Shown here: positions 1 to 64,000 of the stretch, one piece after another
How the letters are laid out: every line of letters starts with the position of its first letter
How positions within the stretch are numbered: the first letter of the stretch is position 1
Origin: Acidipropionibacterium virtanenii
Lineage (GTDB): Bacteria > Actinomycetota > Actinomycetes > Propionibacteriales > Propionibacteriaceae
Length of the DNA: 64,000 nucleotides
Direction of reading: 5' to 3'
Assembly (NCBI RefSeq): GCF_003325455.1
Contig: NZ_CP025198.1
Coordinates: forward strand, 372,001-436,000
Made by a program: the position numbers and the translations under genes
Notes under the pieces: generated by a model
What the model was told of the DNA's origin: nothing
What the model saw: the letters and a program-made list of their open reading frames with translations, nothing else
The model's database searches: none

Positions 1-2
1 CC

Positions 3-914
3 GCCGCCGTCGAGGCAGTCGGCCAGACACCACGCAGGCACAAGCGGTACGAGGGCAGGGAGGTCGCGCTCTTCGCGGCCCTGATCTTCCCGAATATCGC
101 CCTGATCGTCGTCTTCGCGTACTGGCCGACCCTCTACAACCTCGTTCTCAGCTTCACCGAATGGGACTTCGTCCAGCCGACGGCCACCTTCGTGGGCCTG
201 AAGAAGTGGCAGGAGCTGTTCTCGTCCAGCGAGTTCTACACCGTGCTGTGGAACACCCTGGTCTTCACACTGTTCACGGTCGTGGGCACCCTGGTCGCAG
301 GCCTGGGGATCGGCCTGCTGCTGGCCAAGAGGCTGCGCTTCTCCGCGGTGGTGCGGACGATGACCTTCGCCCCGCACATGGTCGCGGGCGCCGTCGTCGG
401 CATCCTCTTCCTGTTCATGTTCGACCCGCAGTACGGCATCAGCCGACTGGTCTTCGAGTGGTTCGGCGCCTCCTCCCCGCAGTGGACGGCCACCTCGAAA
501 TGGTCCCTGTGGGCGATCATCATCGCCTACTCCTGGCAGCGGGTCGGTTTCGTCACGATCATCTACTACGCGGCGATCCTCGATCTGCCCCATGACGTGA
601 TGGAGGCCGCCGACGTCGACGGCGCCCACGGCTGGCAGAAGTTCCGTCACATGACCTTCCCGCTGCTGAGGCCGGTGAACTACTTCATGCTCATCACCAG
701 CGTCATCGCCAGCACCCAGGCCTTCGACATCATCGCGACGCTCACCAGCGGCGGTCCGGGCTACTCCTCATCGACGTTGACCTGGTCGGTCTACAAAAAG
801 GCCTTCCAGGAGTTCGACATCGGCTCCTCGGCCGCCCAGTCGATGGTGCTGTTCGTGCTCCTCATGATCGCGACGGCCTTCCAGGTGAAGCTCAGCAACA
901 GGAAGGAGGCGTGA
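3..914 (+). CDS. Sugar ABC transporter permease, MalF/UgpA type (5' end off window)
   Basis: Inner-membrane permease of a CUT1 sugar importer, cut by the left edge. The frame is open from base 3, and an upstream hydrophobic segment (VALFAALIFPNIALIVVFAY) is the usual first helix of MalF-like proteins, so the ATG at 192 is internal. The cytoplasmic EAA loop that contacts the ATPase is present (EAADVDGAHGWQKF, about 600-650), followed by FPLLRP. It ends in TGATG, overlapping the next permease by one to four bases. It belongs with the second permease, the binding protein and a phosphodiesterase downstream. The substrate cannot be read from sequence. Confidence 0.9.
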   Translation, partial: AAVEAVGQTPRRHKRYEGREVALFAALIFPNIALIVVFAYWPTLYNLVLSFTEWDFVQPTATFVGLKKWQELFSSSEFYTVLWNTLVFTLFTVVGTLVAGLGIGLLLAKRLRFSAVVRTMTFAPHMVAGAVVGILFLFMFDPQYGISRLVFEWFGASSPQWTATSKWSLWAIIIAYSWQRVGFVTIIYYAAILDLPHDVMEAADVDGAHGWQKFRHMTFPLLRPVNYFMLITSVIASTQAFDIIATLTSGGPGYSSSTLTWSVYKKAFQEFDIGSSAAQSMVLFVLLMIATAFQVKLSNRKEA

Positions 915-1792
915 TGTCTCGCGCCGACGTCGCGGCTCCTGGCCGCACCAGGCCCCGCAGGGTCCGCCAGAAGATGACGCCCGGCCGGGTGATCATGTAC
1001 ATCCTGCTGCTCATCACCCTCATCATCTTCCTGGTGCCGATCTACTGGATGTTCCTGTCGGCCTTCAAACCCCAGGCCGACGTCTACACCTGGCCCATCA
1101 AGTGGTTCACCGTCCACCCGACGATGTCGAACTTCACCGAGGCGATGCGCGCCGCACCCTTCCTCAAGTTCTTCTGGAACTCCGTGGTGACCAGCGTGGT
1201 CGGCACCGTCGTCGAGCTGATCTTCGCGGTGATGTGCGCCTACGCCTTCGCCTTCATCAAGGCCCCGCTGAAGGGCTTCATGTTCATGCTGGTGCTTGGC
1301 TCGATGATGCTGCCCGGTCACGTCACCCTGCTGGTGAACTACATCACCATCTCCCAGATGGACCTGCTCAACACCTACTCCGGCATCATCCTGCCGCAGC
1401 TGGCCTCCTCCTTCATCATGTTCCTGCTCTACCAGGAGATGAGGACGGTGCCCAACGAGCTCATCGAGTCGGCCCGGATGGACGGTGCGGGACACCTCAC
1501 CCGGATGGCGCGGGTCGTCATGCCGATCTGCCAGCCGATGGTGATCACCGCCGCCCTCATCACCTTCATGGGCAAGTGGAATTCCTACGTCTGGCCCCTG
1601 ATCGTCACCAGTACCGCCGACATGCGGACTCTGCCCATCGGGCTGAAATTCCTGCAGAACGACGAGGGCGGCACCAACTGGGGCGCCGTGATGGCGGGCT
1701 CCGTGATGGCCGCCGCCCCGATGCTGATCCTGTTCTTCATCGCCCAGAAGAAGATCGTCGGCGGCCTGGCCGCGGGCGCGGTCAAGGGCTGA
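911..1792 (+). CDS. Sugar ABC transporter permease, MalG/UgpE type
   Basis: Second permease of the first importer, 293 residues, the normal size for MalG-like proteins. After a short basic leader comes the first membrane helix (about residues 22-42). The EAA loop reads ESARMDGAGHLTRM with MPICQP. The C-terminal KKIVGGLAAGAVKG is typical of MalG-type subunits. The start could be GTG at 911 or ATG at 914. Both lie just downstream of GGAAGGAGG, and the ATG gives a one-base TGATG overlap with the preceding stop, so the two permeases are probably translationally coupled. Confidence 0.93.
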   Translation: MMSRADVAAPGRTRPRRVRQKMTPGRVIMYILLLITLIIFLVPIYWMFLSAFKPQADVYTWPIKWFTVHPTMSNFTEAMRAAPFLKFFWNSVVTSVVGTVVELIFAVMCAYAFAFIKAPLKGFMFMLVLGSMMLPGHVTLLVNYITISQMDLLNTYSGIILPQLASSFIMFLLYQEMRTVPNELIESARMDGAGHLTRMARVVMPICQPMVITAALITFMGKWNSYVWPLIVTSTADMRTLPIGLKFLQNDEGGTNWGAVMAGSVMAAAPMLILFFIAQKKIVGGLAAGAVKG

Positions 1793-1857
1793 CGCCCGCC
1801 CCCGATACCCCATCCCCTATCCGTCAACGTCGTGAACAATCCCTCAAGGAGGACCCC

Positions 1858-3249
1858 ATGTTCAACATCCTGCAGACCACCACGAGCCGCAGGTCGGTAC
1901 TCGGCCTGATGGGCGCCGGTGCCGCCCTCGGGCTGGCCGGCTGCGTCGGCGTCGGCGGCGATTCCAGCTCCGACAAGGCGGCCGGAGGGGTCCGTAAGGG
2001 CTTCAAGCAGACCTCGGTGAAGGTGCCGGAGGCCTACAAGGGCCGCACCAACGTCATCTTCTGGGCGCCCTTCACCGGCATCAACTTCCAGGTGCTCACC
2101 AAGCTGCTCAAGAAGTTCAACGACTCCCAGAAGGACATCTACGCCGGCGCCGAGTCGGTCGGCGCCTACGCCGACCTGGCCCAGAAGTTCACCGCAGCCC
2201 TGCAGGCCAGGCAGGTGCCCGACATCGTCTGCTTCCCCGAGCACCGCTGGATCCAGTACTGGCAGGCCGGCGCCCTGGCCCCGCTCGACGACTACTTCGA
2301 CGATGACTGGAACACCAAGGTCTACATGCAGCAGTTCGTCCCCGAGGGTCAGGCCCAGGGCAAGACCTACCAGGTGCCCTTCGCCCGCTCGACGCCGCTG
2401 TTCTACTACAACAAGACCCGCTTCAAGGAGGCCGGCCTTCCCGAGGCGGGCCCCGACACCTGGCCGGAGTACGCCAAGATGGCGCCCGATCTGGCCAAGC
2501 TGAAGTCGGCCGGCAAGTCCCTGAAGATCTTCCCCTTCAAGAATGACGACGAGTGGTACGGCCAGGCGCACATCTGGGCCTGGGGCGGACGCTTCTCCGA
2601 GGGCACCAAGGTGCTCATTGACCAGGGCCCGATGCTGAAGTGGCTGACCTGGAAGAACAACTTCATTCACAAGCAGAACTACGGCTACGTCGCCAAGTCC
2701 CCGGTGACCGATTTCACCACCGGCATCTCGGCGGCCACCCACGCCTCCACCGCGACGCTGGCCCAGATTCTTCACGACTCGAAGTTCGAGGTGGGCTCCC
2801 ACTTCATGCTGGGCAACGACTCCGCCGGCCCCAAGGTGCCGATCGGCGGGTCCGGCCTGGCCGTCGTCAAGGCCGAGTCGAAAGACCGTCAGGACGCCGC
2901 CGCGAAGGTGCTGAAGTTCATGGCCGAGCCGGAGAACTGCGCCGAGTGGCATCTGGGCACCGGCTACCTGCCCATCGTGCTGAAGGCCGCCGAGCTGCCC
3001 TCGGTGATCGCCAACTACAAGAAGATCCCGAACTACAAGGTGGCTCTGGACCAGGTCAAGAACTCCCGCCAGTCCGACACCATCACCTGGTTCGACTCCC
3101 CGGTCGACGACATCAACCGGGCGATGGGCCTGGTCTACGGCGACGGCAAGGATCCCAGGACCGTCGTCTCCGACCTGCAGAAGCAGCTCGACGAGAAGAT
3201 GACCAAGTACAAGGACACCATCTCCAAGGTGATGGCCAAGGGCAACTGA
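1858..3249 (+). CDS. Sugar ABC transporter substrate-binding lipoprotein
   Basis: Extracytoplasmic binding protein of the first importer, 463 residues. The start at ATG 1858 is preceded by AAGGAGG. The leader carries an Arg-Arg pair (SRRSVLGL), a hydrophobic stretch and a lipobox LAGC, so Tat-type export and lipid anchoring are likely. The body fits the family 1 extracellular solute-binding fold (IIFWAPFTG-like first strand, PFARSTPLFYYNK ligand-lobe motif). The open frame extends back to 1102, but that part is antisense to nothing useful and overlaps the permease in another frame. It is 65 bases downstream of the permease, so one transcript is likely. Confidence 0.93.
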   Translation: MFNILQTTTSRRSVLGLMGAGAALGLAGCVGVGGDSSSDKAAGGVRKGFKQTSVKVPEAYKGRTNVIFWAPFTGINFQVLTKLLKKFNDSQKDIYAGAESVGAYADLAQKFTAALQARQVPDIVCFPEHRWIQYWQAGALAPLDDYFDDDWNTKVYMQQFVPEGQAQGKTYQVPFARSTPLFYYNKTRFKEAGLPEAGPDTWPEYAKMAPDLAKLKSAGKSLKIFPFKNDDEWYGQAHIWAWGGRFSEGTKVLIDQGPMLKWLTWKNNFIHKQNYGYVAKSPVTDFTTGISAATHASTATLAQILHDSKFEVGSHFMLGNDSAGPKVPIGGSGLAVVKAESKDRQDAAAKVLKFMAEPENCAEWHLGTGYLPIVLKAAELPSVIANYKKIPNYKVALDQVKNSRQSDTITWFDSPVDDINRAMGLVYGDGKDPRTVVSDLQKQLDEKMTKYKDTISKVMAKGN

Positions 3250-3265
3250 TTCGAGGCATCCGCAC

Positions 3266-4549
3266 ATGAACTCCCCACGGCTCCTGGTCATCTCCGTAGA
3301 CGCGATGGAAGACGTCGACGAGGCCCGTGCCCGGACCCTCCCGTCCTTCGGGAGGATCCTGGCCGATCCCGCCCGGGCGCAGATCCAGGCGGTCTTCCCG
3401 ACGTTGACCTACCCCAACCACACCGCCCAGATCACCGGCTGTCCGCCGGCGGCCAGCGGCATCTTCAACAACGTCCAGATGCAGCCCGGCGTCGACCATC
3501 CCGACTGGTTCTGGTGGTACCGGTTGATCCAGGTGCCCACCCTGCTGGATCGCGCCGTCGACGCCGGCATGAAGGTCGCCACGGTCCAGTGGCCGGTCAC
3601 CGCCGGGGCGCCCTTCGACGTCGTCGTCCCCGAGATCGGCAATGAGGACCGCACCGGCGGCGTCGAGGAGACGATGCGGGCGGCGTGCTCGGCCCGGGGG
3701 TACGAACTCTTCGAGCGGCACCGCGACCTCATCGTTCACAGGCCCAAGCGCAACCACGGGGCCTTCGCCGCCGCGGTGGCCGCCGACGTGCTGCGTGAGG
3801 ATCGGCCCGACGTGATGTTCCTCCACCTGGTCGAGCTCGACGCCGCCCGGCACAAGGACGGGCCCCGAGGGCCGCACGTCGAGAAGGCGCTGCGCGTCGT
3901 CGACGGCAGACTGGCGACGATCCTGGCCGCACTCGACGAGACGGGGGAGCCGGAGCGGACCAATATCGTCATCGTCTCCGACCACGGCCAGCTCGACGTC
4001 GTCCAGCACACGAATCTCAACACCCTGCTGGCACAGCGTGGGCTGCTGGAGTCCGATGGGGAGGGGCATCTGAGGAGCTGGGACGCCTACGTCCACAGCT
4101 CCGGGCTGTCGGGCCAGCTCTTCGTCTCCCCGGAGATCTCCGCGGTGCGGCGCCGGGTGCTGGAAGATCTGTTCGACGAGATCCTCGCCGACCCGCAGTA
4201 TAGGATCCGCAAGGTCTGGACGGCCCGCGAGGCCCGCGACGCCTTCGGTCTGGACGGGCCCTTCGAGTACGTCATCGAGTCCGACCCGGGAGTCATCGTG
4301 GGCGGGGCTCTGGACCGCCGGGCCGTGGTGCGCCGGGGAGATCCCGATTTCGGTGGGAACCTGGGCAATCACGGCCATCATCCCGGTGCCGGTGGGCAGC
4401 CGGTCTTCTTCGCCACCGGGCCGGCCTTCACCCCCGGCGCCGACGCCGGCCGGCACCGGATGATCGACGAGGCCCCCACCCTGGCCCGTGCCCTGGGGGT
4501 GGCGCTGCCGGACTCGTGGGGACAGGCGATGGAGGAACTGCTGGCGTAG
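3266..4549 (+). CDS. Nucleotide pyrophosphatase/phosphodiesterase (NPP, alkaline phosphatase superfamily)
   Basis: 427-residue metal-dependent phosphodiesterase of the type I NPP family. The metal ligand Asp12 (VISVDAM) and the nucleophile motif FPTLTYPNHT, with Thr48 as probable nucleophile, are intact. Further metal ligands are in HLVELDAARHKDG, SDHGQ and GNHGHH. No signal peptide is visible, so a cytoplasmic location is inferred. It starts 16 bases after the binding-protein stop and is probably the last gene of the ABC operon. This hints that the imported ligand is a phosphodiester or a nucleotide- or glycerol-linked sugar, but a generic phosphatase role cannot be excluded. Confidence 0.85.
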   Translation: MNSPRLLVISVDAMEDVDEARARTLPSFGRILADPARAQIQAVFPTLTYPNHTAQITGCPPAASGIFNNVQMQPGVDHPDWFWWYRLIQVPTLLDRAVDAGMKVATVQWPVTAGAPFDVVVPEIGNEDRTGGVEETMRAACSARGYELFERHRDLIVHRPKRNHGAFAAAVAADVLREDRPDVMFLHLVELDAARHKDGPRGPHVEKALRVVDGRLATILAALDETGEPERTNIVIVSDHGQLDVVQHTNLNTLLAQRGLLESDGEGHLRSWDAYVHSSGLSGQLFVSPEISAVRRRVLEDLFDEILADPQYRIRKVWTAREARDAFGLDGPFEYVIESDPGVIVGGALDRRAVVRRGDPDFGGNLGNHGHHPGAGGQPVFFATGPAFTPGADAGRHRMIDEAPTLARALGVALPDSWGQAMEELLA

Positions 4550-4592
4550 GCCGGCTGGACGGGGGCCGGACGTCAGGGGCGGGGGACGGTTC

Positions 4593-6854
4593 TCAGGACC
4601 GGTCGGTGATGGTGAAAGGCAGCGCGACCAGGTCGGCGTCCTTCGAGGAATGGCCCACCAGCAGTTTGCAGGGACCGGTGGGCACGACGCGGCGGCCCGC
4701 GGCGTCGACGATCGAGCACTCGGCGACGGGCACCTCGACCCGCGCGGTCGCCGACGAGTGCGCCGGCACGTGCACCCGGGTGAATCCCTTGAGCTCCTTG
4801 TCCGCCCAGGTCACCGGAGTGACGGGGTGACGGACGTAGGCCTGCACCGTCTCGGTCAGGTCCCGGTCGCCGTCGTTGACGACGCTCACCGTCGCGGCCA
4901 CGACGCCGCTCGCCGTGATCTGGTCGGCCTCCAGGGCGGCGTCCTGGTAGTGGAAAGACGTATAGGCCAGGCCTTCCCCGAAGGTGCGGAACGGTTCGAA
5001 GGGCAGATCCGCGTACCGGTTTCCGTGGGTGCCGCGCACCATGTTGTAGTGCACCGGCAGCTGCCCGGCGTGGCACGGCATCGAGATCGGCAGCCGGCCC
5101 ACGGGCTCGATGAGCCCCAGCAGCAGCTCGGCGATCGCCCGGCCGCCGCGAAGCCCCGGGTTGAAGGCCTGGATCAGGGCGGCGGCGTCATCCACGCAGC
5201 CTGGCAGCACCAGCGGCTTGGAGGAGACGACGACCACCACCGTAGGGGTGCTGGTCGCGATCACCCGCTCCAGCAGTTCCTTCTGGGGCCCGATGAGCTC
5301 CAGCGTGGCGGTGGAGCGCCCCTCCCCGGTGAGCCGGACGTTGTCGCCGACCACGACGACCGCCACGTCGGCATCGGTCGCGGCCTTCACTGCCCGATCG
5401 AGGGCGTCCGGATCGGCCGGCGCCGGCACGGTGATGGCTGGCCGGGGCTGCCCGTCGGGGAAGTGGGCCCCGGCCGGGTCGGGGGCGGTGGCGGTGATGG
5501 CGCATCCGGGCTCGGTGGTCAGCTGCCAGCCCTCGGGCAGCAGACCGGCCAGCCCGCCGGCCACGGTGGTGACGTCTCCGGGATGACCGAGGAACTTCAT
5601 GCCCTGGCCCGAGGCGCGGGCCCAGTCGCCGATCTGGGCGTCCGGGTCGTCGCAGTTCGGCCCCACCACCGCGATCCGTCGCGGCTCGGCCGGTCCATCG
5701 CCGAGGGGCAGGACGCCGTCATTGGCCAGCAGCACCAGGGACTGCCGGGCGGCGTCCAGATTGAGCTCCTGATGGGCGGGGCAGGCGATGACGGCGTGCT
5801 GGCGGTCCTCGTCGGGGCGCCGCGGGTTCTCGAACAGGCCCATCCGGAATTTCAGCGACAGGATCCGGCGGACCGCCTCGTCGATGGGGGCCATGGTCAC
5901 CAGCCCGGCGTCCAGGGCGTCGAGGGCACCTTGGAAGAACTGCCTGGTGGACATCGCGATGTCGATTCCGGCGTTGATCGCGGCGGCGGAGGCCTGGGCG
6001 TGGTCGCCGAAGATCTTCTGCTCCCAGACCATTCGCCCGACGTTGTCCCAGTCGGTCACCAGCAGCCCGTCGAATCCCCACTCGTCCTTGAGCAGACCGC
6101 GGATCAGCGGCTCGTTGATGGTGATGGGCACGCCGTCGATGGCCTGGTATCCCATCATGAAGGTCGCGACGCCGTCGCGGGCGGCCCGCTCGAAGGGCGG
6201 GGCGAACCAGGAGCGGATGCCGCGCATGGAGACGTCGGCCTCGGAGGCGTCGCGCCCGCCCTGGGTCTGGGAGTAGGCCAGGAAGTGCTTGGCGGTGGCC
6301 ATCACCGTGTCGGGATCGTCCAGGTGGCCCCCCTGGTAGCCGGCGGTCATCGCCGAGCCGAGTTCCCCGATGAGCCAGGGGTCCTCGCCGAAGGTCTCGT
6401 CGACCCGGCCCCAGCGGGTGTCGCGGGCGATGCACAGCACGGGGGAGAAGGTCCAGGCGATGCCGGTGGCGGCGACCTCGCGGGCGGTGGCCCGGGCGGC
6501 GTCGCCCACCAGCGCCGGGTTCCAGGTGCAGGCCTGGGCCAGCTGGGTGGGGAAGATCGTGGCCCCGTGCCAGAAGGAGTGGCCGTGGATGCAGTCGTCG
6601 GCCACCAGCAGCGGGATTCCCAGCCGGGTGCCCAGGGCGCGGGTGATGCAGTGGTCGATGAGCTGGTGGTCGGTGTGCAGGATCGAGCCCACCGGAACGG
6701 CGTCGAGGATCGGGTCGGGATCGGAGTAGACCGGCAACTGGGTCATCTGGCCCACCTTCTCGGCCGGCGTCATCCGCGACATGAGGTCGGCGACGCGCCG
6801 GTCGAGCGGCAGCGCGGGGTCGAGGTAGGGAGGGCGGTTCTCGGTGGTGCTCAT
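4593..6854 (-). CDS. Glycoside hydrolase family 3 beta-glycosidase
   Basis: 753-residue GH3 enzyme, probably beta-glucosidase or beta-xylosidase. The TIM-barrel domain contains the KHF substrate motif (ATAKHFLAYSQTQGGRD) and the nucleophile loop LLVTDWDNVG, with Asp268 as predicted nucleophile. The alpha/beta sandwich follows (VVVGDNVRLTGEG) and a fibronectin III-like C-terminal domain closes the protein. The start was set at 6854 (GGAAGGACAGCAATG). An in-frame codon at 6902 would add 16 residues with no good ribosome site. There is no signal peptide, so it likely acts on imported oligosaccharides. It is divergent from the GH31 gene and convergent with the phosphodiesterase operon. Confidence 0.92.
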   Translation of the reverse strand: MSTTENRPPYLDPALPLDRRVADLMSRMTPAEKVGQMTQLPVYSDPDPILDAVPVGSILHTDHQLIDHCITRALGTRLGIPLLVADDCIHGHSFWHGATIFPTQLAQACTWNPALVGDAARATAREVAATGIAWTFSPVLCIARDTRWGRVDETFGEDPWLIGELGSAMTAGYQGGHLDDPDTVMATAKHFLAYSQTQGGRDASEADVSMRGIRSWFAPPFERAARDGVATFMMGYQAIDGVPITINEPLIRGLLKDEWGFDGLLVTDWDNVGRMVWEQKIFGDHAQASAAAINAGIDIAMSTRQFFQGALDALDAGLVTMAPIDEAVRRILSLKFRMGLFENPRRPDEDRQHAVIACPAHQELNLDAARQSLVLLANDGVLPLGDGPAEPRRIAVVGPNCDDPDAQIGDWARASGQGMKFLGHPGDVTTVAGGLAGLLPEGWQLTTEPGCAITATAPDPAGAHFPDGQPRPAITVPAPADPDALDRAVKAATDADVAVVVVGDNVRLTGEGRSTATLELIGPQKELLERVIATSTPTVVVVVSSKPLVLPGCVDDAAALIQAFNPGLRGGRAIAELLLGLIEPVGRLPISMPCHAGQLPVHYNMVRGTHGNRYADLPFEPFRTFGEGLAYTSFHYQDAALEADQITASGVVAATVSVVNDGDRDLTETVQAYVRHPVTPVTWADKELKGFTRVHVPAHSSATARVEVPVAECSIVDAAGRRVVPTGPCKLLVGHSSKDADLVALPFTITDRS

Positions 6855-6875
6855 TGCTGTCCTTCCGACGGGAAG

Positions 6876-6890
6876 TTGTACCGCTAAGAT
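6876..6890. promoter_or_regulatory. Possible degenerate LacI half-site between GH3 and GH31
   Basis: The 160-base divergent intergenic region contains TTGTACCG (from 6876), identical to one half of the perfect palindrome at 39886-39901. The other half is not conserved (CTAAGATG). A TAAGAT hexamer at 6885-6890 could be a plus-strand -10 box. It is offered only as a candidate site. Confidence 0.25.
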
Positions 6891-7015
6891 GTGCTGAGAC
6901 ATTACGCCGACGGTGGCGCCCGAAGTCAGGCCGGAACGGGTCGGCGAGGGAGGACGGCCGCCGCCGGCACGGCCCCTCGACCGTGGCCATCAGCGATCTC
7001 ACAGGAGTGATCCTC

Positions 7016-9469
7016 ATGAGGCACACCGACGCCTCCCACCGCAGCGTCCCCCACGACCCGAGCTCCCTCCTCCAGGGCGAGCACTACCGCGTCAGTCCGC
7101 TCACCGAGCGGGTGGTGAGGCTCGAATGGTCGCCGTCGGGACGTTTCGAGGACCGCCCCACCACCTTCGCGATCCATCGCGACCTGCCCGTTCCCGACGT
7201 CCGTGTCGAGGCCACCGACACCGGAATCCGGCTCGTCACCAACCACTACGTCCTCGACTACGACCGGGGCCCGTTCACCACCAACGGGCTGTCAGTCGCG
7301 GTGCGCGGCGGCATCTCCAACTATCACTCGGTGTGGCGCTACCGGCAGGACCTGTCCCTGCCCTCCGACCGCCAGGTGCGCTACGAGGGCGGCCCGGCGC
7401 GCGCCCTGGACGGAAACCTGGGCGGGGCGGCGCGCACCCTCGACGTGGCCGACGGCGTCATTCCCCTGGAACCCGGCGTCAACTCCGAACTCGGCTACGC
7501 CGTCATCGACGACTCGCGCTCGATGGTCTTCGACGACGCCGGGCATCTTGCCCCCCGCGACGCCGACCCCGGCTATCTGGATCTCTACGTCTTCGCAGCC
7601 GGCCACGACCACGTCGACGCCGTCGGGGACTTCTTCGCCATCTCCGGCCCCCAGCCGCTGCTGCCGCGGTACGCGCTGGGCAACTGGTGGTCGCGCTATC
7701 ACCGCTACTCCGACACCGAGTACCTGGGCCTGATGGACCGCTTCGACGCCGAGAAGGTGCCGCTGTCGGTCGCCGTTGTCGACATGGACTGGCACCTGGT
7801 CGACATCGACCCGCAGTACGGATCGGGATGGACCGGATACACCTGGAACCGGGAGCTCTTCGACGATCCGGCGGCATTCCAGGCCGAGCTGCACCGACGC
7901 GGGCTCAAGGTGACCCTCAACGTCCACCCTGCCGACGGGATCCGCGCCTTCGAGGAGACCTACGAGCCGATGTGCCGGGCCCTGGGGCGTGAGCCCGACG
8001 GCGAACCCATCGACTTCGACGTCACCGACCGGCGGTTCATGGACGCCTACTTCAATGTGCTGCACCGCGGCCTGGAGGAGCAGGGCACCGACTTCTGGTG
8101 GATCGACTGGCAGTCGGGGCCGTACTCGAAACTCAACGGCATGGACCCGCTGTGGGTGCTCAACCACGAGCACTTCACCGATTCAGCGGCCCACTCCGAC
8201 CGCGGTCTCACCTTCTCCCGCTACGCCGGGCCCGGCTCCCACCGCTACCCGGTCGGGTTCTCCGGGGACGCCATCATCACCTGGGAGTCCCTGGCCTTCC
8301 AGCCGCGGATGACCGCAGCAGGGGCCAACATCGGCTACGGCTGGTGGAGTCACGACATCGGCGGCCACATGGACGGGTTCAAGGATGACGAGCTGGCCAC
8401 CCGCTGGGTGGAGTTCGGCGTCTTCTCCCCGATCATGAGACTGCACTCCAGCAACTCCCGGTTCTCCGGCAAGGAGCCCTGGAAGGTCGCCGAGCCCGGA
8501 CGCTCGGCCGTCGTCGAGCACCTGCGGCTGCGCCACCGGATGCTGCCCTACCTCAACTCGATGAACCTGCGCGCCCACCGGGACGGCCGCTCGATCGTCG
8601 AGCCGGTCTACTTCCAGACCCACAGCTTCGACTCCTACCGCTACCTCGACGAGTACCTCTTCGGCTCCCAGCTGCTGGTGGCGCCGATCATCCGGCCCGC
8701 CGATCCGGTGGTGCGCCGGGCCCGGGCCGACGTCCTGCTCCCCGAGGGCCGCTGGACCGACGTCGTCACCGGGCATTCCTACCAGGGAGGCCGGGCGCAT
8801 CGGATGTACCGCGGCATCTCCTCGATCCCGGTGCTGCTGCGGGCCGGCGGCTTCCTGCCGCTGGTGGCCGAGGGCGAGTCCCTGGACGTGCGCAATCTCT
8901 TCCCCGCCCTCGACGTCCAGGTGGCCGCGGGGGCGTCGGGCAGCTTCGACCTCGACGAGGAGCGCACCGACGGCGCCTGGGTGCGGACCCGCTTCGAACT
9001 GGACGCCGTGGCCGGTGAGCTGCGGATCGAGGCCCCCGAGGGGATGGCGGCGCGACGCCAGGAGTGGCGATTCACCCTGCTCGGGCTGGATCTGGGCGCT
9101 TCGGACGCCGGCTCCGATCTCCAGGTCGAGGGCGGCGAGCTGCTGGAGGTGCGCAGCGAGCGCGGACGGCTGAAGCTGAGGGTGCGCGCCGACGGCGACA
9201 CTCTCGTCATCCGTTCCGGACTGCTGACCACCACCGGACAGCCCGAGCTGCTGGAGGAGGTGGAGGAGCTGCTGCACGGAGCCCGGATCGGATTCGGGCT
9301 CAAGGACCGGATCTTCGGGCTGGTGGAGGAGCGCGGCTCGTCGGCCCTGGCCTCCGTGATCGCCCAGGGCAGGTACCCGACGGGGCACGGGGCGCAGGTG
9401 CACGACTACGACCACCCCACTGCTGAGCTCATCGAGGCTCTGATCGAGCTGATGACCCCGGAGGACTGA
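7016..9469 (+). CDS. Glycoside hydrolase family 31 (alpha-glucosidase/alpha-xylosidase type)
   Basis: 817-residue GH31 enzyme. The N-terminal beta-sandwich (GEHYRVSPLTERVVRLEW) precedes a barrel beginning near LPRYALGNWWSRYHRYSD. The predicted nucleophile is Asp364 in WWIDWQSG and the acid/base is Asp418 in GFSGDAI. The C-terminal region continues past the usual end with a helical stretch of about 90 residues (EELLHGARIGFGLKD onward) that I do not recognise. The start at ATG 7016 was chosen for ACAGGAGTG eight bases upstream. The open frame back to 6854 has no ribosome site. There is no leader peptide, so the substrate is probably intracellular. It is divergent from GH3. Confidence 0.92.
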   Translation: MRHTDASHRSVPHDPSSLLQGEHYRVSPLTERVVRLEWSPSGRFEDRPTTFAIHRDLPVPDVRVEATDTGIRLVTNHYVLDYDRGPFTTNGLSVAVRGGISNYHSVWRYRQDLSLPSDRQVRYEGGPARALDGNLGGAARTLDVADGVIPLEPGVNSELGYAVIDDSRSMVFDDAGHLAPRDADPGYLDLYVFAAGHDHVDAVGDFFAISGPQPLLPRYALGNWWSRYHRYSDTEYLGLMDRFDAEKVPLSVAVVDMDWHLVDIDPQYGSGWTGYTWNRELFDDPAAFQAELHRRGLKVTLNVHPADGIRAFEETYEPMCRALGREPDGEPIDFDVTDRRFMDAYFNVLHRGLEEQGTDFWWIDWQSGPYSKLNGMDPLWVLNHEHFTDSAAHSDRGLTFSRYAGPGSHRYPVGFSGDAIITWESLAFQPRMTAAGANIGYGWWSHDIGGHMDGFKDDELATRWVEFGVFSPIMRLHSSNSRFSGKEPWKVAEPGRSAVVEHLRLRHRMLPYLNSMNLRAHRDGRSIVEPVYFQTHSFDSYRYLDEYLFGSQLLVAPIIRPADPVVRRARADVLLPEGRWTDVVTGHSYQGGRAHRMYRGISSIPVLLRAGGFLPLVAEGESLDVRNLFPALDVQVAAGASGSFDLDEERTDGAWVRTRFELDAVAGELRIEAPEGMAARRQEWRFTLLGLDLGASDAGSDLQVEGGELLEVRSERGRLKLRVRADGDTLVIRSGLLTTTGQPELLEEVEELLHGARIGFGLKDRIFGLVEERGSSALASVIAQGRYPTGHGAQVHDYDHPTAELIEALIELMTPED

Positions 9470-9525
9470 CGCGACCTGGCGCTCCGGACGGTCCCGCAGA
9501 CCGGTTCCTCGCGCGCCTCACGTGA

Positions 9526-9545
9526 GTGATCCGCCGGTGGATCAC
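9526..9545. terminator. Hairpin downstream of GH31
   Basis: Perfect 7-base inverted repeat GTGATCC/GGATCAC with a 6-base loop, 57 bases past the GH31 stop and upstream of the lysozyme gene. There is no T-tract, as is common in high-GC genomes, so termination is inferred from position and symmetry. Confidence 0.5.
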
Positions 9546-9666
9546 GGTGGGAGGGCGCACGAAATGTGGACAGGAATGCACCCTGAAGTAGCGATGCGAG
9601 CGGACTTCCGGGATCCGAGGCCCCCTTGTTTGAATATCTGGGAATCGGAGATCTCAGGGGGTTGAC

Positions 9667-11415
9667 ATGGCTTCGGGACGATCGGGAATCGTGAGGATTC
9701 TGATCGGTGTGACTGCCACCGCGATACTGGTGGCCGGCGCGCCCTCGGCGGCGCTGGCGGTACCGGCCGAGGATGCGTCACCGGGAGCGGGAACCGCCGC
9801 GGCCGGCGGCGGTGCCGAGGGGGGAACGAGCCCGGGAACCGGTGAACCCTCAAGCTCACAACCGTCCACATCGTCGGGCTCCGGAGACTCCCGGCGTGCG
9901 CCGGACGAGGCCTCCGCGGACTCCTCGTCGGGCTTCTCTTCCACGGCAGAGCCGTCCGGCACAGGGCAGTCCAGCACAGGGCAGTCCGGCACCGCATCGT
10001 CCGCGACGGCGTCCAGCACACCCGGGGACCCCGAGGACCATGCGATGGGGTCCCAGATCCGCAGGTACGAAGGCGCCTCCTCCCAGGGGGTGCAGCCCCG
10101 CGCCCTGGCGGTGACGGCATCGGTGCCGGGTCTGGACGTCAGCAGCCACGACGGAACGGTGAACTGGGCGAGCCGGTGGAGCGCCGGAAAACGATTCGTC
10201 TGGGTGAAGGCGACCGAGAGCAGCAGCTACTCCAATCCCTACTTCTCCGCCCAGTACAAGGGGTCGGCGAATCAGGGATTCATCCGCGGTGCCTATCATT
10301 TCGCGCTGCCGAACAAATCCAGCGGTTCGGCCCAGGCGAAGTACTTCTCCGACAACGGAGGCGGCTGGTCCGCCGATGGCAGGACTCTTCCCGGCGCCCT
10401 CGACATGGAGTACAACCCGTATTCCGGCGGGGTCTGCTACGGGCTGAGCAAGTCTCAGATGGCGGCCTGGGTCAAGGATTTCAGCAGTTACTACCTCAAC
10501 CGGTGGGGCCGCTATCCGATCGTCTACACGTCTGCGAGCTGGTGGGACCAGTGCGTGGGCACCGCGACGTCCGTCAGCTCCGTCCAGCCGCTGTGGACCG
10601 CCCGGTACGCCAGTGCCGTCGGCACGCTGCCTGCGGGATGGACGAAGCACACCGTCTGGCAGTACGCCGAGACCCCCTACGACCAGAACTTCTTCAACGG
10701 CACCAGCGCCGCGCTGACGGCCTTCGCGAGGAGTGCGGCCACGACGCCCCCGCAGCAGTGCACGACCACCGTCAACGGCTACCGGGTCTCCGGGGCGATC
10801 GGATGCAAGTACGCCACCGCGAAGAGCGTGCTGGGCAACCCGGTCGGGGCCATGGTCAACCGGGGAGACGGCTACTACCAGCTCTTCGCCAACGGGGCCA
10901 TCACCTACTCCGGGGCGACCGGGGCCCATGAACTCCACGGCTCGGTCTACTCGAGATGGAAGTCGCTGGGAGTCTCCGCGGCGTTCACCCGCCTGGGCTA
11001 TGCCAGCAGCGACGGCAATGCTGACGTGCTCTTCGGGCGGGGCGAGATCGTCTGGAATGCGGGGCGGTCGCACGCCTACATCGTGGAGGGCGGTATCTGG
11101 CAGGCCTACCGGAAGATCGGTGGATCGACGGCCATGGGGCTGCCGAAGTCCGACATGGTGGCCGGGCGCGGAGGCGGCGTCAAGAAGATGAACTGGTTCG
11201 AGTCCGGGGCCATCACCTGGGGCAGTGGGATCCACGTGGTGAGGGGGGCGATCTACCCGGTGTGGACCCGCAGCGGATCGGAGGCCGGCGTCTACGGCGG
11301 CCCGACCACCGACATCTACCGCTCCGGGAGCGCGATGAAGCAGAACTTCTACCACGGCTACACGCTGACCTATGCCGGCGGGAGAGTCACCGCCCAGCGC
11401 ACCTCGACCCGGTGA
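9667..11415 (+). CDS. Secreted GH25 lysozyme with LGFP repeats
   Basis: 582-residue exported muramidase. Residues 1-32 form a signal peptide ending in ALA. Residues 33-150 are a low-complexity Ser/Gly/Ala/Thr/Pro linker that includes a short DNA tandem repeat near 9958-9990. The GH25 domain starts at VPGLDVSSHDG (Asp157) and keeps ALDMEYNP (Asp246, Glu248) as active-site acids. From about residue 370 to the end are LGFP-type cell-wall repeats (VLGNPVG, TRLGYASSDG, AMGLPKSDM). A role in wall remodelling or killing of competitors is inferred. The ATG follows an AGGGGG ribosome site. Confidence 0.92.
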   Translation: MASGRSGIVRILIGVTATAILVAGAPSAALAVPAEDASPGAGTAAAGGGAEGGTSPGTGEPSSSQPSTSSGSGDSRRAPDEASADSSSGFSSTAEPSGTGQSSTGQSGTASSATASSTPGDPEDHAMGSQIRRYEGASSQGVQPRALAVTASVPGLDVSSHDGTVNWASRWSAGKRFVWVKATESSSYSNPYFSAQYKGSANQGFIRGAYHFALPNKSSGSAQAKYFSDNGGGWSADGRTLPGALDMEYNPYSGGVCYGLSKSQMAAWVKDFSSYYLNRWGRYPIVYTSASWWDQCVGTATSVSSVQPLWTARYASAVGTLPAGWTKHTVWQYAETPYDQNFFNGTSAALTAFARSAATTPPQQCTTTVNGYRVSGAIGCKYATAKSVLGNPVGAMVNRGDGYYQLFANGAITYSGATGAHELHGSVYSRWKSLGVSAAFTRLGYASSDGNADVLFGRGEIVWNAGRSHAYIVEGGIWQAYRKIGGSTAMGLPKSDMVAGRGGGVKKMNWFESGAITWGSGIHVVRGAIYPVWTRSGSEAGVYGGPTTDIYRSGSAMKQNFYHGYTLTYAGGRVTAQRTSTR

Positions 11416-11422
11416 CGTTGTC

Positions 11423-12328
11423 TCACCAGGAGGTGACCAGCTCGATCCCCTGGGACTTGAGGGCCGCGCGCCAGACCGGGTCTCGGAGCATCCGGGCCTC
11501 CCAGATCCGCTTGATCCATGAGCCGCCGAAGCGGTGGCGCGACGCCGGGGAGTCCGATCCGGGGTGCAGGAAGATCTCCGTGGTACCGACGGGAAGCCTC
11601 GGCAGCAGACGAAGGTAGTAGGCCAGCAGGGACCGGTATCCCGGGATGAGCGGGTAGGGGAAGGGGTTGGTGGCCATCTCCTGGGGGAGTCGTACCTTCC
11701 GGCGATCCGCCGCCTCCACCGCCACGACGTGCGGCCGGGAGATCAGCGGGGGGATGACCGGCCCGACGATCAGGCGCACCGATCGCGGCAGCCTCAGCGC
11801 CAGATTGTGGACCGCGGCGAATCGGATCCCCTCCCGCAGCGGCTTGCGAGGTTCGTGCTCCGGGCTGTTCGGGGGCGAGCCGACGCGCAGGCCGTAGAGG
11901 GTGCCCGAATGGGAGTCGAGCCGGGTGGGGCGCAGACCGTGCTCGAGGAGCCGGGAGTGCTGCGCCTCCAGTTCTGCGCCGATGATCCGGGAGCAGGCGC
12001 GCCGCTCGGCGGCGGTGCCACTGGTCAGCAGGCGTCCGTCGGGCCCGGCGAGGATCTGGCCTTGGGGCGACAGTGGGCGCCAGCCGCTGCGGTTCCCGTC
12101 GGAGGTGGTCGCGAAGTGCAGGCCGATGGAGCAGAGCCCGTCATCGGCGAGGCTCTGAAGCCGTGCCAGGTGCCGCGGGTGCAGTTCCTCGGAGACCGCC
12201 AGGACGCTGGTCGAGGTGACGAAGCCCCCTCGGATGAGGCTCAGGATCAGGGCACTGCTGGCGGGATCGTAGCCAAAGTCGTCGGCGGTGATCACCAGCC
12301 GCCGCCCATCCAGCTTCCTGCGTTCCAC
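11423..12328 (-). CDS. ChbG/YdjC-family carbohydrate deacetylase
   Basis: About 301 residues. The N-terminal LVITADDFGYDPA is the signature metal and substrate motif of YdjC/ChbG deacetylases (compare NADDFG). The histidines in SIGLHFATT and TRLDSHSG occupy the positions expected for the other metal ligands. Family members remove acetyl groups from N-acetylated oligosaccharides such as chitobiose, or from hopanoid precursors. The exact substrate is unknown here. The start is uncertain: GTG 12328 places the motif near the N-terminus, ATG 12364 would add 12 residues, and neither has a strong ribosome site. The gene ends convergent with and 7 bases from the lysozyme gene. Confidence 0.8.
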   Translation of the reverse strand: MERRKLDGRRLVITADDFGYDPASSALILSLIRGGFVTSTSVLAVSEELHPRHLARLQSLADDGLCSIGLHFATTSDGNRSGWRPLSPQGQILAGPDGRLLTSGTAAERRACSRIIGAELEAQHSRLLEHGLRPTRLDSHSGTLYGLRVGSPPNSPEHEPRKPLREGIRFAAVHNLALRLPRSVRLIVGPVIPPLISRPHVVAVEAADRRKVRLPQEMATNPFPYPLIPGYRSLLAYYLRLLPRLPVGTTEIFLHPGSDSPASRHRFGGSWIKRIWEARMLRDPVWRAALKSQGIELVTSW

Positions 12329-12359
12329 GCCCTCTATCGTGCGTGACCCGGCCAAGCGT

Positions 12360-12432
12360 GACATATCACTCGCCAGACAGCCCATTTCGGGGGGTGGAAG
12401 GTCGATTCCGGCCCTCCAGCGAGTGATATGTC
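12360..12432. repeat. Inverted repeat between divergent genes
   Basis: Perfect 14-base arms GACATATCACTCGC and GCGAGTGATATGTC separated by 45 bases, AT-richer than the surroundings. It lies between the YdjC start and the divergent kinase start, so an operator or paired regulator sites are likely. A cruciform or terminator is possible. Confidence 0.6.
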
Positions 12433-12495
12433 GACGCGAGTCGAGTGCCACGCCCCGGGCTGGCGGGCAGAATGGCCGGGAGGGAAGGAGAGCCC

Positions 12496-12969
12496 TTGCT
12501 CATCGTGATGAGAGGCCTGCCCGGCTCCGGGAAGTCCACCTGGGCGGCGGCCCGGGTGGCCGCCGATCCGCACGGCACTGCCGTCGTCTCCCGCGACCAC
12601 TACCGGATGATGCTGCACGCCACGGAGTTCCCCGTCGACGGGATCATGGAGGAGGAGATCACCGAGCTGGAGGCCGACGCCGTCGTCCGGCTGCTGGCGC
12701 AAGGCCACACGGTCATCGTCGACGACACGAACCTGCCCCACCGCCGGGTCCGCGAGTGGCTGGGACTGGCCGAGGGGTCCGGGGCGCAGTGGCGGGTGGA
12801 GGATCTCACCGGAGTGCCGCTGGAGACCTGCCTGGAGCGCAACCGGGCTCGCGAGCGCAGAGTCCCGGAGGAGATCATCACCGGTTGGCACGCTCAGTTC
12901 ATCTCCGGCGGCAGGGCCCGCCCAAAGGTCTGGGAGCCGATCCCTGGAACCGTCGGGAATCTGCCCTGA
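12496..12969 (+). CDS. Small P-loop kinase (AAA_33 / polynucleotide kinase-like)
   Basis: About 157 residues. A Walker A motif GLPGSGKST begins at residue 7, and a Walker B-like segment TVIVDDTNL follows at about residues 73-81, the pattern of AAA_33 and T4 polynucleotide kinase-like phosphotransferases. The conserved Arg-rich lid (LERNRARERRVPEEII) is present. The start at TTG 12496 was chosen for AAGGAG six bases upstream. ATG 12472 and GTG 12445 are in-frame alternatives. Substrate unknown. The gene stands alone between the YdjC gene and the LacI operon. Confidence 0.72.
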   Translation: MLIVMRGLPGSGKSTWAAARVAADPHGTAVVSRDHYRMMLHATEFPVDGIMEEEITELEADAVVRLLAQGHTVIVDDTNLPHRRVREWLGLAEGSGAQWRVEDLTGVPLETCLERNRARERRVPEEIITGWHAQFISGGRARPKVWEPIPGTVGNLP

Positions 12970-12976
12970 CCCCTTG

Positions 12977-12992
12977 CGTCAAACGTTTGACG
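12977..12992. promoter_or_regulatory. LacI-type operator upstream of lacI-ABC-GH172 operon
   Basis: Perfect 16-base palindrome CGTCAAACGTTTGACG with the central CG typical of LacI-family sites, 60 bases upstream of the LacI gene at 13052. Autoregulation of the whole 13-18.5 kb operon is the likely role. Confidence 0.75.
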
Positions 12993-13051
12993 TCCTTAGC
13001 TTCACTCCCAGCCGGTCATCGTTGACCGGTTGGAACTGCGAGGGGGCACCG

Positions 13052-14098
13052 ATGATCAAGATGAAGGACGTGGCCGACCGGGCCGGCGTGTCCATCTCCT
13101 CGGTCTCCCTCGTGCTGTCCGGGAGGGCGAAGGGCCGCATCAATCCCGAGCTGGCCGAGGAGATCCGCCGCATCGCCGACGAACTCGGCTACCGGCCCAA
13201 TCAGCTCGCACGCTCCCTGCGCACCCGCCAGACCCACACCATCGGCCTGGTCGCCGACCAGGTCGCCACCGTCGCCTTCGCCGGCCAGATGATCGCCGGC
13301 GCCCAGCACGCCGCCCACCGGCGCGGCTATCTCGTCATGCTCATCGACACCGCCGGCGACGCCGACGCCCAGGTGCCGGCCACCAGGGCCCTGCTCCAGC
13401 GCGACATCGACGGGCTGATCCTGGCCTCCGACTTCCACCAGGAGGTCGAGGTGCCGCCGGTACCCGACGACATGCCGGTCGCCCTGCTGGACGGTCGCCC
13501 CGCCGACCCCTCCGCGCCGACCCTGGAGTGGGTGGTCCCCGATGAGGAGAAGGGCTCCTACCAGGGCACCATGCGGCTGCTGAGTGCGGGTCACCGTCGC
13601 ATCGCCTTCGTCACCGTCCCGGGCTCCTCCTACCCGATCGCCACCCGGCTGCGCCGGCGAGGCTACGAGGCGGCCCTCGAGGAGTCGGGGACGGCCGTGG
13701 ACCCCGGGCTCATCGTTCCCGCGGCCGATCCCGGCACCGCGGCCGGTGTCGCCGTGGCGAGACGGATCCTGGCGCGCCCGGACCGCCCCACAGCGGTCTT
13801 CTGCTTCTCCGACCAGATCGCCTTCGGCTTCTTCCAGGTGGCCGCCGAGCTCGGCCTGCGGATCCCGCAGGACCTGTCCGTCCTCGGTTTTGACGACCAG
13901 CGATTCATCGCCGAGGCCCTCAGTCCGGGCCTCACCACCATCAAGCTTCCCCATCGTGTGATGGGGGAATGGGCCGCCGAGCGGATTCTCGACCGTCTCG
14001 CGGCCGACGAGCCCGAAGCCAGACCGGCCTTCAGGGGATACCGGGTCCCCTGCCCGCTGGTCGAGCGCGGCTCGATCGCACCGCCCGGAGCCGGCTGA
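13052..14098 (+). CDS. LacI-family transcriptional regulator
   Basis: 348 residues. An N-terminal helix-turn-helix (KDVADRAGVSISSVSLVLSG) and hinge helix (NQLARSLRTRQTHTIG) are followed by a periplasmic-binding-like effector domain with FCFSDQIAFGF and LSVLGFDDQRF. It starts at ATG 13052 behind AGGGGG. It leads the operon of binding protein, two permeases and GH172, with a palindrome 60 bases upstream. It is therefore likely a repressor of that operon, relieved by the imported sugar or a derivative. The effector is unknown. Confidence 0.92.
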   Translation: MIKMKDVADRAGVSISSVSLVLSGRAKGRINPELAEEIRRIADELGYRPNQLARSLRTRQTHTIGLVADQVATVAFAGQMIAGAQHAAHRRGYLVMLIDTAGDADAQVPATRALLQRDIDGLILASDFHQEVEVPPVPDDMPVALLDGRPADPSAPTLEWVVPDEEKGSYQGTMRLLSAGHRRIAFVTVPGSSYPIATRLRRRGYEAALEESGTAVDPGLIVPAADPGTAAGVAVARRILARPDRPTAVFCFSDQIAFGFFQVAAELGLRIPQDLSVLGFDDQRFIAEALSPGLTTIKLPHRVMGEWAAERILDRLAADEPEARPAFRGYRVPCPLVERGSIAPPGAG

Positions 14099-14195
14099 CG
14101 CAGCGGCTCCCGGCCATGCCCCGTCCGTACCCCGGGCGCCGGCATCCGCACCATGACGACGCAGATGTCCATGATGAGTAGAAAGGCATGTCTTC

Positions 14196-15512
14196 ATGCA
14201 GAAGACCAGAAGACAGTTCATGAGAGGAGCTGCGGCCATCGCCGCGATGGCCGTCGGCGGCACCGCGCTGTCGGGCTGCAGCTCCGGATCCGAAGACGAC
14301 AACACCTTCAACATCCTCCAGTACGAGGATCCCACCCAGGCGCAGGGTCAGGGCTGGAAGCTGGCTGTCGACATCTTCAGGAAGAAGCATCCCGATCTCA
14401 CCGTCCGGATGCAGACGACCAGTTTCGACGCCGTGCGCAAGAACGCCAAGCTGATGCTGGCCGGCAATGACGTCCCCGACGTCATGGAGTTCAACAAGGG
14501 CAACGCCGACGGCGGTCAGCTGGCCGCCCAGGGGCTGCTGGCCAAACTCACCGGGCAGGTCAAGAAGTACGGCTGGGACAAGAAGGTCACCGGCGCCATG
14601 CAGTCCCTGGCGCTGTACAACTCGCTGGGAAATGCGGGCTCGGGGGACTGGTACGGCATCCCCAATATCGGCGAGTACGTCACGATGTACTACAACAAGG
14701 AGCTCTTCGCCAAGGCGGGAATCACCGCGGAGCCCAAGACCATGGACGAGTTTGTCGAGGCCATGAAGAAGCTCAAGGCCGCGGGTATCACGCCGGTCTC
14801 CTCCTCCGCGTCGACCAACAACGGCTGGAACCAGCTGTGGCTGTGGTACTCGCTGGTCTCGGCCTACGCGGATCGCAGGCAGGTCAATGACTTCACCTTC
14901 CTCCAGCACCCGGTCAATTTCAGCCAGAGCCCGTGGAGCACCGGCACCGACCAGTTCCAGCAGTGGATCGATCAGGGATATCTGGGCAAGGGCCTCGGCG
15001 GGCTGAACTTCGAACAGGCCGCCGTCACCTTCCTGTCCGGCAAGGCCGGCATGTACATGTGGAACAACGGCCAGTTCGTCCGCATGCAGAACGAGGCCAA
15101 GTTCAAGTGGGGATTCTTCACCCTCCCCGGCGCGAAGATGACGATGGGCTCCTCGGGCCACCTGTGGGGGGTTCCGGCCAAATCCAGACACAAGGAACTG
15201 GCATACGAGTTCATCGACATCACGCTGAGCAAGCAGGTGCAGAACAGGATCGGCCAGCTCGGAGGTCTGCCCGTCGCCGCGGACCTGGACACCATCACCG
15301 ATCCGGTCACCAAGGCCTACACGGCGCGCTTCTACGAGACGATCGACGACGACTCGCTGAGCTTCTACCCGGACTACCCCGTCATCGGGTTCCTGGACTT
15401 CCTCGCCACGCACATGCAGAAGATGTCCAGCAGATCCGAAGGCTCGAAGGAGTTCCGCGACAAGCTCCAGAAGTTTTACGACACCGGTCGCAAGGAGGCG
15501 CTGGTCCCATGA
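14196..15512 (+). CDS. Sugar ABC transporter substrate-binding lipoprotein (GH172 locus)
   Basis: 438-residue family 1 solute-binding protein. The leader has TRRQFMRG (Tat-like), a hydrophobic core and lipobox LSGC at about residue 28. Mature-domain motifs fit sugar binding (GIPNIGEYVTMYYNKELF, GGLNFEQAAVTFLSGKAGMY). It follows the LacI gene by 97 bases with no clear terminator, so cotranscription is likely, and its stop overlaps the next permease start (ATGA). It probably delivers the sugar later hydrolysed by GH172. Confidence 0.92.
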   Translation: MQKTRRQFMRGAAAIAAMAVGGTALSGCSSGSEDDNTFNILQYEDPTQAQGQGWKLAVDIFRKKHPDLTVRMQTTSFDAVRKNAKLMLAGNDVPDVMEFNKGNADGGQLAAQGLLAKLTGQVKKYGWDKKVTGAMQSLALYNSLGNAGSGDWYGIPNIGEYVTMYYNKELFAKAGITAEPKTMDEFVEAMKKLKAAGITPVSSSASTNNGWNQLWLWYSLVSAYADRRQVNDFTFLQHPVNFSQSPWSTGTDQFQQWIDQGYLGKGLGGLNFEQAAVTFLSGKAGMYMWNNGQFVRMQNEAKFKWGFFTLPGAKMTMGSSGHLWGVPAKSRHKELAYEFIDITLSKQVQNRIGQLGGLPVAADLDTITDPVTKAYTARFYETIDDDSLSFYPDYPVIGFLDFLATHMQKMSSRSEGSKEFRDKLQKFYDTGRKEALVP

Positions 15513-16468
15513 GTACAGTCATTGAAGGCCCGGCGATAGCACCGGACAATCCACCCGCCGAGGCGATCAAGGCCAAGGGCTCCAGGGCGGTCAGCTACTG
15601 GCTGTACCTGGCTCCCATGCTGGTGGGCACCCTCATCGTGGTGCTGGTGCCCTTCGGCTACAACGTCTACCTGAGCTTCTTCCACTGGAAGGGCGGGCTC
15701 GCCCCGATGCGGTTCTCGGGCCTGGACAACTACAAGAACCTGATGGTCGACGAGCAGTTCTGGTCGGGGTTCGTCAACAGCCTCTTCATGATCGTCGGCA
15801 TCGTCATCATCCCGACGATCCTCGGCCTGATCCTGGCATCCTCCCTCTTCGACTACATCAGCAAGCAGTTCAACGACACCGTCGCATCGGTGCTGCGAGC
15901 CCTGCTGTACCTTCCCCAGATCGTGCCGATCGCCGTGGCCGGCATCATCTGGAGCTGGGTGCTGGCCACCCAGAACGGCGTCCTCAACAGCGTCCTGGAA
16001 GGATTCGGAATATCCAGTCTTCCCGACTGGCTGGGCAATCCGAATATCGCCATCTACGCGGTCGTGCTGATGGTGATGTGGCTGCAGCTGGGATATCCGG
16101 TGGTGATCTTCATGTCCGCCCTGGAACGGGTCGATCCCGCTCTCTATGAGGCGGCGGCCCTCGACGGCGCCGGCTGGTGGAGGCGATTCTTCTCCATCAC
16201 GATCCCCCAGATCCGCCCGGAGATCTTCGTGGTGGTGCTGACCGCCACCATCTCCGCGCTGAAGGTCTTCGCCCCGGTGCTCATCCTCACCATGGGCGGG
16301 CCCGAGGGGTCCACCGTCGTCCCCTCCTTCTACGCCTACCGGAACTTCTTCGAACTCTCCAAGGTCGGGTACGGATCGACCATCTCGACCGTGATGTCCG
16401 TCCTGATCATCGTCATCGCATGGGCCATGCTGTGGTTCCAGCGCCGCAACCTCACCGAGGAGGCATGA
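15509..16468 (+). CDS. Sugar ABC transporter permease, MalF type (GH172 locus)
   Basis: 319 residues with about six membrane helices, the first at about residues 27-50. The EAA loop EAAALDGAGWWRRFFSITIPQIRP identifies the ATPase-contact site. It starts at ATG 15509, overlapping the binding-protein stop by four bases, with AAGGAGG twelve bases upstream. The partner MalG-type permease follows immediately and no ATPase gene is present. Confidence 0.92.
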   Translation: MSTVIEGPAIAPDNPPAEAIKAKGSRAVSYWLYLAPMLVGTLIVVLVPFGYNVYLSFFHWKGGLAPMRFSGLDNYKNLMVDEQFWSGFVNSLFMIVGIVIIPTILGLILASSLFDYISKQFNDTVASVLRALLYLPQIVPIAVAGIIWSWVLATQNGVLNSVLEGFGISSLPDWLGNPNIAIYAVVLMVMWLQLGYPVVIFMSALERVDPALYEAAALDGAGWWRRFFSITIPQIRPEIFVVVLTATISALKVFAPVLILTMGGPEGSTVVPSFYAYRNFFELSKVGYGSTISTVMSVLIIVIAWAMLWFQRRNLTEEA

Positions 16469-17367
16469 TGAGCGCACAGACCGTGTCGCGCAATGCGGTA
16501 CCCACGTCCCCGATCCCGATCGACGAGATCGATCTCAAGCGTCATCCCAAGGGGGTGATGCGCTGGGTGGTGCTGGTGGTGCTGGGGATCCTCGGCCTCA
16601 TCATCGTGGCGCCGATCCTGCTGCTGGTGATGGACGCCTTCAAGAGCAACGCCGACTACTCCGCCAACGGCCCGCTGTCCTGGCCCGAGGGGTTCAGCCT
16701 CGAGGGCTTCAAGGCCTACATGGAGGTTGTCAACTACCCGAGGGCGCTGCTGAACTCGATCGTCATCTCGGCGCTGGTGGCCGCCTTCGGCGTCGTGCTG
16801 TCCCTGATGAGCGCCTACGCCATCGGCATCGGGCGGATCAAGGGCGGCACCGCCATGCTCACCATCCTGCTGCTGGCGACGATGGTGCCCCAGGAGGCGC
16901 TCATCTACCCGCTGTTCTACGGCGCCCAGGCCACCCACACCATCAACACGGTGTGGTCGGTGATCATCGTGTTCACGATCCTGCAGGCCGCCTACGGCAC
17001 GTACCTGTTGAGCTCGGTGATGTCGACCCTGCCGATGTCTCTGCTGGAGGCGGCGGCGCTGGACGGGGCGGGACGCTGGAGGACGCTGTGGTCGGTGATC
17101 TTCCCGCTGGTGCGGGGCACCATGTCGGTGCTCATGGTGTTCTTCTTCATCTGGACCTGGAACGAGTTCTACATCCCGCTGGTGCTGCTGTCGGGTCAGG
17201 ACTCCCAGACCGTCCCGATCGCCATCGCGACGTTGCAGGGGCAGAATGCCGTCAATGTGACCGCGATGAACGCCGGCTCCCTGCTGTCCCTGCTGCCCAC
17301 GCTGGTCTTCTTCCTCATCTTCCAGAGGACCCTGACCAAGGGCGTCACCCTCGGCGCGGTCAAGTGA
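16465..17367 (+). CDS. Sugar ABC transporter permease, MalG type (GH172 locus)
   Basis: 300 residues. A 28-residue polar N-terminus precedes the first helix (WVVLVVLGILGLIIVAPILL). The EAA loop is EAAALDGAGRWRTLWSVIFP, and the C-terminus is TLTKGVTLGAVK, as usual for MalG-like proteins. Tandem ATGs at 16465 and 16468 both overlap the upstream stop, and GAGGAGG lies just before them. It forms the channel with the 15509 permease. Confidence 0.92.
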   Translation: MMSAQTVSRNAVPTSPIPIDEIDLKRHPKGVMRWVVLVVLGILGLIIVAPILLLVMDAFKSNADYSANGPLSWPEGFSLEGFKAYMEVVNYPRALLNSIVISALVAAFGVVLSLMSAYAIGIGRIKGGTAMLTILLLATMVPQEALIYPLFYGAQATHTINTVWSVIIVFTILQAAYGTYLLSSVMSTLPMSLLEAAALDGAGRWRTLWSVIFPLVRGTMSVLMVFFFIWTWNEFYIPLVLLSGQDSQTVPIAIATLQGQNAVNVTAMNAGSLLSLLPTLVFFLIFQRTLTKGVTLGAVK

Positions 17368-17404
17368 GAACGGTCAATCGAGACGTGTGAGAAATGGAGA
17401 GTTC

Positions 17405-18502
17405 ATGAACCTGGACCTATCGCAGCTGCGCGCGGCGCCGGGCGTCAGATCCCATGCCATCAATGAGGAGAACCCGACCGGCGCGCCGGGGGCGGCGGCC
17501 TCGGCGTCGTCGCACCTCGGCCCCGGCCGCAAGGGTGCCCCGGCGCGGATTCTCGGAGCCGGCGAGACGGCCGTCCTGGCCGACGTGGAAGGCCCCGGCG
17601 TGATCCGGCACATCTGGATGACGGTGCCCGACCGCACCGCGGCAGGGCCCTTCGTGCTGCGCGATCTGGTGCTGCGGATCTACTGGGACGGCGAGGAGAG
17701 CCCCTCTGTCGAGTGCCCGCTGGGCGATTTCTTCTGCAACGGGTTCGCCCAGCGGGTGCCGGTGGCCTCCGAGCCCATCGCGGTGGTCTCCACCGGCGGG
17801 ATGAACTGCTACATCCCGATGCCTTTCCGCGAGCGGGCCCGCATCGAGGTGACCAGCCAGCATCCCGGGCCGGTCGACGCGCTGTTCTACCAGATCGACT
17901 ACACCACCGGGGATGCGGTGCCCGACGGGGCGCCGTACCTCCACGCGCAGTGGCGTCGTTCCAATGCGACGACGGCCCTGGGGGAGGATCACGTCATCCT
18001 CGATCGGGTGCGCGGGGCCGGGCGCTATCTGGGCACCTACATCGGGGTGGCCGCGCTGTCGCGGTACTGGTGGGGCGAGGGGGAGGTGAAGTTCTTCATC
18101 GACGGCGACGACGCGCTGCCGAGCCTGTGCAGCACCGGGCTGGAGGACTACGCCGGCGGGTCCTGGGCCTTCCAGGACGCGCTGCGGTCCGACCCAGAGC
18201 CGAGAGCGCTGACCTTCAGCGCCCCCTACTGCGGGTATCCGCTGTACTGCCGCACCGACACCACCGGGGCCTCGGAGTTCACCACGGCGGTGGCGCCCAT
18301 GCACGCCATGTACCGCTGGCACATCCCGGACCCGATCTTCTTCGAGGAGGGGATCAGGGTGACGGTGCAGCAGCTGGGCATGTGGGCCCACGGCCTCTAC
18401 GAGCGCTGCGATGACGTGTTCTCGGTGGCCTACTGGTATCAGACCGAGCCGCATGTCGCCTTCCCGGCGCTCCCGTCTGTGGCCGAGAGGGTTCCGCGCT
18501 GA
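17405..18502 (+). CDS. GH172 (DUF2961) glycosidase
   Basis: 365-residue DUF2961 protein, the family now classed as GH172, whose characterised members act on alpha-D-fructofuranosides (including difructose dianhydride I) or on D-arabinofuranosides. Visible family landmarks are NEENPTGAPG near the N-terminus, GPGVIRHIWMT, PLGDFF, PMPF, and CSTGLEDYAGGSWAF, which holds the conserved acidic active-site region. There is no signal peptide, so hydrolysis after import is inferred. It lies 37 bases behind the permease and closes the LacI operon. A fructofuranosidase role suits the nearby GH32 locus, but arabinofuranosidase cannot be excluded. The start is ATG 17405 behind GGAG. Confidence 0.88.
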   Translation: MNLDLSQLRAAPGVRSHAINEENPTGAPGAAASASSHLGPGRKGAPARILGAGETAVLADVEGPGVIRHIWMTVPDRTAAGPFVLRDLVLRIYWDGEESPSVECPLGDFFCNGFAQRVPVASEPIAVVSTGGMNCYIPMPFRERARIEVTSQHPGPVDALFYQIDYTTGDAVPDGAPYLHAQWRRSNATTALGEDHVILDRVRGAGRYLGTYIGVAALSRYWWGEGEVKFFIDGDDALPSLCSTGLEDYAGGSWAFQDALRSDPEPRALTFSAPYCGYPLYCRTDTTGASEFTTAVAPMHAMYRWHIPDPIFFEEGIRVTVQQLGMWAHGLYERCDDVFSVAYWYQTEPHVAFPALPSVAERVPR

Positions 18503-18523
18503 TCCGGCGACCGGCCCCGGGCC

Positions 18524-18590
18524 GGAAATCCCGCTCAACGAGGGGTTTCGTCCCGATCGGGACGGCAAACCCCCGTTGAGCGGGAAATCC
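18524..18590. repeat. Long palindrome between convergent genes (TTCCCGCTCAACG family, copy 1)
   Basis: Near-perfect inverted repeat with arms of about 30 bases that meet at CCCGATCGGG. The arm core is CCCGCTCAACG, with a few mismatches. It sits 22 bases past the GH172 stop and 23 bases from the convergent LacI stop. A bidirectional terminator fits. The core recurs at 24596 and, slightly altered, at 44646. Confidence 0.75.
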
Positions 18591-18612
18591 GTCTCCCGAC
18601 CGGAGCCGGACC

Positions 18613-19599
18613 TCAGCGACCCCGCTCCACCACCCTCGGCGCGATCCGAATCCGGGTCAGTCCGACGTTCTCGCCGTCGATCCTGCGGAACAGCGTCTCG
18701 GCCGCGGCGCGCCCCATCGCGTCGACGTCCTGATCGATGACGGTCACCCCGCCGCGGATGACGTCGTCGAGGGGGAAGGAGTCGAACCCCACCATGTCGA
18801 CGGGGTCGTCACGGTCCAGGAGCCGGGCCAGGGCGGTGGAGGCGATGGAACTGGCCGCGAACAGCGCCGTGGGCGGCTCGGGCGAGGCCTTCCAGTAACG
18901 CAGCTGCTGGCGCAACGGGCTGTGATCCGTCTCGATCTCCCGGCAGAACTCCAGGCGGGGATCCTCTGGCAGGCCGGCTTCGGCGAGCGCCCGCTGATAC
19001 CCCTTCAGCCGCTCGGTCTGGGTGAACAGCTCGGGCGGATCGCCGACGAAGGCGATCCGGCGATGACCGCGCCCGACCAGCAGTCCGGTGGCCTCGGCCG
19101 CTCCCCGGATGTTGTCGCACAGCACGACGTCGGTCTCCACGCCTGGGATCGGGCGGTCGACGCAGACGATCGGCACGGTGGCGACCAGGCGCTGGAGATA
19201 CCGGCTCGCCGTGCCGGTGGGCCACAGCAGGATCCCGTCGATCTGGCGGGCCATCAACGACTCGAGCACGGCCTGCTCGCGGCCCGGATCGTGGTGGGTC
19301 AGCGACACTGTGAGGGTGCACCGGTGCCGGCTGGCGACGCTCTCGATCGCCCTGGCCAGGCGGGCCTGGACAGGCTCGGAGATGTCCTCGCAGACGAACC
19401 CGATGGAACGGGTGAGTTTGCGCCGCAGCACCCGCGCCGCCGCGTTGGGGCGGTAGTCGAGGGCCTTCATGGACGCCTGCACGCGGGCTTTCATGGCGTC
19501 GCTGACGCCGCGCTCGTGATTGAGCACCCGGGAGACGGTCTTCACCGACACCTCAGCGTGACGGGCGACGTCGTGGATCGTCGCGTGATCCTTCCTCAT
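18613..19599 (-). CDS. LacI-family transcriptional regulator (GH32 locus)
   Basis: 328 residues. The helix-turn-helix is IHDVARHAEVSVKTVSRVLNH, then the hinge RPNAAARVLRRKLTRSIGF, then a sugar-binding-like effector domain (GILLWPTGTASRYL, DMVGFDSFPLDD). It is transcribed away from the importer and GH32 genes beginning at 19764. Two palindromes in the 164-base gap are probable binding sites, so it likely represses both itself and the importer. Confidence 0.92.
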   Translation of the reverse strand: MRKDHATIHDVARHAEVSVKTVSRVLNHERGVSDAMKARVQASMKALDYRPNAAARVLRRKLTRSIGFVCEDISEPVQARLARAIESVASRHRCTLTVSLTHHDPGREQAVLESLMARQIDGILLWPTGTASRYLQRLVATVPIVCVDRPIPGVETDVVLCDNIRGAAEATGLLVGRGHRRIAFVGDPPELFTQTERLKGYQRALAEAGLPEDPRLEFCREIETDHSPLRQQLRYWKASPEPPTALFAASSIASTALARLLDRDDPVDMVGFDSFPLDDVIRGGVTVIDQDVDAMGRAAAETLFRRIDGENVGLTRIRIAPRVVERGR

Positions 19600-19619
19600 G
19601 ATCCGTCCTCTCTGAAACA

Positions 19620-19631
19620 GACATCGATGTC
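19620..19631. promoter_or_regulatory. Palindromic operator near the LacI start
   Basis: GACATCGATGTC, a perfect 12-base palindrome with a central CG, 20 bases upstream of the minus-strand LacI start. It is likely an autoregulatory site. Confidence 0.55.
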
Positions 19632-19717
19632 ATCCAGCGTCCGGGCGGTCTGCCCCGCACGTTGACGCTAGCAGACGGTTCTCGGCGGCTCCCGGCCCGG
19701 TGACGCCGGTCGCATGG

Positions 19718-19735
19718 TTGTCCTACGTTGGACAA
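19718..19735. promoter_or_regulatory. Palindromic operator upstream of the GH32-locus importer
   Basis: TTGTCC-N6-GGACAA centred on ACGT, 28 bases before the binding-protein start at 19764. Position and symmetry fit a LacI-family operator controlling the 19.8-24.5 kb operon. Confidence 0.6.
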
Positions 19736-19763
19736 ACCTCAAAGATGTGGCGAAAGGATGACG

Positions 19764-21032
19764 ATGAATCGTCGGAGATTCCTGGCGGGCGCCGGAGCGG
19801 CAGGGCTCGGCCTGCTGCTCGGCGGATGCGCCCAAGGTTCCAAGACGCCCCCGGGCACAGTGGCGTTCTTCAATGACGTGCCGACCTGGAGCCCGGGCTT
19901 CGAGCGGACCGACGCGGCCCTCAAGCGTCGCGCCGGCGCGACGCTGGGCCCCCAGTCGGTGCCCGGCACCTCCTCCTACCAGCAGGTGATCCAGTCCCAG
20001 CTCCAGACCCGGAACCCTCCCGACATCCACAAGTGGGGCTCCGGCTTCCGGATGCAGGATCTGGCCCGCACCGGGAACCTGCGCGAACTGGACGACGTCT
20101 GGGACACCATCATGGCCAACGGCTGGGCGAGCGCCGACACCAAGGCGATGTTCGACTACCACGGGCACAGCTACGGTATCCCCCTGGTGCAGGGCTTCTA
20201 CGTCCTCTTCTACTCGGTCAAGGTCTTCAAGCGGCTGGGCCTGACCCGCCCCACCACCTGGAAGGAGTTCATCGCCGCCTGCGAGGCCCTCAAGAAGGCC
20301 GGCATCACCCCGATCGGCGCCACCCAGGTGAACTCCTTCCCGGTCGCCTACTGGATGAGCCCGCTGGCCGTGGCGGTGGACGCCGACTGGTTCGACAAGG
20401 TCTGTCACGGCAAGGCGTCCTTCCTCGACGCGCCGGGACGCCAGATGATGGAGATCTGGCAGGAGATGATCCGGAAGGGCTGGTTCACCAGCCCCGACGT
20501 CGCCGACAACGACTTCCCGGCCATGGTGGCCAAGGAGCAGATCGGCATGTACGTCAACGCCGCCGCCTGGGGCTCCCAGGCCCTGGAGGCCACCAGCCTC
20601 GGCAAGGACGGCTTCGACTGCTTCATCCTGCCGCCGGTCGACGGGTCGGCGCCGAAGGCCACCATCGCCGAGACGGCCGGGCTGCTGGTGCCCAGGCGGG
20701 CCCCGCACCTCGAGGAGACGCTCAAGGTGGCGAACTCATGGATGGCCCCCGACGTCCAGAAGCAGTGGGCGTCCTTCCTCAACGGCAGCACCGCCAATCC
20801 GAAGGTGCCCTGGGTCAACCCGCAGTCCCAGCGGATCCAGAAGCAGGTCACCGACAACGACATCAAGATCCTCAACCGCTACTACGAGGCGAGCCCGCCC
20901 GCCCTGGTGGACGGCAACCTGCAGGATCTCGGCGGGTTCATGGCCAACCCGGACGATCCGGTCGGCGTCCTGGAGAGCCTTCAGGAGCGCGCCGACACCG
21001 AGTGGAAGTACTGGCAGAAGGTGACGTCATGA
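19764..21032 (+). CDS. Sugar ABC transporter substrate-binding lipoprotein (GH32 locus)
   Basis: 422 residues. The leader MNRRRFLAGAGAAGLGLLLG ends at lipobox LGGC, with RRRF suggesting Tat export. The mature part is a family 1 solute-binding protein (GIPLVQGFYVLFYSVKVFKRL, KEQIGMYVNAAAWG). ATG 19764 was preferred over 19758 because GAAAGG is then correctly spaced. It is first in an operon with two permeases, GH32 and a small monooxygenase-like gene, under the divergent LacI regulator. The ligand may be a fructose-containing oligosaccharide, judging from GH32. Confidence 0.92.
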   Translation: MNRRRFLAGAGAAGLGLLLGGCAQGSKTPPGTVAFFNDVPTWSPGFERTDAALKRRAGATLGPQSVPGTSSYQQVIQSQLQTRNPPDIHKWGSGFRMQDLARTGNLRELDDVWDTIMANGWASADTKAMFDYHGHSYGIPLVQGFYVLFYSVKVFKRLGLTRPTTWKEFIAACEALKKAGITPIGATQVNSFPVAYWMSPLAVAVDADWFDKVCHGKASFLDAPGRQMMEIWQEMIRKGWFTSPDVADNDFPAMVAKEQIGMYVNAAAWGSQALEATSLGKDGFDCFILPPVDGSAPKATIAETAGLLVPRRAPHLEETLKVANSWMAPDVQKQWASFLNGSTANPKVPWVNPQSQRIQKQVTDNDIKILNRYYEASPPALVDGNLQDLGGFMANPDDPVGVLESLQERADTEWKYWQKVTS

Positions 21033-21949
21033 CCACGTCTCAGATCCCCGCCGTGTCGGCGAAGACCGGTCCGACGGGCCAGCAGGTGCGGCCCGACCGC
21101 CCCACCCGGGCCTTCCGCTGGGCCTACCTCATCCCCGCCGTGGTGCTGGTCGGGCTGTGGGCGCTGGCCCCGGCCGCCTACACGCTGTGGCGAAGCTTCT
21201 TCGGCGACGAGTTCGTCGCCCCGACCTTCTCCGGACTGGCCGGTTACGGGCAGGTGCTCACCGACCCCGCCATCATCAAGTCGATGATCAACACGGTCAT
21301 CTGGCTGATCGGCACCGTCATCATCCCCGGCGGCCTCGGGCTGGCGATCGCCTCGCTCACCGAGAGCGTCTCCTGGGGCAAGTGGCCCCGGCTGCTCATC
21401 GTGCTGCCCTATGCGCTGTCCGGCACGGCGGTCGCCGTCGTCTGGAACTTCATGCTCCAGGAGAACGGTGCGATCAACGACCTGCTCATCAACGTCGGGC
21501 TGGGCGGCCTGACCCACGCCTGGCTGCTCAGCTGGCCGCTCAACACCATCGTCATGGTGCTGGCCAACTCCTGGCAGGCCTCCGGGGTGGCGGTCATCCT
21601 GTACCTGGTGGGCCTCCAGGGGATACCGCAGGAGACCATCGAGGCGGCCGCCCTGGACGGCGTCGCCGGCGTCAAGCGGTTCTTCCTCATCATCTTCCCG
21701 CAGCTGCGCAACACCACCGCCATCGTGCTGGGCATCAGCCTGGCCAACGGGCTGAAATCCTTCGACTTCATCTGGGTGCTCACCCAGGGCGGCCCAGGGC
21801 GGTCCACCGAGACCCTGGCGCTGTCGATGTACTGGCAGAGCTTCGTCCTGCAGCGTCCCGGCACCGGCGCCGCGATCACCGTCATCCTTTCCATCCTCGT
21901 GGTCGCGGTCTCCGTCGGCTACCTGCAGCGCCAGCTCAAGGAGCAGTGA
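21029..21949 (+). CDS. Sugar ABC transporter permease, MalF type (GH32 locus)
   Basis: 306 residues. A short cytoplasmic N-terminus (about 25 residues) precedes helix 1 (YLIPAVVLVGLWALAPAAYT). The EAA loop is EAAALDGVAGVKRFFLIIFP. The ATG overlaps the binding-protein stop by four bases (ATGA), which indicates translational coupling. It pairs with the permease at 21957. Confidence 0.92.
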   Translation: MTTSQIPAVSAKTGPTGQQVRPDRPTRAFRWAYLIPAVVLVGLWALAPAAYTLWRSFFGDEFVAPTFSGLAGYGQVLTDPAIIKSMINTVIWLIGTVIIPGGLGLAIASLTESVSWGKWPRLLIVLPYALSGTAVAVVWNFMLQENGAINDLLINVGLGGLTHAWLLSWPLNTIVMVLANSWQASGVAVILYLVGLQGIPQETIEAAALDGVAGVKRFFLIIFPQLRNTTAIVLGISLANGLKSFDFIWVLTQGGPGRSTETLALSMYWQSFVLQRPGTGAAITVILSILVVAVSVGYLQRQLKEQ

Positions 21950-21956
21950 GTACACC

Positions 21957-22775
21957 ATGAATCGTGGAATGCGCATCCTTCGCGGCGCCCTCGTCGTCGT
22001 GCTGGCCGTCGTCTGGTTCGTGCCGACCTGGCTGCTGATCGTCAACGCCTTCACCCCGAACGCCGAGTACACCGGCCATGCCGTGTGGTGGCCCACCAGG
22101 TTCGGGCTGCTGTCCAACTGGCAGTCCGCCTGGGAGGTCGCCAACCTCGGGCCGGCCATGCTCAACAGCTTCGTCTACGCCGTGGTCTGCGGCGCCCTGG
22201 CCGTGCTGGCCGCGGCGCTGGCCGGCTACGCCGCCACGGCGCTGCCCGGGCGCGGCAAGACCCTCATCTTCTGGCTCATCTACTCCGGCTCGCTGTTCCC
22301 GATGCAGGCCTTCCTGCGGCCCCTGTTCAGCGCTTACGCCGGCACCGGGCTGTACGACTCTCGGCTCGGCCTCTACCTCGTCTACACCGCCACCTGCGTG
22401 CCCTTCTCCTTCTTCATCATCCGCAATCACATGGTGGGGATGCCCCACGAGATCTCCGAGGCGGCGCAGATGGACGGCGCCTCCTGGTGGACGGTCTTCG
22501 CCCGCTTCTACCTGCCGCTGTCGCGGTCGGCGCTGCTGGCGGCCTTCGTCTTCCAGTTCGTCTGGGTGTGGAACGAACTGTTGTTCGGCATCACGCTGTC
22601 GTTCAATGAGAACGTGCGGCCCGTGATGGCGGCGCTGGCCGGCCTGCAGAGCAACTACGGCACCGTCGGCCCGCCGGTGGTCCTGGCCGGGGCTCTGCTG
22701 GTCTCGCTGCCGGCCGTCATCGTCTTCCTGGTGTTCCAGCGGGCCTTCGTGTCCGGCCTCAAGACGAATATCTGA
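21957..22775 (+). CDS. Sugar ABC transporter permease, MalG type (GH32 locus)
   Basis: 272 residues with about six helices. The EAA loop is EAAQMDGASWWTVFARFYLP and the C-terminal end is FQRAFVSGLKTNI. Its ATG lies 8 bases after the preceding stop, and AAGGAG overlaps the end of that gene. It completes the membrane channel of the GH32-locus importer. No ATPase gene follows. Confidence 0.92.
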   Translation: MNRGMRILRGALVVVLAVVWFVPTWLLIVNAFTPNAEYTGHAVWWPTRFGLLSNWQSAWEVANLGPAMLNSFVYAVVCGALAVLAAALAGYAATALPGRGKTLIFWLIYSGSLFPMQAFLRPLFSAYAGTGLYDSRLGLYLVYTATCVPFSFFIIRNHMVGMPHEISEAAQMDGASWWTVFARFYLPLSRSALLAAFVFQFVWVWNELLFGITLSFNENVRPVMAALAGLQSNYGTVGPPVVLAGALLVSLPAVIVFLVFQRAFVSGLKTNI

Positions 22776-22831
22776 AATTCCCCGGCGACCTCCACCCTGA
22801 GATCGACCTGGCAACCGAAAGGACATATTCC

Positions 22832-24226
22832 GTGCACAAGCTCTACTACCAGCATCCCGGAACGTGGTTCGGCGACTGCATGCCGCTCTACGCCGACGGC
22901 GCCTTCCAGCTGTTCCATCAGCGCGACACCCGAAGGCCCGAACCCTTCGGCGAGCCCTTCGGCTGGGCGCTGGCGCGCACCACCGACTTCGTCGACTTCG
23001 AGGATCTCGGCGAGGCCCTGGAGAAGGGGGACGACGACGCCCAGGACCAGTTCATCTTCGCCGGTTCGGCGTTCGAGGCCTATGGGAAGTATCACGCCCT
23101 GTTCACCGCCTACAACCGCGACTATCCGGCCCAGGGCAGGGCCTCCCAGGTGCTGGCGCACGCCGTCAGCGACGACCTGACGCACTGGACGAAGCTTCCC
23201 GGGCAGATGTTCCCGCCCGAACCCGGCTACGACCCTACCGACTGGCGCGACCCCTTCGTGCTGCGCGACGAGGAGAACGACCGCTGGGTGATGATCCTGG
23301 GCGCCCGGACCGACTCCCCGAAGCTGGCGGTCACCGGGCGCACCGTCTGGTTCACCTCCCCCGATCTGGAGCACTGGCAGTTCCAGGGCGACTTCTGGGC
23401 CCCGGGCCTGTTCACCATGCACGAGATGCCCGACCTGTTCCGGATCGGCGAGTGGTGGTACCTGCTCACCACCGAGTACAGCGACCGCTCCAAGACCGTC
23501 TATCGGATGTCGCGGTCGCTGGAGGGGCCGTGGAGCGCCCCGGTCGACGACGCCTTCGACGGGCGGGCCTACTACGCGGCCCGGTCCGCCTCGGACGGCG
23601 AGCACCGCTACCTGTTCGGCTGGGTGGCCACCAAGGAGGGTGACGACGACCTCGGCGCCTGGCAGTGGGGCGGCACCCTGGTGGTCCACGAGGTGTACCA
23701 GCGCGCCGACGGCTCTCTGGGGGTCAAGGCTCCCGGGACCGTCGAGGCCGCGTTCCCGGCCTCGGAAGACCTTCTCGGTCGGGCGGTGACGGTCTCGTCT
23801 CCCGACGGACAGCAGGTCGTGGACCTCGGCGAGCTGCCGGGCGACGAGCCGTTCATCGTCAGACTGCACCTGGACGACGTCGACGCCCGGGCGGTCTCCA
23901 TCCGCCTGTTCGGCGACGAGGTGGGAGACGCCTACGCCTTCACACTGCGCCAGGGGGAGCGGCGGATCGACTTCGACCGGGTGCCGAACTGGCCCTGGTA
24001 CCGGTTCGACAACCGCGGGCTGGAACGGCCGTTCGTCCTGGAACCGGGCCAGGGATGCGACATCGAGATCGTCGTCGACGACACCATCGCCACCCTCTAC
24101 GTCGACGGGGTGGCGCTGGATGTGAGGATGTACGACAAGCCCGGGACCGGGCTGGGGCTCTCGGTGACCGACGGGTCGGCGACCATCGGGACGGCGCAGC
24201 TGGTCACCGGGTTCACGAAGGAGTGA
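22832..24226 (+). CDS. Glycoside hydrolase family 32 protein (beta-fructosidase type)
   Basis: 464-residue cytoplasmic GH32 enzyme with a five-bladed propeller and a C-terminal beta-sandwich. The three catalytic blocks are recognisable though divergent. The nucleophile region is WFGDC (Asp17) in place of WMNDPNG. The transition-state motif RDP is intact in DWRDPFV, and the acid/base glutamate lies in MHEMPDLF. Family members hydrolyse sucrose, levan, inulin or related fructosides. It starts at GTG 22832 behind GAAAGGA and follows the permease by 56 bases. Unlike the GH32 homologue at 50956, its active site appears complete. Confidence 0.87.
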   Translation: MHKLYYQHPGTWFGDCMPLYADGAFQLFHQRDTRRPEPFGEPFGWALARTTDFVDFEDLGEALEKGDDDAQDQFIFAGSAFEAYGKYHALFTAYNRDYPAQGRASQVLAHAVSDDLTHWTKLPGQMFPPEPGYDPTDWRDPFVLRDEENDRWVMILGARTDSPKLAVTGRTVWFTSPDLEHWQFQGDFWAPGLFTMHEMPDLFRIGEWWYLLTTEYSDRSKTVYRMSRSLEGPWSAPVDDAFDGRAYYAARSASDGEHRYLFGWVATKEGDDDLGAWQWGGTLVVHEVYQRADGSLGVKAPGTVEAAFPASEDLLGRAVTVSSPDGQQVVDLGELPGDEPFIVRLHLDDVDARAVSIRLFGDEVGDAYAFTLRQGERRIDFDRVPNWPWYRFDNRGLERPFVLEPGQGCDIEIVVDDTIATLYVDGVALDVRMYDKPGTGLGLSVTDGSATIGTAQLVTGFTKE

Positions 24227-24235
24227 GGAGAGGCC

Positions 24236-24541
24236 ATGAGAACAGGGACCATGAGAACACTGCATGCGGAGTTCACCGCGAAACCAGGATGTGCCGAAGA
24301 GATCGCCGAGCGGCTCGCGGAGTACGGGAGGAGCGTGAGGGCCGAGCCGGGCAACGTCATCTTCGCCCCGAACAGGCGCGAGGATGATCCGGACCGGTTC
24401 TTCGTCTTCGAGGCCTACGCCGATGAGGAGGCCTTCCAGACTCATCTGGCCGCGCCCTACGGCGGGCCCTTCAATGAGGCTCTGGGTCCACTCATCAGGG
24501 AGCCGGCCTCGGTGCTGACCCTCCTCACCCCGGTGGAGTGA
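24236..24541 (+). CDS. Antibiotic biosynthesis monooxygenase (ABM) domain protein
   Basis: 101-residue ferredoxin-like alpha/beta barrel of the ABM/YgiN type (HAEFTAKPGCAEEIAERL, then FFVFEAYADEEAFQTHLAAPY). Members include quinol monooxygenases and small sugar-related isomerases or mutarotase-like proteins, so the name should not be read as a function. It follows GH32 by 9 bases behind GAGGAGAGG and is the last gene of the operon. A role in processing the liberated sugar is conceivable. Confidence 0.75.
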   Translation: MRTGTMRTLHAEFTAKPGCAEEIAERLAEYGRSVRAEPGNVIFAPNRREDDPDRFFVFEAYADEEAFQTHLAAPYGGPFNEALGPLIREPASVLTLLTPVE

Positions 24542-24595
24542 GAGCGGTCCCGGAGGAGTCGTCGGGCTGACAGATCCGGTTCATCAACTGGCGGT

Positions 24596-24658
24596 TTTCC
24601 CGCTCAACGGGGGTTCCCGGCGTCCCATCCAGGACGGGGACCCTCGTTGAGCGGGAAT
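24596..24658. repeat. Long palindrome (TTCCCGCTCAACG family, copy 2)
   Basis: Imperfect inverted repeat with arms of about 27 bases. The outer arms TTCCCGCTCAACG and CGTTGAGCGGGAA are perfect. It is 55 bases past the ABM stop and ends the sugar operon. Beyond it lies the degenerate region. Confidence 0.7.
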
Positions 24659-24841
24659 CTCGTCTCGTCCCGGTCACCACAACCCCACGACCGCGACATC
24701 TGTACCGTCTGCCCGGGCCGCAGGCGCCAGGCCGCCGCGGCAGATCGCTGGTTGATCGTTCGGCAGGTTGTCAGAAAGTAGCGCGGCTAGTTGGCAGCTG
24801 AAGGATCGGCTAATTGTCGATGGAGGCTGGTCTGGCGGCAT
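24659..24841. other. Intergenic stretch without recognisable gene
   Basis: Short stop-rich stretch between the palindrome and the DUF4143 remnant. It is less GC-rich than neighbouring genes. No promoter, RNA or intact frame was recognised. It probably contains eroded sequence. Confidence 0.4.
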
Positions 24842-25471
24842 GGTGAAGAGAATCGGGCTGCGGTTCTCCCGAGGCTGTTGACCAGGGCGGTTGGCCAGAC
24901 GGGTGGGCTCCTCAATATCTCGAAGGTCGGCGAACCGCTGGAGATCTCCTGAGGCACCGTCACGTCGTACCTGCAGTTGCTCGAATCGCTGTTCCTGCTC
25001 AGCCTCCTGCCGACTTGGGGAACGACGGTGTCGTCCCGGAGCGTGGAGGCTCCGAAAATCCATGTCGTGGACTCCGGCATCGGGGCGCACCTGCTCCGGC
25101 TCAGCAGGACGAAGCTCGAGCGGGGCGACCCGTCGTCGCTGACCGAGTTCGGACACCTCGTCGAGTCCTTCGTCGTCCAGGAGATCATTCGCCAGACAAG
25201 CTGGATGAATGACGTCGTCACCGCGGGCCATTGGCGCACGCGCGATGGCGACGAGGTCGATCTCGTGCTTGAGCGCCAGGATGGCGCCGTACTCGCCTTC
25301 GCGATCAAAGCCGGTGATCACATCGATTCGCGGCAACTGTCCGGGTTGCGAAAGCTCCATGCACGGCTCGGTGACGCCTTCATCTCGGGCATCGCATTTC
25401 ATCTTGGCAGTCGGGGATATCCGGTCGAGGACCGTATCCACGTCCTTCCAGTCGAACGCCTCTGGGTCTGA
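24842..25471 (+). pseudogene. Remnant of a DUF4143/AAA_14 ATPase
   Basis: C-terminal part of an ATPase of the AAA_14-DUF4143 type. From 24842 the frame reads a diagnostic DUF4143 segment (LPRLLTRAVGQTGGLLNISK), hits an in-frame TGA at 24950-24952, then continues in the same frame with YLQLLESLFLLSLLP, IHVVDSGIGAHLL and the nuclease-like GDEVDLVLE to 25471. The N-terminal P-loop domain is absent upstream, so the gene is both truncated and interrupted. Full-length members are about 400 residues. A TTG at 24977 could start a 164-residue fragment, but function is unlikely. Confidence 0.8.
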
Positions 25472-25479
25472 ACGCGTCC

Positions 25480-25821
25480 TTGAGGACAGCTGAGGCCGGA
25501 CGGGATCTCTGGCGACGATCGGCCCCATCCCGGCTGTCCCGGGCTGGACTGGTGACCAAGAAGCCGGATGACCGTGACCGCAGGGTGGTCCGTCTGGAAC
25601 CCGGCGAGCGGGCCGCCGCGGAGCGGGAACGGATCGACCGGTCGTGGCTGGAGATCTATCGCGCAGGGGTCGGCGGGCTGGACGACGAGGAGCAGCTCCG
25701 GTTGGCACAGGCCCTCCCGGCGCTTGTCGCACTGGCGACAGGTGTGGCCACGGCCGGGGCGCCCGCTGATCGCGAGGTGGGTCTCGGCGGCCCCCGAATC
25801 CCGCCGTCTGTGCAGGACTGA
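25480..25821 (+). pseudogene. C-terminal fragment of a MarR-family regulator
   Basis: The frame contains the second half of a MarR protein: the end of the recognition helix and wing (SRLSRAGLVTKKPDDRDRRV) and the C-terminal dimerisation helix (DDEEQLRLAQALPALVALA). The first 50-60 residues, including most of the winged helix, are missing. The upstream codons do not resemble the family. It lies next to the DUF4143 remnant and is probably debris of the same rearrangement. Confidence 0.7.
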
Positions 25822-25939
25822 GACTCAGCCTCTTCCCCGATCTCCGGGGGTCGCGGGCAGGGGGTTGGGCATCCCTGACGCGATTCATGTCGGTGCGCAC
25901 CATTAGTCTGTGATCAACCTGTTCAGGAAAGGCGCCGGC

Positions 25940-28900
25940 ATGGAGTTCCACCGCAGCGACTACCTTCGTCGTGCTCTGTTCGAGACCCTGCCGGCTCATC
26001 TGGAGCCCTACGTCAGGAGGCGGTTGGCCGAGAGCTACGGGCCGAACTGGAGCCTGCCCTCCCGCGACGGACGGTCCGGCGGTGCGGCCGAGGAGTTGTC
26101 GGACCTGTCCATGCAGATCTGGGCGCTGACGGCGCTGGGCCCCGGCCGCACGCCGATCCTGCGCACCGAACCGGCCTTCCGCAGCCGCCTCCACGAGGTG
26201 CGTCAGGCGCGCAACGCCGTCGCCCATGGTGCCGAACTGGATCGGTATCAGACGCTGGCCGCGCTCGGCTCGGTGCGCGAGGTGCTCAAGGAGATCGGGG
26301 CCGACGCCGGAGTCGCCGAGGTGACCTCCTTCTACGATGCCGTTGCCGGCTCATCCTGGACCGCCCCGACCTCCTCGCCCGAGCCCGCATCCGCTCCCGT
26401 CGAGGATCAGGAGGCCCACGGCGGCGATTCGCCGGCCACGGATGACGAGGCCCCCGATCCTCAGGAGGACACCGCCTTCCGCGCTCCCCGTCGGGCTCTG
26501 CGCGCTTCGGATGAGTTCAGCGCTCTGGGCGCCTCCGATGAACCGGAGCAGGACCGCAACCCCCTCGACGCGGTGCGCCTGGACGTCACCTTCGCGCCGG
26601 TGGTCTCCTATGCTCAGGCGGTCGCGGGACTGGCCACTCCTATCTCCGTGGCCCTCTCGCTCCCTCAGGACGTCATGCACGCGTCCGATGCCCCGACCGG
26701 CGATGGCGAGGCCGACCCCTCGCGTTGGAGGGTTGGCGCCGAGGAGGATCAGACCCCCGCCGAGACCATGCACCGGGTCGTCCCTCCCGTCGACGGCGCC
26801 CAGGGTCACCGGCTGGCCGGGCTGCGGATCACCGTGGTGATGGAGAACGAGGGCACCGCGATCACCGAGCCCTGGCATTTCGGGGTCGATCTGCTCACCG
26901 ATCCGATCGAGCGCTCCAGCACCATCAGGCTCGACCGCACCGAGCTGCTGCAGATGACATCCCAGGCTCTCACCACGGTGCGCATCCGGGTGGAGTCGCA
27001 GGACCGGGAGCGCGAGGTGACGGTGGACGGCCCGGTCGTGCTGGCGGCCCGCCAGTGGCGGCTGCGGGATTCGGTGGGCAATGCGGCGCGTACCCTGGCC
27101 ACCTTTGTCCAGCCCCAGCAGACCGAACTCCCCGAGCTGTGGCGACGGGCCGCCGACCACCTGCGCACGGTGACCGGCAGCGCCGCCCTCAACGGCTACC
27201 AGGAGAGTGCCGAGCGGGTCGACGCCACCATCGCGGCGCTGTGCGAGGCGATCGTCGAGAAGGACGTCGCCTATTCGGCCCCGCCGACCAACTGGTCGGA
27301 CGAGGGCCAGCGGATCCGCACCGCCGAGGAAGTCCTGGAGGGGCGGCTGGCCACCTGTCTGGACACCACGATCCTGATGGCCAGTGCCCTGGAGTTCGTC
27401 GACCTCCAGCCGCTCCTCCTGCTGCTGGACGGCCATGCCTTCCTCGGCTACTGGAAGACCGAGGACCACGGCCCCGAGCCGATCGCGGCGTCCGGCCCGT
27501 CCCTGATCAATCACATCGATCGCGGTGACATCGGCCTGGTGGAGACCACCGCCCTCACCAATGCCGACGCCGTCAGCCCGGCAACCCTGCACCACGCCGC
27601 CCGGCAGGCCATGCTCCCCGACGGTTCGGCGGTGCTCTTCGCCGTCTCCGTGCACGAGGCCCGGGAGCGCGGCGTCGCGGCCCTGCCGGTGCGCGGCCAC
27701 GACGAGTCCGGGCAGGCCGTCGAGGTCTCCTACCAGCCGGCGGAGCGCCCGATCATCACCCCCGATCCGGCCCCTCCTCTCACCCGAGCCCCGCGTCGCC
27801 CCAAGGGGCCGGCGCAGGTGGAGAAGTGGAAACGGCAGCTGCTCGATCTGAGCCTGCGGAACCGGCTCATCAACTGCCCCGATTCGGCGATCCGACGTCA
27901 CAGCATCGTCGGGCTGGCCGTGCCGAGCAGTCTCACCGGCACCTTCGAGGATCTGGTCAGCGGCGGTACCCAGCTGTACCTGAACCCCAGGGACGCCCAG
28001 ACCTCCGTCGACGACGAGACCTTCCTGGCCGCTCAGCTGCTGGAGCGGCAGGGCGTCACCACCGACCTGCCGGTCGAGGCCTATGACTCCGCCCTGCAGA
28101 AGATCGCCGCCGACACCCGGACCCTGATCGAGGAGACCGGCGCCAACAACCTCTTCCTGGCGGTCGGGTCCCTGGTGTGGCGGTCGGGGGAGCGCGATCT
28201 GCGTTCCCCGCTGATCCTGATACCGGTGGAGTTGCACCGAAAGTCGCGCAAGAGCCTGTACTCGATCACCCTGGACCGGGCAGGCTCCTCCACCCCGAAC
28301 TTCTCCCTGCTGGAGCGCCTGGCGGTCGATCTCGGGCTGCAGATCCCCGGCCTGGCCGACCCCGAGGAGGACGCCGCGGGGCTCGACATCGACAAGAGCC
28401 TGGACGCCGTCCGGCAGGCCCTCATCGACAACGGACTCGGCTTCCACGTGGAGCCGACGGTCCACCTGGGGCTGTTCAAGTTCGGCGGGTTCCGGCTGTG
28501 GAAGGACCTCGAGGAGTCCTGGGAGCAGATCGCCCGCAACCCCTTGGTGCGTCATCTCATCGAGACCCCGAAGGACCCCTTCGTCGATCCGAACGCCGGC
28601 GAGGCGGACTCGGATCTCGACGAGCTGGTCTCCCGGCTGCCGATCCCCGCCGACGCCTCCCAGGCCGCGGTGGTCTCCGAGGCACTGGCCGGCCACACCA
28701 TGGTGGTGGAGGGCCCGCCGGGAACGGGCAAGTCGCAGACCATCACCAACCTCATCGTGCGCGCCATCGCCGACGGACGCCGGGTGCTCTTCGTCGCCGA
28801 GAAGCAGGCGGCCCTGGAGGTCGTCACCCGACGCCTGGCGGGCGTCGGCGTCGGCGACCTGGTGCTCAACCTGCACGATCGCGACCAGCGTCCCGAGGCT

Positions 28901-31900
28901 GTGCGCACCAAGCTGCGCCGCGCCCTGGACCTGTCGGTCGAGCCTGATGCCGAGGGGATCCGCGCCGAACGGACCAGGCTGCGCTCGGCCGGCGGGCGTC
29001 TGAGGCAGTACCAGCACGGGCTGCACGATCCGGTCGCCGGGGGGCTCTCGTACTTCAGCGCGCGCACCAGCCTGCTCGCCCAGGGCGACGGGCCGACACT
29101 GCGTCTGGAGCCCGAACGGCTGTCGACGCTGGCGGTCGGAGAGGTCTCGCGGTTGCGCGACAGCCTGCCGGGGCTGCGCAGCGCCCTGTGGAACCAGGAT
29201 CCGGGCGCGATCGGCCAGATGCTCTATCTTCGTGACGCCGTCGATCCTGCTCGGCTGCCGGCCCTGCTGGACGCCGTCGACGAGCTGCGCGCGGCCTTCG
29301 CCGATGCCGGCCCCGATGCGGCCGCCGCCAGGACCGGATCTCCGGACCAGATCAGGCTGCTGTGCGAGGCGCTCGACGAGCCGACGCTCACCCGGGAGAC
29401 GGTTGCGGAACTGGGCACCCCGCAGTGGCAGCGCGGTGCCGCGATGCTGGACGCCGGCCTGGCCGAGTTCGACAGGGTGCGGCCCAATGCGCTGGCCTTC
29501 TACCGTCCCGACGTGCTCTCCGGCCCGCTGGACCAGGTGCGCGCCGACCTGGTCGACGCCAAGAGCGCCATGTTCGGCAAGGCCCGCAAGTGCGAGAGGG
29601 CGCTGGCGCCGCTGGCGCCCTACGCCACCGGCCGTCCGATGACCGACGATCCGCAGCTGCTGCTGGCGATGGCCGACGAGCTCATCTCCCTGCGGCACCG
29701 GGTGGGACGGCTCGCCGAGCTGGCAGCCGAGACGGTTCCGGCGATGACGGCGCGCTGGGCCGGGCGGTGGAGCCCGCTGGACGCGGCCTCGCGCGAGGCC
29801 GCGCGCTCGGCGATCGGGTGGCACCGTGAGGTGGCCTCCCTGCCGGCCAGGCCAGGATCGCGTCCGACCCCCTTCCAGGAGGCCGCCGGCACTCTGCTGG
29901 ACGCCGCGGACCGGCGGACCGCCGCCTCCCGCATCCGACGCTGCCAGGCGGCGGCGCGCACCCTCGCCGAGGTATCCGGGGGCACGATCGCCGCCGATGA
30001 GGTGCTGGACGCCGCCCCGGTGGCCGGCAGCCGGGAGTTCCGCCTCAAGGAGCTGACCACTCGCAACGAGATCAACGCGCGGCTGGCGGCGTTCCGCGGC
30101 AACGGCCTGGACCAGGCCGTCGGCCAGATGCTCTCTCACGACGTCGCGCCCGCCGACGTCGGCGACGCCTTCGAGCGCGGGCTGGCGGCCGCGACCCTGT
30201 CGGAGGGGGAGCGTCGGGCCTCCTTCGGCAGATTCAGCCCGGCCGAGCAGACCGACACCATCGACGGCTATCTCAGGTCCACCGAGAGCATCCGCCGGGT
30301 GCTGCCCGAACTCCTCATCGCACAGACCCTGGGCAACCACCGCCCCGCCCTGGACGGGGAGACCGCCCGGCTGGCGACGCTGCGCAGCGAGATCAACCGC
30401 AGGCGCGGCCGGGGCCGCACGATCCGCTCGCTGTTCTCCGAGTACGGCGATCTCATCAGCCACATCACGCCCTGCGTGCTGGTATCCCCCGACTCGGTGG
30501 CCCGCTTCATCCCGGCCGACCGGTCCGATTTCGACCTGGTGGTCTTCGACGAGGCCTCCCAGATCACCGTCGCATCGGCGGTGGGCGCGATGGGCCGGGG
30601 CAGGGCCGTCGTCGTGTGCGGCGACTCCCACCAGATGCCGCCGACCTCCTTCGCCCAGCTGGTGCGCGACGACGAGTTCGCCGACGAGGAGCTGGCCGAC
30701 GAGGAGTCGATCCTCGGCGAGTGCGTGGCCGCCCAGGTGCCCCGTCACTGGCTGTCGTGGCACTATCGCAGCCGGGTGGAGTCGCTCATCGCCTTCTCGA
30801 ACCAGCACTACTACGAGGGCAAACTGTCCTCCTTCCCCAGCCCGCTGCCCGACGGCCGCGACGACGGGCCGGACGGATACGGGATCCTCATGCACCCGGT
30901 GGTCGACGGCCAGTTCATCCACTCCTCGCAGCGGGGGCGGCCCAAGGGGCTGCTGCGCACCAATCCACTGGAGGCCGACGCCGTCGTCGCCGACATCCGC
31001 CGCCGCTTCGAGGCCTCCCCGGACCTGTCGCCGTCGATCGGCGTGGTGACCTTCAACGCCCAGCAGCGCGACCTCATCGAGACCCGGCTGCGGGATCTGG
31101 ACGATCCCCGGATCACGGCCTGCCTGGATTCCCCCGACGGCGTCTTCATCAAGAACCTGGAGAACGTCCAGGGAGATGAGCGCGACGTCATCCTCTTCTC
31201 GGTGGCGTTCTCCGCCGACGAGAACGGCAACGTGCCGCTGAACTTCGGGCCGCTCAACCGCCCCGGAGGGGAGCGGCGGCTCAATGTGGCGATCACCCGG
31301 GCGCGGCGTCAGGTGGTGATGTTCTGCAGCTTCCAGATCGACCAGCTGCATGCCGACCGGAGTCGCTCGGTCGGGCTGCACCACCTCAAGGACTATCTCC
31401 GGGTGGCCGCCACCGGACCGGAGATCATCGCCGACGCCGGCCCGGCCCGGGGCTCCGACCGCCACACCGATGACATCGCCGCCGCGTTGCGGGCCGCGGG
31501 GCTGTCGGTGCGCACCGATGCGGGCATGTCCGATTTCCGGATCGATCTGGTGCTGTCGGATCCCGCCGAACCCGAGATGCCGCTGGTGGCGGTGCTGCTG
31601 GACGGCCCGTCGTGGAACCGGCGCGAGACGGTGTACGACCGGGACGTGCTGCCCACGACGGTGCTGGCCGGCATGATGGGCTGGCCCGATGTGGAGCGGG
31701 TGTGGCTGCCCGAGTGGCTCAACGACCGCGACTCCGTGATCGTCCGGCTGGTCGCCTCGGTGCAGAGGGAGCAGGCGGTACAGGGGGAGCAGGCGGCGCG
31801 GCCGGTTGGGACCGAGGACATCGCCCGGCCGGACGACACAGCTCTGCTGGAGAGCCCTCCCGACGATGATCATGAGTCTGACAAGGTGATTGACGCCCCG

Positions 31901-32668
31901 ACTCTGCCGATCGCCGAGGATGCGGAAGGCGGGCATCCGGATGCTGAGGCCGCCGACGGTGCCGGACTGCAGACCGGAACCGATGCGGCGCCCGGACCGG
32001 GGGACACCGCCATCGGTGATCTCGGCACCCGGGCTGTGGCGCGCGCCGCCGCAGGGCGGCGGACCGACGGTGCGGACACGGCTGCGGATCAGCAGATCGC
32101 CGCGGATGCGCAGATCTCCGAGCGTCTGACGAGCGTCACCGAGTTCATGGCATGGCCCGAGCACCGGTTCGGGGAGCGCGATCTCCTCGACGAGGCGAAC
32201 CTTCGCACCGACGCCCGGGAGCAGGTCCACCGGGCGGCCCACGAGATCTGCATGGCCGAGTTCCCGATTCAGGAGCGACGATTCCACTACCTGGTGGCGC
32301 GGGCCTTCGGCCTGACCCGGATGCAGGCGTCGCGCCAGGAGCAGATCGCCTCGCTGCTGCGCGGGGCGGACGTCATCACCGACTCCCACGGCTTCGTGTG
32401 GCCGAAGGGTGTGAGCCCGGAGTCGATGAGCTCGCATCGACGTCATCAGCTCGATCACGGGATCGGGATGGAGGAGATCCACCCCGTCGAGTGGGCGAAT
32501 CTTGTGGCCGACGTGAGCAGTCGCATCGGGCCAGGGGCCTCACGCGACGGCCTTGTCAGGGCCGTCTTCGCCGAACTCGGCGAGAACCCGCACCGCCTCA
32601 CCCGGTCGATCCGCGACGTCATCGAACAGGGCCTGGGCAGCGCCCCGCCGCTCCCCGGGAACATCTGA
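25940..32668 (+). CDS. Giant HEPN-DUF4011-helicase-endonuclease-DUF3320 protein (candidate defence factor)
   Basis: 2242 residues. Domains in order: a Swt1-type HEPN domain (about 1-135) with the RNase motif R91-N-A-V-A-H96; a Glu/Asp/Pro-rich linker (140-205); a beta-rich region (210-390); a transglutaminase-like segment with TCLDTT and DGHAFLG (about 470-505); DUF4011 from about 629 (LLDLSLRNRLIN); and a COG1112-type superfamily 1 helicase with Walker A GPPGTGKS (about 924), DEASQ (about 1537), HYRSR and the final motif NVAITRARRQ. These are followed by an MTES_1575/Vsr-like endonuclease domain (about 1843-1940), an acidic linker and DUF3320 (about 2080-2240). Related COG1112 helicase-nuclease fusions occur in antiphage systems such as Mokosh. 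Defence is therefore inferred, not shown. ATG 25940 was preferred over GTG 25910 because AGGAAAGG precedes it. Confidence 0.9.
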   Translation: MEFHRSDYLRRALFETLPAHLEPYVRRRLAESYGPNWSLPSRDGRSGGAAEELSDLSMQIWALTALGPGRTPILRTEPAFRSRLHEVRQARNAVAHGAELDRYQTLAALGSVREVLKEIGADAGVAEVTSFYDAVAGSSWTAPTSSPEPASAPVEDQEAHGGDSPATDDEAPDPQEDTAFRAPRRALRASDEFSALGASDEPEQDRNPLDAVRLDVTFAPVVSYAQAVAGLATPISVALSLPQDVMHASDAPTGDGEADPSRWRVGAEEDQTPAETMHRVVPPVDGAQGHRLAGLRITVVMENEGTAITEPWHFGVDLLTDPIERSSTIRLDRTELLQMTSQALTTVRIRVESQDREREVTVDGPVVLAARQWRLRDSVGNAARTLATFVQPQQTELPELWRRAADHLRTVTGSAALNGYQESAERVDATIAALCEAIVEKDVAYSAPPTNWSDEGQRIRTAEEVLEGRLATCLDTTILMASALEFVDLQPLLLLLDGHAFLGYWKTEDHGPEPIAASGPSLINHIDRGDIGLVETTALTNADAVSPATLHHAARQAMLPDGSAVLFAVSVHEARERGVAALPVRGHDESGQAVEVSYQPAERPIITPDPAPPLTRAPRRPKGPAQVEKWKRQLLDLSLRNRLINCPDSAIRRHSIVGLAVPSSLTGTFEDLVSGGTQLYLNPRDAQTSVDDETFLAAQLLERQGVTTDLPVEAYDSALQKIAADTRTLIEETGANNLFLAVGSLVWRSGERDLRSPLILIPVELHRKSRKSLYSITLDRAGSSTPNFSLLERLAVDLGLQIPGLADPEEDAAGLDIDKSLDAVRQALIDNGLGFHVEPTVHLGLFKFGGFRLWKDLEESWEQIARNPLVRHLIETPKDPFVDPNAGEADSDLDELVSRLPIPADASQAAVVSEALAGHTMVVEGPPGTGKSQTITNLIVRAIADGRRVLFVAEKQAALEVVTRRLAGVGVGDLVLNLHDRDQRPEAVRTKLRRALDLSVEPDAEGIRAERTRLRSAGGRLRQYQHGLHDPVAGGLSYFSARTSLLAQGDGPTLRLEPERLSTLAVGEVSRLRDSLPGLRSALWNQDPGAIGQMLYLRDAVDPARLPALLDAVDELRAAFADAGPDAAAARTGSPDQIRLLCEALDEPTLTRETVAELGTPQWQRGAAMLDAGLAEFDRVRPNALAFYRPDVLSGPLDQVRADLVDAKSAMFGKARKCERALAPLAPYATGRPMTDDPQLLLAMADELISLRHRVGRLAELAAETVPAMTARWAGRWSPLDAASREAARSAIGWHREVASLPARPGSRPTPFQEAAGTLLDAADRRTAASRIRRCQAAARTLAEVSGGTIAADEVLDAAPVAGSREFRLKELTTRNEINARLAAFRGNGLDQAVGQMLSHDVAPADVGDAFERGLAAATLSEGERRASFGRFSPAEQTDTIDGYLRSTESIRRVLPELLIAQTLGNHRPALDGETARLATLRSEINRRRGRGRTIRSLFSEYGDLISHITPCVLVSPDSVARFIPADRSDFDLVVFDEASQITVASAVGAMGRGRAVVVCGDSHQMPPTSFAQLVRDDEFADEELADEESILGECVAAQVPRHWLSWHYRSRVESLIAFSNQHYYEGKLSSFPSPLPDGRDDGPDGYGILMHPVVDGQFIHSSQRGRPKGLLRTNPLEADAVVADIRRRFEASPDLSPSIGVVTFNAQQRDLIETRLRDLDDPRITACLDSPDGVFIKNLENVQGDERDVILFSVAFSADENGNVPLNFGPLNRPGGERRLNVAITRARRQVVMFCSFQIDQLHADRSRSVGLHHLKDYLRVAATGPEIIADAGPARGSDRHTDDIAAALRAAGLSVRTDAGMSDFRIDLVLSDPAEPEMPLVAVLLDGPSWNRRETVYDRDVLPTTVLAGMMGWPDVERVWLPEWLNDRDSVIVRLVASVQREQAVQGEQAARPVGTEDIARPDDTALLESPPDDDHESDKVIDAPTLPIAEDAEGGHPDAEAADGAGLQTGTDAAPGPGDTAIGDLGTRAVARAAAGRRTDGADTAADQQIAADAQISERLTSVTEFMAWPEHRFGERDLLDEANLRTDAREQVHRAAHEICMAEFPIQERRFHYLVARAFGLTRMQASRQEQIASLLRGADVITDSHGFVWPKGVSPESMSSHRRHQLDHGIGMEEIHPVEWANLVADVSSRIGPGASRDGLVRAVFAELGENPHRLTRSIRDVIEQGLGSAPPLPGNI

Positions 32669-32759
32669 GATCGGGCTCGGGCCTGTCGGCCACCTACTGG
32701 TCGTGCGGGCCCGGCAGGGCACATATGCTCAGAACCCGGCCGGTGAATGGGAGCCCACC

Positions 32760-32849
32760 GTGATCGCCGGCGACCTCGAAGGATTCACCGTCAACGACAC
32801 CGCGGCCGTCTCCGGCGGACGCGCCGCTGGAAGGAAGATGCACCGATGA
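32760..32849 (+). CDS. Possible 29-residue leader ORF coupled to GH13
   Basis: GTG at 32760 behind GGGAG opens a 29-codon frame (MIAGDLEGFTVNDTAAVSGG, then RAAGRKMHR). Its TGA overlaps the GH13 ATG as ATGA. A TATGCT hexamer about 30 bases upstream could be a -10 box. The spacing suggests translational coupling or a leader peptide. The small size leaves this tentative. Confidence 0.35.
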   Translation: MIAGDLEGFTVNDTAAVSGGRAAGRKMHR

Positions 32850-34636
32850 CCACCCTGATCCACTCCGATCCGCCCTCCTCCGGTGCAGGCGACCCGGGCG
32901 CCGGCGTCCCCCAGGGCGCCGAAGCCACCCATCATGCCGGAACATATCGCGCCGGAACAGAATGGTGGCGCTCCGCGGTGGTCTACCAGATCTATCCGCG
33001 CTCCTTCGCCGACTCCAACGGCGACGGGGTGGGCGATCTGCAGGGCATCATCGACCACCTCGATCACCTGGTGGCCCTCGGCGTCGACGCCGTCTGGCTC
33101 TCCCCGGCCTATCGCTCCCCGATGGCCGACAACGGCTACGACATCTCCGACTACCAGGACGTCGACCCGATCTTCGGCGACCTGGCCGCCATGGACCGGC
33201 TCATCGCCGAGATGCACGCCCGCGGCCTCCGCCTGGTGATGGACCTGGTGGTCAACCACACCTCCGACCAGCACGCCTGGTTCCGCGACGCCCTCACCGG
33301 CCCCGACGCGGAGCACCGCGACTGGTACATCTGGCGAGACCCCCGCCCCGATGCCACCGCCCGCGACGCCGGCCCCGGCCAGTGGCGCGGCGACGAGCCG
33401 AACCGCTGGGTGTCGGCCTTCTCCGGGCCCGTCTGGGCCTGGGACGAGGCCTCGGGCCAGTACTATCTGCACCTCTTCGCCCCCGGCCAGCCCGACCTCA
33501 ACTGGGAGAACCCGAAGGTCCGGGCGGCCGTGTACACGATGATGAACTGGTGGCTCGATCGGGGCGTCGACGGCTTCCGGATGGACGTCATCAACCTCAT
33601 CTCCAAGCCCGCCTGGGGCCCCGACGACACCGGCTCCGGGATGATCGCCTGCTCGGTGGGGCCGCGCCTCCACGAGTTCCTGGCCGAGATGAACCGGGAG
33701 GTGCTGGGGGCCGGAGACAAAGTGCTCATGACTGTCGGCGAGATGCCCGGGGTCACCCTGGACGAGGCCGCCGACGTCAGTGGCCGCGACCGCCACGAGC
33801 TCGACATGGTCTTCCAGTTCGAGCACGTCTGGCTCGACAACGGACCCGACGGCGACAAGTACCGCCCCGCCCCGCTGCGGCTGCCGGAGATGAAGCGCAA
33901 CCTGGCCCGCTGGTCCGGGCTGTGTGAGACGGGCTGGAACTCCCTGTACCTGGGCAACCACGACCAGCCGCGCTACGTCTCGCGCTGGGGAGACGAGTCC
34001 TACCGGGAGCGCTCCTCGACCGCCTGGGCCGCCATGCTGCACGCCCATCCCGGCACGCCGTTCATCTACCAGGGCGACGAGCTGGGCATGACCGACGCCC
34101 ACTTCGAGCGGATCGACCAGTACGAGGACGTCGAGACCCTGGGCTACTGGCGCCAGGCCGTCGAGCTGGACGGCCGCGATCCGGCCGAGGTGATGGCCGG
34201 GGTCCGCTACATCAGCCGCGACAACGCCCGCACCCCGGTGCAGTGGACCGCCGGCGACAATGCCGGTTTCACCACGGGGCATCCGTGGCTGGCGGTCAAC
34301 CCCAATCACGTCGAGATCAACGCCGCCGATCAGGTCGGAAGGCCGGGCAGCGTCTTCGAGTTCCATACGACGCTGTGCCGGCTGCGCCACGAGCTGCCGG
34401 TGCTCATCGAGGGCACCATCGAACTGCTGGACGCCGATCATCCCTGCCTGTGGCGGGTGCGCCGTCGGCACGACGGCGTCATCCTGGATGCGGCGGCGAA
34501 TATGTCCTCGGAGCCCCTGGACCTGTCCGAGAGCTCCGAACCGATCCCCGACGGCCGGGTGGTGCTGAGCAATGTCAGCGGCTCCGCCGCCACCGACCCG
34601 CTGGGTCCCTGGGAGGTCCGCTGGATCCTGTCCTGA
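32846..34636 (+). CDS. GH13 alpha-glucosidase (oligo-1,6-glucosidase-like)
   Basis: 596-residue cytoplasmic GH13 enzyme. Conserved regions are DLVVNHTSDQHAWF, GFRMDVIN (nucleophile Asp247), VGEMPG (acid/base Glu299) and LGNHDQPR (Asp373). The residue after the nucleophile is Val248. In characterised Bacillus enzymes valine here goes with alpha-1,6 specificity, whereas threonine or alanine goes with alpha-1,4, so isomalto-oligosaccharides are the likely substrate. The first 25 residues (Ser/Pro/Gly/Ala-rich) precede the catalytic domain at WWRSAVVYQIYPRSF. The start is ATG 32846 behind GGAAGGA. The convergent LacI gene downstream may not regulate it. Confidence 0.92.
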   Translation: MTTLIHSDPPSSGAGDPGAGVPQGAEATHHAGTYRAGTEWWRSAVVYQIYPRSFADSNGDGVGDLQGIIDHLDHLVALGVDAVWLSPAYRSPMADNGYDISDYQDVDPIFGDLAAMDRLIAEMHARGLRLVMDLVVNHTSDQHAWFRDALTGPDAEHRDWYIWRDPRPDATARDAGPGQWRGDEPNRWVSAFSGPVWAWDEASGQYYLHLFAPGQPDLNWENPKVRAAVYTMMNWWLDRGVDGFRMDVINLISKPAWGPDDTGSGMIACSVGPRLHEFLAEMNREVLGAGDKVLMTVGEMPGVTLDEAADVSGRDRHELDMVFQFEHVWLDNGPDGDKYRPAPLRLPEMKRNLARWSGLCETGWNSLYLGNHDQPRYVSRWGDESYRERSSTAWAAMLHAHPGTPFIYQGDELGMTDAHFERIDQYEDVETLGYWRQAVELDGRDPAEVMAGVRYISRDNARTPVQWTAGDNAGFTTGHPWLAVNPNHVEINAADQVGRPGSVFEFHTTLCRLRHELPVLIEGTIELLDADHPCLWRVRRRHDGVILDAAANMSSEPLDLSESSEPIPDGRVVLSNVSGSAATDPLGPWEVRWILS

Positions 34637-34660
34637 CCCGGCCAGCCGGGCGGTTGACCA

Positions 34661-34726
34661 CGCAGCGCCGGAGTTTGAACGCAACGCCAGGAATACCTGG
34701 CGCTGCGTTCAAACTCCGGCGCTGCG
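34661..34726. terminator. 66-base hairpin between convergent GH13 and LacI genes
   Basis: Two 31-base arms (34661-34691 and 34696-34726) with one mismatch and the 4-base loop AATA. The loop is flanked by CCAGG and CCTGG. It sits 24 bases after the GH13 stop and 53 bases from the LacI stop. A bidirectional terminator is the simplest reading. The arms are far longer than termination needs. Confidence 0.75.
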
Positions 34727-34779
34727 TCGATTCAGGAGAGGGTCGGGCCAGGGAAAAGGGCAGGGAGAGGCGAGGTGGG

Positions 34780-35859
34780 TCACTCCACCCGTCGCGTCGA
34801 CCCCCGCAATGCCAGCGACCACGGCGACTCGGCCGCACGATCCCGGATCCCCAGCACGAGTTCGGCGCACTGGATGCCCTGTTCCCGCAGGTTCTGGTGG
34901 ACGCTGGTCAGACCCGCGCTCCGCGCCTGCGAGGAGTCGTCCCATCCGCTGACCGTCAGTTCGCGTGGCACCTTCAGCCCGTCCTCCCCGGCCACGTCCA
35001 GGACCGCCAGCGCCAGCTGATCGCTCATCGCCACCACGGCGTCGGGACGATGCCTGGGCAGCAGGGTCGAGACCACCCCCCGAGCATTCCGGCGATCATT
35101 GGTGCTCACCACGGCCACCGGGACCCGGGCCCAGTCCAGCCCCAGTTCCTCGCAGGCCGCCCTGAACCCGAGCAGCCTCTGGTGCGCCCCGGGGAACCTG
35201 ATCGACTCGAGGCCCGGCCCGACGATCACCGTCGGCCGCTGGTGGGACGCCAGGGCGAAGCTCAGCACCGCCGGACGAGCCGCCCCGGAGAAGACGTGCC
35301 GTGCGACCGCCCTGGCCGCCGACCGGTCATCGATGGTCACCGTGTGCACCCCCTCGTGGAAGCCGGCGGAGGCGGGCCTCGCCCCCTGGATGGCGACCGG
35401 ACGATCGGTCGCCAGGATGGCGTCCAGCAGCGGCCCGTCGTTGACGCCGGTCCACAGGATGAAGCCGTCGGCCGGTGACTCCCTGATCCGGGCGGCGTCG
35501 CTGACGTCCCCCGCGACCGGCAGCAGGCTGAGGCTCTGGCGCCGCTCCACGCACACCGAGGCGACCCCGGCCAGGAACTGGCCGGACTGCGGGTCGTCGA
35601 AGGCGTACAGCAGGCCCTCGCCGACCACCACGGCGATGCTGTCGGTGTGGCCGCGGCTCAGCGACCGGGCCGAGGGATTCGGCCCGTAGTACCTGAGTTC
35701 ACTCGCCGCCACCCGCACCTTCTCCAGTGTCGAGGCCGCCAGCCGGTCGGGGTGGTTGTACGCGTGAGAGACGGTCATCGTGGACACGCCCGCGGCGCGC
35801 GCGACGTCGGCCATCGTGACCCGCGACTGGGGTCGTGACTGGGACCGCCGGGACGTCAT
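34780..35859 (-). CDS. LacI-family transcriptional regulator
   Basis: 359 residues. The helix-turn-helix is MADVARAAGVSTMTVSHAYNH, preceded by a 15-residue basic tail (SRRSQSRPQSR). The effector domain has PDAVVAMSDQLALAVL and LTVSGWDDSSQ. Two ATGs (35862, 35859) follow GGAGGA, and 35859 has the better spacing. It lies downstream of the secreted CBM enzyme gene on the same strand, so it could control that gene and the divergent importer through the palindrome at 39886. The link is inferred from proximity. Confidence 0.88.
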   Translation of the reverse strand: MTSRRSQSRPQSRVTMADVARAAGVSTMTVSHAYNHPDRLAASTLEKVRVAASELRYYGPNPSARSLSRGHTDSIAVVVGEGLLYAFDDPQSGQFLAGVASVCVERRQSLSLLPVAGDVSDAARIRESPADGFILWTGVNDGPLLDAILATDRPVAIQGARPASAGFHEGVHTVTIDDRSAARAVARHVFSGAARPAVLSFALASHQRPTVIVGPGLESIRFPGAHQRLLGFRAACEELGLDWARVPVAVVSTNDRRNARGVVSTLLPRHRPDAVVAMSDQLALAVLDVAGEDGLKVPRELTVSGWDDSSQARSAGLTSVHQNLREQGIQCAELVLGIRDRAAESPWSLALRGSTRRVE

Positions 35860-35875
35860 CATTCCTCCAAGGCGG

Positions 35876-35945
35876 GGGGCCGGCCGGGCCGGCCCTCCGG
35901 GTTCCTGCTTCATCATGTCGGTCGTGGGGCCGGCCGGGCCGGCCC
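35876..35945. repeat. Pair of 20-base all-GC direct repeats
   Basis: GGGGCCGGCCGGGCCGGCCC occurs at 35876-35895 and again at 35926-35945. Each copy can fold on itself. They lie between the stop of the secreted enzyme gene and the LacI start, so they may act as terminators for the 36-39.6 kb gene or hinder read-through into LacI. Confidence 0.7.
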
Positions 35946-35953
35946 CACCTGCG

Positions 35954-38900
35954 CTACTTCATCACCTCCCAGGGCCCCGAGGACACTCCGGGAACCTGGT
36001 TGCGGGTCCACCACTTCGCCCGGTAGGTGACGCCCCGGTAGGTCGCCACCTCTCCTGCGGTGAAGACCCTCGACGCCGTCCATGCGGCCACACCGTCGGA
36101 GTCGGCCTTCATCTCCTGCCACGCCCCGGTGGGCGAGCCGGGCTTCTGACCGCGGGTCCACCAGCCGGCCTGCCAGGTCGAGCCGTCGAAGGCCACGACA
36201 TCGCCGACGTCGTAGGTCGCACGGGCGGACCACGCCGCGGGCCTGCCGAGGGTGATCCGCACCTCCGTGGTGCCCTTGGGCACCCGGACCCGGCCGCCGG
36301 CCTGGTCGATGCCGGCCAGCGCCGACCCGGCCCCCAGCAGTCGCACCTTGGAGATGTTGCCGCGCGCCGCGGCCAGCTCGATGCTGGTCGCCGAGACCTT
36401 GGCCCGGTCTCCGGTGAGCCTCACCGTCACCGTCTTCCCCGACGTCGTCATCGAGTAGCCGATGCGCCCGCCATTGCTGACCGGGAAATTCGACACCGCC
36501 ACCTTCTTACCGGCGGCCACCCATTCGGAGGGGACGCCGCGCCCCAGGATCACCGAGCCGTCGGACTTCAACGAGATCAGCGCATCCCACAGCACATTGG
36601 AGCCCATCGCCTGACCCCACATGTGCTGGTTCGAGCCGCCGCCCCCGGAGGCGTGACTGATATTCCACGGGGAGGTGTCACTGGGATAGTTCACGCCCTC
36701 CCACCAGCCGAAGGGGCCCGACTGGGAGTGGTCGATCATGAACTGGTAGGCCTTGATGCCGATGTCGCGGTATTTCTCCCCGCGCAGCGCCGCCGACCCG
36801 TATCCGGCGTTGTAGGCGCTGGAGTAGTAGCCGTGCGGGTAGCCGCCGAAGTTGTACGGGGAGTCGGAGACGTCCTTGCGGCGCTCGATCCCGTAGGCGT
36901 AGGTCTGGTCGATCTGGGTGAGCATGCTGCTGGCCTGCGGCATGCCGTACAGATAGGAGCCCCAGCCCCACCCGCCGAACAGGAACATCGACGCCCAGTT
37001 GGCGTCGCGGGGATCCTTGCGAGGGCCCTCCTCATTGGCCTGGTCGACGGCCATCGGGATGTAGGTGAGGTTCTTGGCTGTCTGGGTCGCGGTGATCTTC
37101 GCGGTGACGGCCTTGAGCAGGGAGTCGTACTCGGCCTTCGCCCAGTCCGCCTCGGCAGTCTGGCCCAGCGTCGTGGCGACGTACCGATATGTCGACAGGC
37201 CGTACAGCGCCGACCAGTTGTCGACCGTCCAGTGGCCGTTCGAGTCGATGGCGTTGGTGATCTTCATGACGCCGGCGCCGCCGTCCTCGCGGTCGGCGGC
37301 GATGGTGCGGGTGTTCTCCTTGATGGTGTCGAAGTGCTGCTTCACGAAGGTCGCGTCGCCGGTGCGCTGCAGGTAGATAGCGAAGGGGGCGGAGTACTTC
37401 CACTTCGCGTCCTGGTACTGCAACTGGGCCGGCAGGGTGGCCAGGTAGTCCTTGGCGTAGGTGAAATCGCCCATGGTGAGCAGGGTCGAGACGATCCCGA
37501 TCGTGTCGTGGTCGTACATCCTGTCGTACCCGTTCTCGCCGACGTGCAGCTGCTTCTGGCCGTCGACATCATCGCGGATGATAAGGGTGTAGATGTATCC
37601 GGCCTTGTAGGCGTCGATGAGCCGCTTGTCGGGCAGGGCGGTGATCTGCGCGATCCCGGACACCCGCTTGTTCCAGTAGCTGCGCATGTGCCGGTAGTGG
37701 GTGTCGAAGGAGCCCAGGGCGGCGATCTTCTCGTCGGAGGGCCAGGCGTAGGAGCCGCCGAAGCGGTCGGCCCCCACCGCGTAGTCGCGGGTGACGGTGG
37801 CGCCTGGTGCGACGGTGGTCTGCGTGATCGACGCGGTGAGCCCGATCAGCTTCCTGGAGACCTTCGGCAGCGCGACGGCTGTGGAGTTGCCGTTGCGCAC
37901 GGTCATCCGCGAGTAGGCGATCTCGAACCGGTTCCCGTCGACGGTGGCCTCGTCGGAGAAGCTCTGGACGGTGATGTCCAGGCCGTTCTTGGAGTACTCG
38001 GAGATGAAGGAGGGCAGGTAGCCCTCGGCGTTGTACCACTTGATCTTGCCGGGAATATCCGGCACCCCGAAGGTGATCATCGTGTTGCTCTGGTCGCGCA
38101 GCCGGTAGGAGCCGTCGATGAAGGCGATGGGGGCGTTCTTGTCGCCCTCCCAGCCGAAGGAGCTGGTGAGCCCGGCATTGCTGTTGAAGGTGTACTGGGC
38201 GTCCCCGGCTCCGTTCTGCGCGGCGACGAAGGCCGCCGAGAGGCGCGTCCAGGCCGTCGCGACGGCCTCGGCCGAACCGTTCTGGGCGGCCTTGGCGGCG
38301 GCCAGCTCGGTGTCCAGCTGGGTGCCGGTGAAGTCGTCGGTGCCCTCGACGTCGGAATCGCCGACCTGGGCGATGAGCCGGGTCAGATCGGCGGACCCGT
38401 CGGTGTTCGACAGCGCGGCGCCCGCCAGGGTGACGTTGCCGCTGGTCCTGTTCAGTTGGGCCGAGACGGTGGCCGCCGAACCGGCGGGGATGTGCACCGT
38501 GTACAGCTTCGTCACTGATCCCGACGTCGTCGACAGGGTGGTCGCCGCGGCCGGGCCTTCGCCCAGATCGACGGACACTGTCGCCGAGGACTGGTAGACG
38601 CCTGCCACGAACTGCAGGGTGCGGGCCTTGGACGCCGCGACCGACAGGTTCCAGCCCCAGGGCTTGGTGACGTCGGAGTCGCGGGTCTTGAAGTAGGCGC
38701 CCGCCTGGGTGCCGGACTGGGAAGTGGTAGGCGTCCCGTTCGACCACGACCAGGTCACCGGATTGTCGGACTGCTTGTTGATCGTGCCGTCGGCGTCGCG
38801 CTTGGAGAACTGCAGCGAGCCGTCGCCGTCGGCCGAGCGATTGACTGTCGCCCCGCTCAGGTGCAGCCAGTCGACGGTGCCCTCCTTGGTGAGGTTCATC

Positions 38901-39646
38901 GTCGAGGGGGTCTGCGCGAACGCCACGGCGGGGGAGACGACGTCGTCGGCCAGGGTGGCGGCCATCAGTGAGACGTTGCCGGCCTGGTTGTACGTCCTGG
39001 TCAGCTTCGAGGTGATGGTGGCGCCCTGACCGGCGGCGATGGTCACCGTGTACCGCTTCACCAGGGCGCTGCCCTGGGTGGAGAGCTTCTTGGTGTAGAT
39101 GGGATCGGAGGATGCCGTACTCGCCACGGTGAACGTCGAGTCGGCCTGCCAGCCGCCCGTCACCACCGTCAGCCGTCGCGTCTGCTGCGCGGGGGCCACG
39201 GTGAGGGTGTAGCCGACCTTCTGGGAGGAGACGTCGCCGGCCGGCAGACTCTGGTTGTTGTAGACGGCGCCGTCGGTGGCGCCGGTCTTCGAGGATGTGC
39301 TCGTGCCGTCGCTCCAGGACATCCGCACCGGGGAGTCGGTCAGTGTGGCTACCCTGAGCGAGGCGTCGAGGGCCTTCAGTCCGAGTGCGTGGTCGTCGGT
39401 CTTCTTCTGCTCGACGCCCGAACCGGTGGGATGCAGCCAGTCGATGCCGCCCTCCCCGGTCAGATCCATCGGTCCCGCGGCGCCGGCCCCCGGGGCCAGG
39501 GTCTCCGCGCCGACCACCGGCGTGCTGGACTGCGTGGTGGGGGCGGCCGAGGCCGCAGGCGCGGCCGCCAGTGCCGTGCCCACCATCGCCACGGCTGTGG
39601 CGGTCGAGAGCAGGCGGCGCGTTCGCGCCGATCGTTGAGATCTCAT
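35954..39646 (-). CDS. Secreted multidomain carbohydrate-active enzyme candidate with two CBM5/12 modules
   Basis: 1230 residues. A signal peptide (residues 1-35, ending ASAA) is followed by two related beta-rich repeats of about 165 residues, each opening with a version of LTGEGGIDWLH and closing with a YTVTIAAGQGATIT-like strand. The middle (about 560-1000) looks like an alpha/alpha-barrel glycosidase (HYRHMRSYW, YDHDTIGIVSTLL, FGGWGWGSYLY, GGGGSNQHMWGQAM). The C-terminus has two CBM5/12 modules, about 1138-1180 and 1188-1230, each with a WWT core (YRAKWWTRNQVPG). I could not place the catalytic domain in a numbered GH family, and its catalytic residues are unknown. The start at 39646 has AGAGAGGA upstream. 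It is divergent from a sugar importer, suggesting that released oligosaccharides are imported. Confidence 0.8.
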   Translation of the reverse strand: MRSQRSARTRRLLSTATAVAMVGTALAAAPAASAAPTTQSSTPVVGAETLAPGAGAAGPMDLTGEGGIDWLHPTGSGVEQKKTDDHALGLKALDASLRVATLTDSPVRMSWSDGTSTSSKTGATDGAVYNNQSLPAGDVSSQKVGYTLTVAPAQQTRRLTVVTGGWQADSTFTVASTASSDPIYTKKLSTQGSALVKRYTVTIAAGQGATITSKLTRTYNQAGNVSLMAATLADDVVSPAVAFAQTPSTMNLTKEGTVDWLHLSGATVNRSADGDGSLQFSKRDADGTINKQSDNPVTWSWSNGTPTTSQSGTQAGAYFKTRDSDVTKPWGWNLSVAASKARTLQFVAGVYQSSATVSVDLGEGPAAATTLSTTSGSVTKLYTVHIPAGSAATVSAQLNRTSGNVTLAGAALSNTDGSADLTRLIAQVGDSDVEGTDDFTGTQLDTELAAAKAAQNGSAEAVATAWTRLSAAFVAAQNGAGDAQYTFNSNAGLTSSFGWEGDKNAPIAFIDGSYRLRDQSNTMITFGVPDIPGKIKWYNAEGYLPSFISEYSKNGLDITVQSFSDEATVDGNRFEIAYSRMTVRNGNSTAVALPKVSRKLIGLTASITQTTVAPGATVTRDYAVGADRFGGSYAWPSDEKIAALGSFDTHYRHMRSYWNKRVSGIAQITALPDKRLIDAYKAGYIYTLIIRDDVDGQKQLHVGENGYDRMYDHDTIGIVSTLLTMGDFTYAKDYLATLPAQLQYQDAKWKYSAPFAIYLQRTGDATFVKQHFDTIKENTRTIAADREDGGAGVMKITNAIDSNGHWTVDNWSALYGLSTYRYVATTLGQTAEADWAKAEYDSLLKAVTAKITATQTAKNLTYIPMAVDQANEEGPRKDPRDANWASMFLFGGWGWGSYLYGMPQASSMLTQIDQTYAYGIERRKDVSDSPYNFGGYPHGYYSSAYNAGYGSAALRGEKYRDIGIKAYQFMIDHSQSGPFGWWEGVNYPSDTSPWNISHASGGGGSNQHMWGQAMGSNVLWDALISLKSDGSVILGRGVPSEWVAAGKKVAVSNFPVSNGGRIGYSMTTSGKTVTVRLTGDRAKVSATSIELAAARGNISKVRLLGAGSALAGIDQAGGRVRVPKGTTEVRITLGRPAAWSARATYDVGDVVAFDGSTWQAGWWTRGQKPGSPTGAWQEMKADSDGVAAWTASRVFTAGEVATYRGVTYRAKWWTRNQVPGVSSGPWEVMK

Positions 39647-40009
39647 CGGTGTCCTCTCTGTGATGTCAGATGGAGGCAACCCCTCCGTGTCGCTTCGCTC
39701 CTGCCTCCCCGAACAGATCGGGCAGGCACTGGCTCTCGGCAACCCCTCGCTTCTCCCCTCGAACGTGTCGAGCCATGGGGGCGTGTCCTCAGCCGGGGGG
39801 ACATCCCCGAGTCGCCGTCGACATCTGTGTCCCGCCTCGGTGCGGATGTGGTGGTGCTCCACGAATGTGCGACACAAGTTACCGGCTTGTACCGGTACAA
39901 GCAAGAGGTTCGGAACTGCTAGCATGTCGTCCACGGGGCGGTGCCGACCCGGCGTCGAGTGTGGCATCGACTCACTGAGTGCCCAGTTCCATTCGAGGGA
40001 GAATGCGTC
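39647..40009. promoter_or_regulatory. Divergent regulatory region, secreted enzyme / tandem binding-protein operon
   Basis: 363 bases with no gene. The key element is the perfect palindrome CTTGTACCGGTACAAG at 39886-39901, with an extra partial copy (ACAAGTTACCGG) just upstream at 39874. A TAGCAT -10-like hexamer lies at 39920. The stretch between 39660 and 39850 shows short similar phrases but nothing I can name. Confidence 0.6.
39886..39901. promoter_or_regulatory. Perfect LacI-type operator
   Basis: CTTGTACCGGTACAAG, 16 bases with exact dyad symmetry and a central CG. It lies 109 bases before the first binding-protein gene and 240 bases before the divergent enzyme gene. The LacI regulator at 34780 is the nearest candidate to bind it. 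Confidence 0.7.
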
Positions 40010-41320
40010 ATGTCAGTTTCACGTCGTGGATTTCTTGCCGGGCTAGGCGGCCTCGGCACCGCAGCATTGCTGAGCGCCTGCGGATCTGATTCATCCGGCT
40101 CGTCCTCGTCATCGGCCGGCGGTGGTGCGAGCGGCAGCTTCACCGGAAAGGGCCCCATCACATTCGCGATCGGGAAGGACACCACCGGCAAACTCCAGGA
40201 GATCCTGGACGGTTGGAACAAGGCCCATCCGAGTGAGAAGGCGACCCTCAAGGAACTCTCGGAGAGTTCCGATGACCAGCGCGCCGCGATGATCCAGAAC
40301 TTCCAGGTGAAGTCGGACGCCTACTCGGTGGTCGCGATGGATCCGATCTGGGTCTCCGAGTTCGCCTCCCAGCAGTGGGTCCAGGCGCTGCCCTCCGGCA
40401 CCGACACCTCCAAGCTGCTCAAGTCCAGCGTCGACAGCGCGACCTACTTCAAGAAGCTCTACGGCATCCCCTTCAACACCAACGGCGAGCTCCTCTACTA
40501 CCGCAAGGACCTTCTGAAGGCCGCCGGGGTCGGCGTCCCGAAGACCTGGGCCGAGATGTGGGCGGCCTGGGACAAGGTGAAGGGCACCGCCGCGGCCAAG
40601 GGGATGACGGCCTACGCCGGTCAGCTGTCCAAGTACGAGGGCCTCACGGTGAACTTCACTCAGGCCGTGCTCTCGGCCGGGGGCACTCTCTTCAACGAGG
40701 AGGGCAAGCCCACCGCGACCAGTGACGGGGCCAAGGCCGGCCTCCAGGCCCTGGTCGACGGCTTCACCAAGGGCTACATCGGCAAGCCGAACCTCACCTA
40801 CAAGGAGGAGGAGTCCCGCCAGGCCTTCCAGGACGGCAAGGTCATGTTCCTGGTCAACTGGCCCTACGTCTACGCCAAGGCCGCCGCCACCGACGGCTCC
40901 TCGAAGGTGGCCGGCAAGTTCGACGTCGCCCCGGTCCCCGGCATCGGGTCGGGCACCGGCACCACGGTGCTCGGCGGATGGAACCTCGGCGTCTCCTCCT
41001 TCGCCAAGAACAAGGCCTCGGCCCTGGCCTTCGCCAAGTACATGGCCACCGAGGACGTGCAGAAGGCCTGGACGCTGGCCAGCAGCCAGGCGCCGGTGGC
41101 CACCTCGCTGTACTCCGATGCCGAGGTCATCAAGGCCTACCCGTACACCGAGACCCTCAAGAAGGCCCTCGACAATGCCGGCACCCGGCCGAAGGTGCAC
41201 AACTACGGCGACGTGACGCTGGCGATCCAGAACGCCGTCTACCCCGCTCTGAGCGGTGGCACCGGCGTCGACGACACCCTGAAGTCGCTGCAGACCAAAC
41301 TCGAGGCCCTGGCCAAGTAA
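40010..41320 (+). CDS. Sugar ABC transporter substrate-binding lipoprotein, tandem copy A
   Basis: 436 residues. The leader SRRGFLAGLGGLGTAALLSAC combines a twin-arginine motif with lipobox LSAC, followed by a Ser/Gly linker. The family 1 binding-protein body includes YGIPFNTNGELLYYRKDLL and YKEEESRQAFQDGKVMF. ATG 40010 follows AGGGAG. It is closely similar to the next gene, sharing about three quarters of residues by eye and one 92-base identical DNA block. It precedes two permease genes that it presumably serves. Confidence 0.92.
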   Translation: MSVSRRGFLAGLGGLGTAALLSACGSDSSGSSSSSAGGGASGSFTGKGPITFAIGKDTTGKLQEILDGWNKAHPSEKATLKELSESSDDQRAAMIQNFQVKSDAYSVVAMDPIWVSEFASQQWVQALPSGTDTSKLLKSSVDSATYFKKLYGIPFNTNGELLYYRKDLLKAAGVGVPKTWAEMWAAWDKVKGTAAAKGMTAYAGQLSKYEGLTVNFTQAVLSAGGTLFNEEGKPTATSDGAKAGLQALVDGFTKGYIGKPNLTYKEEESRQAFQDGKVMFLVNWPYVYAKAAATDGSSKVAGKFDVAPVPGIGSGTGTTVLGGWNLGVSSFAKNKASALAFAKYMATEDVQKAWTLASSQAPVATSLYSDAEVIKAYPYTETLKKALDNAGTRPKVHNYGDVTLAIQNAVYPALSGGTGVDDTLKSLQTKLEALAK

Positions 41321-41361
41321 TATCTGGTCGCCAGGCCGACGCGTTCGAAGGAGAGCACGCC

Positions 41362-42669
41362 ATGAAAGTATCTCGACGTGGATTCATCTCAGCGGTGGGA
41401 GGCCTCAGTGCTGCCGCGCTGTTGGGCGCATGCGGTTCCGAGTCCGGTTCCGGCTCCACCGGTTCATCGGCCTCATCCGCCGGCGATTTCACCGAGAAAG
41501 GGCCCGTCACCTTCGCGATGGGCAAGGACACCACGGGAAAACTCCAGACCCTCATCGACGGCTGGAACAAGTCCCACCCGAAGGAGAAGGCGACGCTGAC
41601 CGAGCTGTCGGAGAGCGCCGACGATCAGCGGGCGTCCATGATCCGCAACTTCCAGGTGAAGTCGGACGCCTACACCGTCGTCGCCGTCGATCCGATCTGG
41701 ACCGCCGAGTTCGCCGCCCAGCAGTGGATACTGCCGCTGCCCGAGAACACGGACACGGCGATGTACCTCAAGTCCAGCGTCGACAGCGCGACCTACTTCA
41801 AGAAGGTCTACGGCATCCCCTTCGTCACCAACGGACAGATGCTCTTCTACCGCAAGGACATCCTGGACGCCGCCGGCGTCGGCGTCCCGAAGACCTGGGC
41901 CGAGATGTGGGCGGCCTGGGACAAGGTGAAGGGCACCGCCGCGGCCAAGGGGATGACGGCCTACGCCGGCCAGTTCGCCAAGTACGAGGGCCTGACGGTC
42001 AACTTCGCGGCCGCGGTCGCCTCGGCGGGGGGCACCCTCTTCAACGAGGAGGGCAAGCCCACCGCGACCAGCGACGGGGCCAAGGCCGGCCTCCAGGCGA
42101 TGATCGACGGCTTCGCCAAGGGCTACATCGGCAAGCAGGCGCTGACCTACAAGGAGGAGGAGTCGCGCCAGGCCTTCCAGGACGGCAAGCTGCTCTTCCT
42201 CACGAACTGGCCCTATGTGTGGGCGAAGTTCTCCCAGAGCGACGGGTCGTCGAAGGTGGCCGGCAAGTTCGGCGTCGCTCCCATGCCGGGTATCGGCTCG
42301 GGCACCGGTACCACCGTGCTCGGCGGCTACAACCTGGGGATCTCCTCCTTCGCCAAGAACAAGGGCTCGGCCCTGGCCTTCGCCCAGTACATGGCCACCG
42401 AGCCGGTGCAGAAGGCCTGGGCGATCTCGGGGTCCCGCGCTCCGGCGCTCGCCTCCCTCTACGACGACGCCGAACTCATCAAGGCGATGCCATACACGCC
42501 GACGCTCAAGAAGACTCTGGAGAGCGGCACCACCCGCCCCAAGGTGCACAACTACGGCGATGTCACACTGGCGATCCAGAACGCCGTCTACCCCGCCCTG
42601 GGTGGGAAGGGTGATGCCGGGGCGACCCTGAAGTCCCTGCAGACGAAGCTGGAGGCGCTGTCGAAATGA
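41362..42669 (+). CDS. Sugar ABC transporter substrate-binding lipoprotein, tandem copy B
   Basis: 435 residues, paralogue of the gene just upstream. It has the same leader plan (SRRGFISAVGG, lipobox LGAC). Differences from copy A cluster in the signal and linker, in the region IWTAEFAAQQWILPLPENTD, and around the ligand-facing loops (GIPFVTNGQMLFY versus GIPFNTNGELLYY; NWPYVWAKFSQSD versus NWPYVYAKAAATD). That suggests related but not identical ligands. The start is ATG 41362 behind AAGGAGAG, and the stop overlaps the permease start (ATGA). Both copies look intact. Confidence 0.92.
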   Translation: MKVSRRGFISAVGGLSAAALLGACGSESGSGSTGSSASSAGDFTEKGPVTFAMGKDTTGKLQTLIDGWNKSHPKEKATLTELSESADDQRASMIRNFQVKSDAYTVVAVDPIWTAEFAAQQWILPLPENTDTAMYLKSSVDSATYFKKVYGIPFVTNGQMLFYRKDILDAAGVGVPKTWAEMWAAWDKVKGTAAAKGMTAYAGQFAKYEGLTVNFAAAVASAGGTLFNEEGKPTATSDGAKAGLQAMIDGFAKGYIGKQALTYKEEESRQAFQDGKLLFLTNWPYVWAKFSQSDGSSKVAGKFGVAPMPGIGSGTGTTVLGGYNLGISSFAKNKGSALAFAQYMATEPVQKAWAISGSRAPALASLYDDAELIKAMPYTPTLKKTLESGTTRPKVHNYGDVTLAIQNAVYPALGGKGDAGATLKSLQTKLEALSK

Positions 42670-43718
42670 GTCGGCAGAAGATCTCGGCCGAGTCCCGCAA
42701 GGAGGAGCGATTCGCGTATCTGCTCCTGCTGCCGACGTTCATCGTGCTGGCCCTGGTGGTCGGATTCCCGCTGGTGCTGTCGTTGTGGCAGTCCTTCTTC
42801 AAGACCGGTTCGGGGATCAATCCGGAGACGGGGCTGGTGGAGAAGGGCGACACCTTCGTCGGACTGGAGAACTACTCGGCGGTGTTCTCCAACCCGGACG
42901 CCTCGCAGCAGTTCTGGAACGCTTTCGGTAACACCACCCTGCTGACCGTGGTCGGCGTCCTCGTCGAGACCGTGCTGGGCGTCATCATGGCGCTCATCAT
43001 GGTGCGCGGGATGCGCGGGCTGGGTTGGGTGCGGGCCGGAATCCTGGTGCCCTGGGCCATCCCGACCATTGTCTCGGCGCTGATGTGGAAGTTGATCTTC
43101 AACGCCGACGGCATCTTCAACAGGCTGATCGGGCATCAGGTGCTGTGGACCACTGAGGGCTGGCAGGCCAAGGTGGCGATTCTGATCGCCGACATCTGGA
43201 AGACCGCTCCCTATATCGGTCTGCTCACCCTGGCCGGGCTGCAGACCATCGACACCCAGGTCTACGAGGCCGCGAAGGTCGACGGCGCCAGTCCGTGGAA
43301 GACGTTCTGGCGGATCACCCTGCCGCTGGTGCGGCCGGTGCTCGTGGTGGCGGTGCTGTTCCGCACCCTGGACGCCATGAGGATGTTCGACCTGCCCTAC
43401 GGTCTGCTGGGGATGCTTGATTCGGGTAAGACGTTGTCGATGCTGTCCTGGTACGAGGCCGGTCAGTCGCGGTACGGGGAGGCGGCGGCGTACTCGCTGT
43501 ACCTGTTCGCCTACATCTGCCTGGCCGTCTTCGTCTTCGTGAAGGTGCTGGGGGCCGACATCATGGGCGACCAGAATCCCGACAAGAAGAGGAAGAAGAA
43601 GCGCGGCGGCGGTGGCGAGGCGGGTTCGGCGTCCTCGAGCGGCCCGGCGGTCATCAGTGCGGCCGGTTCGGCAGCGTCTGCTGAGGCGGCGCCTCGGCGT
43701 GCAGGAGGTGTGGCATGA
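42666..43718 (+). CDS. Sugar ABC transporter permease, MalF type (tandem binding-protein locus)
   Basis: 350 residues. Membrane helix 1 is at about residues 14-34 and the EAA loop is EAAKVDGASPWKTFWRITLP. It has an unusual C-terminal extension of about 45 residues: a lysine/arginine cluster (DKKRKKKRGGGG) then an Ala/Ser/Gly-rich tail, absent from the other three MalF-like proteins here. The tail should be cytoplasmic. It overlaps the binding-protein stop by four bases, and the next permease start overlaps its own stop. Confidence 0.92.
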   Translation: MSRQKISAESRKEERFAYLLLLPTFIVLALVVGFPLVLSLWQSFFKTGSGINPETGLVEKGDTFVGLENYSAVFSNPDASQQFWNAFGNTTLLTVVGVLVETVLGVIMALIMVRGMRGLGWVRAGILVPWAIPTIVSALMWKLIFNADGIFNRLIGHQVLWTTEGWQAKVAILIADIWKTAPYIGLLTLAGLQTIDTQVYEAAKVDGASPWKTFWRITLPLVRPVLVVAVLFRTLDAMRMFDLPYGLLGMLDSGKTLSMLSWYEAGQSRYGEAAAYSLYLFAYICLAVFVFVKVLGADIMGDQNPDKKRKKKRGGGGEAGSASSSGPAVISAAGSAASAEAAPRRAGGVA

Positions 43719-44626
43719 GCACGGTTGAGTCCACGGTCAGCGCGGAGGAGATCGAGCAGCTCCGCCATCGTCGCCTCAAGCCCACCGAGCAGGTGACCAG
43801 GGTGTTGACGATCGTCGGCGTCCTGCTGATCATCGTCTACTGCCTGGCCCCCTTCTACTGGATGATCGTCTCGGCGCTGAGGCTGCCGTCGATGGGGCTG
43901 AGTACGAATTTCATCCCGAGCCCCGTCAGTTTCGACAACTTCAAGGCGGTGTTCTCGGGGCAGAACCATTTCGGGAGGTCGCTGGTCAATTCGCTGATCG
44001 TCGCGGGGATCACCACGGTCCTGGTGCTGGTCATCGGCACTGTGGCCGCTTATGCGATGGCTCGGTTGAAGTTCCGCGGGAAATCGTTTGTGCTGTTCCT
44101 CATCATCTCCACCTCGATGTTCCCGGTGGTGACGCTCATCGTTCCGCTGCTGAGACTGTTCACTGGCGGGTACGCGTTCTTCCCGGTGAACTGGATCAAC
44201 AGCTATCAGGCGATGATTCTGCCGTCGATCAGCTTCGCGCTGCCGTTGGCGGTGTGGACGTTGAACGCCTATTTCCGCCAGCTTCCCCATGAGCTGGAGG
44301 AGTCGGCGATGGTGGACGGGGCCACCCGCAGTCAGGCGTTCCGCAAGGTGATCCTTCCGCTGGCCGCTCCGGGTGTCTTCACCACTGCGATCATCACCTT
44401 CATCGCGGCGTGGAACGAGTTCCTCATCGCCCTGACGATGGTCAACGACGACACGCACATGACCGCGAACGTGGCCATCTCGAAATTCACCGGCGTCTCC
44501 GGCTATGACACTCCCTACGGGACGATCATGGCGGCCGGCGTCATCGTGACGGTGCCGCTGCTGATCGTGGTGCTCATCTTCCAGCGCCGGATCGTCGGCG
44601 GGCTGGCCGCCGGATCTCTCAAGTAG
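43715..44626 (+). CDS. Sugar ABC transporter permease, MalG type (tandem binding-protein locus)
   Basis: 303 residues. A polar N-terminus of about 28 residues is followed by helix 1 (VLTIVGVLLIIVYCLAPFYW). The EAA loop is EESAMVDGATRSQAFRKVILP and the C-terminus is RRIVGGLAAGSLK. The ATGA overlap with the preceding permease marks coupling. It is the last gene of this operon, which ends in a long palindrome. No ATPase is encoded. Confidence 0.92.
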   Translation: MSTVESTVSAEEIEQLRHRRLKPTEQVTRVLTIVGVLLIIVYCLAPFYWMIVSALRLPSMGLSTNFIPSPVSFDNFKAVFSGQNHFGRSLVNSLIVAGITTVLVLVIGTVAAYAMARLKFRGKSFVLFLIISTSMFPVVTLIVPLLRLFTGGYAFFPVNWINSYQAMILPSISFALPLAVWTLNAYFRQLPHELEESAMVDGATRSQAFRKVILPLAAPGVFTTAIITFIAAWNEFLIALTMVNDDTHMTANVAISKFTGVSGYDTPYGTIMAAGVIVTVPLLIVVLIFQRRIVGGLAAGSLK

Positions 44627-44645
44627 TCCCGGGGAACTGTCTCCC

Positions 44646-44711
44646 GGATTTTCCATTCAGCGAGGGTTCTCGGCCCGATCGGGCCGAGAACCCTCGCTGA
44701 GCGGGAAATCC
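44646..44711. repeat. Long palindrome (TTCCCGCTCAACG family, copy 3)
   Basis: 66-base inverted repeat centred on CCCGATCGGG, 19 bases after the permease stop. The arms are 33 bases with three mismatches. The right arm ends CTGAGCGGGAAATCC, close to copies 1 and 2. Likely terminator function. Confidence 0.75.
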
Positions 44712-45058
44712 GGTCGACCGAGCCGTAGCTGATGAACCTCGACGGGAGCTTCGGCCGGGGCGGCCACCTCCACCGGGCTGTTCGTGGCATGGCGGGGCGG
44801 GGTGCTGGTGGCCCGCAGCTCCGCAGCGATGTTCGCGGCCTGCCGGGAAGGTGGCCGTATCGTCGCCCTTGTCTGATCCGGGGTCGGCCCGGACCGGGGG
44901 CTGTGACGTCACCACTGATGCGGTTTCAGTATTTAGGACGGCATCCCGGAGAACGAACACATCCTCGTCGCTGTCATCGATCCTGGGTAGGCTCCCATCA
45001 CTCTTGCGGAGCCCGGTCCGACGGACCTGACCCCGCCCGGCGAGGAACGGGGACGTCC
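44712..45058. other. Upstream region of the APC transporter, no clear gene
   Basis: About 350 bases. From 44736 to the TGA at 44874 there is an open, startless stretch with coding-like third-position GC (including GGVLVARSS and GGRIVALV), perhaps a gene remnant. I do not recognise it. A promoter for the downstream transporter should lie in the last 150 bases, but no convincing pair of hexamers was found. Confidence 0.35.
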
Positions 45059-46510
45059 ATGACGCAGGTCGAGAAGGGCACCGGTGGGGGAGCCGGCTTC
45101 AAGAAGGCCATCGGCCTGTTCAGCGGGATCAGCCTGATCTGCGGCATGATCATCGGCTCGGGCATCTTCTACTCCGGCTCCTTCGTGCTGGAACGCACCC
45201 ACATGAGCTACGGACTGGCACTGATCTGCTGGTTCATCGGGGGCCTGCTGGCGCTGCTGGGATCGCTGTGCTTCGCCGAGCTGGGGGCGCAGTACCCCGA
45301 GACCGGCGGCGAGGTGGTCTACCTGCGCAAGGCCTACCACCCGTCAGTGGGGTTCTCCTTCGGCTTCACCATGCTCATGGCGGGGATGACGGCGTCCATC
45401 GCGGCGCTGTGCCAGGCCCTGCCGATGGCCGTGAAATCGGTGCTGAACCTGTCCGACGGGCAGGTCAAACTCATCGCCTACGCCCTCATCATCGCCCTGA
45501 CCGCCTACAACATGATGGGCGTCAAGGTCGGTGCGATGGTCGGGAACATCACGATGATCGCCAAGCTCATCCCGCTGGTGCTCATCATCGTGGCCGGCCT
45601 GTTCCTGGGTCACCAGACGCCTCACATGAACCTGGCCCCGGTGGTGGACGGGCTCCCGGCCTCCCCGGTAGCGATCCTGTCGATGATCGGCTTCGGCACC
45701 GTCTCGGTGTTCTGGGCCTACGAGGGCTGGGAGAACCTGGGCACCGTCGCCGGGGAGATGAAGAATCCTCGCAAGGATCTGCCGAAGGCGATGATGATCT
45801 CGGCGGCCATCTGCACGGCCCTGTATCTGCTGTTCAACTTCGCGATCTTCCGGGTGCTGCCGGCCGGCACCATCTCGTCGGCGGTGGCCTCGGGGGATCT
45901 TTACCTGGGGATGCAGACCGCCAAGGTGCTCTTCGGCGCGGCCGGCGGCGTCCTGGTGCTGGTGTGCATGGTGGTGGCGATCTTCTCCTGCCTCAACGCC
46001 GAGATCCTCGCCTTCCCGCGCAACTACTACGCGATGGCCGAGGAGGGCCACTTCTTCAAGATCTTCACCCGGGTGAGCCCGCGCACGGGTGTGCCGACCA
46101 CCGCGATGATCGCCCAGTGCATCGTCGTGATGATCCTCATCACGATGGGCAATCTGGAACAGCTCACCTCGATGACCGTGTTCACCACGATGATCTACAA
46201 CACCCTGACCATCGTCTCGGTGATCGTCAGCCGCAGGAAGTACCCCACCTTGGAGCGTCCCTTCAAGGCGTGGGGGTACCCGGCGATCGTCTTCGTCAAT
46301 GTGGCGATCTATGTGGCCCTGATGGTCAACACCTTCGTCACCGACCCCTTCACCGCGATCGTCGGCGCCCTCATCCCGGTGGTCTCCTTCATCGTCTACT
46401 TCGCCTATGACAAGGCCAAGAAGCACGGCGGGGGAGACGCCGGCGGCGGGAAGGACGCCGTGCCAGCCAGTGTCTCGGACGGCCCGGCCGGAGACCTCGA
46501 CCCGGTCTGA
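45059..46510 (+). CDS. APC-superfamily amino acid transporter (LAT/SteT-like)
   Basis: 483 residues with about 12 membrane helices. The APC signature in helix 1 is IICGMIIGSGIF-like (ICGMIIGSGIFYSGSF), and helix 6 carries FGTVSVFWAYEGWENLG, typical of L-type or SteT amino-acid exchangers. The short Gly/Lys-rich C-terminus (HGGGDAGGGKD) is cytoplasmic. ATG 45059 was chosen because the longer frame from 44732 lacks hydrophobic or conserved sequence. It is followed at 49 bases by an SDR dehydrogenase that may be cotranscribed. Confidence 0.87.
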   Translation: MTQVEKGTGGGAGFKKAIGLFSGISLICGMIIGSGIFYSGSFVLERTHMSYGLALICWFIGGLLALLGSLCFAELGAQYPETGGEVVYLRKAYHPSVGFSFGFTMLMAGMTASIAALCQALPMAVKSVLNLSDGQVKLIAYALIIALTAYNMMGVKVGAMVGNITMIAKLIPLVLIIVAGLFLGHQTPHMNLAPVVDGLPASPVAILSMIGFGTVSVFWAYEGWENLGTVAGEMKNPRKDLPKAMMISAAICTALYLLFNFAIFRVLPAGTISSAVASGDLYLGMQTAKVLFGAAGGVLVLVCMVVAIFSCLNAEILAFPRNYYAMAEEGHFFKIFTRVSPRTGVPTTAMIAQCIVVMILITMGNLEQLTSMTVFTTMIYNTLTIVSVIVSRRKYPTLERPFKAWGYPAIVFVNVAIYVALMVNTFVTDPFTAIVGALIPVVSFIVYFAYDKAKKHGGGDAGGGKDAVPASVSDGPAGDLDPV

Positions 46511-46559
46511 TCGTCTGACCCGCGACGTTCCCGCACCTCCACCCGACAAGGAGACTCCG

Positions 46560-47408
46560 TTGACCGACATCCGACCCACCATCGACACGCCCGCCGCGTC
46601 CGGACCCGTCCCGGCCCCCGGCGTCAACCCCTTCGCACGGCTGGAGGCAGAGGTGGTGCTGGTGACCGGCGGGGCCCAGGGGATCGGGGCCGCGGTGCGC
46701 GACTCCTTCGCCGCGGTCGGGGCGAAGGTGGTGGCCGCCGACCTGTCCTTCAGCGACGAGGGGCCTGCTCGCCACGACGGCGAGGAGTTCTGGCGGGCCC
46801 ACCTGGACGTCACCGACGAGGCCGGGGTGGAGGCCCTGGCCGACGCCGTGGCGGCCGATCCGGGGCTGGGCACCATCGGGGTGCTGGTGAACTGCGCGGG
46901 TTCCTCCACGATGGCGCGGGTGGTCGACACCACGGCGGACCAGTGGGAGTTCAACCTGGGGCTCAACGCGCGCGGGTCCTTCCTGACCGCCCGGGCGGTC
47001 GCCCGGCGTCTGGAGGCCGCCGGAAGGCCCGGGAGGATCATCCTGGTCGCCAGCCAGGCCGGCAAGAACGGCTACCGCGGGATGGGCGCCTATGTCGCCT
47101 CCAAGCACGCCGTGCTCGGCCTCACCAAGACCTTGGCCATCGAGGAGGCGCCCTACGGGATCACCGTCAATGCGGTGTGCCCGGGCATCATCGAGACCGC
47201 GATGAAGTGGCGCGAGCGCGTGGAGGGCGGCGAGCTGCGCGGCATGAGCGCCGCTGACGTCGAGGCCGAGGACAACTCCCAGGTGCCGCTGGGGCGCACC
47301 GGTCAGCCCGCCGACGTCGCCGGGGTCTGCCTCTTCCTGGCCTCCGACCTGGCCTCCTACATGACCGGCCAGGGGATCAATGTCACCGGCGGCATGACGA
47401 TGAACTGA
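46560..47408 (+). CDS. Short-chain dehydrogenase/reductase (SDR), sugar-alcohol/diol type
   Basis: 282 residues. The Rossmann cofactor motif TGGAQGIG is at about residue 38. NCAG follows, then the catalytic serine in ILVASQAG and YVASK with Tyr and Lys, then the closing CPGIIETAM. The pattern resembles classical NAD-dependent sorbitol or acetoin/butanediol dehydrogenases. A 30-residue Pro/Ala-rich N-terminus precedes the fold. The start is TTG 46560 with AAGGAG at good spacing. The longer frame from 46407 overlaps the transporter. The substrate is unknown. Confidence 0.87.
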   Translation: MTDIRPTIDTPAASGPVPAPGVNPFARLEAEVVLVTGGAQGIGAAVRDSFAAVGAKVVAADLSFSDEGPARHDGEEFWRAHLDVTDEAGVEALADAVAADPGLGTIGVLVNCAGSSTMARVVDTTADQWEFNLGLNARGSFLTARAVARRLEAAGRPGRIILVASQAGKNGYRGMGAYVASKHAVLGLTKTLAIEEAPYGITVNAVCPGIIETAMKWRERVEGGELRGMSAADVEAEDNSQVPLGRTGQPADVAGVCLFLASDLASYMTGQGINVTGGMTMN

Positions 47409-47425
47409 TCCGCCCGGCGTGCGGC

Positions 47426-47453
47426 GAATGCAGGGACCGTTTCCTGCATTCGA
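47426..47453. terminator. Hairpin after SDR gene
   Basis: CGAATGCAGG and CCTGCATTCG form a perfect 10-base stem with an 8-base loop, 17 bases past the SDR stop and before the convergent permease gene. Probable terminator. Confidence 0.65.
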
Positions 47454-47501
47454 CGGAGGCGAGGCGTCGGGCCGGAGGGTCGGGACAGGATGAGGGGACG
47501 G

Positions 47502-49067
47502 TCAGCCCTCGGACTCCTCGGCGGCCCGCTCGCGCTCCAGGACCTCCCGAGCCCTGATGCGCTCGGCGTCGAAGTCGATCGCCTCGGCCGTGGCCCGGGT
47601 GCCCCGCAGCGCCCGGTACACGACGATCATGAAGAGGATCCACACGGGCGCCGCGAACAGCGCGATCCGGGTGTCCTCGGACAGCGACAGGGCCACCAGA
47701 ACAGCGACGAAGAAGACGAGGGTCGCCCACGACATCGCCCTCCCGAACGGCATCGGGAAGATGGACTCGTCATGCCTCTCCGGGAACTTCTTGAGGTACC
47801 GCAGATACGCCACCATGATGAGTCCCCAGACCGAGATGTAGAGGACCGATGACACTCCGGCAACCATGCTGAACGCATCCATCACGGAATCTGAGAGCAT
47901 CACGAGAACGATAGCCGGAGAAATACACAGAGCCGTCAGTACAAGAGCATTCCTGGGAACATGGCGGCCGGACAATCCGGCAAAACGCGACGGCGCATTC
48001 TTCTCGCGAGCCATGCCGTACATGATGCGCGAGGTGGAAAACACCCCCGAGTTCGCCGATGATGCTGCTGAGGTGAGCACCACGAAGTTGATGACGTGGA
48101 AGGCGATGAGAATTCCGATGAACCCGAACATCTCGACGAAGGGGCTCTGGTCGGGATCGATGAGATCCCATGGCTGCACGGACATGATGACGCCCAGGGC
48201 GAGGATATAGAAGATCAGGACGCGGGCCGGGATGGAATTGATGGCCTTGGGAAGGTTGTGCTCCGGGTCCTTCGTCTCGGCGGCAGCGGTGCCGGCCATC
48301 TCGATCCCCTGGAAGGAGAAGATGGCGATCTGGAACCCGGCGAGGAAGCCCATGAAGCCGGTCGGGAAGAAGCCGCCGCGATCCCACAGGTGAGTGAAGG
48401 ATGCGGCCGGTGCGCCGGAGACCGGCGGCTGGAAGGCCGTCAGAGCCAGATAGCCGCCGATCAGGATGAGCGCGATGATCGTGACGATCTTGATCATCGC
48501 GAACCAGAACTCGAGTTCCCCGAAGATTCTCACCGCGACCATGTTGAGGCCGGTGAGCAGGAGCACGACGCACAGTGCCGGAATCCACTTCGGCAAAGTG
48601 GGGAACCACAGGGACAGATAGCCGCAGATGGCTGTGGTGTCGGCGATCCCGATGACCACCCAGCACATCCAGTAGGTCCAGCCGATGTAGAAGCCGGCCG
48701 GTTTGCCGACGAGGTCCGTGGTGAAGTCCGCGAAGGACTTGTATGCCAGGTTGGACAGCAGCAGCTCTCCCATGGCTCGCATCACGAAGAACAGGAAGAA
48801 GCCGATCACGAGGTAGACCAGCAGGATGGACGGCCCGGCGAGATGGATCGTCCGTCCGGAACCCAGGAACAGTCCTGTTCCGATGGCCCCGCCGATGGCG
48901 ATCAACTGCAGGTGACGGTTGTGCAGTCCGCGTTCGAGCTGTTGCTCGTCCTCGTGCGGGGTGATCTGCTCGGGCTTCGTGGACGGAGTCTCGTCTTTCA
49001 GGTCGGCGTCACCCGGTGAGGCCGAACTTCGGGCGGACGAGATTCGGTCATCGTTGCTGATGTACAT
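47502..49067 (-). CDS. Amino acid permease, CycA/AAT family (alanine/glycine/serine type)
   Basis: 521 residues, 12 predicted helices. The AAT-family signature is clear: RGLHNRHLQLIAIGGAIGTG just before helix 1, FLGSG, and FVMRAMGELLLSN. A 55-residue polar N-terminal tail precedes it. The start at 49067 has GGAGG nine bases upstream. A longer frame to 49109 lacks that. It is divergent from alanine dehydrogenase. This suggests import of D- or L-alanine, glycine or serine coupled to its breakdown, matching CycA. Related GabP and ProY permeases cannot be excluded on sequence alone. Codon use between about 47870 and 48200 is slightly less GC-rich. Confidence 0.88.
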   Translation of the reverse strand: MYISNDDRISSARSSASPGDADLKDETPSTKPEQITPHEDEQQLERGLHNRHLQLIAIGGAIGTGLFLGSGRTIHLAGPSILLVYLVIGFFLFFVMRAMGELLLSNLAYKSFADFTTDLVGKPAGFYIGWTYWMCWVVIGIADTTAICGYLSLWFPTLPKWIPALCVVLLLTGLNMVAVRIFGELEFWFAMIKIVTIIALILIGGYLALTAFQPPVSGAPAASFTHLWDRGGFFPTGFMGFLAGFQIAIFSFQGIEMAGTAAAETKDPEHNLPKAINSIPARVLIFYILALGVIMSVQPWDLIDPDQSPFVEMFGFIGILIAFHVINFVVLTSAASSANSGVFSTSRIMYGMAREKNAPSRFAGLSGRHVPRNALVLTALCISPAIVLVMLSDSVMDAFSMVAGVSSVLYISVWGLIMVAYLRYLKKFPERHDESIFPMPFGRAMSWATLVFFVAVLVALSLSEDTRIALFAAPVWILFMIVVYRALRGTRATAEAIDFDAERIRAREVLERERAAEESEG

Positions 49068-49487
49068 GCGTATTGCCTCCACGCCTATTTGTGTAAGCAG
49101 ACTACTCACCCGGGCTCGGCCCCCTCTTCGCTGTGATCGACGGTGATCACGTGGTGGGCGCGAGTCGTGTTCTCCACTATACGTCTGTTAGGCGATCTGT
49201 CCAGAGGCCTCTATCCGGACCGTTCTGTCCGGTTTTCCTGGACAGATAAGGCTTCCCTTATCCCGATCCGGTGAGGGGAGAGGCGGGACAGGCCAAACGG
49301 TGACCGACGAAGCGGTGACAGGCGAGGAAGTGACGGTCAAGCTCATGACCGGGCCCCGATTGGCGTTGTCGGAAGCGTGGGTCTATTGTGGTCTGTGAGT
49401 GGTGTGCAACGTAGCGCGGTGCTCAATCGTCGGCCCGGCCGGCGACCGATGGAAAAACTGAATCGCTCATTCAAAGGAGAAGAGCAG
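49068..49487. promoter_or_regulatory. Divergent regulatory region, permease / alanine dehydrogenase
   Basis: 420 bases without a gene. Two symmetric elements stand out: CTGTCCAG and CTGGACAG at 49197-49204 and 49238-49245 (arms 33 bases apart), and ATAAGG-CTTC-CCTTAT at 49246-49261. Both could be regulator sites, for example Lrp/AsnC type as for other ald genes, but that is inference. TTGTCG and TATTGT hexamers near 49367 and 49385 could form a plus-strand promoter. Confidence 0.45.
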
Positions 49488-50618
49488 ATGCACATCGGAA
49501 TCCCGACAGAGATCAAGAACAACGAGTTCCGGGTGGCCATCACCCCCGCCGGCGTCCACGCGCTGGTCGAGCACGGGCACGAGGTGGCCGTCCAGAGCGG
49601 AGCGGGCGTCGGATCGGCCATCAGCGATGCCGAGTACGTCAATGCCGGCGCCACCATGGTCGACGACGTCGACAAGGTGTGGGACGACGCCGAGATGATT
49701 CTGAAGGTCAAGGAGCCCATCTCCGAGGAGTACGGCAGGATGCACGAGGGCCAGACCCTCTTCACCTACCTTCACCTGGCCGCTGACGAGCCTCTTACCA
49801 AGGAACTGCTGGACCGCAAGGTCACGTCCATCGCCTACGAGACCGTCGAGTCCGACACCCACCAGCTGCCGCTGCTGTCCCCGATGTCGGAGATCGCCGG
49901 TCGGCTGGCCACCCAGGTCGGCGCCAACTGCCTCATGCAGCCCAACGGCGGCAACGGCACCCTGCTCGGCGGCGGCTCCGGCGTCCACAAGGGCGAGGTC
50001 ATCGTCCTCGGTGGCGGTGTGGTCGGGTTCTGCGCTGCCAGGGTCGCCCTTGGCATGGGCGCTCGGGTGCGCCTCTACGACGTCAACGAGGAGCGGATGC
50101 GTTACATCGAGGAGGTCACTCAGGGAGCCATCCACACCGAGTTCTCCACCGGGCTGGCCGTCGAGCAGGCCTGCATGGAGTCCGATCTGGTGATCGGCTC
50201 GGTGCTGGTGCCGGGAGCCCGTACGCCCCATCTGGTGACCAATGAGATGGTGGCCAAGATGCGTCCCGGCTCAGTGCTCGTGGATGTGGCCATAGACCAG
50301 GGCGGCTGCTTCGAGGACTCTCATCCGACCACGCATGCCGACCCCACCTTCAAAGTGCACGACTCGATCTTCTACTGCGTGGCCAACATGCCCGGTGCGG
50401 TGCCTCACACCTCCACCCTGGCGCTGACCAACGCGACGATGCGCTACGCAACGCTGCTGGCCGACAAGGGCTGGCAGGGTGCCGTCAACCAGCGTCGCGA
50501 TCTCGCCCGCGGGCTCACCACCCATGACGGGAAGCTGTACTCGATGCCGGTCGGCGACGCGCTGGACATTCCGCACGCCGACATCAACGAGCTGCTGAGC
50601 TACACCCTGGCGGCCTGA
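49488..50618 (+). CDS. ald: Alanine dehydrogenase
   Basis: 376 residues, close to the usual 371. NAD-dependent oxidative deamination of L-alanine to pyruvate and ammonia. Family blocks are intact: MHIGIPTEIKNNEFRVAITP at the start, ILKVKEP with the substrate lysine, LFTYLHLAAD with the catalytic histidine, the nucleotide loop VLGGGVVGFCAARVALGMGA, and DVAIDQGGCFEDSHPTTHAD. ATG 49488 has AAAGGAG upstream. It is divergent from a CycA-like permease, which fits alanine uptake followed by catabolism. Confidence 0.96.
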   Translation: MHIGIPTEIKNNEFRVAITPAGVHALVEHGHEVAVQSGAGVGSAISDAEYVNAGATMVDDVDKVWDDAEMILKVKEPISEEYGRMHEGQTLFTYLHLAADEPLTKELLDRKVTSIAYETVESDTHQLPLLSPMSEIAGRLATQVGANCLMQPNGGNGTLLGGGSGVHKGEVIVLGGGVVGFCAARVALGMGARVRLYDVNEERMRYIEEVTQGAIHTEFSTGLAVEQACMESDLVIGSVLVPGARTPHLVTNEMVAKMRPGSVLVDVAIDQGGCFEDSHPTTHADPTFKVHDSIFYCVANMPGAVPHTSTLALTNATMRYATLLADKGWQGAVNQRRDLARGLTTHDGKLYSMPVGDALDIPHADINELLSYTLAA

Positions 50619-50656
50619 GGTCTCCGGGCCCGGGTTCTCGACGCGGTCGTACCAGA

Positions 50657-50724
50657 CGGATCTCCCGACAGATGGGGCATTCCGGCCCGGATGGGCCGAA
50701 ACACCCCCACTGCCGGGAGATCCG
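50657..50724. repeat. Long imperfect palindrome after ald
   Basis: Arms of about 33 bases with several mismatches. The outer ends CGGATCTCCCG and CGGGAGATCCG are perfect and the centre is GGCCCGGATGGGCC. It lies 38 bases past the ald stop and just before the truncated DUF1697 frame. It resembles the other long palindromes in size and place but not in arm sequence. Confidence 0.65.
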
Positions 50725-50731
50725 CCATGCG

Positions 50732-50956
50732 CTATGCCCGCCAGGAGGTTCGCGTCGTCCGGTGGGCTGAGGCCCGGATCCGCCCGGCGAGTGCGTCCTC
50801 GTCATCCTCCTCGGTGGTGAAGATCGCCTGCCCGCTCTGCAGGTAGGTCGCCACGTCCTGGTGTCCGAGCCTCTCCAGCAGGGCCCGCAGCTCAGCCATC
50901 GGCAGGCGGCCGTGCCCACCGACGTTCACTCCTCGCAAACGGGCCGGGAGACTCAC
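50732..50956 (-). pseudogene. N-terminal fragment of a DUF1697 protein
   Basis: 74 residues. The beginning matches DUF1697 (LRGVNVGGHGRLPMAELRAL, then VATYLQSGQAIF) but the family is normally about 180 residues. After ALAGRIRA the sequence ceases to resemble it and a TAG follows. The truncation point is beside the palindrome at 50657-50724. The GTG start overlaps the upstream GH32-like stop by one base. Probably a remnant. Confidence 0.65.
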
Positions 50957-52554
50957 TACTGCGCGGCCCGCTCCATGGTGTTCGCCCGTACGCGGATGAG
51001 CCGAGCGGCGCCGCCCTCAGCCGACAGTCGCAGCCCGGTCGCCCCGGTCCCGGGGAAGATCGCGGTCGTGACGGCGGTGAGGCCGTCCGCGCTGAACACC
51101 TCCAGCGAGCAGGAGTCGATGAGCACCCTCAGCCAGGCCCGGCGCACCCCGCCGAGGGTCGATTCGGGCCACCGCACCGCCACCGACGCCGAGTCCGCGC
51201 GCACCACTGACTCGGCCGGGACGTCTCGGGTCTGGCAGGGGGTGGCGAAGGACTCGCTGAACTCGGTGGCGCCGCTCTCGGACCGGTCGACGGTCAGGGT
51301 GCGCTCGGCGGGGCGCCAGACGATGTCGGTGTGACGGTCCCCTCCGCAGCAGACCTGAAGAGTCACCGTGTGGGCCCCGTCGAAGGAGGAGGTCTCCAGC
51401 TCGGCCTCGATGTCGACGGCACGGCTGCCGAGGCCGCCGATCGGGTTGAACTCGCAGCCGACCGGCTTGTCCTGGACGGCGGTGGCGCTGGTGTGCAGCC
51501 CGGCCACCTCGGCCGCGGGACGCTGGGTGAGTCGCAGCCCGTCCCGCGTGTTCACCAGGCCGATCTCGCGGGGCGTGCTCAGCGGCCCGGACCAGGTACC
51601 GGTCGGGGTCTGGCCGGCGTAATCCTGGTTCGTCATCCTGGCGATCATCACGCGGCGTCCCTCAGGGGCGTCGTCGCAGGTGGTTGCGGCGCAGAGATCG
51701 CGGCCGGCATCGGCGCGCAGCACGGGGGACGGGCCGGTCATCGGGGTGAAGACCGAGCCGTCCCAGTCGCCGATCACGTAGCGCCAGGCCGATCCGTTGG
51801 TGGCGGGGGCCGAGGCGCTGCTCCACCACAGCACCCACCTGGTGGTGTTGGTGGCCTGGACCCGCATCGGGAAGAAATCGGGATGACGCAGGTCACCGCC
51901 CTCATGCCAGGGCCCGGCGCCGAACCGGTTGCGATCGTGATCGGCCGAAGGGCTCCAGTGGAGCAGGTCGTCAGACCGGTAGAACCTCAGCAGATCGCCG
52001 CGGGCGACGACCATCACCCACTGGTGATGGTTGAGGTCGCGGACCACCCGGGGATCGGTGAACCGCCCTGCGAACCGTCCGTGACACTCCGGGGGATCGA
52101 GCACGGCCCCGTCGTGGACCTGCCAGCTTGCTCCATGGTCGGTGCTGTGGGCCAGACGGATGCCGGCGGCACCGGGATCGGTGAACAGGGCGACCAGGCC
52201 CCGGCGTCCTCCGAACAGCCCCGAGCGGTCGTAGCGGTCGAGGACGACCGATCCGGGGCCCGCCGCCAGACGCTGCTGCGGGCTCCCGGCCAGATCGCTC
52301 CAGCGCATCAGGTCGGTGCTCACCGAGTGCCCCCAGAAGCCGTCGAACTGGGGGAACAGGTGGTACTTATCGCCGATGCGGACCAGGGCGTTGGGGGCCT
52401 GGATCCGCTCGCCGTCGCGCCAGAAGTGGTAGAGCGGCCGGTGGTCGCCGACACGATGCGATGCCCGGGAATCGGTGCCCGGTTCGTGAGCCGCGGACTC
52501 GACGACGGCGCCGTCGAGGCTGCTCGGAACGGGACGGTGGTGGGTGCGCATCAT
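50956..52554 (-). CDS. GH32 homologue lacking the usual catalytic residues
   Basis: 532 residues with the GH32 layout of N-terminal propeller and C-terminal sandwich (SCSLEVFSADGLTAVTTAIF). The opening RPLYHF and the later DKYHLFPQF match the family, but the nucleophile motif WMNDPNG is replaced by RIQAPNA. RDP is FTDP, and the acid/base ECPD-like motif is LRHPDFF. The predicted nucleophile and acid/base are therefore both missing, so it may be a binding protein or a degenerate enzyme. Start 52554 was chosen for the ATG pair behind AGGA. The frame back to 52668 lacks support. It has no signal peptide and no adjacent transporter. Confidence 0.82.
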   Translation of the reverse strand: MMRTHHRPVPSSLDGAVVESAAHEPGTDSRASHRVGDHRPLYHFWRDGERIQAPNALVRIGDKYHLFPQFDGFWGHSVSTDLMRWSDLAGSPQQRLAAGPGSVVLDRYDRSGLFGGRRGLVALFTDPGAAGIRLAHSTDHGASWQVHDGAVLDPPECHGRFAGRFTDPRVVRDLNHHQWVMVVARGDLLRFYRSDDLLHWSPSADHDRNRFGAGPWHEGGDLRHPDFFPMRVQATNTTRWVLWWSSASAPATNGSAWRYVIGDWDGSVFTPMTGPSPVLRADAGRDLCAATTCDDAPEGRRVMIARMTNQDYAGQTPTGTWSGPLSTPREIGLVNTRDGLRLTQRPAAEVAGLHTSATAVQDKPVGCEFNPIGGLGSRAVDIEAELETSSFDGAHTVTLQVCCGGDRHTDIVWRPAERTLTVDRSESGATEFSESFATPCQTRDVPAESVVRADSASVAVRWPESTLGGVRRAWLRVLIDSCSLEVFSADGLTAVTTAIFPGTGATGLRLSAEGGAARLIRVRANTMERAAQ

Positions 52555-52763
52555 GCCTGTGATTCCTGTGGTGAGTGTGATCCGGGATGCGATCTCCGGC
52601 CCGGGGCGGGGGTGCCGGGCCCAGAAGTCACAACCGCTCAATTCTATGATTCGGCCGAAGGGACTCAATATCGGTCAGGGCGATGGCGAGATCGATCAGG
52701 GCCACGCTTCGCCCAGCCTCACCTTCCTGGTGGATTCTGGGAGGGACTGCCACGATCGGAGCC

Positions 52764-53492
52764 ATGGACGTGAACGCGGAGCCTCAACCCCACAAGGGGG
52801 AACCGCACTCCAGGAACACCGGCCAGAAGTTGAACTGGCTGCGCGCCGGAGTGCTGGGAGCCAATGACGGCATCGTGTCGACGGCCGGCGTGGTGATCGG
52901 TGTCGCCGGTGCCACCCCGCACAACGTCACTGCGATCGCCACGGCCGGCATCGCAGCCCTGGTCGCCGGTGCCTTCTCCATGGCCGGTGGGGAGTATGTC
53001 TCGGTGAGCACCCAGCGCGACACCGAGAAGGCGCTCATCGCCCAGGAGAAGTGGGAACTGGAGACGATGCCCGAGCAGGAGCGGGAGGAGCTCGCCGACC
53101 TCTACCGGCAGCGCGGCCTCTCCGATCACCTCTCCCACCAGGTTGCCGACGAGCTGATGGCCAAGGACGCCCTGGCCGCCCACGCGGAGATCGAGCTGGG
53201 CATCGACCCGGACAACTACACCAACCCGTGGGCCGCGGCCGGCTCCTCCTTCGTCTCCTTCACACTCGGGGCGCTCATCCCCCTGGTGATGATCCTGCTG
53301 CCCGTCGGGGTCCACCGGGTGTGGATCGCCGCCGCGGCCGTCGTCCTCGGCCTCTTCCTCACCGGATGGATCAGCGCCACTCTCGGTGGTGCGGCCCGGG
53401 GACGTGCGGTGATCCGCAACGTGGTGATGGGGTCCGCGACCATGGTGGCGACCTACCTCATCGGTCTGGCCTTCGGGACGGCTGTGGCGTGA
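52764..53492 (+). CDS. VIT1/CCC1-family Fe2+/Mn2+ transporter
   Basis: 242 residues. The family signature GANDGIVSTAGVVIGVAGA is in the first helix, and AFSMAGGEYVSVSTQRD follows in the second. The acidic cytoplasmic loop (EKWELETMPEQEREEL) is where VIT proteins bind metal, and three more helices follow. Proton-coupled export or sequestration of ferrous or manganous ions is the family role. ATG 52764 was chosen because upstream codons (from 52683) are not conserved. The gene stands alone. Confidence 0.9.
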   Translation: MDVNAEPQPHKGEPHSRNTGQKLNWLRAGVLGANDGIVSTAGVVIGVAGATPHNVTAIATAGIAALVAGAFSMAGGEYVSVSTQRDTEKALIAQEKWELETMPEQEREELADLYRQRGLSDHLSHQVADELMAKDALAAHAEIELGIDPDNYTNPWAAAGSSFVSFTLGALIPLVMILLPVGVHRVWIAAAAVVLGLFLTGWISATLGGAARGRAVIRNVVMGSATMVATYLIGLAFGTAVA

Positions 53493-53612
53493 CGATGCCG
53501 TGCCCTCGGGGCGCCGCCGGCAGGCCGCGCTGATGCCGGATGGCGCAGCTCCTCCGTCGACCGGTTCTGCGTCTTCTGGGCAGCGTCCCCCTGATCTTGA
53601 GCGGGCGAATCC

Positions 53613-53648
53613 TTGACGTATTCCCATATGGATATATGATCGCTCTCA
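53613..53648 (+). promoter_or_regulatory. Promoter with overlapping ArsR-like operator
   Basis: TTGACG at 53613-53618 and TATGAT at 53635-53640 with 16-base spacing, a near-consensus sigma-70 promoter. The AT-rich symmetric CATATGGATATATG lies between and over the -10 box, typical of ArsR-family sites. The predicted transcript start falls at or next to the ATG at 53648. Confidence 0.65.
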
Positions 53649-53992
53649 TGGCACGAGCAGCAACGACGTCGGACGTCTTCAACGCGATCGCCGAGCCGCA
53701 GCGCAGGGAGATCCTCATGCTGCTGCGTGCCGGTGAGCGCGGGGTGACCGATCTCTCCCATGATCTGGGCCTGCCGCAGCCGGGCACATCGAAGCACCTC
53801 AAAGTGCTCCGGGAGGTCGGGCTGGTGCAGGACCGTCGCCAGGGCAAACGCCGTCTCTACCGCCTCGATGCTCGAGGCCTGCGGCCGGTCCACGAATGGA
53901 CGGGCGGGTTCGAACAGTTCTGGAACGAGAGCTTCGATCGGCTGGACGAGTACGTGCAGGGCTTGAAACAGGAACATGGAAGGGAACGCTGA
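53648..53992 (+). CDS. ArsR-family winged-helix regulator
   Basis: 114 residues. The winged helix is IAEPQRREILMLLRAGERGV, then LPQPGTSKHLKVLREVGLV with wing RRQGKRRLYRL. No metal-binding ELCVCDL-type motif is present, so it belongs to the group associated with SRPBCC and DHFR-like genes. ATG 53648 coincides with the promoter's transcript start, implying leaderless translation. ATG 53636 would lie inside the -10 box. It overlaps the SRPBCC start (TGATG). Confidence 0.88.
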   Translation: MARAATTSDVFNAIAEPQRREILMLLRAGERGVTDLSHDLGLPQPGTSKHLKVLREVGLVQDRRQGKRRLYRLDARGLRPVHEWTGGFEQFWNESFDRLDEYVQGLKQEHGRER

Positions 53993-54498
53993 TGAGCGAT
54001 GCCACACGAGATACGCGGGGGCGGTCTGCGGCGTCCGATCGCCAGATCATGGTGTCCCGGAGCATCCACGCACCACGAGAGCTGGTGTTCGAAGCATTCA
54101 CCGCAGTGCGTCACCTCTCGCAGTGGTGGGGACCCGAGGGATTCACCACCACAACACGAGCCTTCGAGTTCCGCGTCGGTGGAGTCTGGGACTTCACGAT
54201 GCACGGCCCCGACGGCACCGATTACCCGGAGTGGATCACCTGGACCGAGATCACCGTGCCGGAGCGGATCGCGATGCTCCACGGGGAGCACCACGACGAT
54301 CAGAATGCGTTCGAGTCGGTGCTCACCTTCACAGCCGACGGAGACGCGACCACGATCGAGATGCTCACGGTCTTCCCGACCAGACAACTGCGCGATGAGG
54401 CGATCGAGAAGCACGGTGCGATCGAGGGGGGCAGCCAGACGCTCGCCAACCTTGCCGCGTATGTCACCAACATCCTCCAGAACGGAGCTGAGGACTGA
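53992..54498 (+). CDS. SRPBCC (AHSA1-like) protein
   Basis: 168 residues, START-like helix-grip fold: SRSIHAPRELVFEAFTAVRH opening, LSQWWGPEGFTTTT, then FRVGGVWDFTMHGPDG. AHSA1-type proteins bind hydrophobic ligands. The specific role is unknown. It is translationally coupled on both sides (TGATG), between ArsR and the DHFR-like gene, an arrangement seen in many actinobacteria. ATG 53992 has GGAAGGGAA upstream. Confidence 0.87.
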   Translation: MSDATRDTRGRSAASDRQIMVSRSIHAPRELVFEAFTAVRHLSQWWGPEGFTTTTRAFEFRVGGVWDFTMHGPDGTDYPEWITWTEITVPERIAMLHGEHHDDQNAFESVLTFTADGDATTIEMLTVFPTRQLRDEAIEKHGAIEGGSQTLANLAAYVTNILQNGAED

Positions 54499-55130
54499 TG
54501 GCCGGCAAGATCTTCTTCAGCGTCTCGATGTCGCTGGACGGTTTCATCGCCCCCGAGTCGCCCGAGGAGTTGATGGGCAAGCAATGGATGGAGCTGCAGG
54601 CGTGGGCTTTCCGGTTGCAGTACTTCCGAGAGAGCCTCAACCTGGGCGGTGGTGAGCAGGGCCGCGACGACGATCTCGTCCGGGCGACATTCGAGCGCAC
54701 CGGAGCGAACGTGATGGGAAAGCGGATGTTCGACGCCGGTGAGCAGTCGTGGCGCGAGGAGCCGCCCTTCCACGCTCCGGTCTTCATCGTCACGCACGAG
54801 AGGCGCGCACCGTGGGAACGCCTGGGCGGCACGACCTTCCACTTCGTCAACGAGGGCGTCGAGGCGGCGATCGAGCAGGCACGCGAGGCTGCCGGCGACA
54901 AGGACGTCCGGGTCTCCGGCGGGGGTGAGATGATCGTCCAGTGCCTTGACGCGGGCCTGATCGACGAGTTCACGATCGCTCTCGCGCCGGTGCTGTTCGG
55001 CAAAGGGGTACGCCTGTTCGAGGGCGTGGACGCGGCCCGCGTCGCCCTGGAACAGATCGGCTCGGAGTCCTCGTCACCGTTGGCGACCCATCTGACATAC
55101 GCCGTCCGGGATCGGAGCGTGCAAGCCTGA
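54498..55130 (+). CDS. Dihydrofolate reductase/RibD C-terminal-like reductase
   Basis: 210 residues. N-terminal FFSVSMSLDGFIAPE and central NVMGKRMFDAGEQ are the DHFR/RibD fold motifs. The C-terminal VRVSGGGEMIVQCLDAGLID supplies the NADPH loop. It is probably an NADPH-dependent reductase of unknown substrate and not folate metabolism proper. It is coupled to the SRPBCC gene by TGATG and ends the ArsR operon. Confidence 0.87.
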   Translation: MAGKIFFSVSMSLDGFIAPESPEELMGKQWMELQAWAFRLQYFRESLNLGGGEQGRDDDLVRATFERTGANVMGKRMFDAGEQSWREEPPFHAPVFIVTHERRAPWERLGGTTFHFVNEGVEAAIEQAREAAGDKDVRVSGGGEMIVQCLDAGLIDEFTIALAPVLFGKGVRLFEGVDAARVALEQIGSESSSPLATHLTYAVRDRSVQA

Positions 55131-55159
55131 ACCCTGATCCACGATGCCCGGGTGAGGGG

Positions 55160-55726
55160 CTACCTTTGCCTTCGCTGCTTGAGCTTGGCCACGTGGTCGT
55201 CATATCCCCTGATAGACGGCGGGTTCCCCAGAACTCGTCCCAGGTCCTGCAACGTTGCGAGGCACTGCCGAGCTTCGAGATGCGTGATGTGGCCGACCAC
55301 TTCGGCGAGGGCGAGGACCTTGGTGGTACTTGCGACATGGATCAGAGGCTCAACGCTGGCGCGCCGCGCTGCGCCGTGATCATCCGTCAAGAACACCGCT
55401 TCAAGTTCGCGCCGGGTGATGACGGCTATGGTCTCCGCCTCGCCCATGTTCTTCGCTGGATCTGTCTCACCCGGTTTCCTCATCTGCTCCGCAATGGTTC
55501 TGGCATCGACGATCTCGGAGGCCGTCGGGGTCAGGGGAGAGGGCAGCAGGCCATTCCACCTTGCCATGTCCTGCAGGTCTGGCTCTCGCGAGCTCTTTGC
55601 ACACTCTCGGGCGATGGCGATGGTCCACGTTCCCCGGCCCTTGAGGAACCATTCAAGGAGGTCATGACGATGGATATAGGTGAAGTTCACCAGCACCGTG
55701 TTATCGGGGAAAAAGAGGCCCGGCAT
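55160..55726 (-). CDS. PIN-like nuclease protein, third gene of XRE-ImmA operon
   Basis: 188 residues. The PIN pattern is visible: Asp8 in FFPDNTVLVNF, a middle acidic motif MGEAETIAV and a later pair in AVFLTDDHGAARRA, consistent with a metal-dependent ribonuclease fold. It begins three bases after the ImmA stop on the same strand. No antitoxin-size partner other than the XRE and ImmA proteins is nearby. It is the probable effector of the module. Its activity and control are inferred. Confidence 0.7.
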   Translation of the reverse strand: MPGLFFPDNTVLVNFTYIHRHDLLEWFLKGRGTWTIAIARECAKSSREPDLQDMARWNGLLPSPLTPTASEIVDARTIAEQMRKPGETDPAKNMGEAETIAVITRRELEAVFLTDDHGAARRASVEPLIHVASTTKVLALAEVVGHITHLEARQCLATLQDLGRVLGNPPSIRGYDDHVAKLKQRRQR

Positions 55727-55729
55727 GAG

Positions 55730-56485
55730 TTAATCGAGCCCCTCGAGGAGACTCAGATCCTCATCGGGGTCCTCTGTGATCGGCCCCTGCGTCTCAAGCT
55801 TCTCGACGTCGATCCCTTGTGCAAAAGCCAGTGACTCGAGTGGCGCGAGTCCTGACTCGACAGCGGTCTCGAGCCTGGAGACGAGTTCAGCAGGGAACTG
55901 CCGCTGTGTGGCTCTCATGCTCCTGATCGTGATGAAGTCCGGCCCGGGCGGCATCTCCATGTGCCGTCGGAGCAGCCCGCGGGTGGATTGGCTCAGCGCT
56001 TCGGTAACCTCCGCTCGAGCTGAGATGCCCAAGGACCGGAGCCGAGTGGCCAATGCCTCGGTTGAGACGCCCCACTCCCAGATCTGCTTGGCGAGGACGG
56101 AGAGGGTGATGGCCGACCAGTCAATAGAGCGGATCTCGTCCTCGGGCATCAGAAGGTCTGCAGCAAAACGATTTGCTCCAGCCTCGTCGCCGTTGCTCGC
56201 ATTGGTGTGGCCAGTGCACAGACTGTCCTGCGCGACATGTCCGAGTTCGTGAGCGATCGTGAAGTTCTGGCGGAACCAGCTCTCGGTTCTGGCGGAGACG
56301 ACGACTGCGTGCTGCCCGATCGTCATGAGGTATCCCTCGCCGGCGAGATCGACGGTGATGACGTCGACCTGGAGGTGCTGCGGTACCTGCTCGGCCAGGT
56401 CGTCCGGAAGGTCACCGCACGACCTGTCCAGAAGGAGGCGAACATCCGAAGCGCTGAGGCCCTTGATGTCATGACGGGGTGTCAC
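55730..56485 (-). CDS. ImmA/IrrE-family (COG2856) metalloendopeptidase
   Basis: 251 residues. The zinc motif is H79-E-L-G-H83 in FTIAHELGHVAQD, and the downstream GANRFAADLLMP supplies the third-ligand helix. The C-terminal part (AVTEALSQSTRGLL onward) is unassigned. ImmA/IrrE enzymes cleave XRE-type repressors, as for ICEBs1 ImmR and Deinococcus DdrO. The GTG start overlaps the XRE gene stop by four bases. It probably cleaves the XRE protein at 56482. Confidence 0.88.
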   Translation of the reverse strand: MTPRHDIKGLSASDVRLLLDRSCGDLPDDLAEQVPQHLQVDVITVDLAGEGYLMTIGQHAVVVSARTESWFRQNFTIAHELGHVAQDSLCTGHTNASNGDEAGANRFAADLLMPEDEIRSIDWSAITLSVLAKQIWEWGVSTEALATRLRSLGISARAEVTEALSQSTRGLLRRHMEMPPGPDFITIRSMRATQRQFPAELVSRLETAVESGLAPLESLAFAQGIDVEKLETQGPITEDPDEDLSLLEGLD

Positions 56486-56817
56486 CGGTAGGCCTGACGA
56501 TAGAGCAGCGCGATGTCTTGCAGGGTCTGTTGATCGCCCTCGGAATTGCGGGCCGTGTAACTGCGGCTGAAGCCATCGAAGTCATGCCGGGCGGCGATCC
56601 GGATCTCCATCGGATCGGGCTCTCCGGTCGCCAGCCAGTGGAGGGAGACGCCCAGAGCATGCGCGATCCGTACGAGTTCAGGCGCCGAGAACTGACGACT
56701 GCCGGCCAATGACTTCGACAGCTGCGATTCGGACAGCTCCGACTGCCTGGCCACCTCGGCCTGGGTCATCCGCGTGTGCCTGATGCGCTGACGGACACGC
56801 TCGCCGATTGCTTCCAT
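56482..56817 (-). CDS. XRE-family helix-turn-helix regulator
   Basis: 111 residues. The HTH is MTQAEVARQSELSESQLSKSLAGSRQFS (about residues 17-44), and LVRIAHALGVSLHWLATGE follows. A C-terminal helical tail is specific to this protein. The start at 56817 was chosen because the frame back to 56982 is not conserved. It is the first gene of the XRE-ImmA-PIN operon, so it is the likely repressor and substrate of the protease. Confidence 0.86.
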   Translation of the reverse strand: MEAIGERVRQRIRHTRMTQAEVARQSELSESQLSKSLAGSRQFSAPELVRIAHALGVSLHWLATGEPDPMEIRIAARHDFDGFSRSYTARNSEGDQQTLQDIALLYRQAYR

Positions 56818-57009
56818 GGCCACAAGGCTACGCGGATGTTTCCAAAATCGAAAGTCTGGCCCCGCCGTGAAGCTCGCAGGGTGTTCGCTGCCGCACAGCC
56901 TCCGTGCGATCCAGCGAGACCCGCTCGGTTCTGTTGCGATTCTGTCCCAGACGCCGGGGGTCGTGCTGGAATGCCGGGGCACCGCTCGGCTACCCGATCC
57001 GATACTCAG

Positions 57010-59169
57010 TCAGAACCGCATCAGGCGCAGCCGGGACGCGTTGGAGATGACGCTGACGCTCGACAGGGCCATCGCCAGGGCGGCCAGCATCGGCGAGAGC
57101 AGCATCCCCAAGACCGGGTACAGCACTCCGGCGGCGATCGGAATCCCGATCGCGTTGTAGATGAAGGCGAAGACCAGGTTCTGATGGATATTTCGCATGG
57201 TGGCGCGCGACAGCGCGCGTGCCCGGACGATGCCGTTGAGATCCCCGGAGGGCAGCGTGATTCCGGCGCTCTGCATGGCGACGTCGGTACCGGTTCCCAT
57301 CGCCAGCCCGACGGTCGCCGCGGCCAGCGCGGGAGCGTCGTTGACGCCGTCGCCGGCCATCGCGACGCGGCGTCCCTGGTCCATCAATCGGGTCACCGCC
57401 TCGTGCTTGTCCTCGGGACGCACCTCGGCATGCACCTCATCGATCCCCAACTGATCGGCGACCGCCTGAGCCGTGGTCCGGTTGTCACCGGTGAGCATCA
57501 CGACGTGCAGCCCCTGCCCGCGCAGTTCGGCCACCGCCCGGGCGCTGGTCTCCTTGACCGGATCGGAGATCGCCAGGGCCGCCACCAGGGAATCGTCCAG
57601 CGACAGGAGGACGACGGTCGCGCCCTTGGCCCGCAGCGCCTCCACGCGCTCCCGGATGCCCCCACCGTCCCGGGAGGCTCCGTCGTCCTGACTCGCCACC
57701 ACGTAGTCGGCGCTGCCGACCCGGACCTGGCGTCCCTCGACGGTGGCGCTCACACCCCCGCCGGCCTCCGAGGAGAATCCGGAGGCGGCCGGGATCGCCA
57801 GTTCGGAATCCTGTGCGGCGGACACCACGGCGGCCGCGAGGGGGTGCTCCGAGGAGCGCTCCACGGCGGCGGCGTAGCGCAGGGCGTCGTCCTCGCTCAG
57901 ACCGCCGGCAGTGATGACAGTGGTGACGGCCGGACGCCCCTCGGTGAGGGTCCCGGTCTTGTCGACGACCACGGTGTCGACCTTCTCCATCGTCTCCAGG
58001 GCCTCGGCGTCGCGGATGAGGACGCCCTCCCGGGCGCCCCGCCCGACACCCACCATGACCGACATCGGGGTGGCCAGCCCCAGCGCGCAGGGGCAGGCGA
58101 CGATGAGCACGGATACCGCCACGACCAGCGCATGGGCCAGGCGGGGCTCGGGCCCCACCAGTAGCCAGATGATGAAGGCGGCGACGGCTACTCCGATCAC
58201 CGCGGGCACGAAGACCGCCGAGACCCGGTCGACCAGTGACTGGATGGGCGCACGCGAACGCTGTGCGCCGGCGACCATGTCGACGATGCGGGCCAGCACG
58301 GAATCGGCGCCGAGCTTCTCGGCGCGCACCACGACCGATCCGGATCCGTTGACGGTGCCGCCGACCACATCGTCCCCGACCTGCTTGGCCACCGGCAGGG
58401 ACTCCCCGGTGACCATCGACTCGTCGACCGAGCTCGACCCGTCGGTCACGGTGCCGTCGACCGGCACCTTGTCTCCTGGGCGCACCCGCAGCAGGTCTGA
58501 GACCTCCACCTGGTCGAGAGGAATCTCCTTGTCGTGGCCGTCCGCGTCGATGCGCAGCGCGGTCGCGGGCGCAAGATCCATCAGGGCGCGGATGGCCCCG
58601 GAGGTGCGGTCGCGGGCGCGCAGCTCGAGCACCTGGCCCAGTGCGACGAGGGCGACGATCACCGACGCCGCCTCGAAGTAGACCTCGACCCGCCCGTCGG
58701 TCCGCATGGACTCGGGGAACACCCCGGGCGCGACGAGCGCGACGAGGCTGTACAGATAGGCCGCTCCCACGCCCATCGCGATGAGTGTGAACATGTTGAG
58801 CGAGCGGTTCCGCAGCGAGGCCCAGCCCCGCTGGAAGAACGGTTTCGCGGCCCACAGTACGACAACGCTGGCGAGCACGAACTGGATCACCTGGGAGACG
58901 ACGACCGGGATGAGGTCGCGCAGGCCGGGAACCATCGGGAAGATCATCGACAGGATGAGCACCGGCAGCGCGAACGCCGACGAGACCCAGAACCGGCGCC
59001 TCATATCGGCCAGCTCGGGGTTCGGGCCGGCATCCTCGGTGGCGCGCACGGGTTCCAGCGCCATGCCGCACTTGGGGCAGCTTCCCGGATGGTCCTGCCG
59101 GATCTCCGGATGCATGGGGCAGGTGTAGACGGTCGACTCGGTGGTGACGTTGTCTCTGTTCGGATTCAT
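57010..59169 (-). CDS. Copper-type P1B ATPase with N-terminal heavy-metal-binding domain
   Basis: 719 residues. The N-terminal YHS-like metal-binding motif is [20 protein letters not shown] (about 15-34). The membrane motif is C359-P-C361, the actuator TGESLPV, the phosphorylation site Asp403 in DKTGTLT, and the hinge [12 protein letters not shown]. This is the copper or silver efflux class (CopA/CopB-like); the exact metal is not certain. No ferredoxin-like HMA domain is present. ATG 59169 follows GAGGAGTG. A CsoR-like operator is just upstream. Confidence 0.93.
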
Positions 59170-59195
59170 CGTTCACTCCTCGACTCCTCACTCTA

Positions 59196-59212
59196 ATACC
59201 CCATAGGGGTAT
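59196..59212 (-). promoter_or_regulatory. CsoR-like copper operator
   Basis: ATACCCCATAGGGGTAT, a 17-base palindrome of the type recognised by CsoR-family copper sensors, 27 bases upstream of the ATPase start. No csoR gene is present in the window. Confidence 0.75.
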
Positions 59213-59330
59213 AGGAAAGGGCGCGTCACGCTGTACAGGGCCCGGATCACCGTGACGCCCGGATCACCCTGACCCACCGTCCCGTCGTCGGGCCCGGGGC
59301 CGAGACCTGCCGGTGGATAGATTGACGGGC

Positions 59331-59966
59331 ATGGATCCGGGATCATTGGCCGATTGGATCTCGGCGGTCGCCACGGTCGCAGCGACGGTGGCCGCGGTCT
59401 TCGCCGGCTTCTACGCCTACAAGGCGCTGGGCATCGAGCAGGCCGGCGACGCCGAGCGTCACGAGGACCGGCGTCGTGCCCAGGCAGAGCAGATCAACGC
59501 CTGGGCCGAGCACCTCCGCCCGGGCTCGCACGGTTCCGGCCCGACCGGTTCCGATCCGAACCGGGTCCGGCTGGTCGTGAAGCTCCAGAACCTCTCCAAC
59601 GCCCCCGTCTACGCCGTCCGCCTCGGATTCATCCTCGGCCGCCGGCCCCGCGAGGGGGAGGTGCCCGACGGCGTCAACCCCCCGAAGCGGCCGCTCTATG
59701 CGGACTGGGAGTTCCTGCTCCCGCCCACCGACGGGCCGCTCGTCCTCGTCGAGTTCAACTGGCGCGCGGTGCAGGCCTGGCAGGACTGGCGGCTCAAACA
59801 GGAGGCGCTCAATCACATGGACGCCCGGCCGTACGTCGAACTCACCTTCCAGGACGGTTCGGGCACCTGGTGGCTTCGCGACGCCCGTGGCCGACTCACC
59901 GACATCTCCGAGAATGACGCGGTGTACCGGTTCGAGTACCCGAACACCGGGGGCACCGCCCGGTGA
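59331..59966 (+). CDS. Membrane-anchored protein of unknown function
   Basis: 211 residues. One hydrophobic helix at about residues 10-36 (WISAVATVAATVAAVFAGFY) is followed by a charged, probably cytoplasmic segment (DAERHEDRRRAQAEQINAWA) and a beta-rich domain (VRLVVKLQNLSNAPVYAVRL, FNWRAVQAWQDWR). The layout resembles small actinobacterial membrane proteins with a DUF-type domain, but I do not recognise the family. A TAGATT hexamer 8 bases before the ATG at 59331 allows leaderless expression. It is not obviously linked to neighbours. Confidence 0.7.
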   Translation: MDPGSLADWISAVATVAATVAAVFAGFYAYKALGIEQAGDAERHEDRRRAQAEQINAWAEHLRPGSHGSGPTGSDPNRVRLVVKLQNLSNAPVYAVRLGFILGRRPREGEVPDGVNPPKRPLYADWEFLLPPTDGPLVLVEFNWRAVQAWQDWRLKQEALNHMDARPYVELTFQDGSGTWWLRDARGRLTDISENDAVYRFEYPNTGGTAR

Positions 59967-60074
59967 CCGGCGCGCGGGCTCCGGGGCGTCAGAGACGCCG
60001 GACTCCACGACCACGGCTCGGACAATCCGCTCAGGAGTCTGGCTCGGGGCCTCCTGCCGTGTCACTGTGGTGCA

Positions 60075-61550
60075 ATGGGACGAGACACGAGCTCCACCAC
60101 ATACACCCGCTCCGAACGGACGCGGTACCGGCTCAAACTGCACGAGAATCTGGAGACCTTCGCCCGTTACCTTCCTCGCGCGGATTTCTCGGACGACGCG
60201 ACGATCGGCATCGAGATGGAGATCAACCTCACCGACGCCGACGGTCACCCGGTGCGCCGCGCCCTCGACGCGCTCGGGGCCATCGGCAACGATGAGTTCC
60301 AGACCGAGATCGGAGCTCACAACATCGAGCTGAACCTGCCCGCGGTCCCGGTCGCCGGCCACGGGCTGGGGGATCTGGAGGACGCCGCGCGCCAACGTCT
60401 GCGCGACGCCCGCCTGGCCGTCGAGAAGGTCGGTATCGAACTCGTGCCGGTGGGGATGCTGCCCACTCTCACCGAGGCCGACCTGCGCTCCGAGGGCTGG
60501 CGCAACCCGGAGAACCGCTACAAGGCCCTGAACAACGCGATCCTCGAGGCTCGCGGTGAGGACATCCACATCCACATCCAGGGGGACGACGAGATCGATC
60601 TCACCATCGGCTCCATCGCCCCAGAATCGGCCTGCACCTCCGCCCAGCTCCACCTTCAGGTGTCGCCCTCCCAGTTCGCCGTCGCCTGGAACGCGGCCCA
60701 GGCGATCGCCGGACCTCAGATCGCGGTGGCGGCCAACTCTCCGTTCTTCCTGGGAAGTGCCGGCTGGATGGAGAACCGGATCCCGGTCTTCACCCAGGCC
60801 ACCGACACCCGGCCGCCCGAGTTCGCCAACCAGAAGGTCCGACCGAGGGTGTGGTTCGGGGAGCGGTGGATCAACACCGTCTTCGATCTGTGGGAGGAGA
60901 ACGTCCGGTACTTCCCGGCGATCCTCCCCGAATCCCGGCAGGCCGCCGGGCAGGCTCTGCTCACTGAGGGTGCCGCGCCGAAGCTGCATGAGCTGGTGCT
61001 CCACAACGGCACCATCTGGCGCTGGAACCGGCCGGTCTACGACCCGGGCTCGGGAGGCCGTCCGAACCTGCGGATCGAGAACCGTCTGCTGCCCACCGCA
61101 CCGACGGTCATCGATCAGATCTCGGACGCCGCCTTCTTCTACGGCCTGGTCGGCCGGCTTGTCCACGACCCGCGGCCGCTGTGGTCGCGGATGCCCTTCG
61201 CCGACGCCCGTGCCAACTTCCAGGCCTGTGCCAAGGAGGGGCTCAACGCCGACGTGGTGTGGCCGGGTCTGGGCGCCGTCCCGGTGACCGAGCTGGTCGG
61301 GGAGGTGCTCATCCCGCTGGCGCGGGAGGGCCTGGTGATCCAGGGAGTCGACGAGGATCTCATCGACCGGTACCTGTCGGTGATCGAGGCCCGGGCGCGC
61401 ACCGGGCACAACGGGGCCGCCTGGCAGCGCCGGATGGTCGAGGAGCTGGAGAGCGTGTGGATGGGGCGCGAGGAGGCGCTGGCCGAGATGACCCGGCGTT
61501 ACCGCCAGAACCAGGTGACCGGGAAACCGGTGCACACCTGGCAGATCTGA
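60075..61550 (+). CDS. Glutamate-cysteine ligase family 2 (GCS2) protein
   Basis: 491 residues. The GCS2 fold has the acidic metal and substrate motif TIGIEMEINL near residue 48, then EIGAHNIELNLP, IHIQGDDEIDLTIGS, NSPFFLG, and RIENRLLPTAPT. Characterised relatives make gamma-glutamylcysteine or are carboxylate-amine ligases (YbdK). The precise product is not certain here. It is about 110 bases downstream of the preceding gene. No glutathione synthetase or ergothioneine genes are visible in the window. Confidence 0.82.
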   Translation: MGRDTSSTTYTRSERTRYRLKLHENLETFARYLPRADFSDDATIGIEMEINLTDADGHPVRRALDALGAIGNDEFQTEIGAHNIELNLPAVPVAGHGLGDLEDAARQRLRDARLAVEKVGIELVPVGMLPTLTEADLRSEGWRNPENRYKALNNAILEARGEDIHIHIQGDDEIDLTIGSIAPESACTSAQLHLQVSPSQFAVAWNAAQAIAGPQIAVAANSPFFLGSAGWMENRIPVFTQATDTRPPEFANQKVRPRVWFGERWINTVFDLWEENVRYFPAILPESRQAAGQALLTEGAAPKLHELVLHNGTIWRWNRPVYDPGSGGRPNLRIENRLLPTAPTVIDQISDAAFFYGLVGRLVHDPRPLWSRMPFADARANFQACAKEGLNADVVWPGLGAVPVTELVGEVLIPLAREGLVIQGVDEDLIDRYLSVIEARARTGHNGAAWQRRMVEELESVWMGREEALAEMTRRYRQNQVTGKPVHTWQI

Positions 61551-61625
61551 GGGGTTGACGCCGCTCGACCCGTTGGACGGTTTCCCTCCTCCGGTCGTGG
61601 GGCAGTTTCCACGCCGGTCACCGCC

Positions 61626-61655
61626 GCACCTGTTGACTACGCACCTGTTGACTAG
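61626..61655. repeat. 15-base tandem duplication at the GH65 stop codon
   Basis: GCACCTGTTGACTAC is followed directly by GCACCTGTTGACTAG. The second copy provides the GH65 stop (TAG on the minus strand), and the first repeats it. It is a recent small slippage duplication without effect on the protein end. Confidence 0.8.
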
Positions 61656-64000
61656 TGGTGCGCCGAATGGCTGGGGAGCCGCGGTGTGATGATCGTGCCG
61701 TCGGCGCGTTCCTGCCCGACGATGTCGTCGAGGGTGGGCATCGGGCCCAGGTCCTCGTGCGGCGTCGCCCGGATCGTGACCGGCGCTCCGGGGGAGACGT
61801 CGTAGCCGCTGCCGCAGACCACCAGCCGTGTCCCCGGGCCCTCCTCGACGCTCAGTGTGATCCGCCCGCCGGCCAGTTCCACCCGGACCCGGGTGCCACG
61901 CACGGTGATGCGGAAGGTGAGTCCCTCCCAGTCGGAGGGAAGCCGTGGATCGAGGCGGACGCGCCCGCCGCCCGGATCGTCGCGCAGCCCGCCGAACCCG
62001 TAGATCAGCGCACTCCACACCCCTCCGGCCGAGGCGATGTGGATGCCGTCGTCGGTGTTGTGGTGGGTGTCGGCCAGATCGACGAAGAGCAGGTCCTGGA
62101 AGTGCCGCACGGCGTCCCGGGGATGACCCACCTCGGCCGCCATGATCGCCTCGGCCACCGCCGACAGGCTCGAGTCCCCTGTGGTCAGCGGCTCGTAGTA
62201 GTGGAAGTCGCGGGCCTTCTCGTCGGCGGCGAACTCGCTGGAGTGCAGGAGTTCCGCCAGGACGACGTCGGTCTGTTTGATCACCTGGAATCGATAGATC
62301 ATCAGCGGATGATAATGCAGCAGCAGAGGGAAATCCGAGGGCGGTGTGTGGGGAAGATCCCACACCTCCTTGGTGAGGAACCGGTCGTCCTGGGGGTGTA
62401 CCTGCAGCTTCTCGTCGTAGGGGATCGCCATCGCCTCGGCGGCCCGTTCCCAGAGGTCCACCTCCGAGGGGTCCAGGCCGACCCGATCGACCATCCGGGC
62501 GTACCGCTCGGGTGCCTGCGCCTGGAGGGAGCGCACCGCTGCCACGGCGTCACGGAGGTTCCCGCGGGCCATGATGTTGGTGTACAGGTTGTCGTCGACG
62601 ACGGTGGTGTACTCGTCGGGCCCCGTCACCCCGTGGATGTGGAAGGCCTCCTGCCCGTCGGAGCGGAAGAAGCCCAGATCGGCCCACATCCGCGCGGTCT
62701 CCACCAGGATGTCGATGGCGCCGCGGGTGAGGAAATCATGGTCACCGGTGGTGCGGACGTACAGCATCAATGCGTAGGAGATATCGGCGTCGATGTGATA
62801 CTGAGCCGTGCCTTGAGCGTAATTCCCCGAGGCCTCATGGCCATTGATGGTGCGCCAGGGGAAGAGCGCCCCGGTCATATTGATCTCATGGGCCCGGCGG
62901 CGAGCCGCCGGCAGCATGGTGCATCGGAAGCGCAGCGCCGAGCGGGACACCTCGGGGGTGGTGTAGGAGAGGAAGGGCAGGACGTAGACCTCCCCGTCCC
63001 AGAAGTAGTGCCCCGAGTACCCGTTGCCGGTCAGGCCCTTGGCCGGGATGCCGTGCCCACCGCCGCACATCGTGGCCTGGGCGACGTGGAAGAGGTTGAA
63101 CCGGATCGCCTGCTGCAGTTCGGGCCGGCCCGCCACCTCGACGTCGCTGCGCGCCCAGAAGCCGTCGCACCAGGCGCGTTGCTCGGCCAGCAGCGTGTCG
63201 AGGCCGGCCGCCCGCGCGTCGCCGATGGTGCGCCGGCAGCGCTGGGCCAGCTCGCTGGAGGGCGAGGACCGCGACGTGTGGTAAGCGGCGTACTTGACGA
63301 TCCGCAGCGTCGAGCCCGCCCTCGCGCGGGTGCGGAACTCCCGGGAGGAGACGTCGGGGGAGACGTCCTGATACTGGCGGACCTCGTCGTCGGAGCTGAC
63401 GTCGTGGTCGACGCCGACTGCCAGCGTCATTCCCGAGGCCGCAACCCGATAGCCCAGCGAGGTGCAGGAGCCCTCGGTGCCGACATGGGTGGACTCCAGG
63501 ACGTGGGATCCCAGTTTCGAACTCTTCCGTGGATCCGGGATGTGAGACTCCAGCTCGGCCTGCAGTGGCGTGTCCAGTGCCTGGCCGCCCTCCATCGCCC
63601 CCTCGGCCAGCGCCGTCTGCGCGTCGAGGCGGTTCACCAGGGTGGAGACGACGGTGAGGTCCAGCTCGCCGTCCAAGGGGGTGATCTCGATCTCCATCAC
63701 GGCCAGGTGGGGCCGGGTGAAGCTCACCATCCGACGAGAGCTCACGCGCACCCGCACCTTCGAGGGGGCCCGCCACACGATGGTCCTGGTGAGGACTCCG
63801 GTGCGCAGATCCAGCCGCCGCTCGTACTGCTCAAGATCGGCCACCGGGAGGTGGAGCGGTTCATCCCCGGCATAGAGCCGCATGACGGTGGCGTCGGGGA
63901 CCGCGATCATCTCCTGGCCCACCCGGGCGAAGCCGTAGGCCTCCTCGGCATGGTGAATCGGGTAGGTCTCGTGGAAGCCGTTGACGTAGGTTCCCGCGGT
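61652..64000 (-). CDS. GH65 disaccharide phosphorylase or hydrolase (N-terminus off window)
   Basis: 783 codons visible, continuing past the right edge. Family blocks are GHYFWDGEVYVLPF, INGHEASGNYAQGTAQYHID, the acid motif GVTGPDEYT (catalytic glutamate) and DDNLYTN. GH65 covers maltose, trehalose, kojibiose and nigerose phosphorylases. The sequence does not decide which. The N-terminal beta-sandwich is partly present (NGFHETYPIHH at the edge), so only about 20-60 residues are missing. It is convergent with the GCS2 gene. It complements the GH13 and GH31 genes in alpha-glucoside use. Confidence 0.88.
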   Translation of the reverse strand, partial: TAGTYVNGFHETYPIHHAEEAYGFARVGQEMIAVPDATVMRLYAGDEPLHLPVADLEQYERRLDLRTGVLTRTIVWRAPSKVRVRVSSRRMVSFTRPHLAVMEIEITPLDGELDLTVVSTLVNRLDAQTALAEGAMEGGQALDTPLQAELESHIPDPRKSSKLGSHVLESTHVGTEGSCTSLGYRVAASGMTLAVGVDHDVSSDDEVRQYQDVSPDVSSREFRTRARAGSTLRIVKYAAYHTSRSSPSSELAQRCRRTIGDARAAGLDTLLAEQRAWCDGFWARSDVEVAGRPELQQAIRFNLFHVAQATMCGGGHGIPAKGLTGNGYSGHYFWDGEVYVLPFLSYTTPEVSRSALRFRCTMLPAARRRAHEINMTGALFPWRTINGHEASGNYAQGTAQYHIDADISYALMLYVRTTGDHDFLTRGAIDILVETARMWADLGFFRSDGQEAFHIHGVTGPDEYTTVVDDNLYTNIMARGNLRDAVAAVRSLQAQAPERYARMVDRVGLDPSEVDLWERAAEAMAIPYDEKLQVHPQDDRFLTKEVWDLPHTPPSDFPLLLHYHPLMIYRFQVIKQTDVVLAELLHSSEFAADEKARDFHYYEPLTTGDSSLSAVAEAIMAAEVGHPRDAVRHFQDLLFVDLADTHHNTDDGIHIASAGGVWSALIYGFGGLRDDPGGGRVRLDPRLPSDWEGLTFRITVRGTRVRVELAGGRITLSVEEGPGTRLVVCGSGYDVSPGAPVTIRATPHEDLGPMPTLDDIVGQERADGTIITPRLPSHSAHH

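Follow-up and report, generated by a model that had tools for sequence, protein, structure and literature searches.

The gene at the 26-kb mark of the window (the whole 64 000-nucleotide stretch of DNA analyzed here) encodes a multidomain protein that, on balance, probably belongs with the MTES_1575/ProA proteins and defends against phage as a single-gene, abortive system, with a helicase that would gate a HEPN RNase and a Vsr-like nuclease domain that appears to be dead. Neither this architecture nor the abortive idea is new, both having been published in 2013 in the account of such giant proteins by Anantharaman et al. (PMC3710099); what is new here is that, as judged from sequence, Vsr nuclease activity has likely been lost throughout a clade with an exchangeable N-terminal effector.

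ORF calling bears out the first-pass annotation in finding a single protein of 2242 amino acids, encoded between an ATG at position 25940 and a stop at 32668. The longest version of the ORF has 2252 amino acids and starts at a GTG at 25910, and this start is possible as well; the ATG is preceded, 7 nt away, by the purine-rich AGGAAAGG (by eye). The 2252-amino acid form with the GTG start is denoted P0001 and its numbering is used below, unless stated otherwise (ATG numbering is P0001 numbering minus 10). A 2043-amino acid open frame on the minus strand of the window (26351-32482) was considered as a gene and set aside, being probably a by-product of GC-rich codons. The features of the gene and its product, with the evidence for each, are as follows.

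25940..32668, plus strand: the whole gene, 2242 amino acids (ATG 25940) or 2252 amino acids (GTG 25910); ORF calling.
25979..26299, plus strand: Swt1-type HEPN domain, P0001 24-130; Pfam PF18731, 28.7 bits (threshold 27.5).
26210..26227, plus strand: HEPN R-x4-H motif RNAVAH, P0001 101-106, that is, 91-96 in ATG numbering; string search.
26357..26551, plus strand: predicted disordered linker between the HEPN domain and the rest of the protein; pLDDT <50, model residues 140-204.
26576..27040, plus strand: beta-sandwich domain; strands in the structural model and weak Foldseek matches to Ig-like sandwiches.
27128..27727, plus strand: putative transglutaminase-like (TGL) domain with C483 (27356), H509 (27434) and E545 (27542); conservation, weak Pfam matches and Foldseek.
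27836..28321, plus strand: DUF4011 (PF13195), P0001 643-804; Pfam, 102.6 bits.
28652..28906, plus strand: first RecA-like half of the superfamily 1 (SF1) helicase, with the Walker A motif GPPGTGKSQT at 28712; PF13086 and string search.
30539..31330, plus strand: second half of the SF1 helicase, with motifs II, III, V and VI; PF13087, Foldseek and string search.
31469..31756, plus strand: Vsr/MTES_1575 fold, probably without nuclease activity, with RIDLVL at 31538 and VLLDGPSWN at 31592; Pfam and motif loss.
32207..32578, plus strand: C-terminal winged-helix-like region, DUF3320-like but below threshold; helices and strands in the model.

The central observation concerns the Vsr domain. The first-pass annotation called a Vsr/MTES_1575-like endonuclease, and of this call the fold stands (MTES_1575, PF18741, at residues 1854-1949, with 53.7 bits against a cut-off of 38.2), but the Glu and the His of the nuclease motif are gone. 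The nuclease columns were compared over 47 rows, which are the longer and better homologs fetched, the copy of the window gene (L023), L110 and the N-terminal pieces of split genes having been dropped; 27 of these rows are type I, 19 are type II and one (L108) is empty, so that 46 hold data. The two types were named from the Vsr motif itself, and a tree built on helicase columns only (1500-1845, 46 rows) then split them, separating 26 type I rows from the 20 others at 100/100, with L014 left out because it is too short. The type II motif (19 rows, plasmid and Hhe proteins among them) reads I/V-D-h ... V-E-C-D-G-x-x-Y-H, whereas that of type I (27 rows, P0001 among them) reads V-L-L-D-G-x-x-W. 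The motif Glu is present in 18 of the 19 type II rows compared with none of the 27 in type I, and the His in 16 and in one (L010), respectively; in P0001, these positions are occupied by Leu and Asn. A further Glu, in helix 1, is found in 17/19 type II rows as against 2/27 in type I (L097 and L098), with Thr in P0001, and the two motif aspartates are retained in every row of both types (27/27 and 19/19).

Vsr itself is not known to have an acidic residue at the position of the lost Glu, so that the absence of this residue alone is no proof of inactivity, and the argument is one of joint loss; on these grounds, the Vsr domain of type I is probably dead as a nuclease. Given this feature of Vsr and the two aspartates kept throughout type I, some residual activity of the domain is conceivable. 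A profile made from 16 of the 19 type II rows (L051, L105 and L109 were omitted, the His being missing in all three and the Glu in L051 as well) retrieved, from among proteins in the PDB, RAP-domain proteins with an E-value of 6e-4 and the endonuclease-like 3hrl with 0.002, but Vsr only with 0.6; the type I alignment (A8) comprised 22 of the 27 rows.

Comparison of P0001 with the copy in a genus relative (G001), made with our own counting script, gives a dN/dS of 0.25 for the Vsr domain, alongside 0.22 for the second helicase half and 0.26 for the HEPN domain, and 0.42-0.59 for the linkers, the beta-sandwich, the insert and the C-terminal domain. The Vsr domain is thus under purifying selection and, at this level of constraint, is retained for something, perhaps nucleic-acid binding by the dead fold. 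The same constraint, together with a fold that scores above the Pfam cut-off and the two invariant aspartates, is what can be said for the model put forward in print for this architecture (PMC3710099), to which the first-pass annotation came near: the helicase and the Vsr domain would act first, as a DNase that cuts the invading DNA, and HEPN would be a suicidal back-up that kills the cell if the DNase fails, with the TGL domain possibly adding proteolysis. Against the absence of the motif Glu from all type I rows, of the His from all but one and of the helix-1 Glu from all but two, this sequence of events is unlikely, and the helicase-nuclease half of the argument for defense is weak, because motif residues are lost in every type I row.

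The favored reading, a helicase-gated HEPN RNase, places execution at the N-terminus. The HEPN domain of P0001 only just clears the Pfam threshold; its predicted structure is helical, with block pLDDT mostly 76-95 and one block at 54, and the intact HEPN motif that had been read from the letters alone, R91-N-A-V-A-H96, is indeed there, inside the Pfam HEPN_Swt1 match. A HEPN-like domain is found in 15 of the 27 type I rows, with R-x4-H intact in 11 of the 15 (P0001, L006, L008, L009, L012, L013, L056, L091, L094, L095 and L101) and the domain degenerate in the other four (L007, L053, L054 and L099). Eight of the 15 score over the Pfam cut-off (P0001, L006, L056, which was scanned as L003, L091, L094, L095, L099 and L101), three score under it (L008, L009 and L054), and Pfam reports no HEPN in L007 and L053 at E<=1, nor in L012 and L013 at E<=0.01; some of these scans of the relatives were run on N-terminal pieces, and the local HEPN profiles were built on their own hits, from type I rows. 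The local type I-derived profile found no HEPN in the type II rows, and the Pfam scan covered type I N-termini only.

The remaining type I rows are diverse. The N-terminal extension is absent in nine of the 27 (L010, L011, L055, L058, L092, L096, L097, L098 and L100), and in L057 (6854-13693) it is present without any Pfam match at E<=1. In the ProA-like L093 (6931-14229), a DEDDh exonuclease (78.9 bits) replaces HEPN at the N-terminus, which also contains a BRCT-like stretch with a score slightly under the Pfam cut-off, and L014, which is broken into pieces, was placed in none of these groups. The N-terminal module is exchangeable in type I, being HEPN, degenerate HEPN, the DEDDh exonuclease of L093 or none. 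L054 and L099, which branch off at the base of type I in an order that the tree does not resolve, both have a degenerate HEPN, and the domain may therefore have been acquired early, with later losses.

Some candidates for a replacement encoded nearby were tried. A tblastn search for a separate HEPN near L010 or L011 found none, the best L011 match having an E-value of 0.04 and lying far from the gene. A separate nuclease gene beside the HEPN-less members is not supported by the scan of one neighboring frame each for seven of the nine: the frames next to L058, L096, L097 and L100 look like housekeeping or regulatory genes, and those next to L055, L092 and L098 match no Pfam family.

Because HEPN is intact and conserved, an RNA-targeting abortive arm of the protein, as first suggested from the sequence, is plausible. 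At the same time, type I as a whole does not depend on HEPN, since the domain is degenerate in 4/15 rows and absent in 9/27, and the rows with no HEPN or a degenerate one suggest another effector, perhaps the TGL domain.

The TGL domain, which lies between HEPN and DUF4011, had been overlooked in the first-pass annotation. Its Cys, His and Glu (C483, H509 and E545) are invariant in all 23 rows of an alignment of sequences chosen for having the region, from which L011, L012, L013 and L099, where TGL residues are lost, and others were omitted. Among the type I rows, the three residues are retained in 23 of the 27, including eight of the nine without HEPN, and are lost in the four just named. This retention is the strength of an explanation that casts the TGL peptidase as main effector and HEPN as an accessory or a sensor. 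The assignment itself comes from weak profiles: in the 23 rows, Pfam gives weak matches to DUF553 in 15 and to Transglut_core in nine, with the best E-value at 6e-4, and P0001 itself reaches only 0.3. A Foldseek search with the TGL model retrieves a putative protease first (E 3e-3) and transglutaminase 3 second (E 2e-2), with no match at 1e-3 and low TM-scores, and the region has no match at E<=5 among the sequences of solved structures in the PDB. Moreover, the TGL Cys and His are missing from L012 and L013, both of which have an intact HEPN; this speaks against TGL as the effector and makes the explanation rather improbable.

A strict linkage between TGL and HEPN was also considered and fails, because L012 and L013 have HEPN without the TGL residues, and in L099 neither is intact, TGL and HEPN being both degenerate and the linker long. 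The linker between HEPN and the rest of the protein is shortest in L012 and L013, at about 27 residues compared with 41-114 in the other HEPN-bearing rows. The combination of a short linker, an apparently dead TGL and an intact HEPN in these two rows, which amounts to a single event, is a hint that would fit cutting of the linker by TGL. A regulatory role as a peptidase is possible for the TGL domain.

DUF4011 is present, as had been called by eye, and so is the SF1 helicase core, with Pfam matches to both halves (AAA_11, PF13086, at residues 915-999, 57.5 bits; AAA_12, PF13087, at 1600-1807, 69.9 bits) and with motifs I, II, III, V and VI, the five that were searched for as strings, all located. 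The best Foldseek matches of the second helicase half are IGHMBP2, Dna2, Upf1 and Sen1, with a best E-value of 5e-10. The C-terminal DUF3320 of the first-pass annotation did not hold up, in that Pfam reports none in P0001 at E<=1; among nine relatives scanned, three of which are frames that end before the region, DUF3320 was reported only in L012 and L013 (26.6 and 26.5 bits, cut-off 25). In the model, the C-terminal region of P0001 is helical, with a winged-helix-like order of elements.

Under the reading preferred here, the UPF1-like SF1 helicase, together with the C-terminal dead Vsr fold and the winged helix, would sense phage nucleic acid; an ATP-driven rearrangement would then release or activate the N-terminal HEPN domain, and the freed HEPN would cut RNA, so that the infected cell is stopped. 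A more tentative scenario, possible but somewhat short of probable, extends to the actinobacterial MTES_1575/ProA clade as a whole: an ancestral Vsr DNase would have become a dead nucleic-acid-binding module, with execution passing to an exchangeable N-terminal nuclease (HEPN in the window protein, DEDDh in L093), and the TGL domain may free HEPN by cleavage of the linker.

The neighborhood of the gene in the window says little of defense. Most of the ten neighboring frames scanned encode proteins of sugar uptake or glycoside hydrolases, in agreement with the sugar region described earlier, with no defense island among them and no methyltransferase, as a DNA-modification partner, at E<=0.01. 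The supposed pseudogene flanks are real on the left, where a frame for the C-terminal part of DUF4143 (24977-25471) and a MarR-like remnant (~25520-25820, by eye) are found, but not on the right, where the neighbor is an intact alpha-amylase frame. Elsewhere in the window, two tandem solute-binding-protein frames (39941-42669) both resemble one stretch of G001 and likely result from a duplication.

The gene is present in three of the five genomes of the genus. The nearest named relative is the copy of Acidipropionibacterium jensenii DSM 20535 (69%), which consists of two overlapping frames (L006:14737-15088) with a break near P0001 residue 1572-1583, due either to a frame change or to an assembly error. 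In G001, the copy lies ~240 kb away from the site that is syntenic with the window, and this site lacks a larger block:

12949..32956, no strand: a ~20-kb block with the gene and sugar genes, missing at the syntenic site of G001; synteny comparison.

At the DNA level, no two of the window, G001 and A. jensenii copies have flanks in common, except for short interspersed repeats shared by the window and G001. These repeats (18529-18606, 24596-24666 and 44657-44708 in the window) match L056:558-643, which in G001 lies ~6 kb away from the gene, and may belong to a genus-wide repeat family. On a larger scale, a single ProA match of more than 1000 bits occurs in seven of 196 genomes of the order and 10 of 296 of the class, with the window genome counted. 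The patchy distribution, the different sites and the lack of common flanks make the pattern that of a mobile accessory gene. Five of the 27 type I genes (L006, L014, L096, L100 and L101) are split or contain a stop, which may reflect decay or sequencing error.

The protein could, alternatively, have no part in defense and be an accessory helicase similar to IGHMBP2 and UPF1 that acts in the quality control of RNA or DNA. Cellular helicases are its best relatives of solved structure and its locus is a sugar region; in the account of Pseudomonas aeruginosa defense hotspots (PMC10250203), a DUF4011 gene at the edge of a hotspot is core, so that DUF4011 proteins are not all accessory. The patchiness of the gene, the variation of its sites within the genus and the broken type I genes (if decayed rather than missequenced) are at odds with such a role, as are the profile matches, which are to anti-phage families, and a quality-control helicase is accordingly the least probable of the alternatives weighed here.

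Survey of the homologs for defense neighbors, a check suggested in the first-pass annotation, turned out positive for a few loci. From 18 type I loci, 120 of 176 called ORFs were scanned, and as a control, 120 of the 204 ORFs called in 18 other regions of these genomes, the ORFs being in both cases hand-picked by size and distance; at E<=1e-10, the neighbors matched 92 families and the controls 23, a rough comparison that covers the best 25 of the 92. Among the matches listed, identified defense neighbors occur at a minimum of two, that is, at least 2/18, type I loci: Azaca ZacC lies three genes upstream of L091 on the same strand (1081 bits) and PglW directly downstream of L097 (987 bits). 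A weak TmtA-like protein (163 bits) is a neighbor of L101, and a ZacB match is also among those listed; none of the control ORFs has a match better than E 1e-40. Best matches to anti-phage families, patchy occurrence, changing sites and the Azaca and Pgl neighbors stand on one side and the weakness of the nuclease half on the other, and by this sequence-level evidence defense appears to be the most likely role, as initially proposed.

Among known systems, the closest counterparts are the giant proteins described by Anantharaman et al., with a HEPN (Swt1/Abi2) domain, a TGL peptidase, an SF-I helicase, Vsr and a wHTH, exemplified by MTES_1575 of Microbacterium testaceum; in the part of that paper concerned with these giants, no modification gene accompanies them (PMC3710099). 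Judged by this published architecture, the window protein is alike in the Swt1/Abi2 HEPN, TGL, the SF-I helicase, the Vsr fold and the absence of a modification gene from the ten neighboring frames scanned. At the C-terminus, Pfam reports no DUF3320 at E<=1 and the model is compatible with a wHTH. The window protein differs in the Vsr domain, a DNase in the 2013 account, the motif residues of which are lost in both the window protein and a Microbacterium plasmid relative (L014).

Profile libraries now count proteins of this sort among the anti-phage families. The match to the anti-phage protein ProA (NCBIfam NF058533) has 1447 bits, below the curated cut-off of 1500, and spans positions 22-1900 of the 1903 in the model and residues 299-2224 of P0001, so HEPN lies outside it, the match beginning only at residue 299; PADLOC PDC-S37 gives 850 bits. 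No publication that introduces the name ProA, and none on PDC-S37, was found in the literature searched. Hhe (NCBIfam NF042953, PADLOC Hhe) has the same order of DUF4011, SF1 helicase and Vsr, but membership was rejected on the score (525 bits, far short of the cut-off of 2000), and the annotated Hhe proteins L049 and L052 differ in that their Vsr Glu and His are intact and that the local profile detects no HEPN in them. The likeness to Mokosh helicase-nuclease fusions noted at first is genuine but confined to the SF1 helicase core (PADLOC MkoA, 105 bits, residues 875-1812), and as the match covers only positions 584-1080 of the 1112 in MkoA, membership in this system was rejected as well.

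In the CoCoNuT systems, a published precedent (PMC11090510), a UPF1-like helicase is found together with either HEPN or Vsr effectors, which can replace each other, and the McrC homologs retain an inactivated nuclease fold, likely for nucleic-acid binding. With the window protein, they have in common the UPF1-like helicase and a helical insertion after Walker A (PMC11090510), but they are multi-gene and McrBC-based, and no McrB GTPase is found in the ten scanned frames around the window gene. For annotated 'helicase-nuclease' defense genes in Actinomycetota, the nuclease that is named may not be the effector, and the present case bears on the exchange of effectors around a UPF1-like helicase, in parallel to the published CoCoNuT systems.
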